Source: Micromussa lordhowensis
Taxonomy: Eukaryota; Cnidaria; Anthozoa; Scleractinia; Lobophylliidae
DNA length: 64,000 nt
Direction: 5' to 3'
NCBI GenBank assembly: GCA_964020085.1
Contig: OZ026596.1
Span: 34,744,834 to 34,808,833, forward strand
This document shows, piece by piece, positions 1 to 64,000 of the stretch. Position 1 is the first letter of the stretch. Each line of letters begins with the position of its first letter. The notes under the pieces were generated by a model. That model had not been told where the DNA came from. It ran no database searches and saw only the letters and a list, made by a program, of their open reading frames with translations. The translations under genes and the position numbers were made by a program.

Positions 1-1131
1 TCCCTCGTACAAATACGGGCGCTTCAAGCCCAACTTCTTTTGTGGAACCAACGAAGAAGAAGAAGACGCCGAGGACGCCGTGTGCCATGCTTTTGGGTCT
101 TGCCACGACCACAGCAGTCATGGTTTGACATTCATTATTTTGATGCCACAATTCCTGGAGAATATTTTAGGCGGCAGCTCCGATTAAACAGGAATACTTT
201 TTCGATGCTGCTGAATATTCTTCGCCCGCGCCTAGCAAGACAAAATACACAGTTGCGTGACTGTGTAACGCCAGAAAAACTTTTAGCGCTGGGACTGTAT
301 CGCTTGGCACATGGAAATCCTTACATAACCATCGGTGCAAATTTTAACGTCGGTAAAACTACAGTTATCGAAGCTGTCCAAGATGTCGTTGAAGCGTTAT
401 GAGATTTAAAAAATGACTATATAAAGTTTCCCTCGACAAATAGAGAGATTCTGGCCACTCGAGAAACTTTTGAGAGTTTAACAGATCTCCCAAACGTCGT
501 AGGAGCCATCGACGGAACGCACATAAAAATTAAAACTCCCAAGGAGAGCGGGCCCGATTATTTCAGTCGACTGCAGCAGCACGATGTGGTTGTCCAAGCG
601 GTGGCTGATGGAGAGAAACGCTTTCTGGATGTCGCTGCTGGCTTTCCAGGAAGCATGCACGATTCCAGAGTCCTTAGAAACAGCTCACTCTACCGAAGAA
701 TAGCCAACAATGAATTGCTCCTAGGACCTACGGTGAGAGTTGATGGGAGGGATATTACACCTGTTTTGTTAGGTGACAGTGCCTATCCCCTCTCTACTTG
801 GTTGTTAAAGCCCTACCACGAAGGTACTAATGACCCTGAAGAAGTCAACTTCAACAAAGAACTTTCTCGCGCAAGGGTATCGGTAGAGTGTGCTTTCGGG
901 ATACTGAAAGGACGTTGGAGAATTCTTCAAAAACGACTTGACAGTGATATTGCATTTACTAATCAGATCATAATTGCATGTTGCGTTCTCCACAATTTTT
1001 GCATTGAAGCTGGCGATTTGTGGGATGATGACGACGATGACGATGGAAATAACGATTTTCCTATTAGAGATGGGAATGCGGACGGTGCAGATTTAAGAGA
1101 CTTTTTAAAGAACTATATATGGAATCTTTAA
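1..1131 (+). pseudogene. Harbinger transposase (DDE_Tnp_4 family), 5'-truncated by window edge, one premature stop
   Basis: The frame is open from base 1, with an Arg-rich stretch near 50-90, to the stop at 1129-1131, except for a single in-frame TGA at 400-402. The protein would be the nuclease subunit that cuts and joins transposon ends. The DDE triad is visible: D in GAIDGTH (near 510), D in GDSAYPL (near 775), and E in RVSVECAFGILKGRWR (near 885-915). The C-terminus is very acidic (a run of Asp near 1024-1045). The length is normal for the family and there is no intron in the visible part. Because only one nonsense codon breaks it, inactivation is recent or the allele is polymorphic. The partner DNA-binding protein is the convergent gene at 1431-2666. 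Confidence 0.85.
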
Positions 1132-1430
1132 AATGAAGATGATTTTAAAACAATGTTGTTTCAATGAAATAATTCATTTATTAGATAAAGCTTTCGTTTT
1201 TTCTTATTCCTATAGACTCTATATAGTTATTGGTATATATATTAAGAATTCAACAATTTAATAACAGTTATAGCAATAACAAGGATGTGATGATTATTGA
1301 TGATGTCAAGTTCAATTTAAAAAAAAGCCAGAAAACTGCTGTAACTGTTTACATCAAGCAAAATAGTTTGTTATAACCATTTATAACTATAAACAAGTAT
1401 AAAATCAACGTGAATAATAACTGTTATGAG
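1132..1430. other. AT-rich spacer between convergent Harbinger genes
   Basis: About 300 AT-rich bases with no ORF and no repeat that I can see. It lies between the two 3' ends and probably holds both polyadenylation regions (an AATAAT/ATAAAA-type sequence occurs on each strand). Confidence 0.5.
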
Positions 1431-2666
1431 TCACTGATTGTTCTTTGATGATTGCATTACTTGCATAAAATTGTTCATAAATTGGTTCATCAGTTGGAGT
1501 TGCTGTGCTTGATTCTTTTCCATGGACTCCAGCACTCCTGTTATCCTGTCCCCCTGGTCCTGTAATTTCTGCATACCTTCTCGAAACATTGTGTCATCCT
1601 CAGCCTCCTGTTCTTTCCTGGGAGCTTTGGCAGTTTTGGCGCGCTTTCTCTCGTCACGTTGGGTTTTCCTTTCCTTTCTTCGTTTCAACCCAAAAACGGC
1701 GAGGGACTCCTCGAATTGTTGCTCGTCAACAAGTTCATCCTCTTGATCTTTTTCAGCCGATCCACCCTTTTTATTCGCCTCTGGAGAACTCGAATTAGAA
1801 GACGATGACGAGCTTGGCGCTAACTCTTCTACGTGATTGAAAGTAACGATGTCACGACACCCAAGAACAGAGTCGATCTCATTATAGAACGGCGAGGTTT
1901 TTCGTTCCCGTCCAGTCTTGTTACGATTATGGTCCTTTGCCTCCTTGTAACGGTCCTTGAGGTACTTTATTTTTCGTTGGCATTGGGTGCTTGTGACTTT
2001 TCGGGTTTTGGAAACCTCTTTTGCAATTTCTTCCCACACTTGCCTGGCATGTCGTGATTCTAGTCTCGTGTACTTGTCGCACCATAACTGCACCAGCAGC
2101 CTCTCTTCTTCATCCCCCCATTTCCCATAACCTCTGCCTGCTTTTCCCGAATTTTCCGTCTCGGATACATCTTGGGGTTCTGGTGTTGTTGGAGGAGGAG
2201 TGCAAGCTGGAGGCAGTGGTGAACCTCCCGAAAAGCCGGCTTGTATGGACATGGGTTGAAAGTCTCGAAGTTGGGGCTGAAATGGCGCCAAAACTGTCGA
2301 GGTCATAGGGAAGGTATTCTCAGCAAATTGCAGATTATTTTCGCTATGATTGCGCCTCCAGAATAACTGCCCTGGCCTATACCGGTCTTGCGTAGTTTGG
2401 TCTGGATCGATGTTCAAATAAAAGGGATAACTGGGATTCATGATTATAAAGCCGTGACACAATACTGCACTACCGAAGGTCACGAGAAAAGTGACATGTG
2501 GGGTGAAAGATTTTAGTTTTACAGAATGACTGACAGGTATGTCACAAGAAAAACAATTTTTGTTTGTTGTTCGCAAAAAGTCGTGCTCCGAGGCAGGACG
2601 ACGGCTCCTTTGAAGATTTGTCTCTGTAGACAATTTTTTGTCCGTGTCGAGACAAGTAGGTCGCAC
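1431..2666 (-). CDS. Myb/SANT-like DNA-binding protein of the Harbinger element
   Basis: Open reading frame of up to 411 codons. The most likely start is the ATG near 2442 (MNPSYPFYLN...), since the upstream residues read like leader sequence. The centre carries a Myb/SANT-like (Myb_DNA-bind_4 type) domain: GKWGDEEERLLVQLW, then WEEIAKEV, then CQRKIKYLKDRYKEAKD. A Ser-rich linker follows, then a highly basic KR-rich region (probable nuclear localisation signal) and a Gln/Asn-rich coiled-coil tail. In Harbinger elements this second protein binds the transposon ends and helps bring the transposase to the nucleus. It is convergent with the transposase gene, as is usual. It is intact, while its partner has a stop. 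Alternative: a domesticated host Myb-like gene, unlikely given the context. Confidence 0.8.
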   Translation of the reverse strand: MRPTCLDTDKKLSTETNLQRSRRPASEHDFLRTTNKNCFSCDIPVSHSVKLKSFTPHVTFLVTFGSAVLCHGFIIMNPSYPFYLNIDPDQTTQDRYRPGQLFWRRNHSENNLQFAENTFPMTSTVLAPFQPQLRDFQPMSIQAGFSGGSPLPPACTPPPTTPEPQDVSETENSGKAGRGYGKWGDEEERLLVQLWCDKYTRLESRHARQVWEEIAKEVSKTRKVTSTQCQRKIKYLKDRYKEAKDHNRNKTGRERKTSPFYNEIDSVLGCRDIVTFNHVEELAPSSSSSSNSSSPEANKKGGSAEKDQEDELVDEQQFEESLAVFGLKRRKERKTQRDERKRAKTAKAPRKEQEAEDDTMFREGMQKLQDQGDRITGVLESMEKNQAQQLQLMNQFMNNFMQVMQSSKNNQ

Positions 2667-2750
2667 TTGGCGTGGTCAACTGATGACAAAAATGTGACGG
2701 ATTTTTTGGTTATCTAAACAAACTTGTCTCAGTTTTGTCTGTAGTGCGAC

Positions 2751-2909
2751 CCCAGCCTTGGAGATATTAGGTCCAATTTGGGTTGATTGAATACGGTCCG
2801 AGAGATAAGAACGAAACCAATCGTTCACGATGCCTCTAATACCATAATGATATAGTTTTTGAAGTAGAATTGAGTGGTCAACTGTGTCAAACGCTTTTTT
2901 CATTTTCAA
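2751..2909 (-). pseudogene. LINE reverse-transcriptase fragment interrupted by the Harbinger insertion
   Basis: The minus strand encodes KKAFDTVDHSILLQKLYHYGIRG and then a WFRSYL motif, the conserved finger/palm segment of Jockey/CR1-type LINE reverse transcriptases. The frame runs up to the residues KAG just before the expected PQGS motif and is then replaced by Harbinger terminal sequence, so the Harbinger element probably landed inside this LINE. The rest of the LINE is not seen to the right: beyond 2910 the sequence is unrelated. Confidence 0.7.
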
Positions 2910-3025
2910 TCGAGCTAGTCGGCGAGATTTGCTTATTCAGCCGTTTGTTTGTTCTCAAGTATCTGACCGAAAAAATGTGTTTTCAGACATTCAGTCTGAG
3001 ATAATAAATTCAGGTTCTAGTTATG

Positions 3026-3146
3026 GTAGCCGGTCGTTTTGCCTATGAGTCGTTTCGCCTACTGTCAGTTTGCCTACTTCTACTGTCGTTTCGCCTACGT
3101 CCAATATGTCAGTTCGCCTACGTCTAGAGTCGATTCGCCTACGGCA
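3026..3146 (+). repeat. MULE left terminal inverted repeat, made of iterated 14-mers
   Basis: At least five degenerate copies of GTCGTTTCGCCTAC (variants GTCAGTTCGCCTAC, GTCGATTCGCCTAC) follow one another with short spacers. The same array in inverted orientation ends the element at 8395-8525. Multiple copies suggest clustered transposase-binding sites. Confidence 0.85.
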
Positions 3147-3179
3147 AACTTCAGTTGAAAAAGGACAAGGTACATACTA

Positions 3180-3815
3180 AACTAGCTCGTTCCCACTTCA
3201 CCGCTCATCAATTATATATAACAGTTGAGGTGGTCTTTGTGTTTACTTGTGACTCGAGTGGCCTATACTAAAGAAGGTAAGACTTTTCATGTCATTCAAA
3301 AGGACAAAGTAGTTATGCAATTAGCTCGTTCCCACTTACCTCCCGATTCAATTTTGTTGCGATTTGTTGTCATCATGGACGTTATAAATTAATGTTTTCA
3401 TTGTTAGTTCGTGCGCTTCCACATAATCGACAAACTTGGCTAGATGAAAAATTATATATAACAGGTGAGGCGGTCTTTGTGTTTACTTGTGACTCGAGCG
3501 GCCTATACTAAAGAACGCGAGACTTTTCATGTCATTCAAAAGGACAAAGTAGTTACGCAATTAGCTCGTTCCCACTTACCTCCTGATTCAATTTTGTTGC
3601 GATTTGTTGTCATCATGGACTTTATAAATTAATGTTCTGGGCTGAGTTGGTTTACATTGTTTGCCCTTCAGTTTTGAGACTTTTCAACAAGAAAAAATAG
3701 ATCTATATATAAAACAATGAAAGTGTTCTTTGTGTAGACTTGTGAATTGAGCGGCCTATACTGAAGGAGGTGAGACTTTTCTCTAACATATCATTCAAAA
3801 GGACGAGGTAATTCG
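3180..3815. repeat. Tandem repeat, about 239-bp period, in the MULE 5' region
   Basis: The block ATATATAACAG...GTCTTTGTGTTTACTTGTGA...GCGGCCTATACTAAAG...TTTTCATGTCATTCAAAAGG recurs near 3213, 3452 and, shortened and diverged, near 3700. It lies between the left terminal repeat and the TATA box, so it may hold promoter or enhancer sequence. Confidence 0.8.
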
Positions 3816-3896
3816 TTTAACAAAGGATTGTAAACAACATTGGTATTCACCAATCATATCGCTGCGATTTCGATCCACCAGAGAAGGGATTGACAC

Positions 3897-3903
3897 TATA
3901 AAA
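3897..3903 (+). promoter_or_regulatory. TATA box of the MULE transposase gene
   Basis: TATAAAA lies 73 bases upstream of the ATG at 3976, leaving room for a leader of about 40-45 bases. It is the only strong TATA sequence correctly placed for the first exon. Confidence 0.55.
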
Positions 3904-3975
3904 GGCCTAGCATTTTTTCTTATGTCACCAGTTCGTTAGAACAACGCTTTCAATCGAAAACTCAACACGATAAAC

Positions 3976-6900
3976 ATGGAGGAATTTGACTGCATCTTTT
4001 GCGCACAAACTGTCACCTCCCGCCAAGAAGCCCTACTCTGCGGTGGATGTGACAGGTGGCAACACCGTTGTTGCCATACTGGGGTTGACAGGGCCACGTA
4101 TAGACAGGCAGTGAAGACCGGCCAGGACATCGCATAGACTTGCCTCTATTGTAAAGACGAGATGCCAGTACCCATTGCTGCTAGTTCGATGATCAATACA
4201 GGTAAACGACTTCTTGTTATCCCGATGGGGTTGACTCCAAAACTGTAGGGGTGGCGAATGGTACCCAGAAAATTCAGGGACTCGGACTTATCAATCTTGT
4301 ATTTTTTCACCTTGGAATATCGTATAGCTCATGTCTCGCTGCGAACAGTTTTCGAAACCGTATTTTGCTAAAACTTTCAAGTCTCGATCTCAGATTTTCA
4401 AACAAGAATCTCGGCAAGTCTCCGATTTTACCATTCACCACCCCTTACTGTGTATCTTTACGTGAATAAACAATTCAATGTTAACTCTGAAAAACTACTG
4501 CATGCGCCATTTTGAGGCGACTGATAGCTAAAATAAATTGCTTAAAACCAACAGACTCGAGTACGCCGTCTGTTCTGCCAGAGTTATCCTTACCCGTTTC
4601 ATTGGCTTTGCCCTCAGACCTCGGAACAGTGGAAGAAGTGACAATGTTCTCTGCCCCGCCAAGTTCTCCATCGGGTACAAGGAATGAGGAAGGTAACTAT
4701 TATTAAGACATTATTAAGATATGAATGTGAACTTCAGTGTTAATTCTCTGTTCCACCATTTGTATTATTAAGATAGTCTAAGAACATTTAGTCAATTCTC
4801 AGCTCCGACTACTGCATTTCTAGCTTTTTGATTGGCTAAAATACTCAGACTATGAGCCAATAGTCGGAGTTTTACGTCATATGGAAAATAGTGCGCCAAA
4901 ATTTTTTAAAAATTATTGTGGAAATAAAAATCGGCGGCAAAACCCAGTTTGAGAATTTACTAAAACAATTATTACATTCGCCCTTGTTGCATTTGAAGTG
5001 ATTATAACCAACTCTTGTTATATAGCAAGCACTATTTTGAGGTAATTCATGACATAACATAAGTAATTAAATGCAGTTTTTATTTTTTCCCTTTACCAGA
5101 GCCAAGTGCTATTGTTGAATCTTCGAACGAAGAGCCAGTCCCGGGAGATGTCGCATTGGAGAACCCACACATTCAACACGTCACGTACCAGCTTGTGTAA
5201 GAGGGAAGCAAGCATCGCAAAACCAAACTAGTGGACAGCCTGGGTTACAGCTACAACGTGAGATCCAAACGGTCTTACGCAACCTATTGGCAGTGCGTGG
5301 TCCGTCCCAGAGGAAATGCGTGCAAGGCTATGGTGATTCAGCGGGACGGCAACTTCCATGCCGGTGTAACCATTCATAATCATCCAGCAGAAGCAGGGGC
5401 GACAACAGCGACAAAGATCGTAAATTTGGTCAAGGGAAAGCCTCTGGAGGATAAGTTCAAGCCGGCTTCGGCCATAGTGGAAGAGGTATTTTCATTATTA
5501 TAATTCATAATTCCTGATTTCTCAGAGCTCCTTCCCATGTACAGATTGTTTTAAAACTTTGACTGCATGGATAGAAAATGATAACATTAGTCGGTCATCA
5601 TTATGAGGATAAGGCGTAGGGAAGACCATAGCACTGTATTTTTTCTTTGTGTTTTAGCATAATTGAGAAAAAAAAAACACAGCTCACAAAAAATGAGCCA
5701 GCCTAACCCCCAAAACATATTTATGCTAGAGAAATTAAACTAAATTGTTTTACTATTCAGCGCTTATGCCGTAACAGTAGTGCTTCAGCAAGTTTAATTC
5801 CATTTTGGCGCGGCGGCGACGATAAACTTTATCCTCAAAGAGATAAAAAACTTCTTGACTTTCCTTTTCTTTTCCAGGTCTTGTTAAGTGAGCTGAACGA
5901 TGAACGCTGTCCAGCCCTCCCTAAGCCAGAACATATGGCGCGAGCAGCAAACCGCCTACGGCAGAGACTTCGCCCAGAGGATCCTAAGGACCTCGACTTC
6001 CAACTAATGGAGGATTCCATACCGGAAGGATTCTTTCAGGCAGACGTTTACGTGAAGGAAAGAAGACATCTCATCTTCGCCACATCTGAACAACTGACGA
6101 CCGTCGCCAAGGCCAAGTCTTGGTACATTGATGGTACCTTTAAATTAGTGCGGAAACCATTCCAGCAGCTGGTAACGATCAATGCTTTCGTTCGATCAGG
6201 TGATCACACGAAACAAGTGCCACTGTTGTTCGTCCTCATGTCTGGGAAGAGTATTAATGATTACAAAAAGGTAGTTATCCATTAAGTTTTTTCATATATC
6301 TTTGCAAAAGCATCGTATAGTAACAGGGTTCGCGACTCTTTTTGGGACTAAAAATTCAAGGACTTTTCAAGGACAATTCAGGCCGCAATTACAATTTTTT
6401 AAGCACTCCATCTGGTAAAAAATGCCATTAGACTGTGCGTGCGAACCCTGTAGTAACATCATCTTTCTCCCTTCCCTCTTTTAGGTAATAAAGAAAGTAA
6501 TAAGCCTGCTGCCAATTCAACCCGCTGTCAAGCAGATCACCCTGGACTTCGAGAAGGCTCTGTGGAAGGCACTAAGGTCAGTCTTACCAACAGTGAAGCT
6601 TCAAGGCTGCGTATTTCACTGGACTCAGGCCCTGTGGAGGAAGGTTAGTTCATATCAAAGCATCATGTTCAACGGTCGTGTTAGTTCACTTAAAGGGGCT
6701 AGGTCACGCTATTTTACTTTAGGTCAAATGGTCATAGAATTAACTGAAATATGAAAATAACGTTTCAAGACGATAAAAGAACTCAAACAAAACATGCCAT
6801 CTTCTCGCTAGAATTTGTGAATGTTTTTACTTTGGTCATAGAATTAACTGAAATATGAAAATAACGGTTCAAGACTATACACGAACTCAAACAAAACATG

Positions 6901-7623
6901 TCATCTCGCTAGAATTTGTGAATATTTTACTTTAGGTCGGGGCTAGCCCTGCACAAATGCGTTGTCAGTGCTTTTATCCACCGGTCATGGCGAATTCGAA
7001 ACCGGACTATTCAATTGATGTGAAGATACCCTCTAGCCTTTTATATAGTTTTATGAAGGAAGGTCACAAATGTTTTACTAATTGTCTATCACAGGTACAA
7101 GAGCTTGGTCTCCAAACGGCCTACAGTGACAACGACGCCGTGTACTGATACATCAGAAAACTTATGGCCCTCCCGTTCCTGCCCCACCAAGAAATCAGAC
7201 CAATGTTCTTGCGCCTCAGCGCCCAGGCAGAGACCCAGCCCCTCCGCGACCTGATTGCCTACATCCAGGAGCAGTGGATATACAGCACCATCTTCGCCCC
7301 AATAGACTGGACTGTATTTAAGCAAGCGATCCGTACCAATAACGACATAGAAGGGTGGCACAACGCTCTGAACCGCCGAGCCGGTGGCCAATGGAGATTA
7401 CAGTTTTACCTGTTAATCGAACTCCTTCATCGCGAAGCCCGCCTAATGTCTATCACCATACAGCTTGTATCAGATAAGAAGTTAAAGAGGATCCAAAGAA
7501 AAAGTATAGGCAGCTTCAGCAGAAACTCTTCGACGCCTGGGACAAGTACCAGACCGGCAACAAAAATGCAGCCAAATTGCTCCGATTCTGCTCTCATCTG
7601 AATGGACCTGCTCGTAGCCAGTG
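3976..7623 (+). pseudogene. MULE transposase with PHD-like and FLYWCH fingers, six exons, four lesions
   Basis: Exons deduced from in-phase GT/AG sites: 3976-4201, 4555-4692, 5100-5485, 5878-6270, 6485-6643, 7095-7623. Exon 1 encodes a PHD-like finger (CIFC...CGGC...HRCC...CLYC). Exon 3 has a FLYWCH finger (YWQCVVRPRGNACKA...HNHPAE). Exons 4-6 form the MULE RNase H-like core with D in WYIDGTF, D in LDFEKALW, the GCVFHW Cys/His pair and E in NNDIEGWHNAL. Lesions: TAG at 4135-4137, TAA at 5198-5200, TGA at 7146-7148 and a one-base loss in an A run near 7503 that changes the C-terminal frame. The protein would cut and re-integrate the element; FLYWCH and PHD-like fingers would recognise DNA or chromatin. 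Exon joins are inferred from phase agreement and not from transcripts. Confidence 0.85.
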
Positions 7624-8394
7624 AGAACCCAATTTATTTTTAAAACCGAAACGTAATTTCCTTAGAAGTAATCGCCAATGATCTGTTGTTAATGTGACGG
7701 GGGTCACTCAGACATCCCAAACATCCACGCATGTAATAGGTAAAAATTACAAATTAGCATGACTAGTAGTTTAAAAAAATTGCTTGTCGTAGTTAAATTG
7801 TATCTGTAAGCTTCATTTTATATGTAAGCAACGAATAAATAAGTTTTTTTTATTTCCTTAGAAGTAATCGCCAATTATCTGTTGTTAACGTGGCGGGGGT
7901 CACTCGGACATCCCAAACAGTGAGATAATATAAACCACGAAAAAAATTATTTGAATGATTTTTTTACTTGTCACGGATGCAAACCGGGACACCTGTCAGC
8001 AAATACCAATTCACAAATGACCCTCTATATGTACTAAACCAGATCACAAGTTTAGCTTATTAATCAAGTCGTTTCAGTGAGACATCTCCCATGAAAATGC
8101 ACCGGCAAGAGCTAGTCGGTCCCAGACCTAATCGTGTATACAAAATTCAAAATAGCCGACTCGTAAGCAAAGGTAAGATGTATTAAATTACGATTCCTTC
8201 GCGCTCATACTGGAAACTTAGGTCAACAAAATGGGAGTTCAGTTGCTCGAGGTTGATAATGTTATGTTTCAAAATGCCTAGGAGACGCCTTTTTGTTTCA
8301 GGATTTTGGAAGAAAGTTAAGAACTCCGACAACTGTTGTTTATTCACCAAACCAAGTACAAATCACATCAAGTAGGTGAATCATGTCATAGTAA
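7624..8394. other. 3' region of the MULE with two diverged copies of a ~100-base segment
   Basis: No gene is visible. A segment beginning AATTTCCTTAGAAGTAATCGCCAAT and containing GGGGGTCACTC occurs near 7657 and again near 7855, so this is an internal duplication. AATAAATAAG near 7833 could serve as a polyadenylation signal for the transposase gene. Confidence 0.5.
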
Positions 8395-8525
8395 AGAGTT
8401 TAGGACGTAGGCGAGATGACATATTGGACGTAGGCGAATCGACTCTAGGCGTAGCAAACTGACATATTAGGCGTAGGCGAACTGACAGTAGGCGAAATGA
8501 CTCGTAGGCGAAACGACCGTAATTC
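8395..8525 (-). repeat. MULE right terminal inverted repeat
   Basis: Read on the minus strand this repeats the left-end array: GGTCGTTTCGCCTACGAGTC, then further GTCAGTTCGCCTAC-type units. The order and spacing of units differ slightly from the left end, so identity is by motif rather than base-for-base. Confidence 0.85.
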
Positions 8526-9103
8526 CTAGTTATGATACAAATGGAAAAGTTTACCTGGAGTTCTGGAATGTCCATCAAAAGTTGTCCAACCAAAGTTAGA
8601 AAAATAACAAACCAGGTTACAAAAGTGGACATTACGTTGTTGGTAGACATTCAAAATGCATAGTTTCCTTTGGTAGAAGGGCAAAACCATTTCACTTATA
8701 ATTCTTGTCTTTACAAGAACTCACCTGTACAATATCAAATCAAAATCAAGACTTGAATGAATTGAAATAAACTTTTTCTAAAATCTGTTGTCAAGAGTGA
8801 GCCTTGACAGTCCGTCCAACAATAATTTATTATGTTCTATAAATTAAGTTTCCATATAATGCACACTCTGATTGGCTGGAACGGCATGCCTTATCAGAAT
8901 ACAGATACACAGGTCAGTGACAGTAAGTGGTTTTCAAATTTCCACTTAAGAATTTTGACAAATTCGACCAAAATTAAACAGGGTCTGTGACTCAGACAAA
9001 CACAGCAGAACAAGCTATTTGTTTGCAGTAAATATAGCTGCACGGAGACCATTGTTAATAATAGTAGTAAACAACAAGTTTTGTTAGATTCCAACAGCAA
9101 CAG
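8526..9103. other. Unassigned sequence between MULE and tandem repeat
   Basis: Short ORFs only, none with recognisable motifs. The 8381-8650 minus ORF crosses the MULE end and is not a gene. I see no structure here. Confidence 0.5.
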
Positions 9104-9820
9104 GATTGAAACCGGAAAATGTTCCGTTTAAGCTCTTTGTTGAAATGAAATTCATTTTGACGTGCTAGACAAGACGAGTTTTCGCAAGCGAATTGTATGG
9201 ATGTTATGTTAATAATGACAAGCGATGCGTCATGTTTGATAGCCGATTCTTTTGACCATTTTGCAATGGGAAGTTTTGAATTTTCATATGTCTGGTTTTA
9301 TACGGCGTAAGAAAGCACTTGAAACGGGAAAATGTTCCGTTGTTTAAGGTCTTATTGGAAATGAAATTATTTTTAACGCCCCAGACAAAACAGGTTTTGG
9401 CGAGCGGATTACATCTCCCTCATTTTTACAAAGACATGCGACTTGCGTCGACTTGTGTGACAATTCTTTTGACGATTTTGCGACAAGAAGTTTTGAATTT
9501 TCATATCTCTGGTTTTATAAGGCATAAGAAAGCACTCAAAATGGGAAAATGTTCTGTTGTTTAAGCTCTTATTGGAAATGATAATAGTAAGCGATTCTTT
9601 TGATGATTTCGCGACAAGAAGTTTTGACTTTTCATATCTCTGGTTCTACAAAGCATAAGAAAGTGCTTAAAACAGGAAAGGGTTAACATTTTAACGCGTC
9701 CGACGTAAATATTGGGCGAGCAAATTGTTGCCATGTTGTTTTAATCAAGACACGCGACATGTCATGTGTGATTTCGTAACTGGAAGTTTGGAGTTTTCAT
9801 CCTTGGTTCCTGATGGCGTA
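9104..9820. repeat. Tandem repeat, about 215-bp period, ~3.5 diverged copies
   Basis: The phrase GAAA(C/A)(C/G)GGGAAAATGTTC(C/T)G recurs near 9108, 9321, 9538 and 9668, each followed by TTGGAAATGAAATT-like sequence and later by AAGTTTTGAATTTTCATATCTCTGG. The last copies are shortened. Copies differ by many substitutions, so this is an old tandem array. Confidence 0.8.
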
Positions 9821-10588
9821 AGCATACAACATAATATAATTCAGCTTGAATTAGAGAGCATCGATGCTGTGTCTGGCGAAACATGATGACAAACAGCCAT
9901 CAAAACTAACAATAAAATAACTACAATAGGCGAACAATAGGCTAAGTCATAAACACTAATGACTTTGGTCTGTGCGCGTATTTCATGCACGTGTCAAAGA
10001 CGCAGACGCACGTGTGTGTTGACACGCAGGCGCATTTTAGACGCTCATTTTCGGCCCAATATCTTCGACCTGCACTGTACACTTCATGTTAATGTATAAA
10101 GTATAAGTTACTGTAACCACCAACCTGCTTGATGGGGCAGTCTTGAGGCTTCAGTACTTTTTTATTTATTATTTTTACATTTTTTTAATTTTTATAATGT
10201 ATATATATTACATATTATTTTTATTTGATCTATGCTGCTCAAATTTTGATTTTGTTTATTATCACATGGCTATAACTATCTAATGATGTGAACTTTCAAT
10301 CCTCAAGGATTTTTTGGCTCTTAAACATCGAGATGTGCATGGGTTAAAGACAAGTCTTCAATCCAGCTTAGCTGCCTAGCCTGAGAGGAAAATAAGGTAT
10401 CCTGTAACAATAGCTGTTGAAATTAGTTTTGAAATAACTTATGAAAATTTCAGAGTTCTTTTAATAAGAAAGTAAGCGTTAATAAAAAAGTGTTTTGTTA
10501 TTTTCAAGATGTCATTATCAAATTTCAAAATGTAAACTTCACAGATAGCTATTTCAATATCTGTTGCAAATTTATGTTCTTATACACC
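9821..10588. other. AT-rich intergenic stretch
   Basis: No coding or RNA gene is visible. A short locally GC-richer patch with repeated CACGTG/CGCAGGCGC-like words lies at 9970-10040. The rest is AT-rich and ends at the 6-bp duplication flanking the next transposon. Confidence 0.5.
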
Positions 10589-10594
10589 CACTTG

Positions 10595-11050
10595 TATGGT
10601 GGCCTAAGATTGCCATAACAAAAAACCCAATTTCTCAACGTTTCTTGTAAATTCATGTTTTGTTTGCTTTTTTGGGTGTATTGGTTTATTTTTATTTTAA
10701 TGTTAGTTTGTTATTTTTTTGTTTAATCACAAAAATATTTTAACTTAAAATAAAAAGTAAATAAATTCAGAAATTATTTTAAATGAAAAGAAAATATATC
10801 AAGAACAAAGTAAAAACGAAATGATTTTAAAATGAATTTATTTCGAACGAGAACAAAATTTTATGTTTAAAAAAAAAATTGAAACTAATTTTAAAAAAAA
10901 TATATTTAAAAAAAAGGCATTGTAAACTAAATTAAAAGCAAAATTGTCCATGGCCTATCGTCGCCATAGCCAAAAAAAAAAAAAAAAGCGTGTGGCCTAG
11001 CGTTGCCATAGACCAGAATGCATTTCGGTGCATCTGTTTTCAAGATGGCG
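10595..11050 (+). repeat. Left terminal inverted repeat of the IS3EU-like element
   Basis: Matches the reverse complement of 16735-17146 with small gaps, from TATGGTGGCCTAAGATTGCC at the tip to the ATGGC of the integrase start. Three versions of GGCCTAnnnTTGCCATA occur: at the tip (near 10601), near 10952 and near 10994, the last two separated by a poly-A tract. These are candidate transposase-binding sites. Confidence 0.9.
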
Positions 11051-13770
11051 GCTGCACGGATTCGAAACGAAGAGTGGCAGCAGGACGACGATCTAAAAGA
11101 TATGTTAGCTCGATATGTAAAAGAAAATCTTAGACGCAGAGAGATCTTAGACTTCGTGTGTAGGGATTTTGATCAGTATGCGTGGAGTCTTCGGTCTCTG
11201 GAGAGACGACTTGAGTATTTTAACATCCGGTACACTGACCGTAACGTTGAGCTTGGCGAGATCGAAACTGCCGTGAGACAAGAAATGGATGGCCCAGGTA
11301 AACTTCTTGGATATAGAGCTTTGCAAAAAAAACTAAGGCAGGTTCACGAGCTAAATGTTCCACGAGACGTTGTGTATGCAGTGATGTACAATGTGGACCC
11401 AGTTGCTCTCGAGGAAAGAGCTCCTCAATTCAAGAAGAAGAAGCCTAAAAGCAACTTCACATCACGTGGCTCAAACTGGGTGCACTCCCTCGATGGTCAC
11501 GATAAACTGATGGGATACCAGAACAGTACTTTTCCAATTGCAGTATATGGTTGTATGGATACGTGCAGCAGGAAAATATTGTGGATAAGAGTTTGGATAA
11601 GCAACAGCGACCCCAATATCATCGGCAGATTTTATCTTGAACATTTATTCAAATCAAGGAAAATTGCAGCCAAACTGAGACTGGATAGAGGGTCAGGAAC
11701 AGGAGTTATGGCCACAATGCATGCTTTTCTTCGAAAACACCATGGTGACATGGACCCCTTAGAAACAGTTATCTATGGGCCACCAACTTCAAATCAGGTG
11801 AGGTTTGCAGACTTTTTTTTACTTTTTATGTTTTTACTTTAATGTTTTTAAAAACGAGAAATACTGGCCGCAAATATGAACTTAATACCCAGACCCACGG
11901 CTGGCATCAAGTTTTGAGTCAACTGTATACCTTTTAGATGAATTGTAACAACTATAGTCTAGTTGACCCATAACATCATTGGCCATCAAACATACTCGGT
12001 TGTAGCAGGTGCTGCAGCCTGCAATGACAGCTCTACCTCCATGGAATGTTCAAGGCTAAATTAATCAATTATTTCATTTATAATAGGAACATGTATATTT
12101 TGATTACAGGAAATCTGAGAATACCTTAACCCCAGACTTGATTTCCAGCCATTATGGGAGTGCGATTGTTGATCATTTTCCCAGCAATCACGTGGGCCAA
12201 TGAATGCGGACTCTCAAAATGGCAGGAAACGAAGCCTACCTTGACCCTTCATACAAAAACGATTCTAGTTTGCTGCTTATGCTAATTAGACATGATGTAA
12301 ACCGTAAAACGTACCAGTATATTGTAGGATCATAATAATTACCATTACATGGACAGATCGAAAGGTTTTGGAGGGAACTACATGAAAGGTTGGAAAAGTT
12401 TTTCAAGTTTTCCCTGAACCAACTAAAAGAACAAGGTCAATATGATCCCCACGATGAAAACCACAGGTACTGAGCTAGACATATAGACACTACTTTCATT
12501 AGACATTACTTTCTTTGTAAGGTGCATTTGATCATATTCATATGTTAATTTGCGTCTAAGAAATATTAAATATTATTATTATGTCATAATTTAGTTTATT
12601 TGAGCAATTTTAAAGTTGCGCCCCTATATTAATGAGAAAAGCTGAAAGGTGAATTTAGTTTTCCTGCAACCCAGTATAATAAGAGAGATCCACTCTTATC
12701 CCTTTTGTTTCAAACACCAGCATTAACTGAACCACAAGCAATATGCCAGCAAATTAATTGTAACAAGGAAATATATGCTTGGTATGGACAGGAGAGTCAC
12801 AACCAAAGGAAAAATCCAATTTTCTATCTAATTGTCTTTGTATGGCTACACAGAAATGCAGATTAAGAGCAGGAGTTTAAACACTTATCAATCTGCGTAT
12901 ATAGCACTGTGTAAATATTAAACTGTCTAATTAAGAGAATTTTGCAAACAGAGCCTGACAGTACACATTACTTTTTCACAGGCTTCTCTTGGCATATGTG
13001 ATGATACCAATAGTTCAAAGGGAAGTCAACACCTTTGTAGATGTGGTATGGAACAGCCACAGGATCCGTGAGCAAAAAAACACTTTCCTTCCTGATGGAG
13101 TGCCAAACCACATTTACAGTTTTCCAGAGAAATATGGACTGGAGGAATGTGGTAGGTATCAATGACTTTGTTTCCCAAGTTTCTCTTTTTCATTGGGAGT
13201 CCTGCTTGAGCACTACACAACTTGTAAGATGAAATAAAAAGAGCAAGAGTTGTACCCTTTAATTGAAATCCTGTTAGTGTGTATGCGAGAAATCAGATAG
13301 TGGACCTTGCAAAATAGATGTTGTTTTTAGGGTTTTGGACTCCCACAAAATATCGAAATTCAAATCCCGCTTTAAACACAAATCACCCAAATTCTGGTGA
13401 TCATAAAAAAGAAATCATGAAGTCATAGAATGAGAGAGCTTGATTTTCATTCAAATACTTTCTTCTTTTCCACTGTTTGAGACATATTTCCTAAATAAGA
13501 TGAATTTACTGCTTTTACTGAAAAGTTCTCACCTTCAATAAAAATGGAGTTATGTGTAACTATTTTGAAGGCTGGGAAGTCACAGAGGAACAGCTAGCAG
13601 AAGTTGCAGAACTTTCAGATGTGCTTGCTGACAATGATGACTATTTGAGTGCTGAGTTCAGGAATAAATGTGAACAAGTAATTGCTGATCCATTGGAGAT
13701 TGATGTCAGTGATTTTGCCTATGCCTTTCGTTACCTCAAGGAAAATGTAGATATACATGTACATACATAG
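11045..13770 (+). CDS. IS3-like DDE integrase/transposase, four exons, intact (410 aa)
   Basis: Exons 11045-11797, 12357-12466, 12982-13151 and 13571-13770 join in phase through GT/AG sites to exactly 411 codons including the TAG stop. The N-terminus (residues 1-100) is helical, with an IS3-type element LGYRALQKKL near 88-97. The catalytic core has D150 in HSLDGHDKL, a strand CMDTCSRKILWI near 170-181, D214 in LRLDRG and E253 in IERFWREL at the start of exon 2, giving D-(38)-E spacing. The C-terminus (WNSHRIREQKN, then acidic exon 4) resembles eukaryotic integrase-core proteins. It would cut and join the element's ends. An upstream in-frame ATG at 11018 would add nine residues; I chose 11045 because the matching ATG in the other TIR starts the kinase. 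Confidence 0.85.
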
Positions 13771-15444
13771 CAAGAAGATGTAATGAGGATGTAGATACAC
13801 ATGTACTAGCACAGCTATGATTATATACCTTTACTATGAAATTTCTTTTTGGTATAGCCTTTCAATGTTATGAGTAGCAAAGAAACATTACTTTGAGCAA
13901 CATTGTGAACCAAGAGCATACTGGAGCCACCAGTTCAAGCAGTTATATTAAGTCAGCTTGTTTTGCTTTTTAAGTTCTACAAACAGGAATGTTTAATTTA
14001 ATTGCACATAGCATTTTGTATCCTAGAGCTCAGTATTGCTTAATGGAATAGCAACTTAGTAATACGGGCCTGTCAGTTGACAGGCCCCAGAACTGAAGCA
14101 GATGTGGTTCACATTGTTCAAATATAAAAGTTGAGATTTTCATTTGTTGAGTACTAGCTAGTTAGCACGAGAACAATGCGATTCAAATTTGAAATTCAAA
14201 ACCCCTGACTGAGTTTTGTAACAAAAAAGATATAACATATTAATTAAATGTATTTGAATCAGTGCCAAAGTCAGATTTTTTTAATTTGCAATTTGCCAAA
14301 AGTAGATGTCATGTTTGAAAAAGATCTGAGTAACCAGGCTCCTCAATAAAAAAGGTGACTTTGAAGTCATTTTGAAAATACATGTACTTGCTTGAGTGCA
14401 ATTGTAGAAAATTGACCATTCCCCCATAAATAATTTCTGATGGGTGTGGTTAGAGGTTTAATTATTTCAGGTGCGAGTAGTGGTGGTAGTACCTTACCAA
14501 ATAAAAAAAATTACAATAAGCCCAATAAATGTAACATCAAGTCCTTAGATCACAAAATGAACAACTTTAATTACAACAAACCCTATGTAAATGTCATATG
14601 TCTTTCTTTCCTTTTTTCATCCTTCATACTTTTGCCTTTAATACTTTTAGTAAGTGTGCTTTGAAATGCTTTTGGTATGTTGCAAAGTCTGTCCTCAATG
14701 CCATACATGAACATTAACTATTGTCAACATAAAAATTAAACTGTAGACCTTAACAACTCGACTACAATGAGGATTGCAAATATCAATCTAATAAAATGTA
14801 CTTATATAATAAAATATGTATAACTAAATGCTTAACAATTTTCTAATAAACCATAACCATTAAAATCAATACCAATAACCTGATACACTTTCCATCAAGG
14901 TGTCACCTCTTCGAAAAAAGGCAGATAATACTGTTCATGCTCTTGTACAAAAATAAACTGAGACTTTGGATCATTTGCGAGAAACCCTCACCAAAAAAAT
15001 ATGATTCCAAAAATATCTTCTATCTTCTACTATGTACTTCTTAACACTCTTTTATAACTAGGCTCTTATGAACAGTTGGATAAAGAAGAGAAACATGAAC
15101 TGGTACATCTTCTGTTGCTATGGTTACTGCATGGCTACAACCATAAATGATCAACTAAGGGGCCAAACATTGAACATTGGAATGTGGGCAGGCCATTTAC
15201 AGGATAAAACCCCTTCAAGCTGTTTTGGGGTCAAAACAACCACAACAACAACATAACAATAACAAAAAATACACCCCCCCCTCCTCCAATAAGCATAAGG
15301 AAAGTGCAATCTTGATGGTACACGGAGAAAATCTTGAATGTTATGGGCTTGGGAAAGAAATTATTTCTCCACTTGAATACGCGTCACTTAATTAAGCCTA
15401 CTTCAAAATGCAGCATTCTAGTCATGCAGAGTATACTGGTTCAG
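13771..15444. other. Spacer between the integrase and kinase genes
   Basis: About 1.7 kb of AT-rich sequence between two converging 3' ends. No other gene is evident; the short + ORF 14440-14664 has no recognisable features. A CAACAA-rich microsatellite-like patch lies near 15225-15270. Confidence 0.5.
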
Positions 15445-16740
15445 TTACTCAAATGGAGTTAATTTCAACAGATGGCAGTAGTCATTGCACTTATGGCTTG
15501 CAGTGAAGTTCTCTATGGCATTCTGGGAAAGATTACCTGTACAAAACAGCATGTTCTTGGGATCTAGCTGCTTGCTGGCAATCTCTGGGTCGAAGAGGCA
15601 AATTCCACAGCCTTGTATATCCAGCAACATGACCTCTTTCTGTGACCGTTCATAAGAGAAATGAGCTAGACACTCTGCCTTCTTGGTCAAGGGATCAGCA
15701 TTTTCGCCTTGGCATATGTTCCCATTGTTCTTGATATATTTTTGGAATGTCCCGTCTATAAACTCTTCCACCGTTACATATTCCCCGTCAATTGTTCCCA
15801 TGTATATCTTCTTGTAACTCATGGTCTCCCCAAAAAGGATTTCATTATCGCTTGCTATAAGCTCTTCTTTCAGTTTAGCTGCGAAATTCCGTGCTAGGTA
15901 GTGCATTTGCACTACCTTCTTTGTATGTTCTTCCAGTGTCTGTCCAATGGCAATGATATCTTCCGAGGCCTTTTCTAGATATCTCTTCACCACCCATGTA
16001 GAGCCTTGGAATCCTCTGTCATTAGAAGTTGCTTTAAAGGCCTTCCGAAATCCACCAGTTCCAAATGGCTGGGATTCAATAGAAAACTCCACGGCAGTTG
16101 GTCTTCCGGTCCACGCCATTACCGACATGTCAAAATTGAAGATCTCAACAGAGGTTGTGGTATTTGGGATGAGCTTTCCCAATCTTAGCATGTCAACCAC
16201 CGACAGGCTCCGCGGAACAAACTTACTAGGGCTTTGTGATGACACCCGTTGTGGTAGCGATGCCACAGCAACCGCAGCCTTCCCATGGGCAGCATTATCA
16301 CCCTCGGAAATGTAGCCGATCTTTCTCTTCCGCCACTCACAGACAACTTCAACCGGTGCGTCTTGGACTTTACCCTCAATGAATCGCACATGGATTACTT
16401 TCAAGTTTGGTAACTGTTTTAACGAGGAACAAGATGGCCCTTGCTCCCCTGCGAGTACATCGCATGACATCGTTTCCAACATACCGAAGTGCTTCATGCA
16501 AGCTCTCTTGATGTTGCTGATGGAGATTTCGTCGAAGTCTTCGAAGGACACGAACTCGCGCGCACCAACTCGAGAGTACTATTTCTGTGCTTTTCCCGAA
16601 ACCTCTGCGCTAAGGCGCTGTACAACTAAGGTCTCAAGCTCTTTGGCTGCCTTACTAGAATCCTTCTTACCTCTCTTCCCTTGGCGCAGCTCTTTCATTT
16701 TATCTTTAAACTTGCTCCAAGTTTGACCTCCGGCAGCCAT
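15445..16740 (-). pseudogene. Alpha-kinase (eEF2K/MHCK type) carried by the transposon; one internal TAG
   Basis: Single-exon frame of 431 codons from the ATG at 16740, broken only by TAG at 16579-16581 (codon 54). The C-terminal ~250 residues are a complete alpha-kinase domain: the glycine-rich segment PFGTGGFRKAFKAT, the ATP-binding lysine in WVVKRYLEKA, VQMHYLARNFAAKL, VEEFIDGTFQKY, the catalytic-loop segment LLDIQGCGICLFDPEI, and a C-terminal zinc-binding HKCNDYC. This fold phosphorylates Ser/Thr in helical or elongation-factor-type substrates; the substrate here is unknown. The basic N-terminal segment (KFKDKMKELRQGKRGKK) could bind nucleic acid. Translation from a GTG/ATG downstream of the stop would still give the whole kinase domain, so some function may remain. 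The gene shares its leader with the integrase via the TIR. Confidence 0.85.
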
Positions 16741-17146
16741 GCCTGAAAACAGATGCACCGAAATGCATTCTGGTCTATGGCAACGATAGGCCACAGGCGT
16801 TTTTTTTTTTTTTTTTTTTTTTGCTATGGCAACGATAGGCCATGGACAATTTTTCTTTTTAATTTAGTTTACAATGCCTCTTTTTTTTCAAATATATTTA
16901 TTTTAAAATTAGTCTCAATCATTTCGTTTTTACTTTGTCCTTGATATATTTTCTTTTCATTTAACATAATTTCTGAATTTATTTACTTTTTATTTTAAGT
17001 TAAAATATTTTTGTGATTAAACAAAAAAAAAACTAACATTAAAATAAAAATAAACCAATACACCCAAAAGAGCAAACAAAACATGAATTTACAAGAAACT
17101 TGTTGAGAAATTGGGTTTTTTGTTATGGCAATCTTAGGCCACCATA
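16735..17146 (-). repeat. Right terminal inverted repeat of the IS3EU-like element
   Basis: Read on the minus strand it repeats the left end, including the same three GGCCTAnnnTTGCCATA modules. It contains a 22-base poly-T tract (16801-16822 on +) where the left copy has poly-A, and ends at the ATGGC of the kinase start codon. The left copy carries about 45 extra bases, mainly near 10830-10870. Confidence 0.9.
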
Positions 17147-17152
17147 CACTTG

Positions 17153-18324
17153 CAACTTTTTTCAAGAAAGTTTCTTTCAGGGATACTTGTGATTGGATAA
17201 GGACCAAATGAATTCAATTTATTGTTGGATTGATTAAATTTGGAAAAGCAGTGCTCTAGAGGAAACATGCCATTTTGAAGTGGATGTTACTGGTATAGTC
17301 TAAAAGACTGATATGTTAATAGAAAATATAACTTTAATTAATGAGGGTAATCAATGGAGTTTTACAAATATAACTTCCAAATGAGTGGTCCTCACTTAAC
17401 ATAGAAAAATATTACTATGATAATGTTACATGTACAGTAAAAAGCAAAACAGCCATCTTTCTGGTCTGAGTTAATTGTTGTTTCACTTTTCTTGTTTTAT
17501 GCGCTTTGTAGCAACTGTTTCTAGAGTTCCCTTTGCCTTTTAAAGTAATTCTGTGGTGTAGGTTGTGGTTTACCCAAAACTTCAGGGAAAATTAAAGTTA
17601 CTAAAATGAACTTGTGCTTGTAAAACTGTGTGAATGGAAATAATGAAAGCTTAATAATGGTAATAGAAAGCACATTTGCATATATGTTGCTCTGCAAGAA
17701 TTACTAGTAAAAATAAGTTTGTAAAGGAGTCTTGGTTAGTTACTAATGCCAATATATATTTATTTAATTTACCTTAGTATACCATGGATTGTTAAAGGTT
17801 TGCTTAAATGTATCACTGAATTACTCTGCTTGTATTCTATAGTTTTAAACCCTTAAATCACATTTGATTTATAAATGAGTTTTGTAATTTAGAAAGGGAA
17901 TTAAACAATCAACAAACTTTATATGAAAATATACATTGCAAATACAGTAGTAAAAAAGTAACAGGAATTTAATGGAAAATGATTTCTATATTGAGTTTTC
18001 ATTTTGGCTATTAGATTAAAAAACTGTATGTAATGGTGATTAATGTGTTGAAAATCTCTATACATGTCCTGGTCTGTAAATTTTCACTTGGTTGATTTTG
18101 GTTCAATTATACTTGTGCTGCTTCACTTCTCATAGCCTTCTTTCTTTTCATAGACAATTGTTTTCTTCTGCACTTTTACTTCTGTTGTTTTTGTTTAAAA
18201 TTCTTGCAGTCCTTGTTCCATTTAGTATTCTGTTATCTTTGTTTCATCTTCAGTGCAAAGGCATTCAAGTTAATGTTTGTTTGTAGAGTTCCTCTATTCA
18301 AAAGCTGTTGTAATGGATTTTTGG
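17153..18324. other. AT-rich sequence without recognisable genes
   Basis: Very AT-rich, with only short ORFs lacking motifs. No repeats shared with neighbours were noticed, apart from the duplicated block that begins at about 18325. Confidence 0.5.
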
Positions 18325-19120
18325 TTTGGAGTTCTTTACAGTAAGTTTGTGCACCAAATGCACGTTGCAAACATTCAATTTAGAGATCTTTGGTTACTCT
18401 TTGTGATTTCTAAAGTCTCAAGACAGTTTGACCCCATGCATGAGTAAAATTACCACTGCATCTCAGTTTCTTCATTGACCAGAACACTGATTTTAATGCC
18501 ACTGAAGGTTGAAAAAAAAAAACCACTTCAGGTGAATGGACGTTCTTTCTCAGCAATGGTTCAAATTAATAAAGAAGGTAAATTTGTTGTCAGTGGATCA
18601 GTGTTACATGTAAATGTGTGGGTAGAAAGGATGGCTGGAAGGATGGAAGGAGAGGTTGTTAGGCTGTTGCTACATCTGACATTTAACATGTATTCATAAT
18701 GCATTTATTTGGTCACAAAGCAAAATATTAGACAGCTGTAATGTCCCATATTATATCCAGAACCTGGCCCTGAAGGTTGTAGGAGGAATATCCCTTGCGA
18801 CCTTTGGTCGATCAGAGAGTGATGTGCTGTGCGGTGCCCGTAATACTTTACAATCCTTGACCAGCAGGTGTATGGGGTAGTCCTTGACTGGAATCAAGAT
18901 TTATTGGGTAACCAGTATAACTCAAATGCAAAGTATTGAGCATATTACTGGTTGCTTAAACAAAATAAAGAAGAAAGGAATTATTTGTTAGTTATTATTA
19001 AGATGTTTAAAAATACAAGTTCTTTTAGAGTAACTTGTACATGGAACTATTTTTTAATTTGGGTGTGAACAGAAGAAACCCCATACTTAAATAAGATATA
19101 ACTGAGAAAGTGGAAGAACA
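18325..19120. repeat. Copy 1 of a ~0.8-kb segmental duplication
   Basis: Begins TTTGGAGTTCTTTACAGTAAG and ends near GAGAAAGTGGAAGAACAA. The same block, with scattered substitutions and small indels, recurs at 19781-20581. No ORF in it is convincing. Confidence 0.8.
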
Positions 19121-19780
19121 AACCTTGCAAGGAAATAAAAAGAAAACATCAAATATAAAACATTCAAAGTGTTATGGTTTAGGAAGTAGTAAGAGAGGAG
19201 CTTGTGTTAGAACTACACTTGTGTGTTGAAAACAGTTTAGAAATGGTGGAAGGGAATATATAACCATGGTGACAAGTTTCAAATGTGTGATACTTTTACT
19301 TAGCACCCAAGTTGTGTGAAAATGGAAAAAGGAGTAATTAAGTTGAAAGGTAGCATCACTGGATGCTCGTGACCAGGAAATTATGCAATGTGATTCGTAT
19401 ACAATGTGAAAAAGGAAAATTCTGTTGTGTGTGGAAGTTGTGCTATTCCCTAGCGGAAAAGCGTCTTTGTTTCATTGCCTCGTTTACACATCAAGTAGAG
19501 ACAAATCAAAATCAGCTGCTAAATCCTGGTCCTGTTCTGTTGCAATTACTTCATACAAGTCTTCTAAATCCTGCTGTTGCTGCTCTGAGGCTATGCCTCA
19601 TCGGGGTCAAAGTTTATAATTGGTATGGGGTTATGAGGTACGATGAAGGCCAAAACTATATTGACAAATACCTCTGTTTCGTGTAAACATTCTAACTCTT
19701 CTTCTTTCCAGTTCATCCGTTTTGCACATCTCTCCCGTTTTTGTAACTTGTGCATGTCTGGATTTTCTTGTCGCCAGGTT
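19121..19780. other. Unique spacer between the two duplicated blocks
   Basis: Contains overlapping short ORFs with no family resemblance; the frames near 19360-19690 are not supported by motifs or splice logic. Confidence 0.4.
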
Positions 19781-20581
19781 TTTGGAGTTCTTCACAGTAA
19801 GTTTGTGCACCAAATGGATGTTGCAAACATTCAATTTAGAGATCTTTATTTACTGTTTACGATTTCTAAGGTGTCAAGACAGTTTTCTCGTGCAAAAGAA
19901 AAATTACCGCTGCCTCTCGGGGTCTTCATTGACTTACAAGACTCGTAGCAGACTTGGCAGTTAGGTGTCATTGTCCATATGCTAATTTCAATGGCACTAA
20001 AGGTTGCAAAAAGAACAACTTCACGGGAAAGAAAGTTCATTCTCAGCAATGGTTTTACTTAATAAAGAAGGTAAATTTGTTGACCAGTGTTACATGTAAA
20101 TGTGTGGGTAGAAAAAATGGCTGGAAGGATGGAAGGAGAGGTTGTTAGGCTGTTGCTACATCTGAGATTTAACATGTATTCATAATGCATTTATTTGGTC
20201 AGAAAAAGCAAAATATGAGGCACCTGGAATGTCCGATATTGTCTTCGGAACCAGGCACTGAAGGTTGTAGGAGGAATATTGCTGTAGACCTTTGGTCGAT
20301 CGGAAGGTGATGTGCTGTGGGGTGCTGTAGTACTTTAAAACCCTTGACCAGCAAGTTATGACGTACTGCTTGACTGGAATCAAGATTTATTGAACATATT
20401 ACCAGTTGCTTAAACAAAATTAAGAGGAAAGTAATTGTTATTTGTTATTTTTAACATGTTAGAAAAAAACAAGTGCTTTTAGAGTAACTTGTACTCTCAG
20501 CTATTTTTCAATTTGGGTGTGAACAGAACAAACTATATACTATACAAATGTATAACATATAAGTGAGAAAGTGGAAGAACA
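19781..20581. repeat. Copy 2 of the ~0.8-kb segmental duplication
   Basis: Parallel to 18325-19120 with a period of about 1456 bases. Shared landmarks are the GTGCACCAAATG...GATGTTGCAAACATTC region, GAAAGGATGGCTGGAAGG-like sequence and GACCTTTGGTCGATC. Divergence suggests an old direct duplication or two copies of one non-autonomous element. Confidence 0.8.
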
Positions 20582-20934
20582 ATGTAATGAATTAGAACTA
20601 TATCTTATGATTGATTGTTGAACCTTCATCTTACATTATCGATTGCTTTTGCTTAATTGTTTTCTATATCTGATTACATGTGACTTATCACCAACGATTA
20701 AGTCCTTATACAGAGTAATGTCGATCATTGCAATTACTTCATCATTAAATCTGTTAAAGAACAGATTTGGGAACTGTTGAATCGAAGGCAGGAGGAAGTT
20801 TTATTCTCGTAGTCACTTGAGCTCGCGTCTGCTACAGAATGATCTTTCAAACTCACAAACTATGTTATTAGAAGTGATTCCTTTGTCGACGTAACAAACT
20901 GTGATTGGCTAGAACATGCCGCCTACGTGTTGTG

Positions 20935-21130
20935 CTGTAACTCAAAGGCCGGCGGCCTCTATCAGGGTTTTCACAAGTTTTGAAAGTAGAAGTTGCACTG
21001 AATGGAGTGGGAGTTGCAAGGCCCAAAGGGCCTTGCCTCCTAGGGGGGTCTGGGGGCATGTCCCCCCAGAAAATTTTGAATTTCAAGACTCTCGGAGACT
21101 CATTTTCCAGTATTTTGAGACACAAATTAG
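20935..21130. repeat. Dispersed-repeat-like fragment with a GC-rich palindromic core
   Basis: A GC-rich patch in AT-rich surroundings with the nested inverted sequences AAGGCCCAAAGGGCCTT and GGGGGTCTGGGGGCATGTCC followed by CCCCCAGAAAATTTT. Sequences of this style are common interspersed repeats in marine invertebrates. I cannot name the family. Confidence 0.5.
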
Positions 21131-21655
21131 CAAATTTTAGACATCAAAAACTGTGGTAAATCTAGATGCTTTTAATAACTCTGTCACCACATTGCACCTC
21201 TTTGGTTCAATAAAGTAATAGTATTTATTAATTACTATCTTATTAATATAGTAATTTTGAAATAGCAAAGTTAAATTGAATTTTTAATAATGGATCAAAA
21301 GTCTACTGTCGCTACTACATAGCTAATGCTTGGTTTATTGTTCATAAATGTCCCTGGTAGCTCATTGCTGTATCTTAAAGCTTGAAATAGGCTAAACAAC
21401 GTAATTGTCTGAAACTAAGGCAATCACGACAGTTGTCTTACTAATCCATTACAATACACCGTTCATTTTTTATTTGACAAAACAATAACAACTAAGAGTT
21501 AATCCAACATTTCATGAATGATTGCAATAAAAAGTACGTTTACACACGATCTGTGTCTGATTTGTGTTAATGATCTACAAAGCATGGTGATTCTTCATCT
21601 TCTTGCAAAGAGTCTTTTAGTCAGAAAAGTAGTCTTGATTATCATCATCATCCTC
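21131..21655. other. No gene visible
   Basis: AT-rich spacer up to the end of the hAT-like fragment. Only short ORFs lacking features. Confidence 0.4.
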
Positions 21656-22319
21656 CTATCCACTGTCATCTGCCTCGCTGTCAGATTCGTCATGGTCTTC
21701 ATCTAGGCAGAAAACTTTTGCTACCACTTCTTCTTGTTCTTTTTCCTCAAGTTGAACTAGCTCCTCTTCCGTTTGTGTACCAGCATCTGCTTGACTAATT
21801 TTCTTCGCCTCATCATTTTTCCCTACTTGTGGTGTTACAGCTCCTTTACTTCTCTTGTAGGCAACCTTTTTCCTTTTCTTTACTCTCATCCACACTTTCA
21901 CTGCTCTTCTGATAATATCATCTCTCTTTTGAAAAGACATCTGGACCATTGATTGATATCTGCGTAAGTGAATTCAACAGATCATTCTTCAATTGACTTC
22001 GTAGCCTCGACTTTATTAATTTAATCTTGCTGGCACCCCTTTCTGGCCAGGCATTTAAAACGGGCAAGGCTAAAGCAACTTCTGAGATCTTGGAGATACA
22101 AGGATACAGTGAGCCAAGGGCACATCTCATCTGCAATATTCTGGACAGGCACCACTTGGTTGGGGTTTGTAGCTGTTCGGTGCTCTTTGTAACCCCTTCC
22201 TTGATCTCTGCTGGCATCTTGGTCTTCCAGTAACAGATGTCGTACTTTAATTTGCCCCATTCAGCTATGACCCTTTCCTGCTGATCATTTTGGTCAGGGA
22301 AAAAATGTTTTGCAATCAA
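21656..22319 (-). pseudogene. hAT-like transposase C-terminus (dimerisation domain), frameshifted
   Basis: The minus strand reads ISEVALALPVLNAWPERGAS and then KIKLIKSRLRSQLKNDLLN, the hAT C-terminal dimerisation motif of the animal ZNF862/KIAA1586-like group. Only the last ~230 residues remain. The frame breaks near 21925 at a short GA run, where the second half (DDIIRRAVKVWMRVKKRKK, then an acidic tail with AGTQTEEE) continues in another frame after one missing base. The catalytic RNase H core and N-terminal zinc finger are absent. It probably derives from a decayed transposon and not a host gene. Confidence 0.75.
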
Positions 22320-22359
22320 CTTGAATCGTTAGAATCGAACGAAAACATGAAAAAACAAC

Positions 22360-22824
22360 CTAAAATTGTAAGGCGAACCAAAGTTTTAATGAGGCTAGGC
22401 ATTCGAACAAAATATCAGGAAGTTCAAAAGGCAATAGTGACCATAATCGGGAGTCTCCACGGTGTGGGTTTGGTAGACCAAGCTGTCTATATTTGTTAAG
22501 TTCGCGACTAACTTCTTCAATAAGATAAGTACCTGGCCAAAGCAGATGATGAGGTTCCTCCAGACCGTTCTGAGGATCCAACGCCAAGGCTCGCGTGTTT
22601 CCAGGCGATCTGTCATGTCTGCAGTTGCCACAGATCGAAGTTCGTGCGACCATTTCTTCATGACAGCGATGGTGCATTAGAACTCCACAGCAGGCGGTTT
22701 GTTGAAGCCGCGACAACTGTTCCATGTTAAACTCATCTTGGCATATAAAACAAACGCCCAGCTTATCTTCTTCTGGTGCTTGTCCTCGAAGGCATCTGCT
22801 ACGTCTTAGTGTGTTAGAAGCCAT
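22360..22824 (-). CDS. Small RING-like zinc-finger protein
   Basis: A 154-codon frame from the ATG at 22824; the frame stays open upstream to 23019, where another ATG exists. Near residues 25-68 it has C-x2-C, then CC, HHRCH and C-x2-C (VCFICQDEF, TACCGVLMHHRCHEE, ICGNCRH), a treble-clef/RING-type arrangement in which one of the eight usual ligands is unclear. RING domains recruit E2 enzymes for ubiquitin transfer, but nothing here proves this activity. The C-terminus is hydrophobic and Leu-rich. An imperfect ~50-base direct repeat lies on each side (22322-22372 and 23117-23165), suggesting a mobile unit. It could also be a non-functional remnant. Confidence 0.5.
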   Translation of the reverse strand: MASNTLRRSRCLRGQAPEEDKLGVCFICQDEFNMEQLSRLQQTACCGVLMHHRCHEEMVARTSICGNCRHDRSPGNTRALALDPQNGLEEPHHLLWPGTYLIEEVSRELNKYRQLGLPNPHRGDSRLWSLLPFELPDILFECLASLKLWFALQF

Positions 22825-23341
22825 GGTAAAACGATTAAGAACAACGGTTTTAAAGACCGAGTGAGAACAGTGCGACATGGTTAGAGCAAGTGACAACAAT
22901 GAAACTTTTTGTTCGCTAAAATACCCCCGTGTACATGGATATGCTGACCACCGAGGAAACAAGCCACGTCCACATTTTTGCACGCGAACACCCCAACTGT
23001 GTTTTTTTCTTGAAATCATTTGGTTTCTTGGCAGGCGTCCGCTAGGTTTTTACATTTTAAAACCCGCTCCTATCTTAAAACGTAATACGAACTACTAGCC
23101 TTTTGGTTTTGAGTTATCAAATATCATTAGAACCGAACAAAAAATGCATAAAACCAGCTAAAATTTTACTTAGGATCAATTTGTATGCAATTTTCATTCG
23201 ATCAATTATCTTGGGACTTTGGATCAAAACGTGTAAAGAAGGAACGATGTTAAATATTGTTGGATCATTGACTTTTATGAACTTGGTGGCTGGCTCCTAA
23301 AGGAGCTGTTTTTGTAGAATAACCTACAAGAGGTATCTGTG

Positions 23342-23722
23342 CTAGTGCTGCTTCAAGAAGTCGTGATAACTCCTTGAAAAGGGGTACGCTGACATGATAT
23401 GGAATCTTGCATCGGAGTTTGGCTTCCAGGAGTAATAAATGCAAATTTCTTTTGAAGGAAAACCCCATGGATCCACACCAAAAACTTTCGGAAGTTTGAA
23501 TACATACATGTAGTAGTGGCCGTGTCCGCGTTTGAAACCTTCCTCTATGATCTCATACGTCTCGCTGTCTTGCCATGTACTTTTGGTTAAACGAGCCAAA
23601 CAGCTGACAAGATGAAAGTTTGACTTGAATTTTGAGGCCGGAGTATGAACGTCCACTCGAACATGACGTTCCTGGATGTGATCAAAGCGTTCTTTTGAGA
23701 GGACAACATCGCAGTTTTCCAA
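23342..23722 (-). CDS. Small uncharacterised protein with BECR-like nuclease features
   Basis: A 126-codon frame on minus. The N-terminal half has LSKERFDHIQERHVRV, like the HxxxRH-bearing helix of small BECR/barnase-type nuclease families. The C-terminal half (YYSWKPNSDARFHIMSAYPF) has the tandem aromatic and basic strand pattern that often completes this fold. I do not recognise a named family, and no signal peptide or membrane segment is visible. No partner or antidote-like gene is recognised beside it; the RING-like ORF lies upstream in the same orientation. It may be an exon of a larger transposon protein. Function is not assigned. Confidence 0.4.
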   Translation of the reverse strand: MENCDVVLSKERFDHIQERHVRVDVHTPASKFKSNFHLVSCLARLTKSTWQDSETYEIIEEGFKRGHGHYYMYVFKLPKVFGVDPWGFPSKEICIYYSWKPNSDARFHIMSAYPFSRSYHDFLKQH

Positions 23723-23812
23723 TGCTGTTCTTGTGTCAGTCCAAAAAATACCAGAGTGGCATGCTTTTTACTTTAGGATCAATTAGTATGCATTTTCAAA
23801 CAAAAGACTTTA

Positions 23813-24520
23813 GTGCGCATATCGCACATTCAGGAAGCTGGTCGTGCTGGAAGGAATGGTAGTCAATCCCATAATGTTGTCTTGTACCATGACAACCAGC
23901 TTACCCACTGTGACAAGGCTATCAAGGATTTTGTACGTTCCAGTTTCTGCATCAGAAAAGCTCTTTTCAAAGAGTTTGCCGAAGTGGAATCATCATTACC
24001 CCTCCATAACTGCTGTAGCAACTGTGCAATAGGCTGTCTTTGTTCTGGTGATGAGTGCAGTCTGGAGTCATTTTTATTTGATGAACCGAAAGCAAAATCT
24101 CAGGAACCAGATGTTGGCTATCAACGCCCAGTCAATGAGGAAGATCGAGAAACATTGCATGAGGCTCGTTGTGAGATAAAGAGCAAACTGGACACAAAAT
24201 CACCGTTCATTTTTGATTCAAGAAGTGGGCATGGGTTTACAAATGATCTTTTGAATGATGTGGTTGAAAGTGCAACAATTTTCTCCTTGTCAGACATTCT
24301 AAAGAAGTTCCCAGTGTTCAATCTTGGCCATGGAAAGCTTATTTTAGAAATCTTTCATGAAATATTTGAAGACATTGAGGCTTTTGATGAAATGATGGCT
24401 ACAGTCGAGCCGGATGACCTGTTCGACATTGCATTTTATGAGGACATCGATGACAACACTTCATCTGGGTCAGACTCTGATCCAGATAGGATCAACACAG
24501 AAGAACTTGAAAATGCATAA
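23813..24520 (+). pseudogene. RecQ-type helicase C-terminal exon (fragment)
   Basis: Begins at helicase motif VI (HIQEAGRAGRNG), continues through the RecQ zinc-binding region (CIRKALFKEF...LPLHNCCSNCAIGCLC) and ends in an acidic tail (SSGSDSDPD). The upstream ATPase motifs I-V are missing: 5' of 23800 the sequence belongs to the unrelated minus-strand ORF. It is therefore a 5'-lost gene or a final exon whose other exons were deleted. RecQ-like helicases of this type accompany DUF6589 transposases in Academ-like transposons of animals and fungi, and a DUF6589 gene lies convergently at 26103-29497. A host RecQ gene seems less likely because the rest of the gene is absent. Confidence 0.7.
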
Positions 24521-26102
24521 GTTAACTAATTTGATTTATATCAAGGCATATTATAGACCAAAAACAGTGGCCCATCCCTTAGCGTGAGCTTTGCTTGAAT
24601 ACCCGGTAACTTGCAATTATACAAGATTATTCACACAAACAACTGTGCTGGATAAATCTGGCCACGATTGTGGCAAGTTTAATCACATTAAATGTAACAG
24701 GATCCCGACACAGCGATCTATACAAAAGTTATTCATAAGTAACTGATAAAAGTGGGGCGACAAAATTCCGCCAAACTACCTAACAAATATATCAACTAGG
24801 AACAAGAAGCAAAATGAAACAGCAATAATAATCTGTTGGTAGGTGAGGGGGAGGAGGTGGGTAAGATTTTTCTTTCAGGTGATCTGTCTTTGTCGATGGC
24901 AAAGGAAAGAAGGACGAATGGCATCGGAACTAGCCGTAATATACAGCCACGCTTCTGAGATTTGGAAGTTGACCTTTGGTAAGGTAGTAACGCCCCCAAA
25001 TCCCATTAGCTCGATTTCCCGTACCTGGTACAGCCTATATCCAACGGATCATCACGTGCACACCATGCCTTGATATAAATTACATTATGACAACGACAAC
25101 GACAACTTTATTCATACCTTATTTAGATTACATTACATTGGTTACAGAGATAATTACAATTAGTTAATTAAATAAGGGTAACTGACAACCTGAAATAACC
25201 TGAAAAAGTTATAAATGCCAGGTTGCCAGTTAATTATGTTATATGTTATGCCAGTTATATTATGTCTGGCCATCCAAGTATGGTTTTTGGCATAGTCCTT
25301 AGGTCTACATGTCTGGGGTCTAAAACCTAAATTGGAATTTTCCAGGACTACTGTGGACTCCACGGTAGAGTATGAACATTTTCTGGAACAGTACCTTATT
25401 TGCTAAAATCAGTTACCTTGTTCACATCTTAATTTTTTTGGACTCTAATTTCTTACAACTGATCTATTAATCTCCTGAAGAACTGGTGCTGAGATAAGAC
25501 CCTGCACTAAAGTCAGGATCAATGGACTACTTTGTTTAAAAAGAGCTTTTTACTTAACAAGCAGTTTGTACAAACATTATCTTATAGTTATAGCCACCAG
25601 GTGCCATCTATCCTTCACAATTAACAGGATTTTCAATAGTATGGTGGTTGACATGCAGGAGACTTACGATTTTATTCACTCATTGCTGTTGGCCTTGGTA
25701 TCACTCATGTCAATTGGGTAGTTTCTATTAGAGAACATTTAATTTCAAATAGCTTTATTGAAATTTTAAAATAACTTGTTTCTGTATCGAAATGGCAACC
25801 ATCTGACCATCTTGAAGATAAACACAAGCCTTAGTTTATTCAATGGTGCGACTCAACTAAATTCACCAGAAAACAAACGAGCCCCCCCTCCATGGCTACA
25901 ATGTTTTAGACCTTATGATCATAATAAAAGTTAATCATAAATTTTTTCCCAAACTTTGAGATGTCCTTTGATCCAATTGAAAAGGTTTTGATAATCAAGC
26001 TTTGCATATAGATTTGAACTGAAATTTTCAAAGCCCTTGTATCCATCCTCTGCTGGCACTCTGTAAATACATTTCCCTTCATGAGGTAACTAGTGATTTG
26101 TT
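24521..26102. other. Spacer between RecQ and DUF6589 genes, with a LINE-tail-like patch
   Basis: No gene is supported. Near 25084-25140 the sequence ACAACGACAACGACAACTTTATTCAT resembles the 3' end of a LINE or SINE on the minus strand, followed by AT-rich sequence. Confidence 0.4.
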
Positions 26103-29100
26103 TCACAGTTTCTGCAGAGTCCTTTCTCCCCTCACAGTGCCAACCCTGCTTTGATGGTCACAGTCTCTATCCACTGTCCCCATGAGTAGCAGCAAATAAT
26201 TGAGGCTAGCTGCAACCCTTTGAGCATTAGCTTCATTAACATTAGCCCCAAGGGCTTTTAAAAAGGCTTTCAGAAAGTTGTTCCAACTGCAAGTCCAATG
26301 GAATATTTCTCCCCTTTTCACCAATCACATTGCAGAACCGATTCCATTTCAGCCTGAATGATTGTGACCTAATAAGCAATGCACTAACTTTCACTAAGAG
26401 CACCAATGTTGTATAGGCATACTTGGTGCAACCATGGGTTTTGAAAATAAGAAGAAGAATCTTGTACAGAGAAATTACCCTTTCTCCGTCCCTTTCCCTG
26501 ATTGCATCATTGAAATCAGCCAAAACAAAACCATGACAAAGCTTAGCCCTATGATAGTTAAAGATATTGTCTTGAGAAGATTTATCTTGAGTAGGGAATA
26601 GAGGTGGTGGTGTTTGTATGTGAAATCAGTTCAATTCCCACCCTTTCTGATTTTTTTTCCATCTCCTTTGAAAACATGTGAGGGATGTGGTTGATAACAA
26701 CACCTTTGAAGTGCTTGAATGGATGTAGATAACTGGAGACACAATCCTAGATACCAAAAGTGAGCAATCTGCCTTAAAAGAGGTCTGCACTGCCTTTGCT
26801 GGAAGTAACTGATGGATGGGCAGATCACTGATGCATGCCTGGGGGGAATGATCATCCAGTAAAGGATCACAGGTCACCCTGTCCTTGATGGCATATTGGT
26901 GTGTCCAATGCATGGATTGGTTTGAACTTGTCTTTGTTTTAAATTCTTCATTTGATAGACAAGTCAAATTTGTCAGCCACAATTCTAAAAATAATGTACA
27001 ACAAAATCAAGAAAATCAATGTTCTATTTCCCCGCAAAATTGGGGACTGCAATAATTGTCAAGAGAGAAGGTTGGAAAATAATCTTCTAGTAGGAAAATA
27101 CCCATTTTCTATAGCAAAAAATTGTGTTATCCCCTCAAAGGAGAGGGTCACTGACATGGTTGATTAGACACAGCTTGGTTTAAGGTTTCCTTATTAAGTT
27201 CCCAGTAAAGTTGTTCTTGTTAATCAACCATCAGCACAACTACAATGACATATATGCTGATATCACTATGACACAGTTCAAGTGTTTGTAGGAGTGGGGA
27301 AAGTACATGTAAAATGATGTTCTGTCGACATGACAACAAGTCAAAACAAGACCTGCAAAACTAACGTTGCTATTTAAATTACTTACCTATACCGTGGAAG
27401 TCTTTTGAAAGTGTCCAATGCTGAAGAAATTGCCACTTCTATGGAAGCAGGACTACTCCAGGATGATCCAATTAACTCTTTGCATGTTTCATAATTTTCG
27501 TCCAAGAAATTTTCATAACCTTGGAGCACAGGGCGTCGACAGTCATAGTAGTCAATTTCCATGGCATCATCATCATCATTGGTCATGGGTGCAGGGACTT
27601 GTTTCGCATGAACTTCCTTCAGAAGATGATTCTCTCCTATGATTGAAGGTACTACTTGCTTAAGGTTAAGCCACCAGGGATCCAAAATTATCAGGTTTAT
27701 TGCACTAATGAGTGACCACGGTTCGTTGCGTCCGTGGTTACATCGTATATAGTCAACTGAAATTAAAATAAATTGCTAAATTACTATTTACATTCTTATT
27801 TGAATCTACAACAGGGTTTCTCTACTTACAATTTGTGTTCCCGAGTCGGATCCCTTGATTCGCTATGGTTTGATGAGGTTTCACTTATGATCGATGGTTG
27901 ACTTCGAATGTCGTTACGGAATAAATTGTTTCCTTTTAAATCATTTGTCACCTGACGTATTTTTCCCACCTCACGTTGTTGAGGCGATTTCGCAAGAGCT
28001 TACTAAACATGATTTCTAGAATGTTCGCTACACATGATTGAACATGCAAATCAGAAGAAGTTCACATTTCTTGGCTGCTTCTAAAGTATTTTTCCATGTA
28101 CAAACTAGGGAGTCGTGTTCCTTAGCCATTTGCTTTTGTTTGGAAATAGTAGAGGCATGTGACATACAAATACCGAGGTTATTCAGGTGAGTAAAATCCT
28201 GGCTCTTCGCACCACTATGTAATAGGATAACAGAAATTCGGTAAGCTAGAGCAGACATCCCCTCGTTCCTAAATTTTGCCAAAGCAGATGAGCATAGTGC
28301 CAGGACGTTTGCGACTTTTTCAGGCTTTGTTTTTGCTCCTCTGCCAACTGCTCCTTTCATTGCGGAATTCCAGAGGGGACACATTACTGATACCTCATGG
28401 CATACGAGTTTCTTAGAAAACGCTGCCAGTTCTGCTGGAGATCTGTGCTTCAAAAGGGAATTGTCGGAACAACAAAACTCATTCAGTTCATTTGAGATGG
28501 AAGATTTTACCTGTCCACATAATAAAGGCTGAAGCTCTTCGCATTTGAAAATCAGACTTATAGCAGCACCAAAGTTTCCAAGTGCAAAGTTTTTGACAAT
28601 ATTTGCCACGTTTTTGGGAGCTTACGCCCCTTCCCTGAGGGAAAATTCAGGATTGCATCCACTTGGACGTCACTTTTTTGGGTAGCTTCCTTCTCGATCT
28701 CATTCCCATCTTGATCGTTCTCAATTGTGACATCCGCTGCTATATTAAATGGAAACATTTCAGATTCCGCGAGCACGGTTGGAGCTGCATGGTCGATATT
28801 TGGGTTGACGCAAAGCAATGGGCTTTCCGCTGGTGGCAAGCACAAAGAATTTTCTTTTAAAAGGTGGAAACTTGTCAACTGCTGTGCTGTCGAAGCTGAT
28901 TCCCTCTTTGCGGCTGGAGTGTTTGGCTCGATCCTCTCACTGAACAACAACGGGCGTTTCGCAGGCGATAAACGCGCGGGCTTTTCCCGGGGAAGGGATG
29001 ACTGTTTCGAAGTAGATGGTGAGCTATATGCACGAGGTTTTTTATCTTTCTCTGCGGGGAAACAATGTTCATTTGTTTCGATCGCTGCTCTCCCTGACTT

Positions 29101-29497
29101 TCCTCGTTGGGGTTTTCTTGATTAACAGCTGTCCTGATGAAATCGATCAAGGAACTTGCATTTCGAATCTTCAGCGTGCACTTCGCGCAAACACGGGAAG
29201 ATTTTCCATCTTCTGGGTCCACTTCAACATCAAGATGTATCTTCAACAGATCTGCCAAGGAATTTTGTCAACTCCAGCCCTTTGAGGGATCTTGAATAGA
29301 TTTTCGGTCGAAACATACTCGTTCTTTCCCCCGAAATCACCGACTGAAATTTTAAAATTAATGCCACAAAGACGGCACTCATCTGAAACATTGGAATTCT
29401 CTGCGGGCTTTGCCACTTTCTTTGGAGTAAGAGGAGAGTTTTTCCGTGCCGCATTCATTTGACTCAATTTAGTAAACCTTCCAAATGATTTCAACAC
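26103..29497 (-). pseudogene. DUF6589-type transposase (Academ-like), frameshifted
   Basis: Collinear minus-strand segments, N- to C-terminal: 29497-29120, a Cys4 zinc finger (ECRLCGINF...SRVCAKC) of ZAD-like pattern; 28990-28560, a Ser/Pro-rich linker; 28609-28028, a helical Cys-rich domain; 27685-27383; 26982-26626 (SNQSMHWTHQYAIKDRV, a DUF6589 hallmark); and 26523-26103 (ADFNDAIRERDGERVISLYK and ANEANAQRVAASL-like DUF6589 core). At least two frameshifts (near 29263 and between 29060 and 29120) and probable stops between segments show decay. Some gaps may be introns (27686-28027, 26983-27382). DUF6589 proteins are abundant in cnidarians and fungi; linking them to Academ transposons is from family knowledge and not proven here. 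Confidence 0.7.
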
Positions 29498-30446
29498 AGT
29501 GTCATGTTATCCGATCATATTTCCCGCATTTGACAGGTTTTTCTCAGGGGAGGAGATGGTTAATTGATTTGATTAGCAGAGGTGCCAAACTGGCGGCCGC
29601 ACCCTTGAACGCAAGACAGTGGGAAGCTGTTGCAATCTCCCTATTTTCTCTGCCCCCTCACCCCTACCCACAGGCATTTTGTACTCTCCCCAGTTTTCGA
29701 GTGAAATGAATTTCTTTCACAACTTTCGTTGAGGAAAATAATTGATCAATCACTGATTGTGACATTAATTCTCGTATCTGTGGCTCGGTCAGTACTGCAA
29801 GATATGGAATTCAAAATTTATTCTCTGGCAGGTTGTTGCATATATTCAAAAAACATCCGTGTTACTAACGTTCTTGACCCAGCTCCAGCTTTTGAGCTTC
29901 ACAGGAGTCGTCTTTTGTACTTTGTTGATCACAAAGCTTGGGATAGCACGTATGTTGACATCCTGTCAAAAGCCCAAAAAGCAAAGCATTATTTACAGGA
30001 TTTTATTTCATTTAACTGACTGTCATATGGTGTGAATTTGAATTAGATAATTTTCTTTCTGAGGGGCTCTAAATGTTAAGCGATCTTAGTAAGACAAGAG
30101 AAGCTAGACAAACCTATAAAGTTTGTAAATAAGAATCTTTTCCATTTCACAAGCTTACCCGTTCGTGATCCGAGGATATAATTTCGAGGCTTACATTCAT
30201 TACCTATGTAGAAAAAAAGTATTCAATGAGACTGAATCTACATTGTCTGAAACATTTGCGGGGATGGTAGCCCATAACTGTTGGAAATCAACTAGGTGTG
30301 AATCGGGTATCTGACCAAAAAAGTGACACGGTAATCAGCGCTCAATGTGGAGCTATACACACTAACCATTAATCTGACTAATATTCCGAACAAAACAAAT
30401 CAAGTTTTTTTCATTAACAAAATTGATTTTGCCACCTACCTCGGTG
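29498..30446. other. No gene supported
   Basis: The short + ORFs at 29485-29709 and 29729-30019 have no recognisable features. It may include the 5' region of the DUF6589 gene, since a G/C-rich patch near 29590-29690 lies just upstream of its first exon. Confidence 0.4.
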
Positions 30447-31689
30447 TTAAGCCAACCAACAGAAAACGTCTTGCCCATATGAACATTCATCAGTTGTTGG
30501 TCAGCAGCATCCATGGCAAGGTTGGATCATTTTAAACAACCTTGCCCATTTACCTAATTCAGGTCCCTTTGGTGATTAAAATCCCACAAGCTCTCGACCT
30601 GTATTGAAAAACGCCCGCAAAAATCAGTATGATTATTGTGTCACATTTCCAATAGTGTTGAGATAGATGGAAAATTTCGCCTGTTATTTATTACCTTAAG
30701 TAATGGTGCCATTGTTTTAACGTGCTCTGCATGCTTTAATCGTACTGCTTTGTTGTCCATCACTGAATAGCCTTCGCCTTTCATTTCTAGCTTCAGGTTT
30801 CTGGCAAGAACCTGCTGCTTTTCTATGGTCTCTGTCTACCGACGTTTCTTGAACGCATGGATATCGTTTCCTCTGTGATAGAGGAACTCGACATCCATGG
30901 TCTCAGCTCTCTCTGTTATTATGCGGGCGTAATATCTCAGCTTTGAGTAGGTGACAGCTACCCATTCTGGTGCCCTATCAGACTGCTGCAATCCCATAAT
31001 TAATAAAAATGGTACCAATGATCATTATGTTTAATTTTAGAAATCTATTTAGTTTGAACTAGACCAAAAGCAGCTTTTACTGTACTTGCCTCCTGATGGA
31101 CATCTATTTCTTGGATATCCTGTGAATCTTACAAAATGTCCTTCGAAGTCTCTCCAATTTCCTTAAAGAAATTACATTTACATAAGTTTCTCATTCAGAC
31201 CGGGGCCTGCCTTATCAAAACATATATGCATATACGCATGCTAAGATGATCTCTAGATTGAACGTGAACGTATCAAATAACTGGTAATCTTTATTCGAAG
31301 AAAATTTTGTCAGAATTGTACTAAAACAAATTAGAATAATGCGTGAATCTTCAAAATCCACTTGCTATTGCTGTCATAGAAAACTACGAACTCTTTTAAA
31401 TATGACGCTATCAAATAACAACTATGCCTAAGGTACCTCCACGTTCCCATCTTCCTCTTTGCTTTTGTCATTTGCACTCTGATTGGGACTCTGATACAAA
31501 ACAATAAACGAGATGTGAGATTTTTACACCCAGTTTAAGGAGAGCAATTGATGTTTGCACCTTCTCGATGCTCATAAAAATTGATCTAAAATCTGATTTA
31601 ATTGACATCTTACCGCTGAGTCTACTTCTGCTTCATTTTCTACGTAGGATGTGTTTGTTCCACCCAACTCCATTTTGAGTTCTTCAGTT
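30447..31689 (-). pseudogene. Decayed multi-exon gene of unknown family
   Basis: Candidate exons on minus, each with fitting GT/AG edges or a clear frame: 31689-31613 (acidic, ETEELKMELGG...), 31489-31438 (QSPNQSANDKSKEEDG), about 31165-31091 (NWRDFEGHFVRFTGYPRNRCPSG), 31006-30850 (PEWVAVTYSKLRYYARIITE...VEFLYHRGNDIHAFKKRR), continuing to 30673 after an in-frame TAG at about 30837, and about 30520-30447 (MNVHMGKTFSVGWLNTE). The PEWVAVTYSKLRYYARI segment resembles Tudor/PWWP-like barrels. I do not recognise the family. The in-frame stop and surrounding transposon debris suggest a dead element gene, though a host pseudogene is possible. Confidence 0.45.
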
Positions 31690-32110
31690 TCCTATACGAG
31701 AATTTGACAACATATATTGCACTAGAGTTAAATCAAAAGTATTTGTTTAGTTTAAAACTGTTGCAATGCAGTAGTAATATATGATTGTGTGTTCAATTTG
31801 TTTCTCATTATAATCCATGACAGTAGCAGAATACTGTGCCCTAAGAAGTATCATAGCCAACCTAGCCATTAAATCCGAGGTGCCCAGCTCTTATCGGTGC
31901 ACTTCAGTTAGGTCTTTACTTCAAAATTGAATACATCATCTCTGAGATTTGAAGCCCCTCTCCTTTAAAAATAAATAGGTTAGCCCAGGACCCCCTTCCC
32001 TTTTTGCAGTGGCTAAATGTTTCAGGTCTCAATTTTCTAACCCATAACCCCTTCACATAAATAAGAAAAGGTCACTAATAAACCTAGCGAACGTTATGCA
32101 AGTGTGATGT

Positions 32111-32395
32111 ATAATTGCTCACTACGGCCGATTTAGGTTTGTTCAGGGCGTTCATCGGTGCAGTCATCTCATTTAAAGTCAAAACAGCACCACAAGATAA
32201 CTAAAAATAAATAGTATTATATTAGTGCATTGACTTAGCAAAAATGATTACTGAACTATGCCTACCACAAATTATTAGAGATAATGTAAACCAGATATAA
32301 GAAAAGGCAATGACAAATCATCAGTTCTGTGATATAATTGCTCACAATGGCCGATTTAAGTTTGTTCACGGCGTTCATCAGTGCAGTCATCTCAT
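32111..32395. repeat. ~223-bp tandem duplication, second copy split by the LTR element
   Basis: The block starting ATAATTGCTCAC(T/A)A(C/T)GGCCGATTTA occurs at 32111 and again at 32334. The second copy is interrupted at 32395 by the LTR retrotransposon and resumes at 37007 (CTCATTTAAAGTCAAAACAGC) to about 37180. Copies differ at several bases. Confidence 0.85.
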
Positions 32396-32530
32396 TTTAA
32401 TGGATAAACACTAGATACTTAGTTCGGCTGTCAGCCATGCTGTCTTACTCACTAGGTAACCAAGCCTAGGAGTCCCAGTGTTCTTAGTGAGCCGCACTGG
32501 TGGCCAGTCTTAGCCGGTTAGGATACTACA
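32396..32530 (-). repeat. 3' LTR (135 bp)
   Basis: Identical to 36872-37006. The LTR is unusually short and its minus-strand 3' end reads ATTAAA and not the usual CA; the boundary is set by the 5-bp target duplication CTCAT. Confidence 0.9.
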
Positions 32531-32538
32531 CTCCCTCC
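32531..32538 (-). other. Polypurine tract
   Basis: GGAGGGAG directly abuts the 3' LTR on the minus strand, the expected primer site for plus-strand DNA synthesis. Confidence 0.75.
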
Positions 32539-32614
32539 ATGCATACAAAATAGTGAGGGCTAATCTTGATAAACTTGTAGAAAACACAACAAATTGTAAA
32601 GTGAGAATGTTCCT

Positions 32615-33076
32615 TCATCGAATCTTATCTGGTAGCACACAGTCCGGGTACTTGTCTCTGAGATACTCGCCCGCGCTCCTCCGCAGCCTCGCACTCGGTC
32701 CTCCCATTTGTGTAGGGGTAGCCGGTTGATTTGGTTCAACTGTGCGATCAGATGAACCGTTCGTGACTTCCCTAGGAGGCGTATAATCTGCATCAGGTTG
32801 CTGCACTCCGTTGGTAAGATCCGTGCTCTGAGGTGGCTCAACTGGATCATGAGTAGGTGCATCTGTTTCTGCGACTGGCGTAGATCTTTCTGTTTCCCCA
32901 TTGGACTGGTAGGGCACCCTTTTGAAGTGCGCTGTTGACCTTGTTATGGTACTTCCATCCTTCCTTTTGGCCACCACCTGGGACCCTTTCCGATACTGCA
33001 CCTTCAGCGGCTCTTCTTCAAATGGCGGGGTGGCTTTTCTGCGGGCGTCCTGTTTGACCAGCACTGAGTCCCCCAT
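32615..33076 (-). pseudogene. Detached C-terminal integrase/tail segment of the LTR element
   Basis: A 153-codon frame beginning MGDSVLVKQ and continuing with the GSQVVAKRKDGSTITRSTAHFKRV segment, the SH3-like C-terminal DNA-binding part of a gypsy integrase, then a Pro/Thr-rich tail. It is separated from the upstream gag-pol frame by a stop and frame change at 33076-33086, where a 7-base tandem TTCCTAG occurs. The usual linker of about 25 residues between integrase core and this domain also seems missing. The element is therefore probably defective in integration unless supplied in trans. Confidence 0.75.
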
Positions 33077-33083
33077 CTAGGAA

Positions 33084-36000
33084 CTAGGAACGCTGGTACA
33101 GCTCCTCGAAATCCAGTTGGCGTGGGATCACACCCACCGGTAGTCTTGTACGGAACTTGCGGCTGGGGAACATCAGTTCTGCCGGGGCAAGTTTGGTAGT
33201 GCAATGCGGTGTTGCACGATAAGAGCGCAGGAATCTGTGTACTTCTTGCTTAAAATTCTGTCCGGTCAGCCTGCATATCTGGTAGAGCTTCTTCAGCACC
33301 CTCATAAATTGCTCGGCTTCTCCATTGGCCTGGGGATTCCGAGGTGTCTTGCGTTCATGTTTGAAGCCCAAGTACTTGCTGAAATCTTCAAACTCTTGCC
33401 CGCTGAATGGAGGTCCGTTGTCACTGTCCACCGACACTGGTATTCCAAGTGAAGAGAAAATCCGGTCCAGCTTCGGGATTACTGCCCGTGCGCTAGTGCC
33501 GCTGACGAAATCCACCTCTGCCCATCTTGACTGTTTGCATACCACTACAAGCAGATACTCGCCCGTGTTGATTGGCCCCCAAAAGTCCATGGCTACTTCC
33601 TTCCAGGGCTCGCTTGGCAAAGGGGTCATTCGCAGTGGTTCGCGTTCGTAGGACGGCGTTACCACTTGGCACGGATGACAGTGCTGGATACATGCTTCAA
33701 CCATTCTGTCCAAACCCGGAAACCATACCCTGGTTCTGAGGTACTCCTTTGTCTTGGTGACCCCTTGGTGTCCTTCATGGGCGAGCCGGACCACCTTATC
33801 TCTTAGTGCGCTGGGTACCACTATGCGGGCTCCTCTCACCACCAGTCCCCCTACTACGGCTAACTCTGTGAAGACTGGGTCGAACTGTGGGCCCAGAGTT
33901 TTTCGTTCTTGTGTTGTGAGATACCCTCTGGCTATTGCGCTCTTCAGCTCTATTAACTGTGGATCCCGGCCCGTTTGCTCAAGGAGTTCTTCCCACGACA
34001 CTGCGTCTGGCAGCGAAGCCTGGACTACTGCCATGATATCCTTCTCAAATACTTCTTCTGCTTCACTGGCTGGCCATTCTGCCTGGTTATCTGCGAAATC
34101 GTCTTGCGCCACAGATGGCCCTGGGTGTCTGGAGTTGTAATCTGCCTCATTTGCCTCCGCTCCTGCCTTCTTGCCGGCAACATAATTAAGTCTATAGTTG
34201 AAACCTTGCAAACGAACTCTCATTCTTTCTATCCTCAGCGGTGCCGTGGTTTTGTGGGTCGCAAACAGGGGCACCAGGGGCTTGTGATCAGTGTCAATGT
34301 CGAATGTGTCCCGGAGTCCGTACAAGTAGATCTGATTGGCAAACACACCCCACTCTACCGCCTTTGCTTCCTTCTCCAACTGTGAATACCTCGACTCAGT
34401 GTCCGTGAGAGCTCTCGAGCGGTACGTGACTGGTCTCCATCGTTTTGCTCGTGGATCGTACTGCTTCATGGTGGCTGCTATGCCTTGTGGTCCTGCGTCC
34501 GTCTTTAATTTAGTCTGGCGTTGGGGATCAAAGTACGCCATTACCGTGTCTCCTGTTAGCATTGCTTTCACTTGCTCGAACGCCTTCTGCTGCTCTGGAG
34601 TCCACTGGAATTCAATTCCTTCCTTGATAAGTTCCCTTAGAGGTGCTGTGACCTGTGCGAAGCCTTCCATGAAGTCAGCATTGGCTCCCGCGAAGAACAA
34701 GAATGACCGCACTTCCGCCTGCGATTCCGGTGGGCCTGCTGCTTGTAACGCTGCCACCTTGCTCGGGTCCGGCGAGATTCCCTCGCTGGAAAACACTTTG
34801 CCAAAGAACGTGACCGCTCGTAGGTTGAATCGGCTTTTCTTGATACTGAGGGTAAGCCCGTGTGCTCGCCAGAGTTGCAGTATATGTTTCAGAGCCTGGT
34901 CATGCTCGTCCTGCGTTGCCCCATGGATCAGGATGTCGTCGTAGATCCTGATGGCGTGGGGTTCCAGCGCCACAACTTTACGCACTTCTTCATTGAATAT
35001 TTCTGCCGCGCTGTTGACCCCGAAGTGTAACCTCTTGAAACGCTTGAGCCCGCGGTGTGTATAGAAAGTGGTCAGCTTTCTGCTCTCTTCTGCCAGCTCA
35101 AGCTGCATGTAACCATCATTCATATCCAGGTGCGTGAAGTACTTGGCGCCGTTGAGCCTGGTCTCCAGTTCCCGTAAGGTAGGTATTGTGTGCCTCGTTC
35201 TCTTGATGTACTTGTTCACATCGGTCATGTCTAAGCTAGCCCTGACGCTTTCACCGTCCTTCGGTGTGAGGACTACGTTACTACACCAGTCAGTGGGTTC
35301 GTCTCCTACATCTTCTATGATGTCTAAATCTTGCCATCTGTCCAGGATCTGCTCGAACTTGTCTTTCAAGGGTAGGGACACTTTTCTCTGTTTCTGCACC
35401 GCTCCTGGGGCATTGGGATCTACATGCAGCTTTACGGTCACCCCTTTAAGTTTCCCGATGCCGGTAAAAACATCTTCATACTCTTGAACCATGTCTCTTA
35501 TGGCTTGCCGTTCCTCTCCCAGTACCGGCTGCGGTGCTTTTGTGGTCTGCTCAATGTGATATTCCACGAGGCCCATATTTTCAGCTGCCTGTCGACTCAG
35601 GAGCGCCGTGTTCCCTCGACCCTTGACTACGTAGACCATTTCCTGGATGTTCTTTTGATTTCTGCTAATGGTGGCCAAGAAACAGCCAACTAATGCCAAA
35701 ACTGGTCCCGTTCCATCCCCTGAATAACTTCTTATGATCGCCTTGGTTGGCTGCAGACGGCTTGTACTTTTGAGACTCTCAAAGTGTTTTTCAGTGATGA
35801 CCGTAACATCTGCTTGCGTATCCAGGTGTAGTGTGATTGGGACGCTGTTTACTTCTAGTGTCACTGTAGGGTTTCGCGATTTACCCTGCACCACTTGGTA
35901 AAGATACACCTCTTCTGTTTCCTCTGCGTCCTCTTGCACACAAGTCTCACTAGGCCCTAGTCCTGCCTCCACGGCTCTGACTTGTTTACCGGGGCGATAA

Positions 36001-36848
36001 CCTTTCTTGCCCGGACACACTCTTGCAAAGTGGTTGATTCCCCCACATCTTAAACAGTTCTTTCCCTTTGCGGGACAGGAACTTCCTTTGGGGTGAGCAT
36101 CATTTCCACATCCTGTACACACGGATTTAGTTGTTGGGTTGCCAGTGGATCTGTCTGGGGTACTGTTCCTCATGCTATACCGTCCTGGCCTTGTGATCTT
36201 ATTCACTTCTTTACTTTGATTTGTGTGCACCTGATGGTCTTCTTCTTTATCTTTACACTCACCGCTTGTTACGATCTCACTCCCCTCCTTGGCTATTTCA
36301 AATGCTTTCACCGTTTCACGCACCAATTTGAGATCCCCATTCTTTCGGATCAACTCGTTGCGAAGCTCGCTGTTACTCGTTTTTACCACTGTCAACATGA
36401 TGATAGCGCTATCCAGTGTGATTGGAAACTCGCAGTGGAGCCCTTGTTCCCTGCACTTCGTTTCAAAATCGGCAAATGGTAAGTCAGAAGGCCACTCTAT
36501 GTTGAGTAGTTTGTACAGTTCCAAGGTGTTGTTCCGGTAGGCCTTGAAGTGTTGGTTGAGCTTCTCTATGTGCGACGCGTAGGTAGTAGGTTGTTCCGGT
36601 AGTGTTTCCACTAGCTTTTGCAGCTCTTCGCCACCGACCAACAAAAACAAGTCGAGTTTGTCTTCCTCGCTCACCGCCATCCAACGCGTAGCTCGCTCAA
36701 ATCGATCTCGCCACAGCTTCCATGCCTTCTCGCGTTGTCCCGGCTCTCCCTTGAAGCTCATGGCTCCCACACTCGTCTGAACGCTTGCAAGGACTCCCGC
36801 TTTACTTCTTTGTGTGTTATTTTCCTGTTCCTGACCTTCGTCACCCAT
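33084..36848 (-). CDS. Gag-Pol polyprotein of the Ty3/gypsy element
   Basis: A single 1254-codon frame starting 7 bases past the primer-binding site region. Gag occupies residues ~1-240, two Cys/His knuckles lie at ~244-279 (CTGCGNDAH..., CLRCGGINHFARVC), the aspartic protease has D343 in LHLDTQADVTVI (DTQ in place of DTG/DSG), and the reverse transcriptase has LDMNDGYMQLEL and IYDDILIHG near 635. RNase H follows (KTDAGPQGIAATM), then the integrase H2C2 finger (HEGHQGVTK...CIQHCHPCQ) and a core with D in MDFWGP, D in DSDNGPPFSGQEF and E in NPQANGEAEQF. Order protease-RT-RNase H-integrase defines Ty3/gypsy. The frame stops at 33084, before the C-terminal integrase tail, which continues at 33076 in another frame. 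Gag and Pol are fused with no frameshift site. Confidence 0.92.
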   Translation of the reverse strand: MGDEGQEQENNTQRSKAGVLASVQTSVGAMSFKGEPGQREKAWKLWRDRFERATRWMAVSEEDKLDLFLLVGGEELQKLVETLPEQPTTYASHIEKLNQHFKAYRNNTLELYKLLNIEWPSDLPFADFETKCREQGLHCEFPITLDSAIIMLTVVKTSNSELRNELIRKNGDLKLVRETVKAFEIAKEGSEIVTSGECKDKEEDHQVHTNQSKEVNKITRPGRYSMRNSTPDRSTGNPTTKSVCTGCGNDAHPKGSSCPAKGKNCLRCGGINHFARVCPGKKGYRPGKQVRAVEAGLGPSETCVQEDAEETEEVYLYQVVQGKSRNPTVTLEVNSVPITLHLDTQADVTVITEKHFESLKSTSRLQPTKAIIRSYSGDGTGPVLALVGCFLATISRNQKNIQEMVYVVKGRGNTALLSRQAAENMGLVEYHIEQTTKAPQPVLGEERQAIRDMVQEYEDVFTGIGKLKGVTVKLHVDPNAPGAVQKQRKVSLPLKDKFEQILDRWQDLDIIEDVGDEPTDWCSNVVLTPKDGESVRASLDMTDVNKYIKRTRHTIPTLRELETRLNGAKYFTHLDMNDGYMQLELAEESRKLTTFYTHRGLKRFKRLHFGVNSAAEIFNEEVRKVVALEPHAIRIYDDILIHGATQDEHDQALKHILQLWRAHGLTLSIKKSRFNLRAVTFFGKVFSSEGISPDPSKVAALQAAGPPESQAEVRSFLFFAGANADFMEGFAQVTAPLRELIKEGIEFQWTPEQQKAFEQVKAMLTGDTVMAYFDPQRQTKLKTDAGPQGIAATMKQYDPRAKRWRPVTYRSRALTDTESRYSQLEKEAKAVEWGVFANQIYLYGLRDTFDIDTDHKPLVPLFATHKTTAPLRIERMRVRLQGFNYRLNYVAGKKAGAEANEADYNSRHPGPSVAQDDFADNQAEWPASEAEEVFEKDIMAVVQASLPDAVSWEELLEQTGRDPQLIELKSAIARGYLTTQERKTLGPQFDPVFTELAVVGGLVVRGARIVVPSALRDKVVRLAHEGHQGVTKTKEYLRTRVWFPGLDRMVEACIQHCHPCQVVTPSYEREPLRMTPLPSEPWKEVAMDFWGPINTGEYLLVVVCKQSRWAEVDFVSGTSARAVIPKLDRIFSSLGIPVSVDSDNGPPFSGQEFEDFSKYLGFKHERKTPRNPQANGEAEQFMRVLKKLYQICRLTGQNFKQEVHRFLRSYRATPHCTTKLAPAELMFPSRKFRTRLPVGVIPRQLDFEELYQRS

Positions 36849-36854
36849 TTTTGT

Positions 36855-36870
36855 CCGATCCTCGTCGCCA
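36855..36870 (-). other. Primer-binding site of the LTR element
   Basis: TGGCGACGAGGATCGG starts one base inside the 5' LTR. It begins TGG, as expected for pairing with the CCA end of a tRNA primer. The tRNA identity was not determined. Confidence 0.7.
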
Positions 36871-36871
36871 A

Positions 36872-37006
36872 TTTAATGGATAAACACTAGATACTTAGTT
36901 CGGCTGTCAGCCATGCTGTCTTACTCACTAGGTAACCAAGCCTAGGAGTCCCAGTGTTCTTAGTGAGCCGCACTGGTGGCCAGTCTTAGCCGGTTAGGAT
37001 ACTACA
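36872..37006 (-). repeat. 5' LTR (135 bp)
   Basis: Identical copy of 32396-32530, upstream of gag on the minus strand. It should contain the promoter; I see no strong TATA box in it. Confidence 0.9.
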
Positions 37007-37011
37007 CTCAT

Positions 37012-37629
37012 TTAAAGTCAAAACAGCACCACAAGATAACTAAAAATAAGTAGTATTATATTAGTGCATTGACTTAGCAAAAATGATTACTGAACTATGC
37101 CTACCACAAATTATTAGAGATAATGAAAACCAGATATAAGAAAAGGCAATGACAAATCAGTTCTGTGATGAAATTCAATTTTAATTCATACCTGTACATC
37201 TCGGGTTATCGTTTCTTTTTGATCTTGTCCATGGCGCCTGTTGCTCTCTTTTACCTGATACATAGTGAACAAGGGTACTTTCGGTCAGTTTTCAGTTTGG
37301 GTAAAGTTGACTCAAAGTTACTCTTAAAAACGCTCAATGTAATAATCAAATCAACGTGCACGCTCTGGTTGGTCAATCATCTATGAGCTAATTGTGCCAA
37401 TAAACTCGTGGAAATTTCGCGTTTCCTGAATTATTATAAGAAGAATAATAGACCACAAGTTTCTATGGTTTAGGGGCTTTATGAACCACTTGGAATGTTG
37501 GAAGTTAAGAAAAATCTTAGCATTTTTTATGATGTATTACATATAACTGCGCTAGATAACTTGAGCGATCAGTGTTACACACTTTCACTTTTACACTTTA
37601 TTTCTTTTCTTATAAAAAAGTTAAGTTTA
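37012..37629. other. Remainder of tandem repeat, then unassigned AT-rich sequence
   Basis: To about 37180 this is the second half of the 223-bp duplication. From 37180 to 37626 I see no gene. The TTA at 37627-37629 is the target duplication of the MITE that follows. Confidence 0.5.
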
Positions 37630-38204
37630 GGCCCGGGTCAAACGCCATACTTCACATGAGCCGAACCTAATTCAACCAATTAGGCTCATGTGAAGTTCGG
37701 CGTTTGACCCAGATTAAGATCGGCTGATTTTATTTGGAGCGGCTGAGGCGTTCTTCACGCCTGGCCAGCCGTGAAGAACGCCTAAAGAACAACTTTCGGT
37801 CAAACGCCGATCTTCACATGAGTCGAACCGAACGCATAATCAAACGATAATCAAAGTTAAGTCATGTTAATGTATGAATTAGCCTTAAATGCATTCATCA
37901 GCCTCGATCACAGTTTTTTTTCCAACATGGCTGCCTGTCGCGCTAGTGTTGAAGATGATGAAGAATCTTGAACACGACGAAACAGGAGAAGGGCCGTCAA
38001 AAAGTCAAGCTGCATCTAAAGATGACGTCTACTTTTCAAAAAGAGAGCTAATTTTAGCATGGACGACCGCCTTCTTTGGGAATTCTGTATCATTTTGAGG
38101 AGAAGTGCCTTCTGGTCTGAAGTTACCTTGACAAACCACTGACCAACAAGACCGCTTTTGTTATTTGTTTGGTCTAGCAGTTCGGTTCGACTGAATGTTA
38201 ATTT

Positions 38205-41200
38205 CACCTTCACCTATCTTCTTCGTGCCATGTGGCACATAAGGCCTCAACACAATCCCGCCAACCATCTCTGTCAGCCGCAGCCATTTGTACCTCACTC
38301 CAGTTCCTCCATCCCGCTTTTTCCATTTCTCTCTCCGCCGTCCTTCTCCATGTTGTCCTTGGTCTTCCCCGTTTTCGCCGCCCCTCTGGGGCCCAGGTCA
38401 ATGCAGTTCTGCAGTCATTGTTTGGTTCTTTCCTCATGATGTGGCCGATGAATTTCCATCTTCTCTTTCGCACGTCCTCACTGAGGTTTTCTATCTCAGC
38501 CATCTTCAGGACTTCTTTGTTTGTAATTCTTTCCTGCCAGCGTATCTTAAATATCCGTCTAAGACATCTGCTTTGGAAGACATCGATTTTGTTTTCATCG
38601 CATTTATTCATCTTCCACGTCTCGCAGCCATACATCAAGACTGGCTTTACTAGTGTCTTATATAGCCTGACTTTGGTTCGTCGACTGATGCTGTGGCTGC
38701 TCCAGATCTTTTTCAATCTCAAGAATATCCCTCTCGCTTTGACTACTCTGTTCTGGATGTCTTCAGTACCTCCACCCTCTTTGGAAACTGTAGCTCCCAA
38801 GTACACAAATCTATCAACATCCTCTATTCCTCGCCCATTTACCTCCACCACATCATTGTTCCGTGAGTTTATTCGGAGCAGCTTACATTTGTCTACATTG
38901 ACTTTCAGTCCCACCCTTTCTGCTTCATGGGTCAGCTTATCGGTCTTAGCTTGAATGTGCTGCCTGGTCGATGACAAAAGGGCTATATCATCCGCAAAGT
39001 CGAGATCCTCGAGCTTTGTGTTGAACTTCCATCTTATTCCAGTATTCCCTTCTTGCAATGTATTTCTCATTACCCAGTCAACGGCTAGCAGGAATAGTAA
39101 ACCTGACATATTACAACCCTGTTTCACTCCAGTTTGGATCTTAAACCACTCCGTTGTGTCCTGGCCATCCACTACCGCACATTCAAAGTCGTCATAGAGC
39201 GCTTTCACCATGCTGACTATCTTGGATGGTATGCCGTAGCTTCTCATAATCAACCATAGACTATCCCTATGGACTGAATCAAACGCTTTCTCGAAATCTA
39301 TGAAGTTAACGTACAATGATGACTGCCACTCTATTGACTGCTCGATGATATTTCTCAATATGAAAATTTGCTCAGTAGTTCCCCTACCTGGTCGAAAACC
39401 TGCTTGTTCCTTTCTAAGCTTCGACTCTACTCCGGTTCATATCCTGTCTATCACAATTTTCCCCATGACCTTACTGACAACTGACAGCAGCGTAATTCCA
39501 CGCCAGTTTTTACATTCTTTCAGATTTCCTTTTTTCGGCAGTTTGACAATCAGTCCTTTTCTCCATTTCCTTCGTGTCTTCTCGTCTCTCCACACTATGT
39601 CTATGATCTCCTTGACTTTAGTGGTAGCATAGTCAATGTCAGCTTTAATCAGCGCCGCTTGTATGTTGTCTATTCCTGGCGCTTTTCCATTCTTCAGATA
39701 CCCTATGGCCTTCCTTACTTCAGCTCTGCTGGGTTCAGATGTATCAATTTCTTCTATTTCGTCCAGCAGTTCTATCTCAATTTTCACATACTGGATTACT
39801 AGGGTTCTCTCTATTTAGTACTTCAGAGAAATGCTCCAACCATCGTCTGATCTTACTTTCCTTATCATTCAGGATCTTTCCTGTTTTGTCCATTACTGCA
39901 GCACTCTGCCTTGGCCTTTCATTGCTTAATACTTTGGTCAGAGTACACAGTGTTTTCATGTGTTGCTGATTAGCTGCATTTTCAGCTTCTTTGGCAATCT
40001 CTTCAGTCCATCTTCTTTTATCCACCCTGACCTGTCTTTTAACTTCCCTATCCTTTTGTCGGTATTCATCTTGCGATCTCTGTTTTAGCCTCTCTGATCT
40101 TGCACCGATTAGCTTCTGTTTGATGGCTTTCCTTTGGTCTACCAGCATCCAAGCCTCCTGACTAAACCATGGCTTGTTTTTCTTTTTCTTGTACCCTAGT
40201 ACCTCCTCTGCAGTTTTGACATAAGCTTCCTCCATTATCTTGTTTTTCCTTTCCACTTGGTCTTCTTGTTCCTCTCCTTCATCACTCATTTGCTCTTCTA
40301 CTGCTAGTGCCTGGAATCTATTCTTCAGATGTATGGTGAACCTTCTGTGTATAGCATGGTTTTGGAGTTTGTGTGTGTCAAACCTCTTCTTGGTACTCTC
40401 CGTCACCGGTGCTCTCTTGAGCTTTAATCTGATGGTTGATCGTACAAGGAAATGGTCGCTGGCCACATCTGCTGACCTCATGGTCCTCGTGTCTAACACT
40501 GATGTTCTAAATTTTCTGTTAACCAGAGTGTGATCTATTTGATTTTTTGTTCTTCCATCAGGTGACACCCAGGTTTGCTTATGAATTTCCTTGTGAGGAA
40601 AAACTGTCCCAGTGATAACCATTTCATTAAAATCGCAGAATTCTTTCTGTCTTTCTCCATTGTCATTTGCTAAGCCCAGTCCGTGCCGTCCCATTACTCT
40701 TTCAAGGCCATTGACAAGGTTCCCCACCTTAGCATTCATATCTCCAGTGATGATTAACATATCATGATTGTGTACCTGCTCAGTTACTTCTTGTAGTTTC
40801 CCGTAGAAGTCTTCTTTTGTTTGCTCATCTGCGTCATTGGTTGGCGCATACACATGTATCATCGTAACTTTGACAAACTTAGAGTAGAATCTTGTCTTTA
40901 TTATTCTCTCATTAATTGGTGAGCAGTCAATTAAAGCCTTTGTTGCCTCTTGGTTCATCATTATCGCCACGCCCTGCATATGCTGATCGTCATCTCGTCC
41001 TGAGTACACTACTGTTTCACCTGAGCTCAATTTCATTCTACCTGCTCCTATCCATCGGCACTCACTTATTCCCATAATGTGGATCCTGATCTGATTCATC
41101 ACTCTCGCAACTTGTGCTGATTTCCCTGCAGTATACATTGTTCTCACATTCCAATTCCCTATTCTAATCTGGGTTCTTGGGGTCACTAGTGGTTTGTTCA

Positions 41201-41523
41201 GCTCCTGAGCATCCTCTCGGCTTTGGCTCAAGGGCGTCATTCGTTGCCTATCCAAGCAAGGTACCGCGTTGGCCCCAAGGGAAAGTTGCCTTCGAGTGTT
41301 TAAGGTTTCTGTATCCACTTTGTTTTAAGGGGGCGGGTGATTGGCCTGCCGCCTAACCCCCAACCTGGAGGACCAGGGGCTGTTCTTTGTCTGGCCTCTA
41401 TCCCTCGACCAATCCGGCATGGTTAGACCTGTCAGGGATTATAGTCCCAGCCGGCACAGCTCTCAGGGTCATTGAGACACTCAAGCCTCACCACCACTAC
41501 AAGGTGACAGCCCAACGGTGAAG
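38205..41523 (-). mobile_element. RTE-clade LINE, near full length, 12-bp TSD
   Basis: A perfect 12-base duplication GAATGTTAATTT (38193-38204 and 41524-41535) brackets the insertion. The 3' end (minus strand, at 38205) finishes in tandem GGTGAA units and not in poly-A, typical of RTE elements. The 5' ~200 bases before the ORF are GC-rich, non-coding sequence with CACCACCACTACAAGGTGAC-like words, as in RTE 5' regions. Confidence 0.9.
38210..41318 (-). pseudogene. RTE LINE endonuclease-reverse transcriptase, one frameshift and one stop
   Basis: The N-terminal half (41318-39777) is an apurinic-type endonuclease: IRIGNWNVRTMYTAGKSAQV, GISECRWIG, IHVYAPTNDADE, IITGDMNAKVGN and SDHFLVRSTI. The reverse transcriptase continues 39787-38210 with KAPGIDNIQAALIK, NWRGITLLSVVSK, GFRPGRGTTEQIF, VDFEKAFDSVHR, GVKQGCNMSGLLF and the catalytic LDFADDIALLSS, then the C-terminal RRRWKFIGHIMR region typical of RTE. 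A one-base frameshift lies near 39785 and TGA stops the frame at 39437-39439. The protein would nick DNA and prime reverse transcription. Two lesions make this copy inactive. Confidence 0.9.
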
Positions 41524-41620
41524 GAATGTTAATTTAGGCGTTCTGAATTATTTGAGTCGACCCAAACTGTCATTAGGTTCGGCTCATGTGAAGTACGGCG
41601 TTTGACCCGGGCCTTAGGTT

Positions 41621-41657
41621 GACCCGCAGATAGCAAATTTGCTAATCGAGGCGGGTC
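41621..41657. other. 3'-terminal hairpin of the CR1-like LINE
   Basis: GACCCGC (41621-41627) pairs with GCGGGTC (41651-41657) around the perfect palindrome TAGCAAATTTGCTA (41631-41644). It sits at the presumed 3' end of the LINE transcript, where a reverse transcriptase would recognise its template, and directly beside the MITE insertion point. Confidence 0.6.
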
Positions 41658-42689
41658 AATCATCAATAAACTTTAGTTGCAATATATAAGGAAGATTAAA
41701 AACTAAATAGTTAGACATTGTCAAATTATAGAGAGAAACATAACTGGTAAATACAATAAAGTACAATAAAGTATAGAAGTAAATTAAATAGTAAAGCAAT
41801 CGGGTCAATTTGTTTTAATTATGCAGTCTTTAAGTTTGGAGGAGATATTTTCGACATCAAGATAAGAATCTTCACTATCTAGTATCTGAAATAAAGAAGT
41901 TTTCATTTGTTTATTAAAGGAATCTTTTGATAACGTTTTAAATTCATTTGGTATCTTATTCCAAATTTTGACACCAACACGCGAGAAAGCCTTTTTTTGT
42001 AAGTTAAGTCTAGAATACTTTGTACTAAAGAACTGCGATTTGGATGATCGAGTATTGTAGGTATGAATATAAGATATTTTAGTAAATAGTTTCAAAATAT
42101 TTATTGGAGCACTTTGGTTGTGCACGTCAAACATGAGTTTACTTGCGGCTTCATAATATGGGAATGTAACAGGCAGAATTTTTGCTTTGGCAAATAAAGG
42201 GATGGCATGTTCTCTTCAATCGGTGAAATAGATTAAGCGCAAAACTCGCTTTTGAAGAACTAAAACATTTTTTCTGACTAGGACGAAAAATTAAGAAATT
42301 TGATTTTTTTGTATTCAATGTCAATCTATTTGTAGTTAACCAATCATGTACGTTATTCAACTCTACATTAACCGTTTGTTCGATCGCCTTAAGATTCTTA
42401 TCAGCATAAAGTATATTAGTATCATCAGCAAAGAGATAAAATTTTAGTTTATCAGAGCTAAGGTGAATGTCATTTATGTAAAGTAAAAAGAGAAGAGGTC
42501 CAAGGACGGATCCCTGGGGGACACCACAGAGGGAGATAAGTTTTGTTGATAAATACTCTCTAATCTGAATTGTTTGTGTTCTATTTTTTAAATATGATTT
42601 AAACCAGTCATTTATCAATCCCCGGAAACCCTAAAAGTTCATTTTATCGCGTAATATTTCATGATTGACCGTATCAAATGCCTTTTTTA

Positions 42690-43902
42690 CAGTATTGTGC
42701 AAAAGTAACGCAAGCGAAATGCGCGAATTTCGTTCTTTGTTCAAGCGCACTTTCCAGGAAAGTTCGCGTGAAAGTTTGAGTGACAATTCAAGGCCTTTTG
42801 AGCGAAATTTCCCTAGAACAAAGAACGCTTTTCCGAAATTTCACGATCAAAGCGTCGCTTCACTAATTCAGTGCCCGAAATTTCACGTTGGACAGACACA
42901 ACAATTCCTTGCACGATCTATTTGATCTACCCGTCATATAACGTTCGCGAAAGATATACAGAGGGTTTTCAACGCATTCCCGAGCTAGAGTTCAGTCACG
43001 AACAGAAAGAATGAGAATTATAAGTAAACCTTACCACGAGTGAAGACTTTGAATTTAGTTTCATTCCAGAAGAGACAGAACATAAGCCTATTTTGATCAG
43101 TGTAGTCGTCAGATGTCAGCTGTGTAGAAAATTATCCCTCTTCCACGTGGCACTTCAAATCAGTACACATGCTTTTTTGTCTGTGAGAGTATCCAAAATG
43201 GTTCTTTCATTTTCGCAGATTAACTTAAGTACTCTGATATTTCGAGAAACATGAGTTTGTTTAACGCTCTGAACGTTTCAATAACCATGATTTCGTGGCT
43301 CGTGTCATATGCGTGGAAACAATGCAGGTCGCACTCTCTCGTGAGGGGACTGAAATCCTAGTGGGAAATGTCATGATTTGTTACATGAAGGGCTTACCCT
43401 AACAACATGGCACTCAGTGCAAGTTTTACTTGCCTCGGTGCTTACGTGGTTGAAGCAGCAAGTTTGTACTGAGTCTCTGACGTTTTTAGCCGCTAGGATG
43501 CATTAACAATCAAACATTCAACAGGTGAGAACATTGTAATATTCGACCGAGTTGATGAACGTAATTTCAGATGTTTTTTACGTCTCTTTACACAACAACA
43601 AATCACGAAATGTAGTCGTATTTTGCTTAGTTTGTGTCAGAACACTTATCAACCAGAGCGAATTTTCTCCCACAATTTCGCGGCTAACGATCGAAAAGAG
43701 CAAACTTTCCCTCAAAATTTCCTGACTCGTTAGCATCCACCACAAATTATTGTTCAAAAACTCAGGAGGAATAAAACAATAGATACCTTGAAAGTTCGCG
43801 GAAAAGTCGCGGAACTTTCGTTTGAGGTGACATTTCTTTGAAAAGCCATGAAAAGCCAAGAAATTTGTCGAAATTCGTTCGCATTACTTTTGCACAATAC
43901 TG
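42690..43902. mobile_element. Tc1/mariner-type MITE, 1213 bp
   Basis: Inverted ends CAGTATTGTGCAAAAGTAA at 42690 and its complement at 43902, flanked by TA (42688-42689 and 43903-43904). No transposase is encoded; the interior has several GCGAAATTTC/GAAATTTCGC-like words. It interrupts the CR1-like reverse transcriptase just before the KKAFDTVNH motif. Confidence 0.88.
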
Positions 43903-43983
43903 TAGATCAGTGAAGACGCCACATGAAAAGTATCGTTTATGCATATTACTCAGTATATCTTTGACAATATCAAGTACTGCATA

Positions 43984-44142
43984 GACCCTTTGCATAAATG
44001 GCGCCTAAATTTAAATAACAATACTTGATACATCCTTAGCCTCGGGCTCATGTTTTCAGACAAAGGATTTTTCACATGAATGTGAGGCTTAGGATGTAGA
44101 AGTATTGTTATTCAAATTTAGGCGCCATTTATGCAAAGGGTC
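43984..44142. mobile_element. 159-bp palindromic MITE
   Basis: Inverted repeats of ~45 bases starting GACCCTTTGCATAAATGGCG at both ends, flanked by TA (43982-43983, 44143-44144). The whole element can fold into one long hairpin. It is a second, separate insertion in the same LINE gene. Confidence 0.88.
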
Positions 44143-45478
44143 TATGCTCTGTGGAATGTGACTTGCGAAAGCCATACTGTGAGGAGTACAATAGGTTGTT
44201 TTTATCAATAAATTCCTTCATCTGGTAGTACAAAAGTTTTTCAAAAATCCTATTAAAATTAGACAAAAGAGATATTGGTCGATAGTTTGAAGGGTCGGTC
44301 TCGTCTTCACTTTTATATATTGGCGTTATTTTAGAAATGTTAAGTTTTGAAGGATAGACACCAAGGATAACAGATAAATTGAAAATATGAGAAATAGCTG
44401 GAGATGTAATATTGCAAGAATATTTAAGCCATTGTGTAGGGCAGGAGTATAAGCCACAGGATTTATTATTTGGTAGGGATAAAATTTCCTGTTTAACTTC
44501 TTCTGGTGTAATGGGTTTGAAACAGAAAGAAGAATCAGGTGATTTCAATTAACAAAGATAACTCATATGGTTATCTTTCTTTGGCAATTTACTTGCTAGT
44601 AAATTACCAACATTTGCAAAATGCGTGTTTAGAATATTTGGTAATCTGGAAGGATTTTGTGTTATTTGATTGTTATTGCTTGGGTCTTTCTGCTTGGTTA
44701 GCATTCTACTTTTACTCCTTTGGTTATTCAATAATTCATTTATTACTTTCCATGTCTTAGTCATATCATATTAGTAATAACGTTTTTTACTCAAACGAAT
44801 AAAGTTTGAAATTTTATTTTTATAACATTTATATTTGCTGTGTATACCATTTACATATAGTTTATTCTTTATTTTAATTGATATCCTTATTCCTTTTGTT
44901 ATCCACGGTTTTGCAAGTTGTTTAATTTTACGTTTGGATAAAATTTTAACAGGCGCATGGTTATTCACGACTGAATTCAATTTTCTGTAGAAAGATGAGA
45001 ATAGTTCATCAATATTATTTGCTTTTGAGGCAATAATAGCATCCCAGTCGATCGCGGACAAATCATTTTTAAATTCTTCAGAGGAAAATTGAGAGAAGTC
45101 GCGATTTTTAATTGTTTTCTTGGTAGGTTTGTTTCGATTAGATTTCAAAATACAAAATTGAGAAAAATGATCACAGACATTGGTAATAATGTTTTCACTA
45201 ATTAGAACTTGATCAGGATTATTAACGAAAATATTATCAATAAGAGAGGGTGAGTTATTACATACGCGTGTTGGTTTGTCAATAGTTGGAAGAAGATAAA
45301 AACTCTGTAGGGCCAGTAGGAAATCCTGACTATACGAGGATGATTCCGTCTTTTAAAGACAGATTAAAGTCACCCATTAAATAAAGTGTTTTCCCAGTGG
45401 AAGCTAGCTTTTCGGTTGTATCATTAAAGTATTCAATGAATTGATCTGGGGAGTTGTGTTGACGATAAATTATTCCAG

Positions 45479-45616
45479 ATATGACTTTTTTTTGTTTCTC
45501 ATGGGAAATTTCTGGGATAAGCCTTTACACAGAAACTAAAAACTGGAAACAGGATTTGCTAGAGGAGTGTTGGGACATAGTTGAAACAACTAGAAGATCA
45601 AAATACTTTAAAGTGA
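45479..45616. other. Unassigned island between CR1-like LINE and Penelope array
   Basis: About 140 bases in neither flanking element. The + frame is open here (TETKNWKQDLLEECWDIVE...), but too short to call. It contains the left insertion junction of the array. Confidence 0.4.
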
Positions 45617-45682
45617 GGATAAAGATAAGTGACAGGCCTGCACGGACTCCCTGCGTGATTTAACTGTAAATGAATGAAGCCT

Positions 45683-48316
45683 TCATAGTTTAGCTTTAAC
45701 GAGCATGTCTGTAAGAGATTTACCTCTTCTGTACGATAGGATAGGCGGGTATTTGAAGATAGTGTTCAGCAAAGGCTGATTCTGTATTAAGTCCCAGTTT
45801 AGCATGAGTATATTTTTGAGGTTACATACCGATGGGTGGTATGTTGTTACAAATGGCAAGATTTGTTTTCGTGCTTTAGCTTTTTGTTGGAGTGCCGACT
45901 GTCTTCCGGTGAAGCTGACTTTCGATAACGTTGTTTGTATCATTTTGTAAGGATAGCCGCGCGCAATGAGGCGCGATTTAAAATTTGTGATACTTTCATT
46001 AAAGGCTGTTTCAGAAGAGTTTGTTCTAAGAAGTCTAAGGGCTTCACCTTTAATAAAACCTTTTTTCACGCCTGGTGGGTGGCTCGACGTGAAAAATGTG
46101 TACTGAAAGGTTTCAGTCGGCTTGTAATGTGTTCGGATGTCAAGGATCGATTCGTTTCTGAATCTTTCTCCTTTGGATATGATTGTATCGAGAAATGTTA
46201 TTTCCGTCTCTGAGATTTCAGCCGTGAATTTGATTGTAGGGTGGAAGTTGTTAGCTTGTTTCATGAACAGGTCTATTTCCTGTATGTTGGAATCCCACAA
46301 TGAGAAAATGTCGTCAATATAACGTTTCCACTTTAGCGGTTTTGTGTTGCTTTGATTTATCAATTTTGTTTCTATTTCCGCCATGAAGATGTTGGCAAAT
46401 GCAACTGCCATTTTCGTACCCATTGCAGTTCCATGGGTCTGGAGGTAATTCTTTCCAATAAATTGGAATGAATTTTCTTTAAGTATAAGGCAAAGCATTT
46501 CTTTGAGGTAGTGGGATGGGATGGGAGGGTTGTAGTTGTGAAATTTCTCGTATGCTGTGCATACTGTTGTGATACCCTCCTCTTGCGGTATGTTTGTGTA
46601 CAAGCTTGTAACATCCATAGATACCAATATAGTATTTTGAGAGACCTTTGTCTTCTCTATAAAGTTAATGAAGTGTGTTGTATCCTTAAGATAAGATTTT
46701 TGTGTCTGTGCAATCGGCTGTAGTAATTTGTCCACAAACGATGATAGTCTTTCTGTAGGGCCTTCGCAGCCCGAAATAATCGGTCTACCGACCGGATTTG
46801 GTTTGTGGATTTTAGTTAGGGTATAGAATATAGGGATTCTTGGAGGATTGCGTGTTTGAGAAAACCAATTTTTTGTCACGTCATCAATATAGTTATTTTG
46901 GTGAAGTCGTGTGACAAGCTCATTAACTCTTTGTAATGTTTCCACCGCCATGGTGCTTTTGAGAGGTTTATAATGTTCTCTATTGTCGAGATGGGTTTGA
47001 GCTTCATGTATTTTATCACACTTGTTCATTATGACAGTTGTTGTTCCTTTGTCTGCCTTTTTGAAATTGATTTCAGTGTTGTTAGCAAGCTCTTTAAGGG
47101 CTTTATATTCGTTGCGTGACAGATTGGTTTTAGGTTTTGATGGTTTGATCTCTGCAAGTTGGATTTTGACACTTTCCAAGTAGCTTTCAAGGGCAACTGA
47201 ATTCTGAACCGGTGGTACCCAGTCTGATTTGACGCGGAACGGGTGCGGTTCGGTATTTTTTGTGTGGAATATGTATTGTAGACGCATTCGTCTTGCGAAT
47301 TTTTCAAAGTCTTGCAAGAGCTAGCGTCTAATATTGTTCTCATCTGTCACCGGTGTCGGGACAAATTTGAGCCCTTTTGAAATCACATTGACTTGGTTGT
47401 CAGTTAGTTGGAGATTGGAGAGGTTTTTAATAAATCTCTCATTTGATTTTCTTTGTGTGGCAATCCATTTTTGAGCAAAGTGTGCTCGGCGCTGTTTTCG
47501 TCTAATGTTTGCATTGAACCCTGTACTTTGTTTAGGCCCCTTTGCGGTGGTTTGATTTTCAGAAAAGAGACTTTTGTATTTCTCAATATCTTTATTGTTT
47601 GCAGATGTCTGCAACACATGTGTGTACAATAGTTGTTTAAGCTCGTTGAAATCTTGCTGTAATTTTTCAACCTTATTTACATCGTAATTTACAATGTTTT
47701 CTGTGTTCGCCGAATGCGACTGTTCTCGCGTCGACTTATTTACATCAGTGCTGGCACTTTTGCTACTGTTTTTAGTGAACTTAGCCTTTTTGAATTTGTT
47801 TTCTTGGCTTTCTAGGCGTCTTTTGTGGTAGCGCGTGAGTGCGCTGACGAAGCCTTGTTCTGCTTGTATTTTGATCTCCTTTATTTCCTTGAGAAATGTG
47901 TCATCCGGCGGGATGTTCGCCCTTGCCGTGTATTGGAAGGATTTTGGACAGGTCTTTTTGTTTGTGTGCTCTTCAAGTTTCCTGATGGAATCCTTAGATT
48001 TTTTAATGTTAGTCTCTAGAGAGGCTATGTCCACATATTTTCGTTTCCTGCTTGGTTTTTGGTTTACAGCAGAAGTTTTAGGCAGACTGTTCTCATGGTT
48101 GTTCCGGTGGTAGTTTTTGTGCCTTGGTTCCATTTGTGATGCCGGGGGACTATTTTCATCTTCAGAATCCTCCATTTCATATTTGCTGTTGTATAGCAAA
48201 TCGAGTTCATCCTTTGGAGGTATACCCGTTGGTGTTTTGGGTATATCGATGTCGTAGCTTTCATCATCGTATCCTGCCGATGGCGAGAGATACTTCTGTA
48301 GGACGTTGTCTGTCAT
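45683..48316 (-). pseudogene. Penelope-like reverse transcriptase, array unit 1 (one stop)
   Basis: 877-codon frame from the ATG at 48316, interrupted by TAG at about 47321 (glutamine ~332 in the other units). It also differs from the others at residues ~284 (Arg to Trp) and ~799 (Glu to Lys). The downstream part, from about residue 335, still holds the whole reverse-transcriptase core. This is the array-terminal unit; its 3' UTR of 66 bases ends at the junction with unrelated DNA. Domain description is under unit 2. Confidence 0.9.
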
Positions 48317-48350
48317 TATCAATGGTGTTTGATAATATATGTATGGTCTC

Positions 48351-48397
48351 TAGCAAGACCGGCGGTTTCGATTCTGTACGAATCTCTTCAGTTGCTA
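48351..48397 (-). ncRNA. Hammerhead ribozyme, type I, array unit 1
   Basis: On the minus strand: stem I TAGCAA pairing with TTGCTA (6 bp); the core box CTGAAGA (fits CUGANGA); stem II GATTC/GAATC with loop GTACA; the box GAAA; a minimal stem III CC/GG plus the A-U pair, with loop GCC; then the cleavage triplet ending GGTC. Cleavage is predicted after C at 48357. All conserved core bases are present. A very short stem III is typical of hammerheads in Penelope-like elements and retrozymes. The cut leaves a 40-base leader before the ATG at 48316. Activity not tested. Confidence 0.9.
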
Positions 48398-48477
48398 TTT
48401 ACTGACAACAATAATATGTGAGGGAATAGTAGAGCAAGTACTCAGTTCTATTCCTGCATAAGTTGTGACGGTTGACC

Positions 48478-48580
48478 CTTTTATATGTGTAAGAGCGATT
48501 AGTGAGGATCGAAAGTTGTGTATTATCATTGGCCCATTCTATATGGAGAGGAGCCAATCACGAAAGTGCATTTTCGATCC
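48478..48580 (-). promoter_or_regulatory. Putative internal promoter of Penelope unit 1
   Basis: TATAAAAG on minus at 48485-48478 lies about 80 bases upstream of the hammerhead, placing a start near 48450. Upstream are two CCAAT boxes in opposite orientation (48528-48532, 48554-48558), enclosed by a 9-bp inverted repeat GGATCGAAA/TTTCGATCC (48506-48514, 48572-48580). Together these look like a polymerase II promoter carried by each unit. Confidence 0.55.
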
Positions 48581-48819
48581 GCTCTTTTTTGAAGCTCGGT
48601 TGTGTTTGTTTTGAAGGCTTTATTCGTGTACAATTTAGATGGCAGGCTTTCAAACTTAAAGATATACACTTCAGCATGTGTGCTATATGTTTTACTTCCT
48701 TTCCTTGGTAAAAATGGCCAAGATGTGTTTGCGTTGTGTGTGCAATCGTCATTTTTGTGTTGTACATTTGCGACTTGTGTATAGAACAAGTACAACTGTG
48801 TGGTTTCACACTGGGACGG

Positions 48820-48866
48820 GGCCTGTCTGGAATAGCTCAACAGTGGATAAAGATAAGTGACAGGCC
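48820..48866. other. Inverted repeat spanning the unit 1/unit 2 junction
   Basis: GGCCTGTC (48820-48827) and GACAGGCC (48859-48866) form a perfect 8-bp stem with a 31-base loop that contains the unit boundary (48844/48845). The same hairpin recurs at 52048-52094, 55276-55322, 58504-58550 and 61732-61778. At the left array end only the GACAGGCC half exists (45631-45638), so the complete hairpin is created only by tandem joining. Confidence 0.7.
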
Positions 48867-48910
48867 TGCACGGACTCCCTGCGTGATTTAACTGTAAATG
48901 AATGAAGCCT

Positions 48911-51544
48911 TCATAGTTTAGCTTTAACGAGCATGTCTGTAAGAGATTTACCTCTTCTGTACGATAGGATAGGCGGGTATTTGAAGATAGTGTTCAGCAA
49001 AGGCTGATTCTGTATTAAGTCCCAGTTTAGCATGAGTATATTTTTGAGGTTACATACCGATGGGTGGTATGTTGTTACAAATGGCAAGATTTGTTTTCGT
49101 GCTTTAGCTTTTTGTTGGAGTGCCGACTGTCTTCCGGTGAAGCTGACTTCCGATAACGTTGTTTGTATCATTTTGTAAGGATAGCCGCGCGCAATGAGGC
49201 GCGATTTAAAATTTGTGATACTTTCATTAAAGGCTGTTTCAGAAGAGTTTGTTCTAAGAAGTCTAAGGGCTTCACCTTTAATAAAACCTTTTTTCACGCC
49301 TGGTGGGTGGCTCGACGTGAAAAATGTGTACTGAAAGGTTTCAGTCGGCTTGTAATGTGTTCGGATGTCAAGGATCGATTCGTTTCTGAATCTTTCTCCT
49401 TTGGATATGATTGTATCGAGAAATGTTATTTCCGTCTCTGAGATTTCAGCCGTGAATTTGATTGTAGGGTGGAAGTTGTTAGCTTGTTTCATGAACAGGT
49501 CTATTTCCTGTATGTTGGAATCCCACAATGAGAAAATGTCGTCAATATAACGTTTCCACTTTAGCGGTTTTGTGTTGCTTTGATTTATCAATTTTGTTTC
49601 TATTTCCGCCATGAAGATGTTGGCAAATGCAACTGCCATTTTCGTACCCATTGCAGTTCCATGGGTCTGGAGGTAATTCTTTCCAATAAATTGGAATGAA
49701 TTTTCTTTAAGTATAAGGCAAAGCATTTCTTTGAGGTAGTGGGATGGGATGGGAGGGTTGTAGTTGTGAAATTTCTCGTATGCTGTGCATACTGTTGTGA
49801 TACCCTCCTCTTGCGGTATGTTTGTGTACAAGCTTGTAACATCCATAGATACCAATATAGTATTTTGAGAGACCTTTGTCTTCTCTATAAAGTTAATGAA
49901 GTGTGTTGTATCCTTAAGATAAGATTTTTGTGTCTGTGCAATCGGCTGTAGTAATTTGTCCACAAACGATGATAGTCTTTCTGTAGGGCCTTCGCAGCCC
50001 GAAATAATCGGTCTACCGACCGGATTTGGTTTGTGGATTTTAGTTAGGGTATAGAATATAGGGATTCTTGGAGGATTGCGTGTTTGAGAAAACCAATTTT
50101 TTGTCACGTCATCAATATAGTTATTTTGGTGAAGTCGTGTGACAAGCTCATTAACTCTTTGTAATGTTTCCACCGCCATGGTGCTTTTGAGAGGTTTATA
50201 ATGTTCTCTATTGTCGAGATGGGTTTGAGCTTCATGTATTTTATCACACTTGTTCATTATGACAGTTGTTGTTCCTTTGTCTGCCTTTTTGAAATTGATT
50301 TCAGTGTTGTTAGCAAGCTCTTTAAGGGCTTTATATTCGTTGCGTGACAGATTGGTTTTAGGTTTTGATGGTTTGATCTCTGCAAGTTGGATTTTGACAC
50401 TTTCCAAGTAGCTTTCAAGGGCAACTGAATTCTGAACCGGTGGTACCCAGTCTGATTTGACGCGGAACGGGTGCGGTTCGGTATTTTTTGTGTGGAATAT
50501 GTATTGTAGACGCATTCGTCTTGCGAATTTTTCAAAGTCTTGCAAGAGCTGGCGTCTAATATTGTTCTCATCTGTCACCGGTGTCGGGACAAATTTGAGC
50601 CCTTTTGAAATCACATTGACTTGGTTGTCAGTTAGTTGGAGATTGGAGAGGTTTTTAATAAATCTCTCATTTGATTTTCTTTGTGTGGCAATCCGTTTTT
50701 GAGCAAAGTGTGCTCGGCGCTGTTTTCGTCTAATGTTTGCATTGAACCCTGTACTTTGTTTAGGCCCCTTTGCGGTGGTTTGATTTTCAGAAAAGAGACT
50801 TTTGTATTTCTCAATATCTTTATTGTTTGCAGATGTCTGCAACACATGTGTGTACAATAGTTGTTTAAGCTCGTTGAAATCTTGCTGTAATTTTTCAACC
50901 TTATTTACATCGTAATTTACAATGTTTTCTGTGTTCGCCGAATGCGACTGTTCTCGCGTCGACTTATTTACATCAGTGCTGGCACTTTTGCTACTGTTTT
51001 TAGTGAACTTAGCCTTTTTGAATTTGTTTTCTTGGCTTTCTAGGCGTCTTTTGTGGTAGCGCGTGAGTGCGCTGACGAAGCCTTGTTCTGCTTGTATTTT
51101 GATCTCCTTTATTTCCTTGAGAAATGTGTCATCCGGCGGGATGTTCGCCCTTGCCGTGTATTGGAAGGATTTTGGACAGGTCTTTTTGTTTGTGTGCTCT
51201 TCAAGTTTCCTGATGGAATCCTTAGATTTTTTAATGTTAGTCTCTAGAGAGGCTATGTCCACATATTTTCGTTTCCTGCTTGGTTTTTGGTTTACAGCAG
51301 AAGTTTTAGGCAGACTGTTCTCATGGTTGTTCCGGTGGTAGTTTTTGTGCCTTGGTTCCATTTGTGATGCCGGGGGACTATTTTCATCTTCAGAATCCTC
51401 CATTTCATATTTGCTGTTGTATAGCAAATCGAGTTCATCCTTTGGAGGTATACCCGTTGGTGTTTTGGGTATATCGATGTCGTAGCTTTCATCATCGTAT
51501 CCTGCCGATGGCGAGAGATACTTCTGTAGGACGTTGTCTGTCAT
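48911..51544 (-). CDS. Penelope-like reverse transcriptase, array unit 2 (intact, 877 aa)
   Basis: Intact frame; I use the ATG at 51544 (the frame also extends two codons to a TTG). Residues 1-320 are acidic then basic and coiled-coil-like (RKRKYVDIASLETNIKKSK; a likely nuclear signal) with no recognised fold. Then come the Penelope hallmarks: KKADKGTTTVIMN at ~420, IPIFYTLTKIHKPNPVGRPI at ~495-515, catalytic D568 in SMDVTSLYTNIP, HGTAMGTKMAVAFANIFM at ~628-645, catalytic KRYIDDIFSLW at ~664-674, and EITFLDTIISK. The ORF stops after RRGKSLTDMLVKAKL, where other Penelope proteins pass into a GIY-YIG endonuclease; none is present here. The protein should copy RNA into DNA, perhaps at pre-existing 3' ends. 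A promoter and a hammerhead motif lie just upstream. Confidence 0.93.
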   Translation of the reverse strand: MTDNVLQKYLSPSAGYDDESYDIDIPKTPTGIPPKDELDLLYNSKYEMEDSEDENSPPASQMEPRHKNYHRNNHENSLPKTSAVNQKPSRKRKYVDIASLETNIKKSKDSIRKLEEHTNKKTCPKSFQYTARANIPPDDTFLKEIKEIKIQAEQGFVSALTRYHKRRLESQENKFKKAKFTKNSSKSASTDVNKSTREQSHSANTENIVNYDVNKVEKLQQDFNELKQLLYTHVLQTSANNKDIEKYKSLFSENQTTAKGPKQSTGFNANIRRKQRRAHFAQKRIATQRKSNERFIKNLSNLQLTDNQVNVISKGLKFVPTPVTDENNIRRQLLQDFEKFARRMRLQYIFHTKNTEPHPFRVKSDWVPPVQNSVALESYLESVKIQLAEIKPSKPKTNLSRNEYKALKELANNTEINFKKADKGTTTVIMNKCDKIHEAQTHLDNREHYKPLKSTMAVETLQRVNELVTRLHQNNYIDDVTKNWFSQTRNPPRIPIFYTLTKIHKPNPVGRPIISGCEGPTERLSSFVDKLLQPIAQTQKSYLKDTTHFINFIEKTKVSQNTILVSMDVTSLYTNIPQEEGITTVCTAYEKFHNYNPPIPSHYLKEMLCLILKENSFQFIGKNYLQTHGTAMGTKMAVAFANIFMAEIETKLINQSNTKPLKWKRYIDDIFSLWDSNIQEIDLFMKQANNFHPTIKFTAEISETEITFLDTIISKGERFRNESILDIRTHYKPTETFQYTFFTSSHPPGVKKGFIKGEALRLLRTNSSETAFNESITNFKSRLIARGYPYKMIQTTLSEVSFTGRQSALQQKAKARKQILPFVTTYHPSVCNLKNILMLNWDLIQNQPLLNTIFKYPPILSYRRGKSLTDMLVKAKL

Positions 51545-51578
51545 TATCAATGGTGTTTGATAATATATGTATGGTCTC

Positions 51579-51625
51579 TAGCAAGACCGGCGGTTTCGAT
51601 TCTGTACGAATCTCTTCAGTTGCTA
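51579..51625 (-). ncRNA. Hammerhead ribozyme, array unit 2
   Basis: Same 47-base motif as in unit 1, all core bases conserved. Predicted cut after 51585, upstream of the intact ORF ending at 48911. Confidence 0.9.
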
Positions 51626-51705
51626 TTTACTGACAACAATAATATGTGAGGGAATAGTAGAGCAAGTACTCAGTTCTATTCCTGCATAAGTTGTGACGGT
51701 TGACC

Positions 51706-51808
51706 CTTTTATATGTGTAAGAGCGATTAGTGAGGATCGAAAGTTGTGTATTATCATTGGCCCATTCTATATGGAGAGGAGCCAATCACGAAAGTGCATT
51801 TTCGATCC
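51706..51808 (-). promoter_or_regulatory. Putative internal promoter of Penelope unit 2
   Basis: Same TATA box, paired CCAAT boxes and enclosing inverted repeat as in unit 1, shifted by 3228 bases. No differences noticed. Confidence 0.55.
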
Positions 51809-52138
51809 GCTCTTTTTTGAAGCTCGGTTGTGTTTGTTTTGAAGGCTTTATTCGTGTACAATTTAGATGGCAGGCTTTCAAACTTAAAGATATACACTTC
51901 AGCATGTGTGCTATATGTTTTACTTCCTTTCCTTGGTAAAAATGGCCAAGATGTGTTTGCGTTGTGTGTGCAATCGTCATTTTTGTGTTGTACATTTGCG
52001 ACTTGTGTATAGAACAAGTACAACTGTGTGGTTTCACACTGGGACGGGGCCTGTCTGGAATAGCTCAACAGTGGATAAAGATAAGTGACAGGCCTGCACG
52101 GACTCCCTGCGTGATTTAACTGTAAATGAATGAAGCCT

Positions 52139-54772
52139 TCATAGTTTAGCTTTAACGAGCATGTCTGTAAGAGATTTACCTCTTCTGTACGATAGGATAG
52201 GCGGGTATTTGAAGATAGTGTTCAGCAAAGGCTGATTCTGTATTAAGTCCCAGTTTAGCATGAGTATATTTTTGAGGTTACATACCGATGGGTGGTATGT
52301 TGTTACAAATGGCAAGATTTGTTTTCGTGCTTTAGCTTTTTGTTGGAGTGCCGACTGTCTTCCGGTGAAGCTGACTTCCGATAACGTTGTTTGTATCATT
52401 TTGTAAGGATAGCCGCGCGCAATGAGGCGCGATTTAAAATTTGTGATACTTTCATTAAAGGCTGTTTCAGAAGAGTTTGTTCTAAGAAGTCTAAGGGCTT
52501 CACCTTTAATAAAACCTTTTTTCACGCCTGGTGGGTGGCTCGACGTGAAAAATGTGTACTGAAAGGTTTCAGTCGGCTTGTAATGTGTTCGGATGTCAAG
52601 GATCGATTCGTTTCTGAATCTTTCTCCTTTGGATATGATTGTATCGAGAAATGTTATTTCCGTCTCTGAGATTTCAGCCGTGAATTTGATTGTAGGGTGG
52701 AAGTTGTTAGCTTGTTTCATGAACAGGTCTATTTCCTGTATGTTGGAATCCCACAATGAGAAAATGTCGTCAATATAACGTTTCCACTTTAGCGGTTTTG
52801 TGTTGCTTTGATTTATCAATTTTGTTTCTATTTCCGCCATGAAGATGTTGGCAAATGCAACTGCCATTTTCGTACCCATTGCAGTTCCATGGGTCTGGAG
52901 GTAATTCTTTCCAATAAATTGGAATGAATTTTCTTTAAGTATAAGGCAAAGCATTTCTTTGAGGTAGTGGGATGGGATGGGAGGGTTGTAGTTGTGAAAT
53001 TTCTCGTATGCTGTGCATACTGTTGTGATACCCTCCTCTTGCGGTATGTTTGTGTACAAGCTTGTAACATCCATAGATACCAATATAGTATTTTGAGAGA
53101 CCTTTGTCTTCTCTATAAAGTTAATGAAGTGTGTTGTATCCTTAAGATAAGATTTTTGTGTCTGTGCAATCGGCTGTAGTAATTTGTCCACAAACGATGA
53201 TAGTCTTTCTGTAGGGCCTTCGCAGCCCGAAATAATCGGTCTACCGACCGGATTTGGTTTGTGGATTTTAGTTAGGGTATAGAATATAGGGATTCTTGGA
53301 GGATTGCGTGTTTGAGAAAACCAATTTTTTGTCACGTCATCAATATAGTTATTTTGGTGAAGTCGTGTGACAAGCTCATTAACTCTTTGTAATGTTTCCA
53401 CCGCCATGGTGCTTTTGAGAGGTTTATAATGTTCTCTATTGTCGAGATGGGTTTGAGCTTCATGTATTTTATCACACTTGTTCATTATGACAGTTGTTGT
53501 TCCTTTGTCTGCCTTTTTGAAATTGATTTCAGTGTTGTTAGCAAGCTCTTTAAGGGCTTTATATTCGTTGCGTGACAGATTGGTTTTAGGTTTTGATGGT
53601 TTGATCTCTGCAAGTTGGATTTTGACACTTTCCAAGTAGCTTTCAAGGGCAACTGAATTCTGAACCGGTGGTACCCAGTCTGATTTGACGCGGAACGGGT
53701 GCGGTTCGGTATTTTTTGTGTGGAATATGTATTGTAGACGCATTCGTCTTGCGAATTTTTCAAAGTCTTGCAAGAGCTGGCGTCTAATATTGTTCTCATC
53801 TGTCACCGGTGTCGGGACAAATTTGAGCCCTTTTGAAATCACATTGACTTGGTTGTCAGTTAGTTGGAGATTGGAGAGGTTTTTAATAAATCTCTCATTT
53901 GATTTTCTTTGTGTGGCAATCCGTTTTTGAGCAAAGTGTGCTCGGCGCTGTTTTCGTCTAATGTTTGCATTGAACCCTGTACTTTGTTTAGGCCCCTTTG
54001 CGGTGGTTTGATTTTCAGAAAAGAGACTTTTGTATTTCTCAATATCTTTATTGTTTGCAGATGTCTGCAACACATGTGTGTACAATAGTTGTTTAAGCTC
54101 GTTGAAATCTTGCTGTAATTTTTCAACCTTATTTACATCGTAATTTACAATGTTTTCTGTGTTCGCCGAATGCGACTGTTCTCGCGTCGACTTATTTACA
54201 TCAGTGCTGGCACTTTTGCTACTGTTTTTAGTGAACTTAGCCTTTTTGAATTTGTTTTCTTGGCTTTCTAGGCGTCTTTTGTGGTAGCGCGTGAGTGCGC
54301 TGACGAAGCCTTGTTCTGCTTGTATTTTGATCTCCTTTATTTCCTTGAGAAATGTGTCATCCGGCGGGATGTTCGCCCTTGCCGTGTATTGGAAGGATTT
54401 TGGACAGGTCTTTTTGTTTGTGTGCTCTTCAAGTTTCCTGATGGAATCCTTAGATTTTTTAATGTTAGTCTCTAGAGAGGCTATGTCCACATATTTTCGT
54501 TTCCTGCTTGGTTTTTGGTTTACAGCAGAAGTTTTAGGCAGACTGTTCTCATGGTTGTTCCGGTGGTAGTTTTTGTGCCTTGGTTCCATTTGTGATGCCG
54601 GGGGACTATTTTCATCTTCAGAATCCTCCATTTCATATTTGCTGTTGTATAGCAAATCGAGTTCATCCTTTGGAGGTATACCCGTTGGTGTTTTGGGTAT
54701 ATCGATGTCGTAGCTTTCATCATCGTATCCTGCCGATGGCGAGAGATACTTCTGTAGGACGTTGTCTGTCAT
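52139..54772 (-). CDS. Penelope-like reverse transcriptase, array unit 3 (intact)
   Basis: Same 877-codon protein as unit 2, with no amino-acid difference seen. All catalytic motifs are present. Start ATG at 54772, 35 bases inside the hammerhead motif of the same unit. Confidence 0.93.
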   Translation of the reverse strand: MTDNVLQKYLSPSAGYDDESYDIDIPKTPTGIPPKDELDLLYNSKYEMEDSEDENSPPASQMEPRHKNYHRNNHENSLPKTSAVNQKPSRKRKYVDIASLETNIKKSKDSIRKLEEHTNKKTCPKSFQYTARANIPPDDTFLKEIKEIKIQAEQGFVSALTRYHKRRLESQENKFKKAKFTKNSSKSASTDVNKSTREQSHSANTENIVNYDVNKVEKLQQDFNELKQLLYTHVLQTSANNKDIEKYKSLFSENQTTAKGPKQSTGFNANIRRKQRRAHFAQKRIATQRKSNERFIKNLSNLQLTDNQVNVISKGLKFVPTPVTDENNIRRQLLQDFEKFARRMRLQYIFHTKNTEPHPFRVKSDWVPPVQNSVALESYLESVKIQLAEIKPSKPKTNLSRNEYKALKELANNTEINFKKADKGTTTVIMNKCDKIHEAQTHLDNREHYKPLKSTMAVETLQRVNELVTRLHQNNYIDDVTKNWFSQTRNPPRIPIFYTLTKIHKPNPVGRPIISGCEGPTERLSSFVDKLLQPIAQTQKSYLKDTTHFINFIEKTKVSQNTILVSMDVTSLYTNIPQEEGITTVCTAYEKFHNYNPPIPSHYLKEMLCLILKENSFQFIGKNYLQTHGTAMGTKMAVAFANIFMAEIETKLINQSNTKPLKWKRYIDDIFSLWDSNIQEIDLFMKQANNFHPTIKFTAEISETEITFLDTIISKGERFRNESILDIRTHYKPTETFQYTFFTSSHPPGVKKGFIKGEALRLLRTNSSETAFNESITNFKSRLIARGYPYKMIQTTLSEVSFTGRQSALQQKAKARKQILPFVTTYHPSVCNLKNILMLNWDLIQNQPLLNTIFKYPPILSYRRGKSLTDMLVKAKL

Positions 54773-54806
54773 TATCAATGGTGTTTGATAATATATGTAT
54801 GGTCTC

Positions 54807-54853
54807 TAGCAAGACCGGCGGTTTCGATTCTGTACGAATCTCTTCAGTTGCTA
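54807..54853 (-). ncRNA. Hammerhead ribozyme, array unit 3
   Basis: Same motif, unchanged. Predicted cut after 54813, upstream of the intact unit 3 ORF. Confidence 0.9.
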
Positions 54854-54933
54854 TTTACTGACAACAATAATATGTGAGGGAATAGTAGAGCAAGTACTCA
54901 GTTCTATTCCTGCATAAGTTGTGACGGTTGACC

Positions 54934-55036
54934 CTTTTATATGTGTAAGAGCGATTAGTGAGGATCGAAAGTTGTGTATTATCATTGGCCCATTCTATAT
55001 GGAGAGGAGCCAATCACGAAAGTGCATTTTCGATCC
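54934..55036 (-). promoter_or_regulatory. Putative internal promoter of Penelope unit 3
   Basis: Same TATA box, paired CCAAT boxes and inverted repeat as in unit 1, unchanged. Confidence 0.55.
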
Positions 55037-55366
55037 GCTCTTTTTTGAAGCTCGGTTGTGTTTGTTTTGAAGGCTTTATTCGTGTACAATTTAGATGGCA
55101 GGCTTTCAAACTTAAAGATATACACTTCAGCATGTGTGCTATATGTTTTACTTCCTTTCCTTGGTAAAAATGGCCAAGATGTGTTTGCGTTGTGTGTGCA
55201 ATCGTCATTTTTGTGTTGTACATTTGCGACTTGTGTATAGAACAAGTACAACTGTGTGGTTTCACACTGGGACGGGGCCTGTCTGGAATAGCTCAACAGT
55301 GGATAAAGATAAGTGACAGGCCTGCACGGACTCCCTGCGTGATTTAACTGTAAATGAATGAAGCCT

Positions 55367-58000
55367 TCATAGTTTAGCTTTAACGAGCATGTCTGTAAGA
55401 GATTTACCTCTTCTGTACGATAGGATAGGCGGGTATTTGAAGATAGTGTTCAGCAAAGGCTGATTCTGTATTAAGTCCCAGTTTAGCATGAGTATATTTT
55501 TGAGGTTACATACCGATGGGTGGTATGTTGTTACAAATGGCAAGATTTGTTTTCGTGCTTTAGCTTTTTGTTGGAGTGCCGACTGTCTTCCGGTGAAGCT
55601 GACTTCCGATAACGTTGTTTGTATCATTTTGTAAGGATAGCCGCGCGCAATGAGGCGCGATTTAAAATTTGTGATACTTTCATTAAAGGCTGTTTCAGAA
55701 GAGTTTGTTCTAAGAAGTCTAAGGGCTTCACCTTTAATAAAACCTTTTTTCACGCCTGGTGGGTGGCTCGACGTGAAAAATGTGTACTGAAAGGTTTCAG
55801 TCGGCTTGTAATGTGTTCGGATGTCAAGGATCGATTCGTTTCTGAATCTTTCTCCTTTGGATATGATTGTATCGAGAAATGTTATTTCCGTCTCTGAGAT
55901 TTCAGCCGTGAATTTGATTGTAGGGTGGAAGTTGTTAGCTTGTTTCATGAACAGGTCTATTTCCTGTATGTTGGAATCCCACAATGAGAAAATGTCGTCA
56001 ATATAACGTTTCCACTTTAGCGGTTTTGTGTTGCTTTGATTTATCAATTTTGTTTCTATTTCCGCCATGAAGATGTTGGCAAATGCAACTGCCATTTTCG
56101 TACCCATTGCAGTTCCATGGGTCTGGAGGTAATTCTTTCCAATAAATTGGAATGAATTTTCTTTAAGTATAAGGCAAAGCATTTCTTTGAGGTAGTGGGA
56201 TGGGATGGGAGGGTTGTAGTTGTGAAATTTCTCGTATGCTGTGCATACTGTTGTGATACCCTCCTCTTGCGGTATGTTTGTGTACAAGCTTGTAACATCC
56301 ATAGATACCAATATAGTATTTTGAGAGACCTTTGTCTTCTCTATAAAGTTAATGAAGTGTGTTGTATCCTTAAGATAAGATTTTTGTGTCTGTGCAATCG
56401 GCTGTAGTAATTTGTCCACAAACGATGATAGTCTTTCTGTAGGGCCTTCGCAGCCCGAAATAATCGGTCTACCGACCGGATTTGGTTTGTGGATTTTAGT
56501 TAGGGTATAGAATATAGGGATTCTTGGAGGATTGCGTGTTTGAGAAAACCAATTTTTTGTCACGTCATCAATATAGTTATTTTGGTGAAGTCGTGTGACA
56601 AGCTCATTAACTCTTTGTAATGTTTCCACCGCCATGGTGCTTTTGAGAGGTTTATAATGTTCTCTATTGTCGAGATGGGTTTGAGCTTCATGTATTTTAT
56701 CACACTTGTTCATTATGACAGTTGTTGTTCCTTTGTCTGCCTTTTTGAAATTGATTTCAGTGTTGTTAGCAAGCTCTTTAAGGGCTTTATATTCGTTGCG
56801 TGACAGATTGGTTTTAGGTTTTGATGGTTTGATCTCTGCAAGTTGGATTTTGACACTTTCCAAGTAGCTTTCAAGGGCAACTGAATTCTGAACCGGTGGT
56901 ACCCAGTCTGATTTGACGCGGAACGGGTGCGGTTCGGTATTTTTTGTGTGGAATATGTATTGTAGACGCATTCATCTTGCGAATTTTTCAAAGTCTTGCA
57001 AGAGCTGGCGTCTAATATTGTTCTCATCTGTCACCGGTGTCGGGACAAATTTGAGCCCTTTTGAAATCACATTGACTTGGTTGTCAGTTAGTTGGAGATT
57101 GGAGAGGTTTTTAATAAATCTCTCATTTGATTTTCTTTGTGTGGCAATCCGTTTTTGAGCAAAGTGTGCTCGGCGCTGTTTTCGTCTAATGTTTGCATTG
57201 AACCCTGTACTTTGTTTAGGCCCCTTTGCGGTGGTTTGATTTTCAGAAAAGAGACTTTTGTATTTCTCAATATCTTTATTGTTTGCAGATGTCTGCAACA
57301 CATGTGTGTACAATAGTTGTTTAAGCTCGTTGAAATCTTGCTGTAATTTTTCAACCTTATTTACATCGTAATTTACAATGTTTTCTGTGTTCGCCGAATG
57401 CGACTGTTCTCGCGTCGACTTATTTACATCAGTGCTGGCACTTTTGCTACTGTTTTTAGTGAACTTAGCCTTTTTGAATTTGTTTTCTTGGCTTTCTAGG
57501 CGTCTTTTGTGGTAGCGCGTGAGTGCGCTGACGAAGCCTTGTTCTGCTTGTATTTTGATCTCCTTTATTTCCTTGAGAAATGTGTCATCCGGTGGGATGT
57601 TCGCCCTTGCCGTGTATTGGAAGGATTTTGGACAGGTCTTTTTGTTTGTGTGCTCTTCAAGTTTCCTGATGGAATCCTTAGATTTTTTAATGTTAGTCTC
57701 TAGAGAGGCTATGTCCACATATTTTCGTTTCCTGCTTGGTTTTTGGTTTACAGCAGAAGTTTTAGGCAGACTGTTCTCATGGTTGTTCCGGTGGTAGTTT
57801 TTGTGCCTTGGTTCCATTTGTGATGCCGGGGGACTATTTTCATCTTCAGAATCCTCCATTTCATATTTGCTGTTGTATAGCAAATCGAGTTCATCCTTTG
57901 GAGGTATACCCGTTGGTGTTTTGGGTATATCGATGTCGTAGCTTTCATCATCGTATCCTGCCGATGGCGAGAGATACTTCTGTAGGACGTTGTCTGTCAT
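55367..58000 (-). pseudogene. Penelope-like reverse transcriptase, array unit 4 (one stop)
   Basis: Identical to unit 2 except for CGA-to-TGA at about 56970-56972 (arginine ~343) and one silent change near 57593. The stop falls upstream of the reverse-transcriptase core, so a downstream start at the next ATG (MRLQYIF...) would give a 534-residue protein with the whole catalytic domain. Confidence 0.9.
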
Positions 58001-58034
58001 TATCAATGGTGTTTGATAATATATGTATGGTCTC

Positions 58035-58081
58035 TAGCAAGACCGGCGGTTTCGATTCTGTACGAATCTCTTCAGTTGCTA
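58035..58081 (-). ncRNA. Hammerhead ribozyme, array unit 4
   Basis: Same motif, unchanged. Predicted cut after 58041. The ribozyme is conserved although this unit's ORF has a stop. Confidence 0.9.
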
Positions 58082-58161
58082 TTTACTGACAACAATAATA
58101 TGTGAGGGAATAGTAGAGCAAGTACTCAGTTCTATTCCTGCATAAGTTGTGACGGTTGACC

Positions 58162-58264
58162 CTTTTATATGTGTAAGAGCGATTAGTGAGGATCGAAAGT
58201 TGTGTATTATCATTGGCCCATTCTATATGGAGAGGAGCCAATCACGAAAGTGCATTTTCGATCC
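58162..58264 (-). promoter_or_regulatory. Putative internal promoter of Penelope unit 4
   Basis: Same TATA box, paired CCAAT boxes and inverted repeat as in unit 1, unchanged. Confidence 0.55.
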
Positions 58265-58594
58265 GCTCTTTTTTGAAGCTCGGTTGTGTTTGTTTTGAAG
58301 GCTTTATTCGTGTACAATTTAGATGGCAGGCTTTCAAACTTAAAGATATACACTTCAGCATGTGTGCTATATGTTTTACTTCCTTTCCTTGGTAAAAATG
58401 GCCAAGATGTGTTTGCGTTGTGTGTGCAATCGTCATTTTTGTGTTGTACATTTGCGACTTGTGTATAGAACAAGTACAACTGTGTGGTTTCACACTGGGA
58501 CGGGGCCTGTCTGGAATAGCTCAACAGTGGATAAAGATAAGTGACAGGCCTGCACGGACTCCCTGCGTGATTTAACTGTAAATGAATGAAGCCT

Positions 58595-61228
58595 TCATAG
58601 TTTAGCTTTAACGAGCATGTCTGTAAGAGATTTACCTCTTCTGTACGATAGGATAGGCGGGTATTTGAAGATAGTGTTCAGCAAAGGCTGATTCTGTATT
58701 AAGTCCCAGTTTAGCATGAGTATATTTTTGAGGTTACATACCGATGGGTGGTATGTTGTTACAAATGGCAAGATTTGTTTTCGTGCTTTAGCTTTTTGTT
58801 GGAGTGCCGACTGTCTTCCGGTGAAGCTGACTTCCGATAACGTTGTTTGTATCATTTTGTAAGGATAGCCGCGCGCAATGAGGCGCGATTTAAAATTTGT
58901 GATACTTTCATTAAAGGCTGTTTCAGAAGAGTTTGTTCTAAGAAGTCTAAGGGCTTCACCTTTAATAAAACCTTTTTTCACGCCTGGTGGGTGGCTCGAC
59001 GTGAAAAATGTGTACTGAAAGGTTTCAGTCGGCTTGTAATGTGTTCGGATGTCAAGGATCGATTCGTTTCTGAATCTTTCTCCTTTGGATATGATTGTAT
59101 CGAGAAATGTTATTTCCGTCTCTGAGATTTCAGCCGTGAATTTGATTGTAGGGTGGAAGTTGTTAGCTTGTTTCATGAACAGGTCTATTTCCTGTATGTT
59201 GGAATCCCACAATGAGAAAATGTCGTCAATATAACGTTTCCACTTTAGCGGTTTTGTGTTGCTTTGATTTATCAATTTTGTTTCTATTTCCGCCATGAAG
59301 ATGTTGGCAAATGCAACTGCCATTTTCGTACCCATTGCAGTTCCATGGGTCTGGAGGTAATTCTTTCCAATAAATTGGAATGAATTTTCTTTAAGTATAA
59401 GGCAAAGCATTTCTTTGAGGTAGTGGGATGGGATGGGAGGGTTGTAGTTGTGAAATTTCTCGTATGCTGTGCATACTGTTGTGATACCCTCCTCTTGCGG
59501 TATGTTTGTGTACAAGCTTGTAACATCCATAGATACCAATATAGTATTTTGAGAGACCTTTGTCTTCTCTATAAAGTTAATGAAGTGTGTTGTATCCTTA
59601 AGATAAGATTTTTGTGTCTGTGCAATCGGCTGTAGTAATTTGTCCACAAACGATGATAGTCTTTCTGTAGGGCCTTCGCAGCCCGAAATAATCGGTCTAC
59701 CGACCGGATTTGGTTTGTGGATTTTAGTTAGGGTATAGAATATAGGGATTCTTGGAGGATTGCGTGTTTGAGAAAACCAATTTTTTGTCACGTCATCAAT
59801 ATAGTTATTTTGGTGAAGTCGTGTGACAAGCTCATTAACTCTTTGTAATGTTTCCACCGCCATGGTGCTTTTGAGAGGTTTATAATGTTCTCTATTGTCG
59901 AGATGGGTTTGAGCTTCATGTATTTTATCACACTTGTTCATTATGACAGTTGTTGTTCCTTTGTCTGCCTTTTTGAAATTGATTTCAGTGTTGTTAGCAA
60001 GCTCTTTAAGGGCTTTATATTCGTTGCGTGACAGATTGGTTTTAGGTTTTGATGGTTTGATCTCTGCAAGTTGGATTTTGACACTTTCCAAGTAGCTTTC
60101 AAGGGCAACTGAATTCTGAACCGGTGGTACCCAGTCTGATTTGACGCGGAACGGGTGCGGTTCGGTATTTTTTGTGTGGAATATGTATTGTAGACGCATT
60201 CGTCTTGCGAATTTTTCAAAGTCTTGCAAGAGCTGGCGTCTAATATTGTTCTCATCTGTCACCGGTGTCGGGACAAATTTGAGCCCTTTTGAAATCACAT
60301 TGACTTGGTTGTCAGTTAGTTGGAGATTGGAGAGGTTTTTAATAAATCTCTCATTTGATTTTCTTTGTGTGGCAATCCGTTTTTGAGCAAAGTGTGCTCG
60401 GCGCTGTTTTCGTCTAATGTTTGCATTGAACCCTGTACTTTGTTTAGGCCCCTTTGCGGTGGTTTGATTTTCAGAAAAGAGACTTTTGTATTTCTCAATA
60501 TCTTTATTGTTTGCAGATGTCTGCAACACATGTGTGTACAATAGTTGTTTAAGCTCGTTGAAATCTTGCTGTAATTTTTCAACCTTATTTACATCGTAAT
60601 TTACAATGTTTTCTGTGTTCGCCGAATGCGACTGTTCTCGCGTCGACTTATTTACATCAGTGCTGGCACTTTTGCTACTGTTTTTAGTGAACTTAGCCTT
60701 TTTGAATTTGTTTTCTTGGCTTTCTAGGCGTCTTTTGTGGTAGCGCGTGAGTGCGCTGACGAAGCCTTGTTCTGCTTGTATTTTGATCTCCTTTATTTCC
60801 TTGAGAAATGTGTCATCCGGCGGGATGTTCGCCCTTGCCGTGTATTGGAAGGATTTTGGACAGGTCTTTTTGTTTGTGTGCTCTTCAAGTTTCCTGATGG
60901 AATCCTTAGATTTTTTAATGTTAGTCTCTAGAGAGGCTATGTCCACATATTTTCGTTTCCTGCTTGGTTTTTGGTTTACAGCAGAAGTTTTAGGCAGACT
61001 GTTCTCATGGTTGTTCCGGTGGTAGTTTTTGTGCCTTGGTTCCATTTGTGATGCCGGGGGACTATTTTCATCTTCAGAATCCTCCATTTCATATTTGCTG
61101 TTGTATAGCAAATCGAGTTCATCCTTTGGAGGTATACCCGTTGGTGTTTTGGGTATATCGATGTCGTAGCTTTCATCATCGTATCCTGCCGATGGCGAGA
61201 GATACTTCTGTAGGACGTTGTCTGTCAT
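58595..61228 (-). CDS. Penelope-like reverse transcriptase, array unit 5 (intact)
   Basis: Same intact 877-codon protein as units 2 and 3, with no amino-acid difference seen. Start ATG at 61228; the unit's promoter region and hammerhead motif are complete. Confidence 0.93.
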   Translation of the reverse strand: MTDNVLQKYLSPSAGYDDESYDIDIPKTPTGIPPKDELDLLYNSKYEMEDSEDENSPPASQMEPRHKNYHRNNHENSLPKTSAVNQKPSRKRKYVDIASLETNIKKSKDSIRKLEEHTNKKTCPKSFQYTARANIPPDDTFLKEIKEIKIQAEQGFVSALTRYHKRRLESQENKFKKAKFTKNSSKSASTDVNKSTREQSHSANTENIVNYDVNKVEKLQQDFNELKQLLYTHVLQTSANNKDIEKYKSLFSENQTTAKGPKQSTGFNANIRRKQRRAHFAQKRIATQRKSNERFIKNLSNLQLTDNQVNVISKGLKFVPTPVTDENNIRRQLLQDFEKFARRMRLQYIFHTKNTEPHPFRVKSDWVPPVQNSVALESYLESVKIQLAEIKPSKPKTNLSRNEYKALKELANNTEINFKKADKGTTTVIMNKCDKIHEAQTHLDNREHYKPLKSTMAVETLQRVNELVTRLHQNNYIDDVTKNWFSQTRNPPRIPIFYTLTKIHKPNPVGRPIISGCEGPTERLSSFVDKLLQPIAQTQKSYLKDTTHFINFIEKTKVSQNTILVSMDVTSLYTNIPQEEGITTVCTAYEKFHNYNPPIPSHYLKEMLCLILKENSFQFIGKNYLQTHGTAMGTKMAVAFANIFMAEIETKLINQSNTKPLKWKRYIDDIFSLWDSNIQEIDLFMKQANNFHPTIKFTAEISETEITFLDTIISKGERFRNESILDIRTHYKPTETFQYTFFTSSHPPGVKKGFIKGEALRLLRTNSSETAFNESITNFKSRLIARGYPYKMIQTTLSEVSFTGRQSALQQKAKARKQILPFVTTYHPSVCNLKNILMLNWDLIQNQPLLNTIFKYPPILSYRRGKSLTDMLVKAKL

Positions 61229-61262
61229 TATCAATGGTGTTTGATAATATATGTATGGTCTC

Positions 61263-61309
61263 TAGCAAGACCGGCGGTTTCGATTCTGTACGAATCTCTT
61301 CAGTTGCTA
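61263..61309 (-). ncRNA. Hammerhead ribozyme, array unit 5
   Basis: Same motif, unchanged. Predicted cut after 61269, upstream of the intact unit 5 ORF. Confidence 0.9.
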
Positions 61310-61389
61310 TTTACTGACAACAATAATATGTGAGGGAATAGTAGAGCAAGTACTCAGTTCTATTCCTGCATAAGTTGTGACGGTTGACC

Positions 61390-61492
61390 CTTTTATATGT
61401 GTAAGAGCGATTAGTGAGGATCGAAAGTTGTGTATTATCATTGGCCCATTCTATATGGAGAGGAGCCAATCACGAAAGTGCATTTTCGATCC
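61390..61492 (-). promoter_or_regulatory. Putative internal promoter of Penelope unit 5
   Basis: Same TATA box, paired CCAAT boxes and inverted repeat as in unit 1, unchanged. Confidence 0.55.
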
Positions 61493-61822
61493 GCTCTTTT
61501 TTGAAGCTCGGTTGTGTTTGTTTTGAAGGCTTTATTCGTGTACAATTTAGATGGCAGGCTTTCAAACTTAAAGATATACACTTCAGCATGTGTGCTATAT
61601 GTTTTACTTCCTTTCCTTGGTAAAAATGGCCAAGATGTGTTTGCGTTGTGTGTGCAATCGTCATTTTTGTGTTGTACATTTGCGACTTGTGTATAGAACA
61701 AGTACAACTGTGTGGTTTCACACTGGGACGGGGCCTGTCTGGAATAGCTCAACAGTGGATAAAGATAAGTGACAGGCCTGCACGGACTCCCTGCGTGATT
61801 TAACTGTAAATGAATGAAGCCT

Positions 61823-64000
61823 TCATAGTTTAGCTTTAACGAGCATGTCTGTAAGAGATTTACCTCTTCTGTACGATAGGATAGGCGGGTATTTGAAGAT
61901 AGTGTTCAGCAAAGGCTGATTCTGTATTAAGTCCCAGTTTAGCATGAGTATATTTTTGAGGTTACATACCGATGGGTGGTATGTTGTTACAAATGGCAAG
62001 ATTTGTTTTCGTGCTTTAGCTTTTTGTTGGAGTGCCGACTGTCTTCCGGTGAAGCTGACTTCCGATAACGTTGTTTGTATCATTTTGTAAGGATAGCCGC
62101 GCGCAATGAGGCGCGATTTAAAATTTGTGATACTTTCATTAAAGGCTGTTTCAGAAGAGTTTGTTCTAAGAAGTCTAAGGGCTTCACCTTTAATAAAACC
62201 TTTTTTCACGCCTGGTGGGTGGCTCGACGTGAAAAATGTGTACTGAAAGGTTTCAGTCGGCTTGTAATGTGTTCGGATGTCAAGGATCGATTCGTTTCTG
62301 AATCTTTCTCCTTTGGATATGATTGTATCGAGAAATGTTATTTCCGTCTCTGAGATTTCAGCCGTGAATTTGATTGTAGGGTGGAAGTTGTTAGCTTGTT
62401 TCATGAACAGGTCTATTTCCTGTATGTTGGAATCCCACAATGAGAAAATGTCGTCAATATAACGTTTCCACTTTAGCGGTTTTGTGTTGCTTTGATTTAT
62501 CAATTTTGTTTCTATTTCCGCCATGAAGATGTTGGCAAATGCAACTGCCATTTTCGTACCCATTGCAGTTCCATGGGTCTGGAGGTAATTCTTTCCAATA
62601 AATTGGAATGAATTTTCTTTAAGTATAAGGCAAAGCATTTCTTTGAGGTAGTGGGATGGGATGGGAGGGTTGTAGTTGTGAAATTTCTCGTATGCTGTGC
62701 ATACTGTTGTGATACCCTCCTCTTGCGGTATGTTTGTGTACAAGCTTGTAACATCCATAGATACCAATATAGTATTTTGAGAGACCTTTGTCTTCTCTAT
62801 AAAGTTAATGAAGTGTGTTGTATCCTTAAGATAAGATTTTTGTGTCTGTGCAATCGGCTGTAGTAATTTGTCCACAAACGATGATAGTCTTTCTGTAGGG
62901 CCTTCGCAGCCCGAAATAATCGGTCTACCGACCGGATTTGGTTTGTGGATTTTAGTTAGGGTATAGAATATAGGGATTCTTGGAGGATTGCGTGTTTGAG
63001 AAAACCAATTTTTTGTCACGTCATCAATATAGTTATTTTGGTGAAGTCGTGTGACAAGCTCATTAACTCTTTGTAATGTTTCCACCGCCATGGTGCTTTT
63101 GAGAGGTTTATAATGTTCTCTATTGTCGAGATGGGTTTGAGCTTCATGTATTTTATCACACTTGTTCATTATGACAGTTGTTGTTCCTTTGTCTGCCTTT
63201 TTGAAATTGATTTCAGTGTTGTTAGCAAGCTCTTTAAGGGCTTTATATTCGTTGCGTGACAGATTGGTTTTAGGTTTTGATGGTTTGATCTCTGCAAGTT
63301 GGATTTTGACACTTTCCAAGTAGCTTTCAAGGGCAACTGAATTCTGAACCGGTGGTACCCAGTCTGATTTGACGCGGAACGGGTGCGGTTCGGTATTTTT
63401 TGTGTGGAATATGTATTGTAGACGCATTCGTCTTGCGAATTTTTCAAAGTCTTGCAAGAGCTGGCGTCTAATATTGTTCTCATCTGTCACCGGTGTCGGG
63501 ACAAATTTGAGCCCTTTTGAAATCACATTGACTTGGTTGTCAGTTAGTTGGAGATTGGAGAGGTTTTTAATAAATCTCTCATTTGATTTTCTTTGTGTGG
63601 CAATCCGTTTTTGAGCAAAGTGTGCTCGGCGCTGTTTTCGTCTAATGTTTGCATTGAACCCTGTACTTTGTTTAGGCCCCTTTGCGGTGGTTTGATTTTC
63701 AGAAAAGAGACTTTTGTATTTCTCAATATCTTTATTGTTTGCAGATGTCTGCAACACATGTGTGTACAATAGTTGTTTAAGCTCGTTGAAATCTTGCTGT
63801 AATTTTTCAACCTTATTTACATCGTAATTTACAATGTTTTCTGTGTTCGCCGAATGCGACTGTTCTCGCGTCGACTTATTTACATCAGTGCTGGCACTTT
63901 TGCTACTGTTTTTAGTGAACTTAGCCTTTTTGAATTTGTTTTCTTGGCTTTCTAGGCGTCTTTTGTGGTAGCGCGTGAGTGCGCTGACGAAGCCTTGTTC
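61823..64000 (-). CDS. Penelope-like reverse transcriptase, array unit 6 (5' part beyond window)
   Basis: The frame is open from the window edge to the stop at 61823, covering the second ~80% of the protein including all reverse-transcriptase motifs. By the 3228-base period its ATG should lie at 64456 and its hammerhead near 64491, both outside the window, so at least a sixth unit is present. Confidence 0.9.
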   Translation of the reverse strand, partial: EQGFVSALTRYHKRRLESQENKFKKAKFTKNSSKSASTDVNKSTREQSHSANTENIVNYDVNKVEKLQQDFNELKQLLYTHVLQTSANNKDIEKYKSLFSENQTTAKGPKQSTGFNANIRRKQRRAHFAQKRIATQRKSNERFIKNLSNLQLTDNQVNVISKGLKFVPTPVTDENNIRRQLLQDFEKFARRMRLQYIFHTKNTEPHPFRVKSDWVPPVQNSVALESYLESVKIQLAEIKPSKPKTNLSRNEYKALKELANNTEINFKKADKGTTTVIMNKCDKIHEAQTHLDNREHYKPLKSTMAVETLQRVNELVTRLHQNNYIDDVTKNWFSQTRNPPRIPIFYTLTKIHKPNPVGRPIISGCEGPTERLSSFVDKLLQPIAQTQKSYLKDTTHFINFIEKTKVSQNTILVSMDVTSLYTNIPQEEGITTVCTAYEKFHNYNPPIPSHYLKEMLCLILKENSFQFIGKNYLQTHGTAMGTKMAVAFANIFMAEIETKLINQSNTKPLKWKRYIDDIFSLWDSNIQEIDLFMKQANNFHPTIKFTAEISETEITFLDTIISKGERFRNESILDIRTHYKPTETFQYTFFTSSHPPGVKKGFIKGEALRLLRTNSSETAFNESITNFKSRLIARGYPYKMIQTTLSEVSFTGRQSALQQKAKARKQILPFVTTYHPSVCNLKNILMLNWDLIQNQPLLNTIFKYPPILSYRRGKSLTDMLVKAKL

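Follow-up and report, generated by a model that had tools for sequence, protein, structure and literature searches.

How does a Penelope-like element (PLE) without an endonuclease come to form a long row of near-identical copies inside a contig? This question is raised by the window analysed here, a stretch of 64,000 nucleotides from the coral Micromussa lordhowensis. We consider that the locus is probably a young array of tandem copies of a PLE that bears a hammerhead and lacks an endonuclease, in the interior of a large contig, with founders made by reverse transcription and later multiplied at the DNA level. The array bears on how PLEs form tandems, on the role of their hammerheads and on the integration of PLEs devoid of an endonuclease. 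Tandem copies and hammerheads are both familiar features of PLEs; long, intact endonuclease-less arrays away from chromosome ends may show how rows of PLEs form. The array and its units are:

45617..64000, minus strand: 3228-bp units of a Penelope-like element without endonuclease, arrayed head to tail
45617..48844, minus strand: unit 1, adjoining the 3' flank; ORF interrupted by one TAG
48845..52072, minus strand: unit 2, same sequence as units 3 and 5
52073..55300, minus strand: unit 3
55301..58528, minus strand: unit 4; the ORF is interrupted by one TGA, from a change at 56974 that is private to this unit, whereas units 6 and 8 also have the change at 57593
58529..61756, minus strand: unit 5
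61757..64000, minus strand: unit 6, cut by the window edge; ORF intact in the genome

In the window alignment the 3228-bp period runs unbroken from 45617 to 64000 (18,384 bp, or five full units and 2244 bp) without indels, and an offset of 3228 matches at 0.97, as against only 0.26-0.30 for other offsets between 3220 and 3236. In the genome the whole array occupies C2:34,790,450-34,827,090, running 18,257 bp past the window end; its 36,641 bp comprise 11 full units and 1133 bp, the 12th unit being 5'-truncated, and this copy number is an assembly-based figure for near-identical repeats. The first-pass annotation had counted at least 5.7 head-to-tail 3228-bp units and five single-base differences over 18 kb, and both observations hold: the variable columns in the window are 45922, 47323 and 47467 in unit 1, and 56974 and 57593 in unit 4. 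CpG sites hold three of the five (expected fraction 0.167, P 0.036), which suggests, from these few events, decay by deamination rather than errors of the reverse transcriptase (RT). Variation across units 1-11 is confined to six columns, one of which is not private: at column 2293 (57593 in unit 4) a T recurs at two-unit steps, in units 4, 6 and 8. Judged by its sequence the array is young, highly homogeneous and head to tail. Its earlier description as very recent and unusual was right as to age and homogeneity but too narrow, since PLEs usually occur as tandems or partial tandems (PMC11167929) and long head-to-tail arrays are formed by the endonuclease-deficient rotifer Terminons (PMC6431247).

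The full-length ORF is intact in nine of the 11 units (2, 3, 5 and 6-11), those of units 1 and 4 having one nonsense codon each:

48911..51550, minus strand: 879-codon open frame whose first ATG is at 51544 (877 aa), with an N-terminal helical part and a telomerase-like RT, stopping at the thumb
52139..54778, minus strand: intact ORF of unit 3
58595..61234, minus strand: intact ORF of unit 5
61823..64000, minus strand: ORF of unit 6, open up to the window edge

The ORFs that had been reported as three intact in a row (units 2, 3, 5 and possibly 6) are all intact but not consecutive, unit 4 being broken; units 5-11 provide a run of seven. The closest fold to the RT is that of telomerase RT and the element is therefore a PLE, as already proposed; the PLE hallmark of tandem copies with pseudo-LTRs is present in the window array and two sister arrays. 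The full 879-residue protein gave no Pfam match at E 0.001, and the RT part alone matches RVT_1. Pfam and motif searches found no GIY-YIG endonuclease fused to the RT, the protein ending at the thumb motif. Coprina is another endonuclease-deficient PLE. The count of endonuclease motifs among relatives did not serve every row, several rows being fragments, and a stricter GIY-YIG motif failed to pick up P0093 and P0097, although Pfam places the domain there at E 2.8e-5 and, below the cut-off, at E 0.0069, respectively. Named PLE protein matches come from Montipora, Oculina and Pocillopora, with rotifers the weakest; the RT tree, of 60 rows (the window and 59 of the 101 matches), was made by a quick method with long branches flagged. 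No relatives were found in the viral and prokaryotic collections. Canonical Penelope/Poseidon elements, such as Poseidon of Anolis carolinensis (PMC11167929), share with the coral element the telomerase-like RT, the pseudo-LTR tandems and a hammerhead by the ORF start, but carry a C-terminal GIY-YIG endonuclease where the coral protein stops at the thumb.

The ends of the units and of the array are marked by:

48845..48849, minus strand: TATCC, tail end, the same as the 3' end of the array at 45617
51704..51713, minus strand: TATAAAAGGG, 26 bp upstream of the start of the C15 alignment (equivalent of 51687)
43500..45616, minus strand: 3' flank, read from translated frames as the decayed remains of a non-LTR retrotransposon oriented like the array

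The tail point lies 66 nt past the stop codon, and the 3' ends of seven loci fall at TATCC or at most 4 bases later, with one reading TAGCC. Because these ends cluster within a few bases near the stop codon, they suggest a fixed internal start of reverse transcription, a start point that is readable from many junctions; such a start has been demonstrated in the Anolis Poseidon (PMC11167929), whereas for the coral element we infer it. The RNA structure of the tail is no stabler than shuffles (z 0.27 and 0.54). A single mRNA-like copy, C15, whose alignment begins at the equivalent of 51687, is flanked by a 10-bp target repeat; a nuclease could make such a repeat, and an endonuclease may, against our reading, be supplied to the element in trans. 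All array units include the ~385 bp that separate the tail point from the start of the C15 copy, and the template was therefore longer than that copy. At the array itself we saw no target repeat on inspection of the joined flanks, nor does the 5' flank look like the non-LTR element of the 3' flank.

The first-pass annotation had suggested looking for other arrays, and two further subfamilies of the element were found in the same genome, in arrays of 49.6 kb and 19 kb, the three arrayed subfamilies differing in unit length. Copy numbers are lower bounds, as 52 of 4295 candidates were scored in the own-genome protein search and 7 of 508 in the DNA search. The C4 array contains repeated near-identical shortened units and variants shared in blocks, which point to later duplication of blocks at the DNA level. 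One could go further and derive the arrays from an ordinary two-copy tandem by DNA recombination alone, be it unequal crossing-over, slippage or gene conversion, with reverse transcription making only the founder. The variant common to units at two-unit steps, the repeated shortened units and the 54-kb contig C507, which is like the C4 array in kind and matches it at 99.4-100% in a different layout, all speak for this account, which we regard as possible if somewhat doubtful. Five different breakpoints of the shortened units, each starting within a few bases of TATCC, are hardly expected of it at random, though they have no bearing on the window array, which is without such units. C507 also fits an assembly artefact, in which fewer true units exist or units of several loci were strung together, as does the fact that the near-identical repeats are longer than most reads. 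The different unit lengths of the three subfamilies, the ordered private variants and the flanking of the window array by other sequence at both ends make this very unlikely.

Endonuclease-less PLEs have been described mainly at telomeres (PMC3846280, PMC6431247), where elements such as Athena and the Terminons are added serially to the chromosome end. The apparent lack of an endonuclease and the 3' end of the array adjoining its flank are what such attachment predicts, but the locus lies at 34.8 Mb within a 47.4-Mb contig, 11.7 kb of other sequence was read beyond the 5' end of the array, and the C4 and C8 arrays are likewise internal, in contigs of 39.9 and 34.7 Mb. A scan of the window and of seven loci found neither (TTAGGG)2 nor its complement. 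From the internal location and these missing repeats we rejected a telomeric origin as barely credible. Athena and the Terminons resemble the coral element in having no GIY-YIG fused to the RT and in forming long head-to-tail arrays, with hammerheads in the Terminons; but they are telomeric, with reverse-complement telomere repeats beside the 3' hammerhead (PMC3846280, PMC6431247), whereas the coral element has compact 3.2-kb units, arrays inside long contigs and no such repeats at the 3' junction. If endonuclease-less PLEs thrive off telomeres in cnidarians, the tie between lack of endonuclease and chromosome ends is looser than the papers cited here describe.

A minimal type I hammerhead ribozyme is predicted in each unit near the ORF start, by a hand-written descriptor of sequence and structure only:

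48351..48397, minus strand: predicted hammerhead core, predicted cut after 48357
51579..51625, minus strand: predicted hammerhead core; the predicted cut follows 51585, 40 nt upstream of the ATG
54807..54853, minus strand: predicted hammerhead core
58035..58081, minus strand: predicted hammerhead core
61263..61309, minus strand: predicted hammerhead core

Compensatory base changes across diverged subfamilies support the prediction. In silico the core takes the hammerhead fold only as a dimer, and four core dimers have the dimeric hammerhead as their best fold. For a 74-nt segment, alternative folds reach -17.0 against -8.8 kcal/mol for the hammerhead in the monomer, and -39.6 against -28.6 kcal/mol in the dimer, dimer energies ranking folds only and saying nothing of concentration. 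The stretch is not clearly stabler than shuffles (z -1.65 and -1.36). Rfam gave no match in the window at the gathering score, and at E up to 10 returned for two window units no hammerhead and four chance-like matches, despite two ribozyme sites; sub-threshold hammerhead matches were obtained for L026 (HH9, E 0.0073) and L028 (RAGATH-1, E 5.1). The predicted cut lies 40 nt before the ATG in the coral element versus 26 bp after it in Anolis (PMC11167929).

Such ribozymes would allow rolling-circle reverse transcription: dimeric hammerheads would cut multi-unit transcripts to 3228-nt monomers that are ligated to circles, and an RT lapping a circle several times would lay down a seamless array from the tail point with its 5' unit cut short. 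The units of the window array do join without a seam at the tail point, the 12th unit is truncated, the ~385-bp stretch shows a template exceeding the mRNA-like copy, core dimers fold best as hammerheads for four cores, and circular RNAs carrying type I hammerheads have been reported from coral (PMC7229834). However, identical seamless units are also expected from read-through RNA or unequal exchange, column 2293 and the C4 blocks need DNA-level duplication, and for the Anolis PLE the main in vitro substrate is unprocessed RNA and no RNA-seq ends were seen at the cut site (PMC11167929), so that we hold this route to be unlikely. Among the three amplification routes named at first, block duplication as by unequal exchange thus has direct support (column 2293, C4 blocks), rolling-circle copying is possible, and a re-integrated extrachromosomal circle has no specific evidence.

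We therefore return to founders made by reverse transcription and multiplied as DNA. The RT would start at the tail point within the RNA rather than at the RNA end, and would prime on a found DNA end without cutting. Head-to-tail founders would form when it re-initiates at the tail point on its own new cDNA end or copies RNA of more than one unit; unequal exchange or slippage would then multiply blocks of units and keep them alike, and the hammerheads would cut multi-unit transcripts to 3228-nt monomers starting 40 nt before the ATG. Against re-initiation, the window array bears no scar of it at its seamless junctions, and its founder could have been made by another route. A bolder reading, which we judge quite unlikely, makes tandem arrays the life form of the element, an autonomous protein-coding counterpart of the retrozymes: as its hammerhead would work only as a dimer, only multi-unit transcripts would be cut, giving 3.2-kb circular RT-coding RNAs copied by endonuclease-free rolling circle onto existing DNA ends, and existing arrays would in this way give rise to new ones in chromosome interiors. 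A dimer-only ribozyme predicts processing of tandem transcripts alone, and testable material is provided by the homogeneous array, in which nine copies are intact, by the single mRNA-like copy and by the sister array, whose shortened units have one junction point in common. Metazoan non-LTR retrozymes, many of them in coral genomes, are likewise arranged in tandem with a type I hammerhead in every unit, but are ~150-450 bp and non-autonomous (PMC7229834, PMC7761336), whereas the coral unit of 3228 bp encodes an 877-aa RT ORF; we rejected membership of that group on this difference from a short non-coding unit.

The lack of an endonuclease, the hammerhead in each unit, the near-constant tail end and the two additional arrayed subfamilies were absent from the first-pass annotation. 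The window also contains an alpha-kinase ORF, the named matches of which, among the 120 listed out of 393, are anthozoan except for the hemichordate Saccoglossus kowalevskii.

The 3228-bp head-to-tail array of a Penelope-like element (PLE) described in the first-pass annotation is confirmed, with its period holding from window position 45617 to the end at five variable columns and no indels, and it continues beyond the window edge. Reading contig C2 onward places its far end at C2:34,827,090, so that in the assembly the whole array measures 36,641 bp, comprising 11 complete units plus a partial twelfth of 1133 bp that carries a single 5-bp deletion. The several intact ORFs claimed for it are likewise borne out, an intact full-length frame being present in nine of the 11 full units. 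The window and two sister arrays are located as follows:

C2:34,744,834-34,808,833: the window, on a 47.4-Mb contig of a 580.8-Mb genome (1383 contigs)
C4:10,349,307-10,398,922: sister array of 49.6 kb; 18 units, with a further 280-bp fragment at the 5' end
C8:28,704,069-28,723,343 (read as L032-L034): third array; six units in a row, 3217 bp each, the last 3191 bp

Variable columns among units 1-11 of the window array (n=6)
columns 306, 1707 and 1851: variant in unit 1
column 1674: variant in unit 4
column 2293: T in units 4, 6 and 8
column 3057: variant in unit 11

If the majority letter is assumed to be ancestral, C:G to T:A changes account for five of the six columns.

To define the element's ends we numbered the unit from the base at window 51550 (Q1). 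The array's 3' end lies at Q2706, at the motif TATCC, 66 nt past the stop codon, and the 3' ends of six other loci (C15, C8, C13, C6, C2:36.4M and the C4 array) fall at this tail point or no more than four bases later, with the C2:36.4M locus showing TAGCC there. The alignment of the single copy on contig C15 starts at Q3092, 26 bp downstream of a TATA box at Q3066, and this copy is bracketed on both sides by the 10-bp repeat TCTGAAAAAA, as expected if an ordinary mRNA had been reverse-transcribed; the C8:34.04M copy begins further upstream, at Q2987. The array units also contain the sequence between the tail point and Q3091, and hence were either templated by something longer than one C15-like RNA or amplified at the DNA level. 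Such a constant tail point resembles the internal initiation that has been demonstrated for the Anolis PLE (PMC11167929).

The sister array on C4 contains 11 full units of 3281 bp, falling into three sequence types, and seven shortened units: two of 2174 bp without a difference, two each of 2215 bp and 1394 bp with one difference per pair, and one of 1679 bp. Variant 389A is carried by three of the full units, and 665C by four adjacent units. The C4 unit contains two diverged copies of the approximately 55-nt tail. The 54-kb contig C507 (G000:C507:1-54000, of which part 45500-54000 was read) has units 99.4-100% identical to those of C4 in a different layout, and may be an allele, a paralogue or a misassembled duplicate. 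The shortened units start 0-4 bases past TATCC (at most six if bases compatible with either side are counted); C4 shows four distinct breakpoints, and the part of C507 that was read shows a fifth. This combination of a constant tail with variable breakpoints implies that the upstream unit was synthesised from its tail point, starting on the neighbouring unit's 5' end, which we interpret as re-initiation at a newly made cDNA end or as insertion at precisely that position. Without an endonuclease (EN) of its own, the element would need pre-existing breaks or the enzyme of a different element. The recurrence of near-identical shortened units and the block-shared variants indicate that blocks of DNA were duplicated afterwards. 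In the window array the junctions are seamless and the T of column 2293 recurs in alternate units between 4 and 8. This pattern fits a founder that was templated by a transcript exceeding one unit in length, or that arose by exchange, with subsequent two-unit duplications; circular intermediates are possible. The C8 array belongs to a third subfamily (58% identical), has an open 893-codon frame in four units and terminates in an inverted segment of roughly 550 bp.

A descriptor search recovered a type I hammerhead ribozyme at each of the five complete junctions between units in the window, and at no other window site, with a stem I of 6 bp, a stem II of 5 bp and a stem III of two pairs beyond the A-U; the predicted cut lies 40 nt upstream of the ATG. 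Several observations bear on this prediction: 1) In 150 Markov sequences of 64 kb, searched on both strands, no equally good hammerhead appeared (looser matches, n=8). 2) Genome-wide, the core pattern has 40 matches against none in a reversed control, 31 of them within arrays (C2 11, C4 11, C507 9), and a looser pattern has 42 against 4 in its own control. 3) Across six distinct hammerhead sequences 84 of 84 cells pair, both sides having changed in five of 14 pairs, and covariation is 0.376 versus 0.215 when shuffled (0/500 shuffles as high); slid versions of the alignment pair at 18-44%. 4) With the C8 array included, 99.0% of 98 cells pair, six pairs change on both sides, and covariation is 0.388 versus 0.212 (0/500 as high). 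The stem III pairs are invariant and thus uninformative for covariation. The core is present in four of the six C8 units, and in three of these the stem III region reads as a perfect palindrome of 8 nt, which could not accommodate a complete stem III in a monomer. When four cores were folded in silico, the best homodimer was a double hammerhead and the best monomer a different structure. Evidence against the dimeric hammerhead is that in a 74-nt segment a non-hammerhead fold was more stable as both monomer and dimer, and that the hammerhead stretch showed no clear excess stability over shuffles. Lunse et al. in 2017 reportedly described, to judge by their title, cleavage as dimers.

EN-deficient PLEs are said, in the account of PLE clades by Craig et al. 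in 2021, to be generally confined to chromosome ends. Their association with telomeres is described in PMC3846280 and PMC6431247, and PLE tandems and PLE hammerheads in PMC11167929, PMC7761336 and PMC6155905. PMC7229834 gives over 6000 type I hammerhead motifs for the coral Acropora millepora, 1508 of them canonical and the rest resembling those of PLEs and Terminons. Among the papers listed in literature searches that covered little of the subscription literature, we recognised no description of EN-less hammerhead PLEs in long arrays within chromosome interiors. Separately, a large group of PLE proteins (P0089, P0092, P0095 and most of P0102-P0219) seems to carry the GIY-YIG domain within the thumb, ahead of a final LKDMLVSAKI-like tail, instead of C-terminally; by motif this applies, among the matches listed, to three of 101 proteins in a first set and 78 of 118 further ones. 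The window also contains:

15445-16551: alpha-kinase ORF of 368 aa, with numerous cnidarian relatives among the matches listed
33084-36848, minus strand: Ty3/gypsy-like element with an open 1254-aa frame (RT, RNase H, integrase)
38210-41318, minus strand: non-LTR retroelement, endonuclease and RT over two open frames
43979-44147: fold-back inverted repeat of about 170 bp within a decayed non-LTR element adjoining the array
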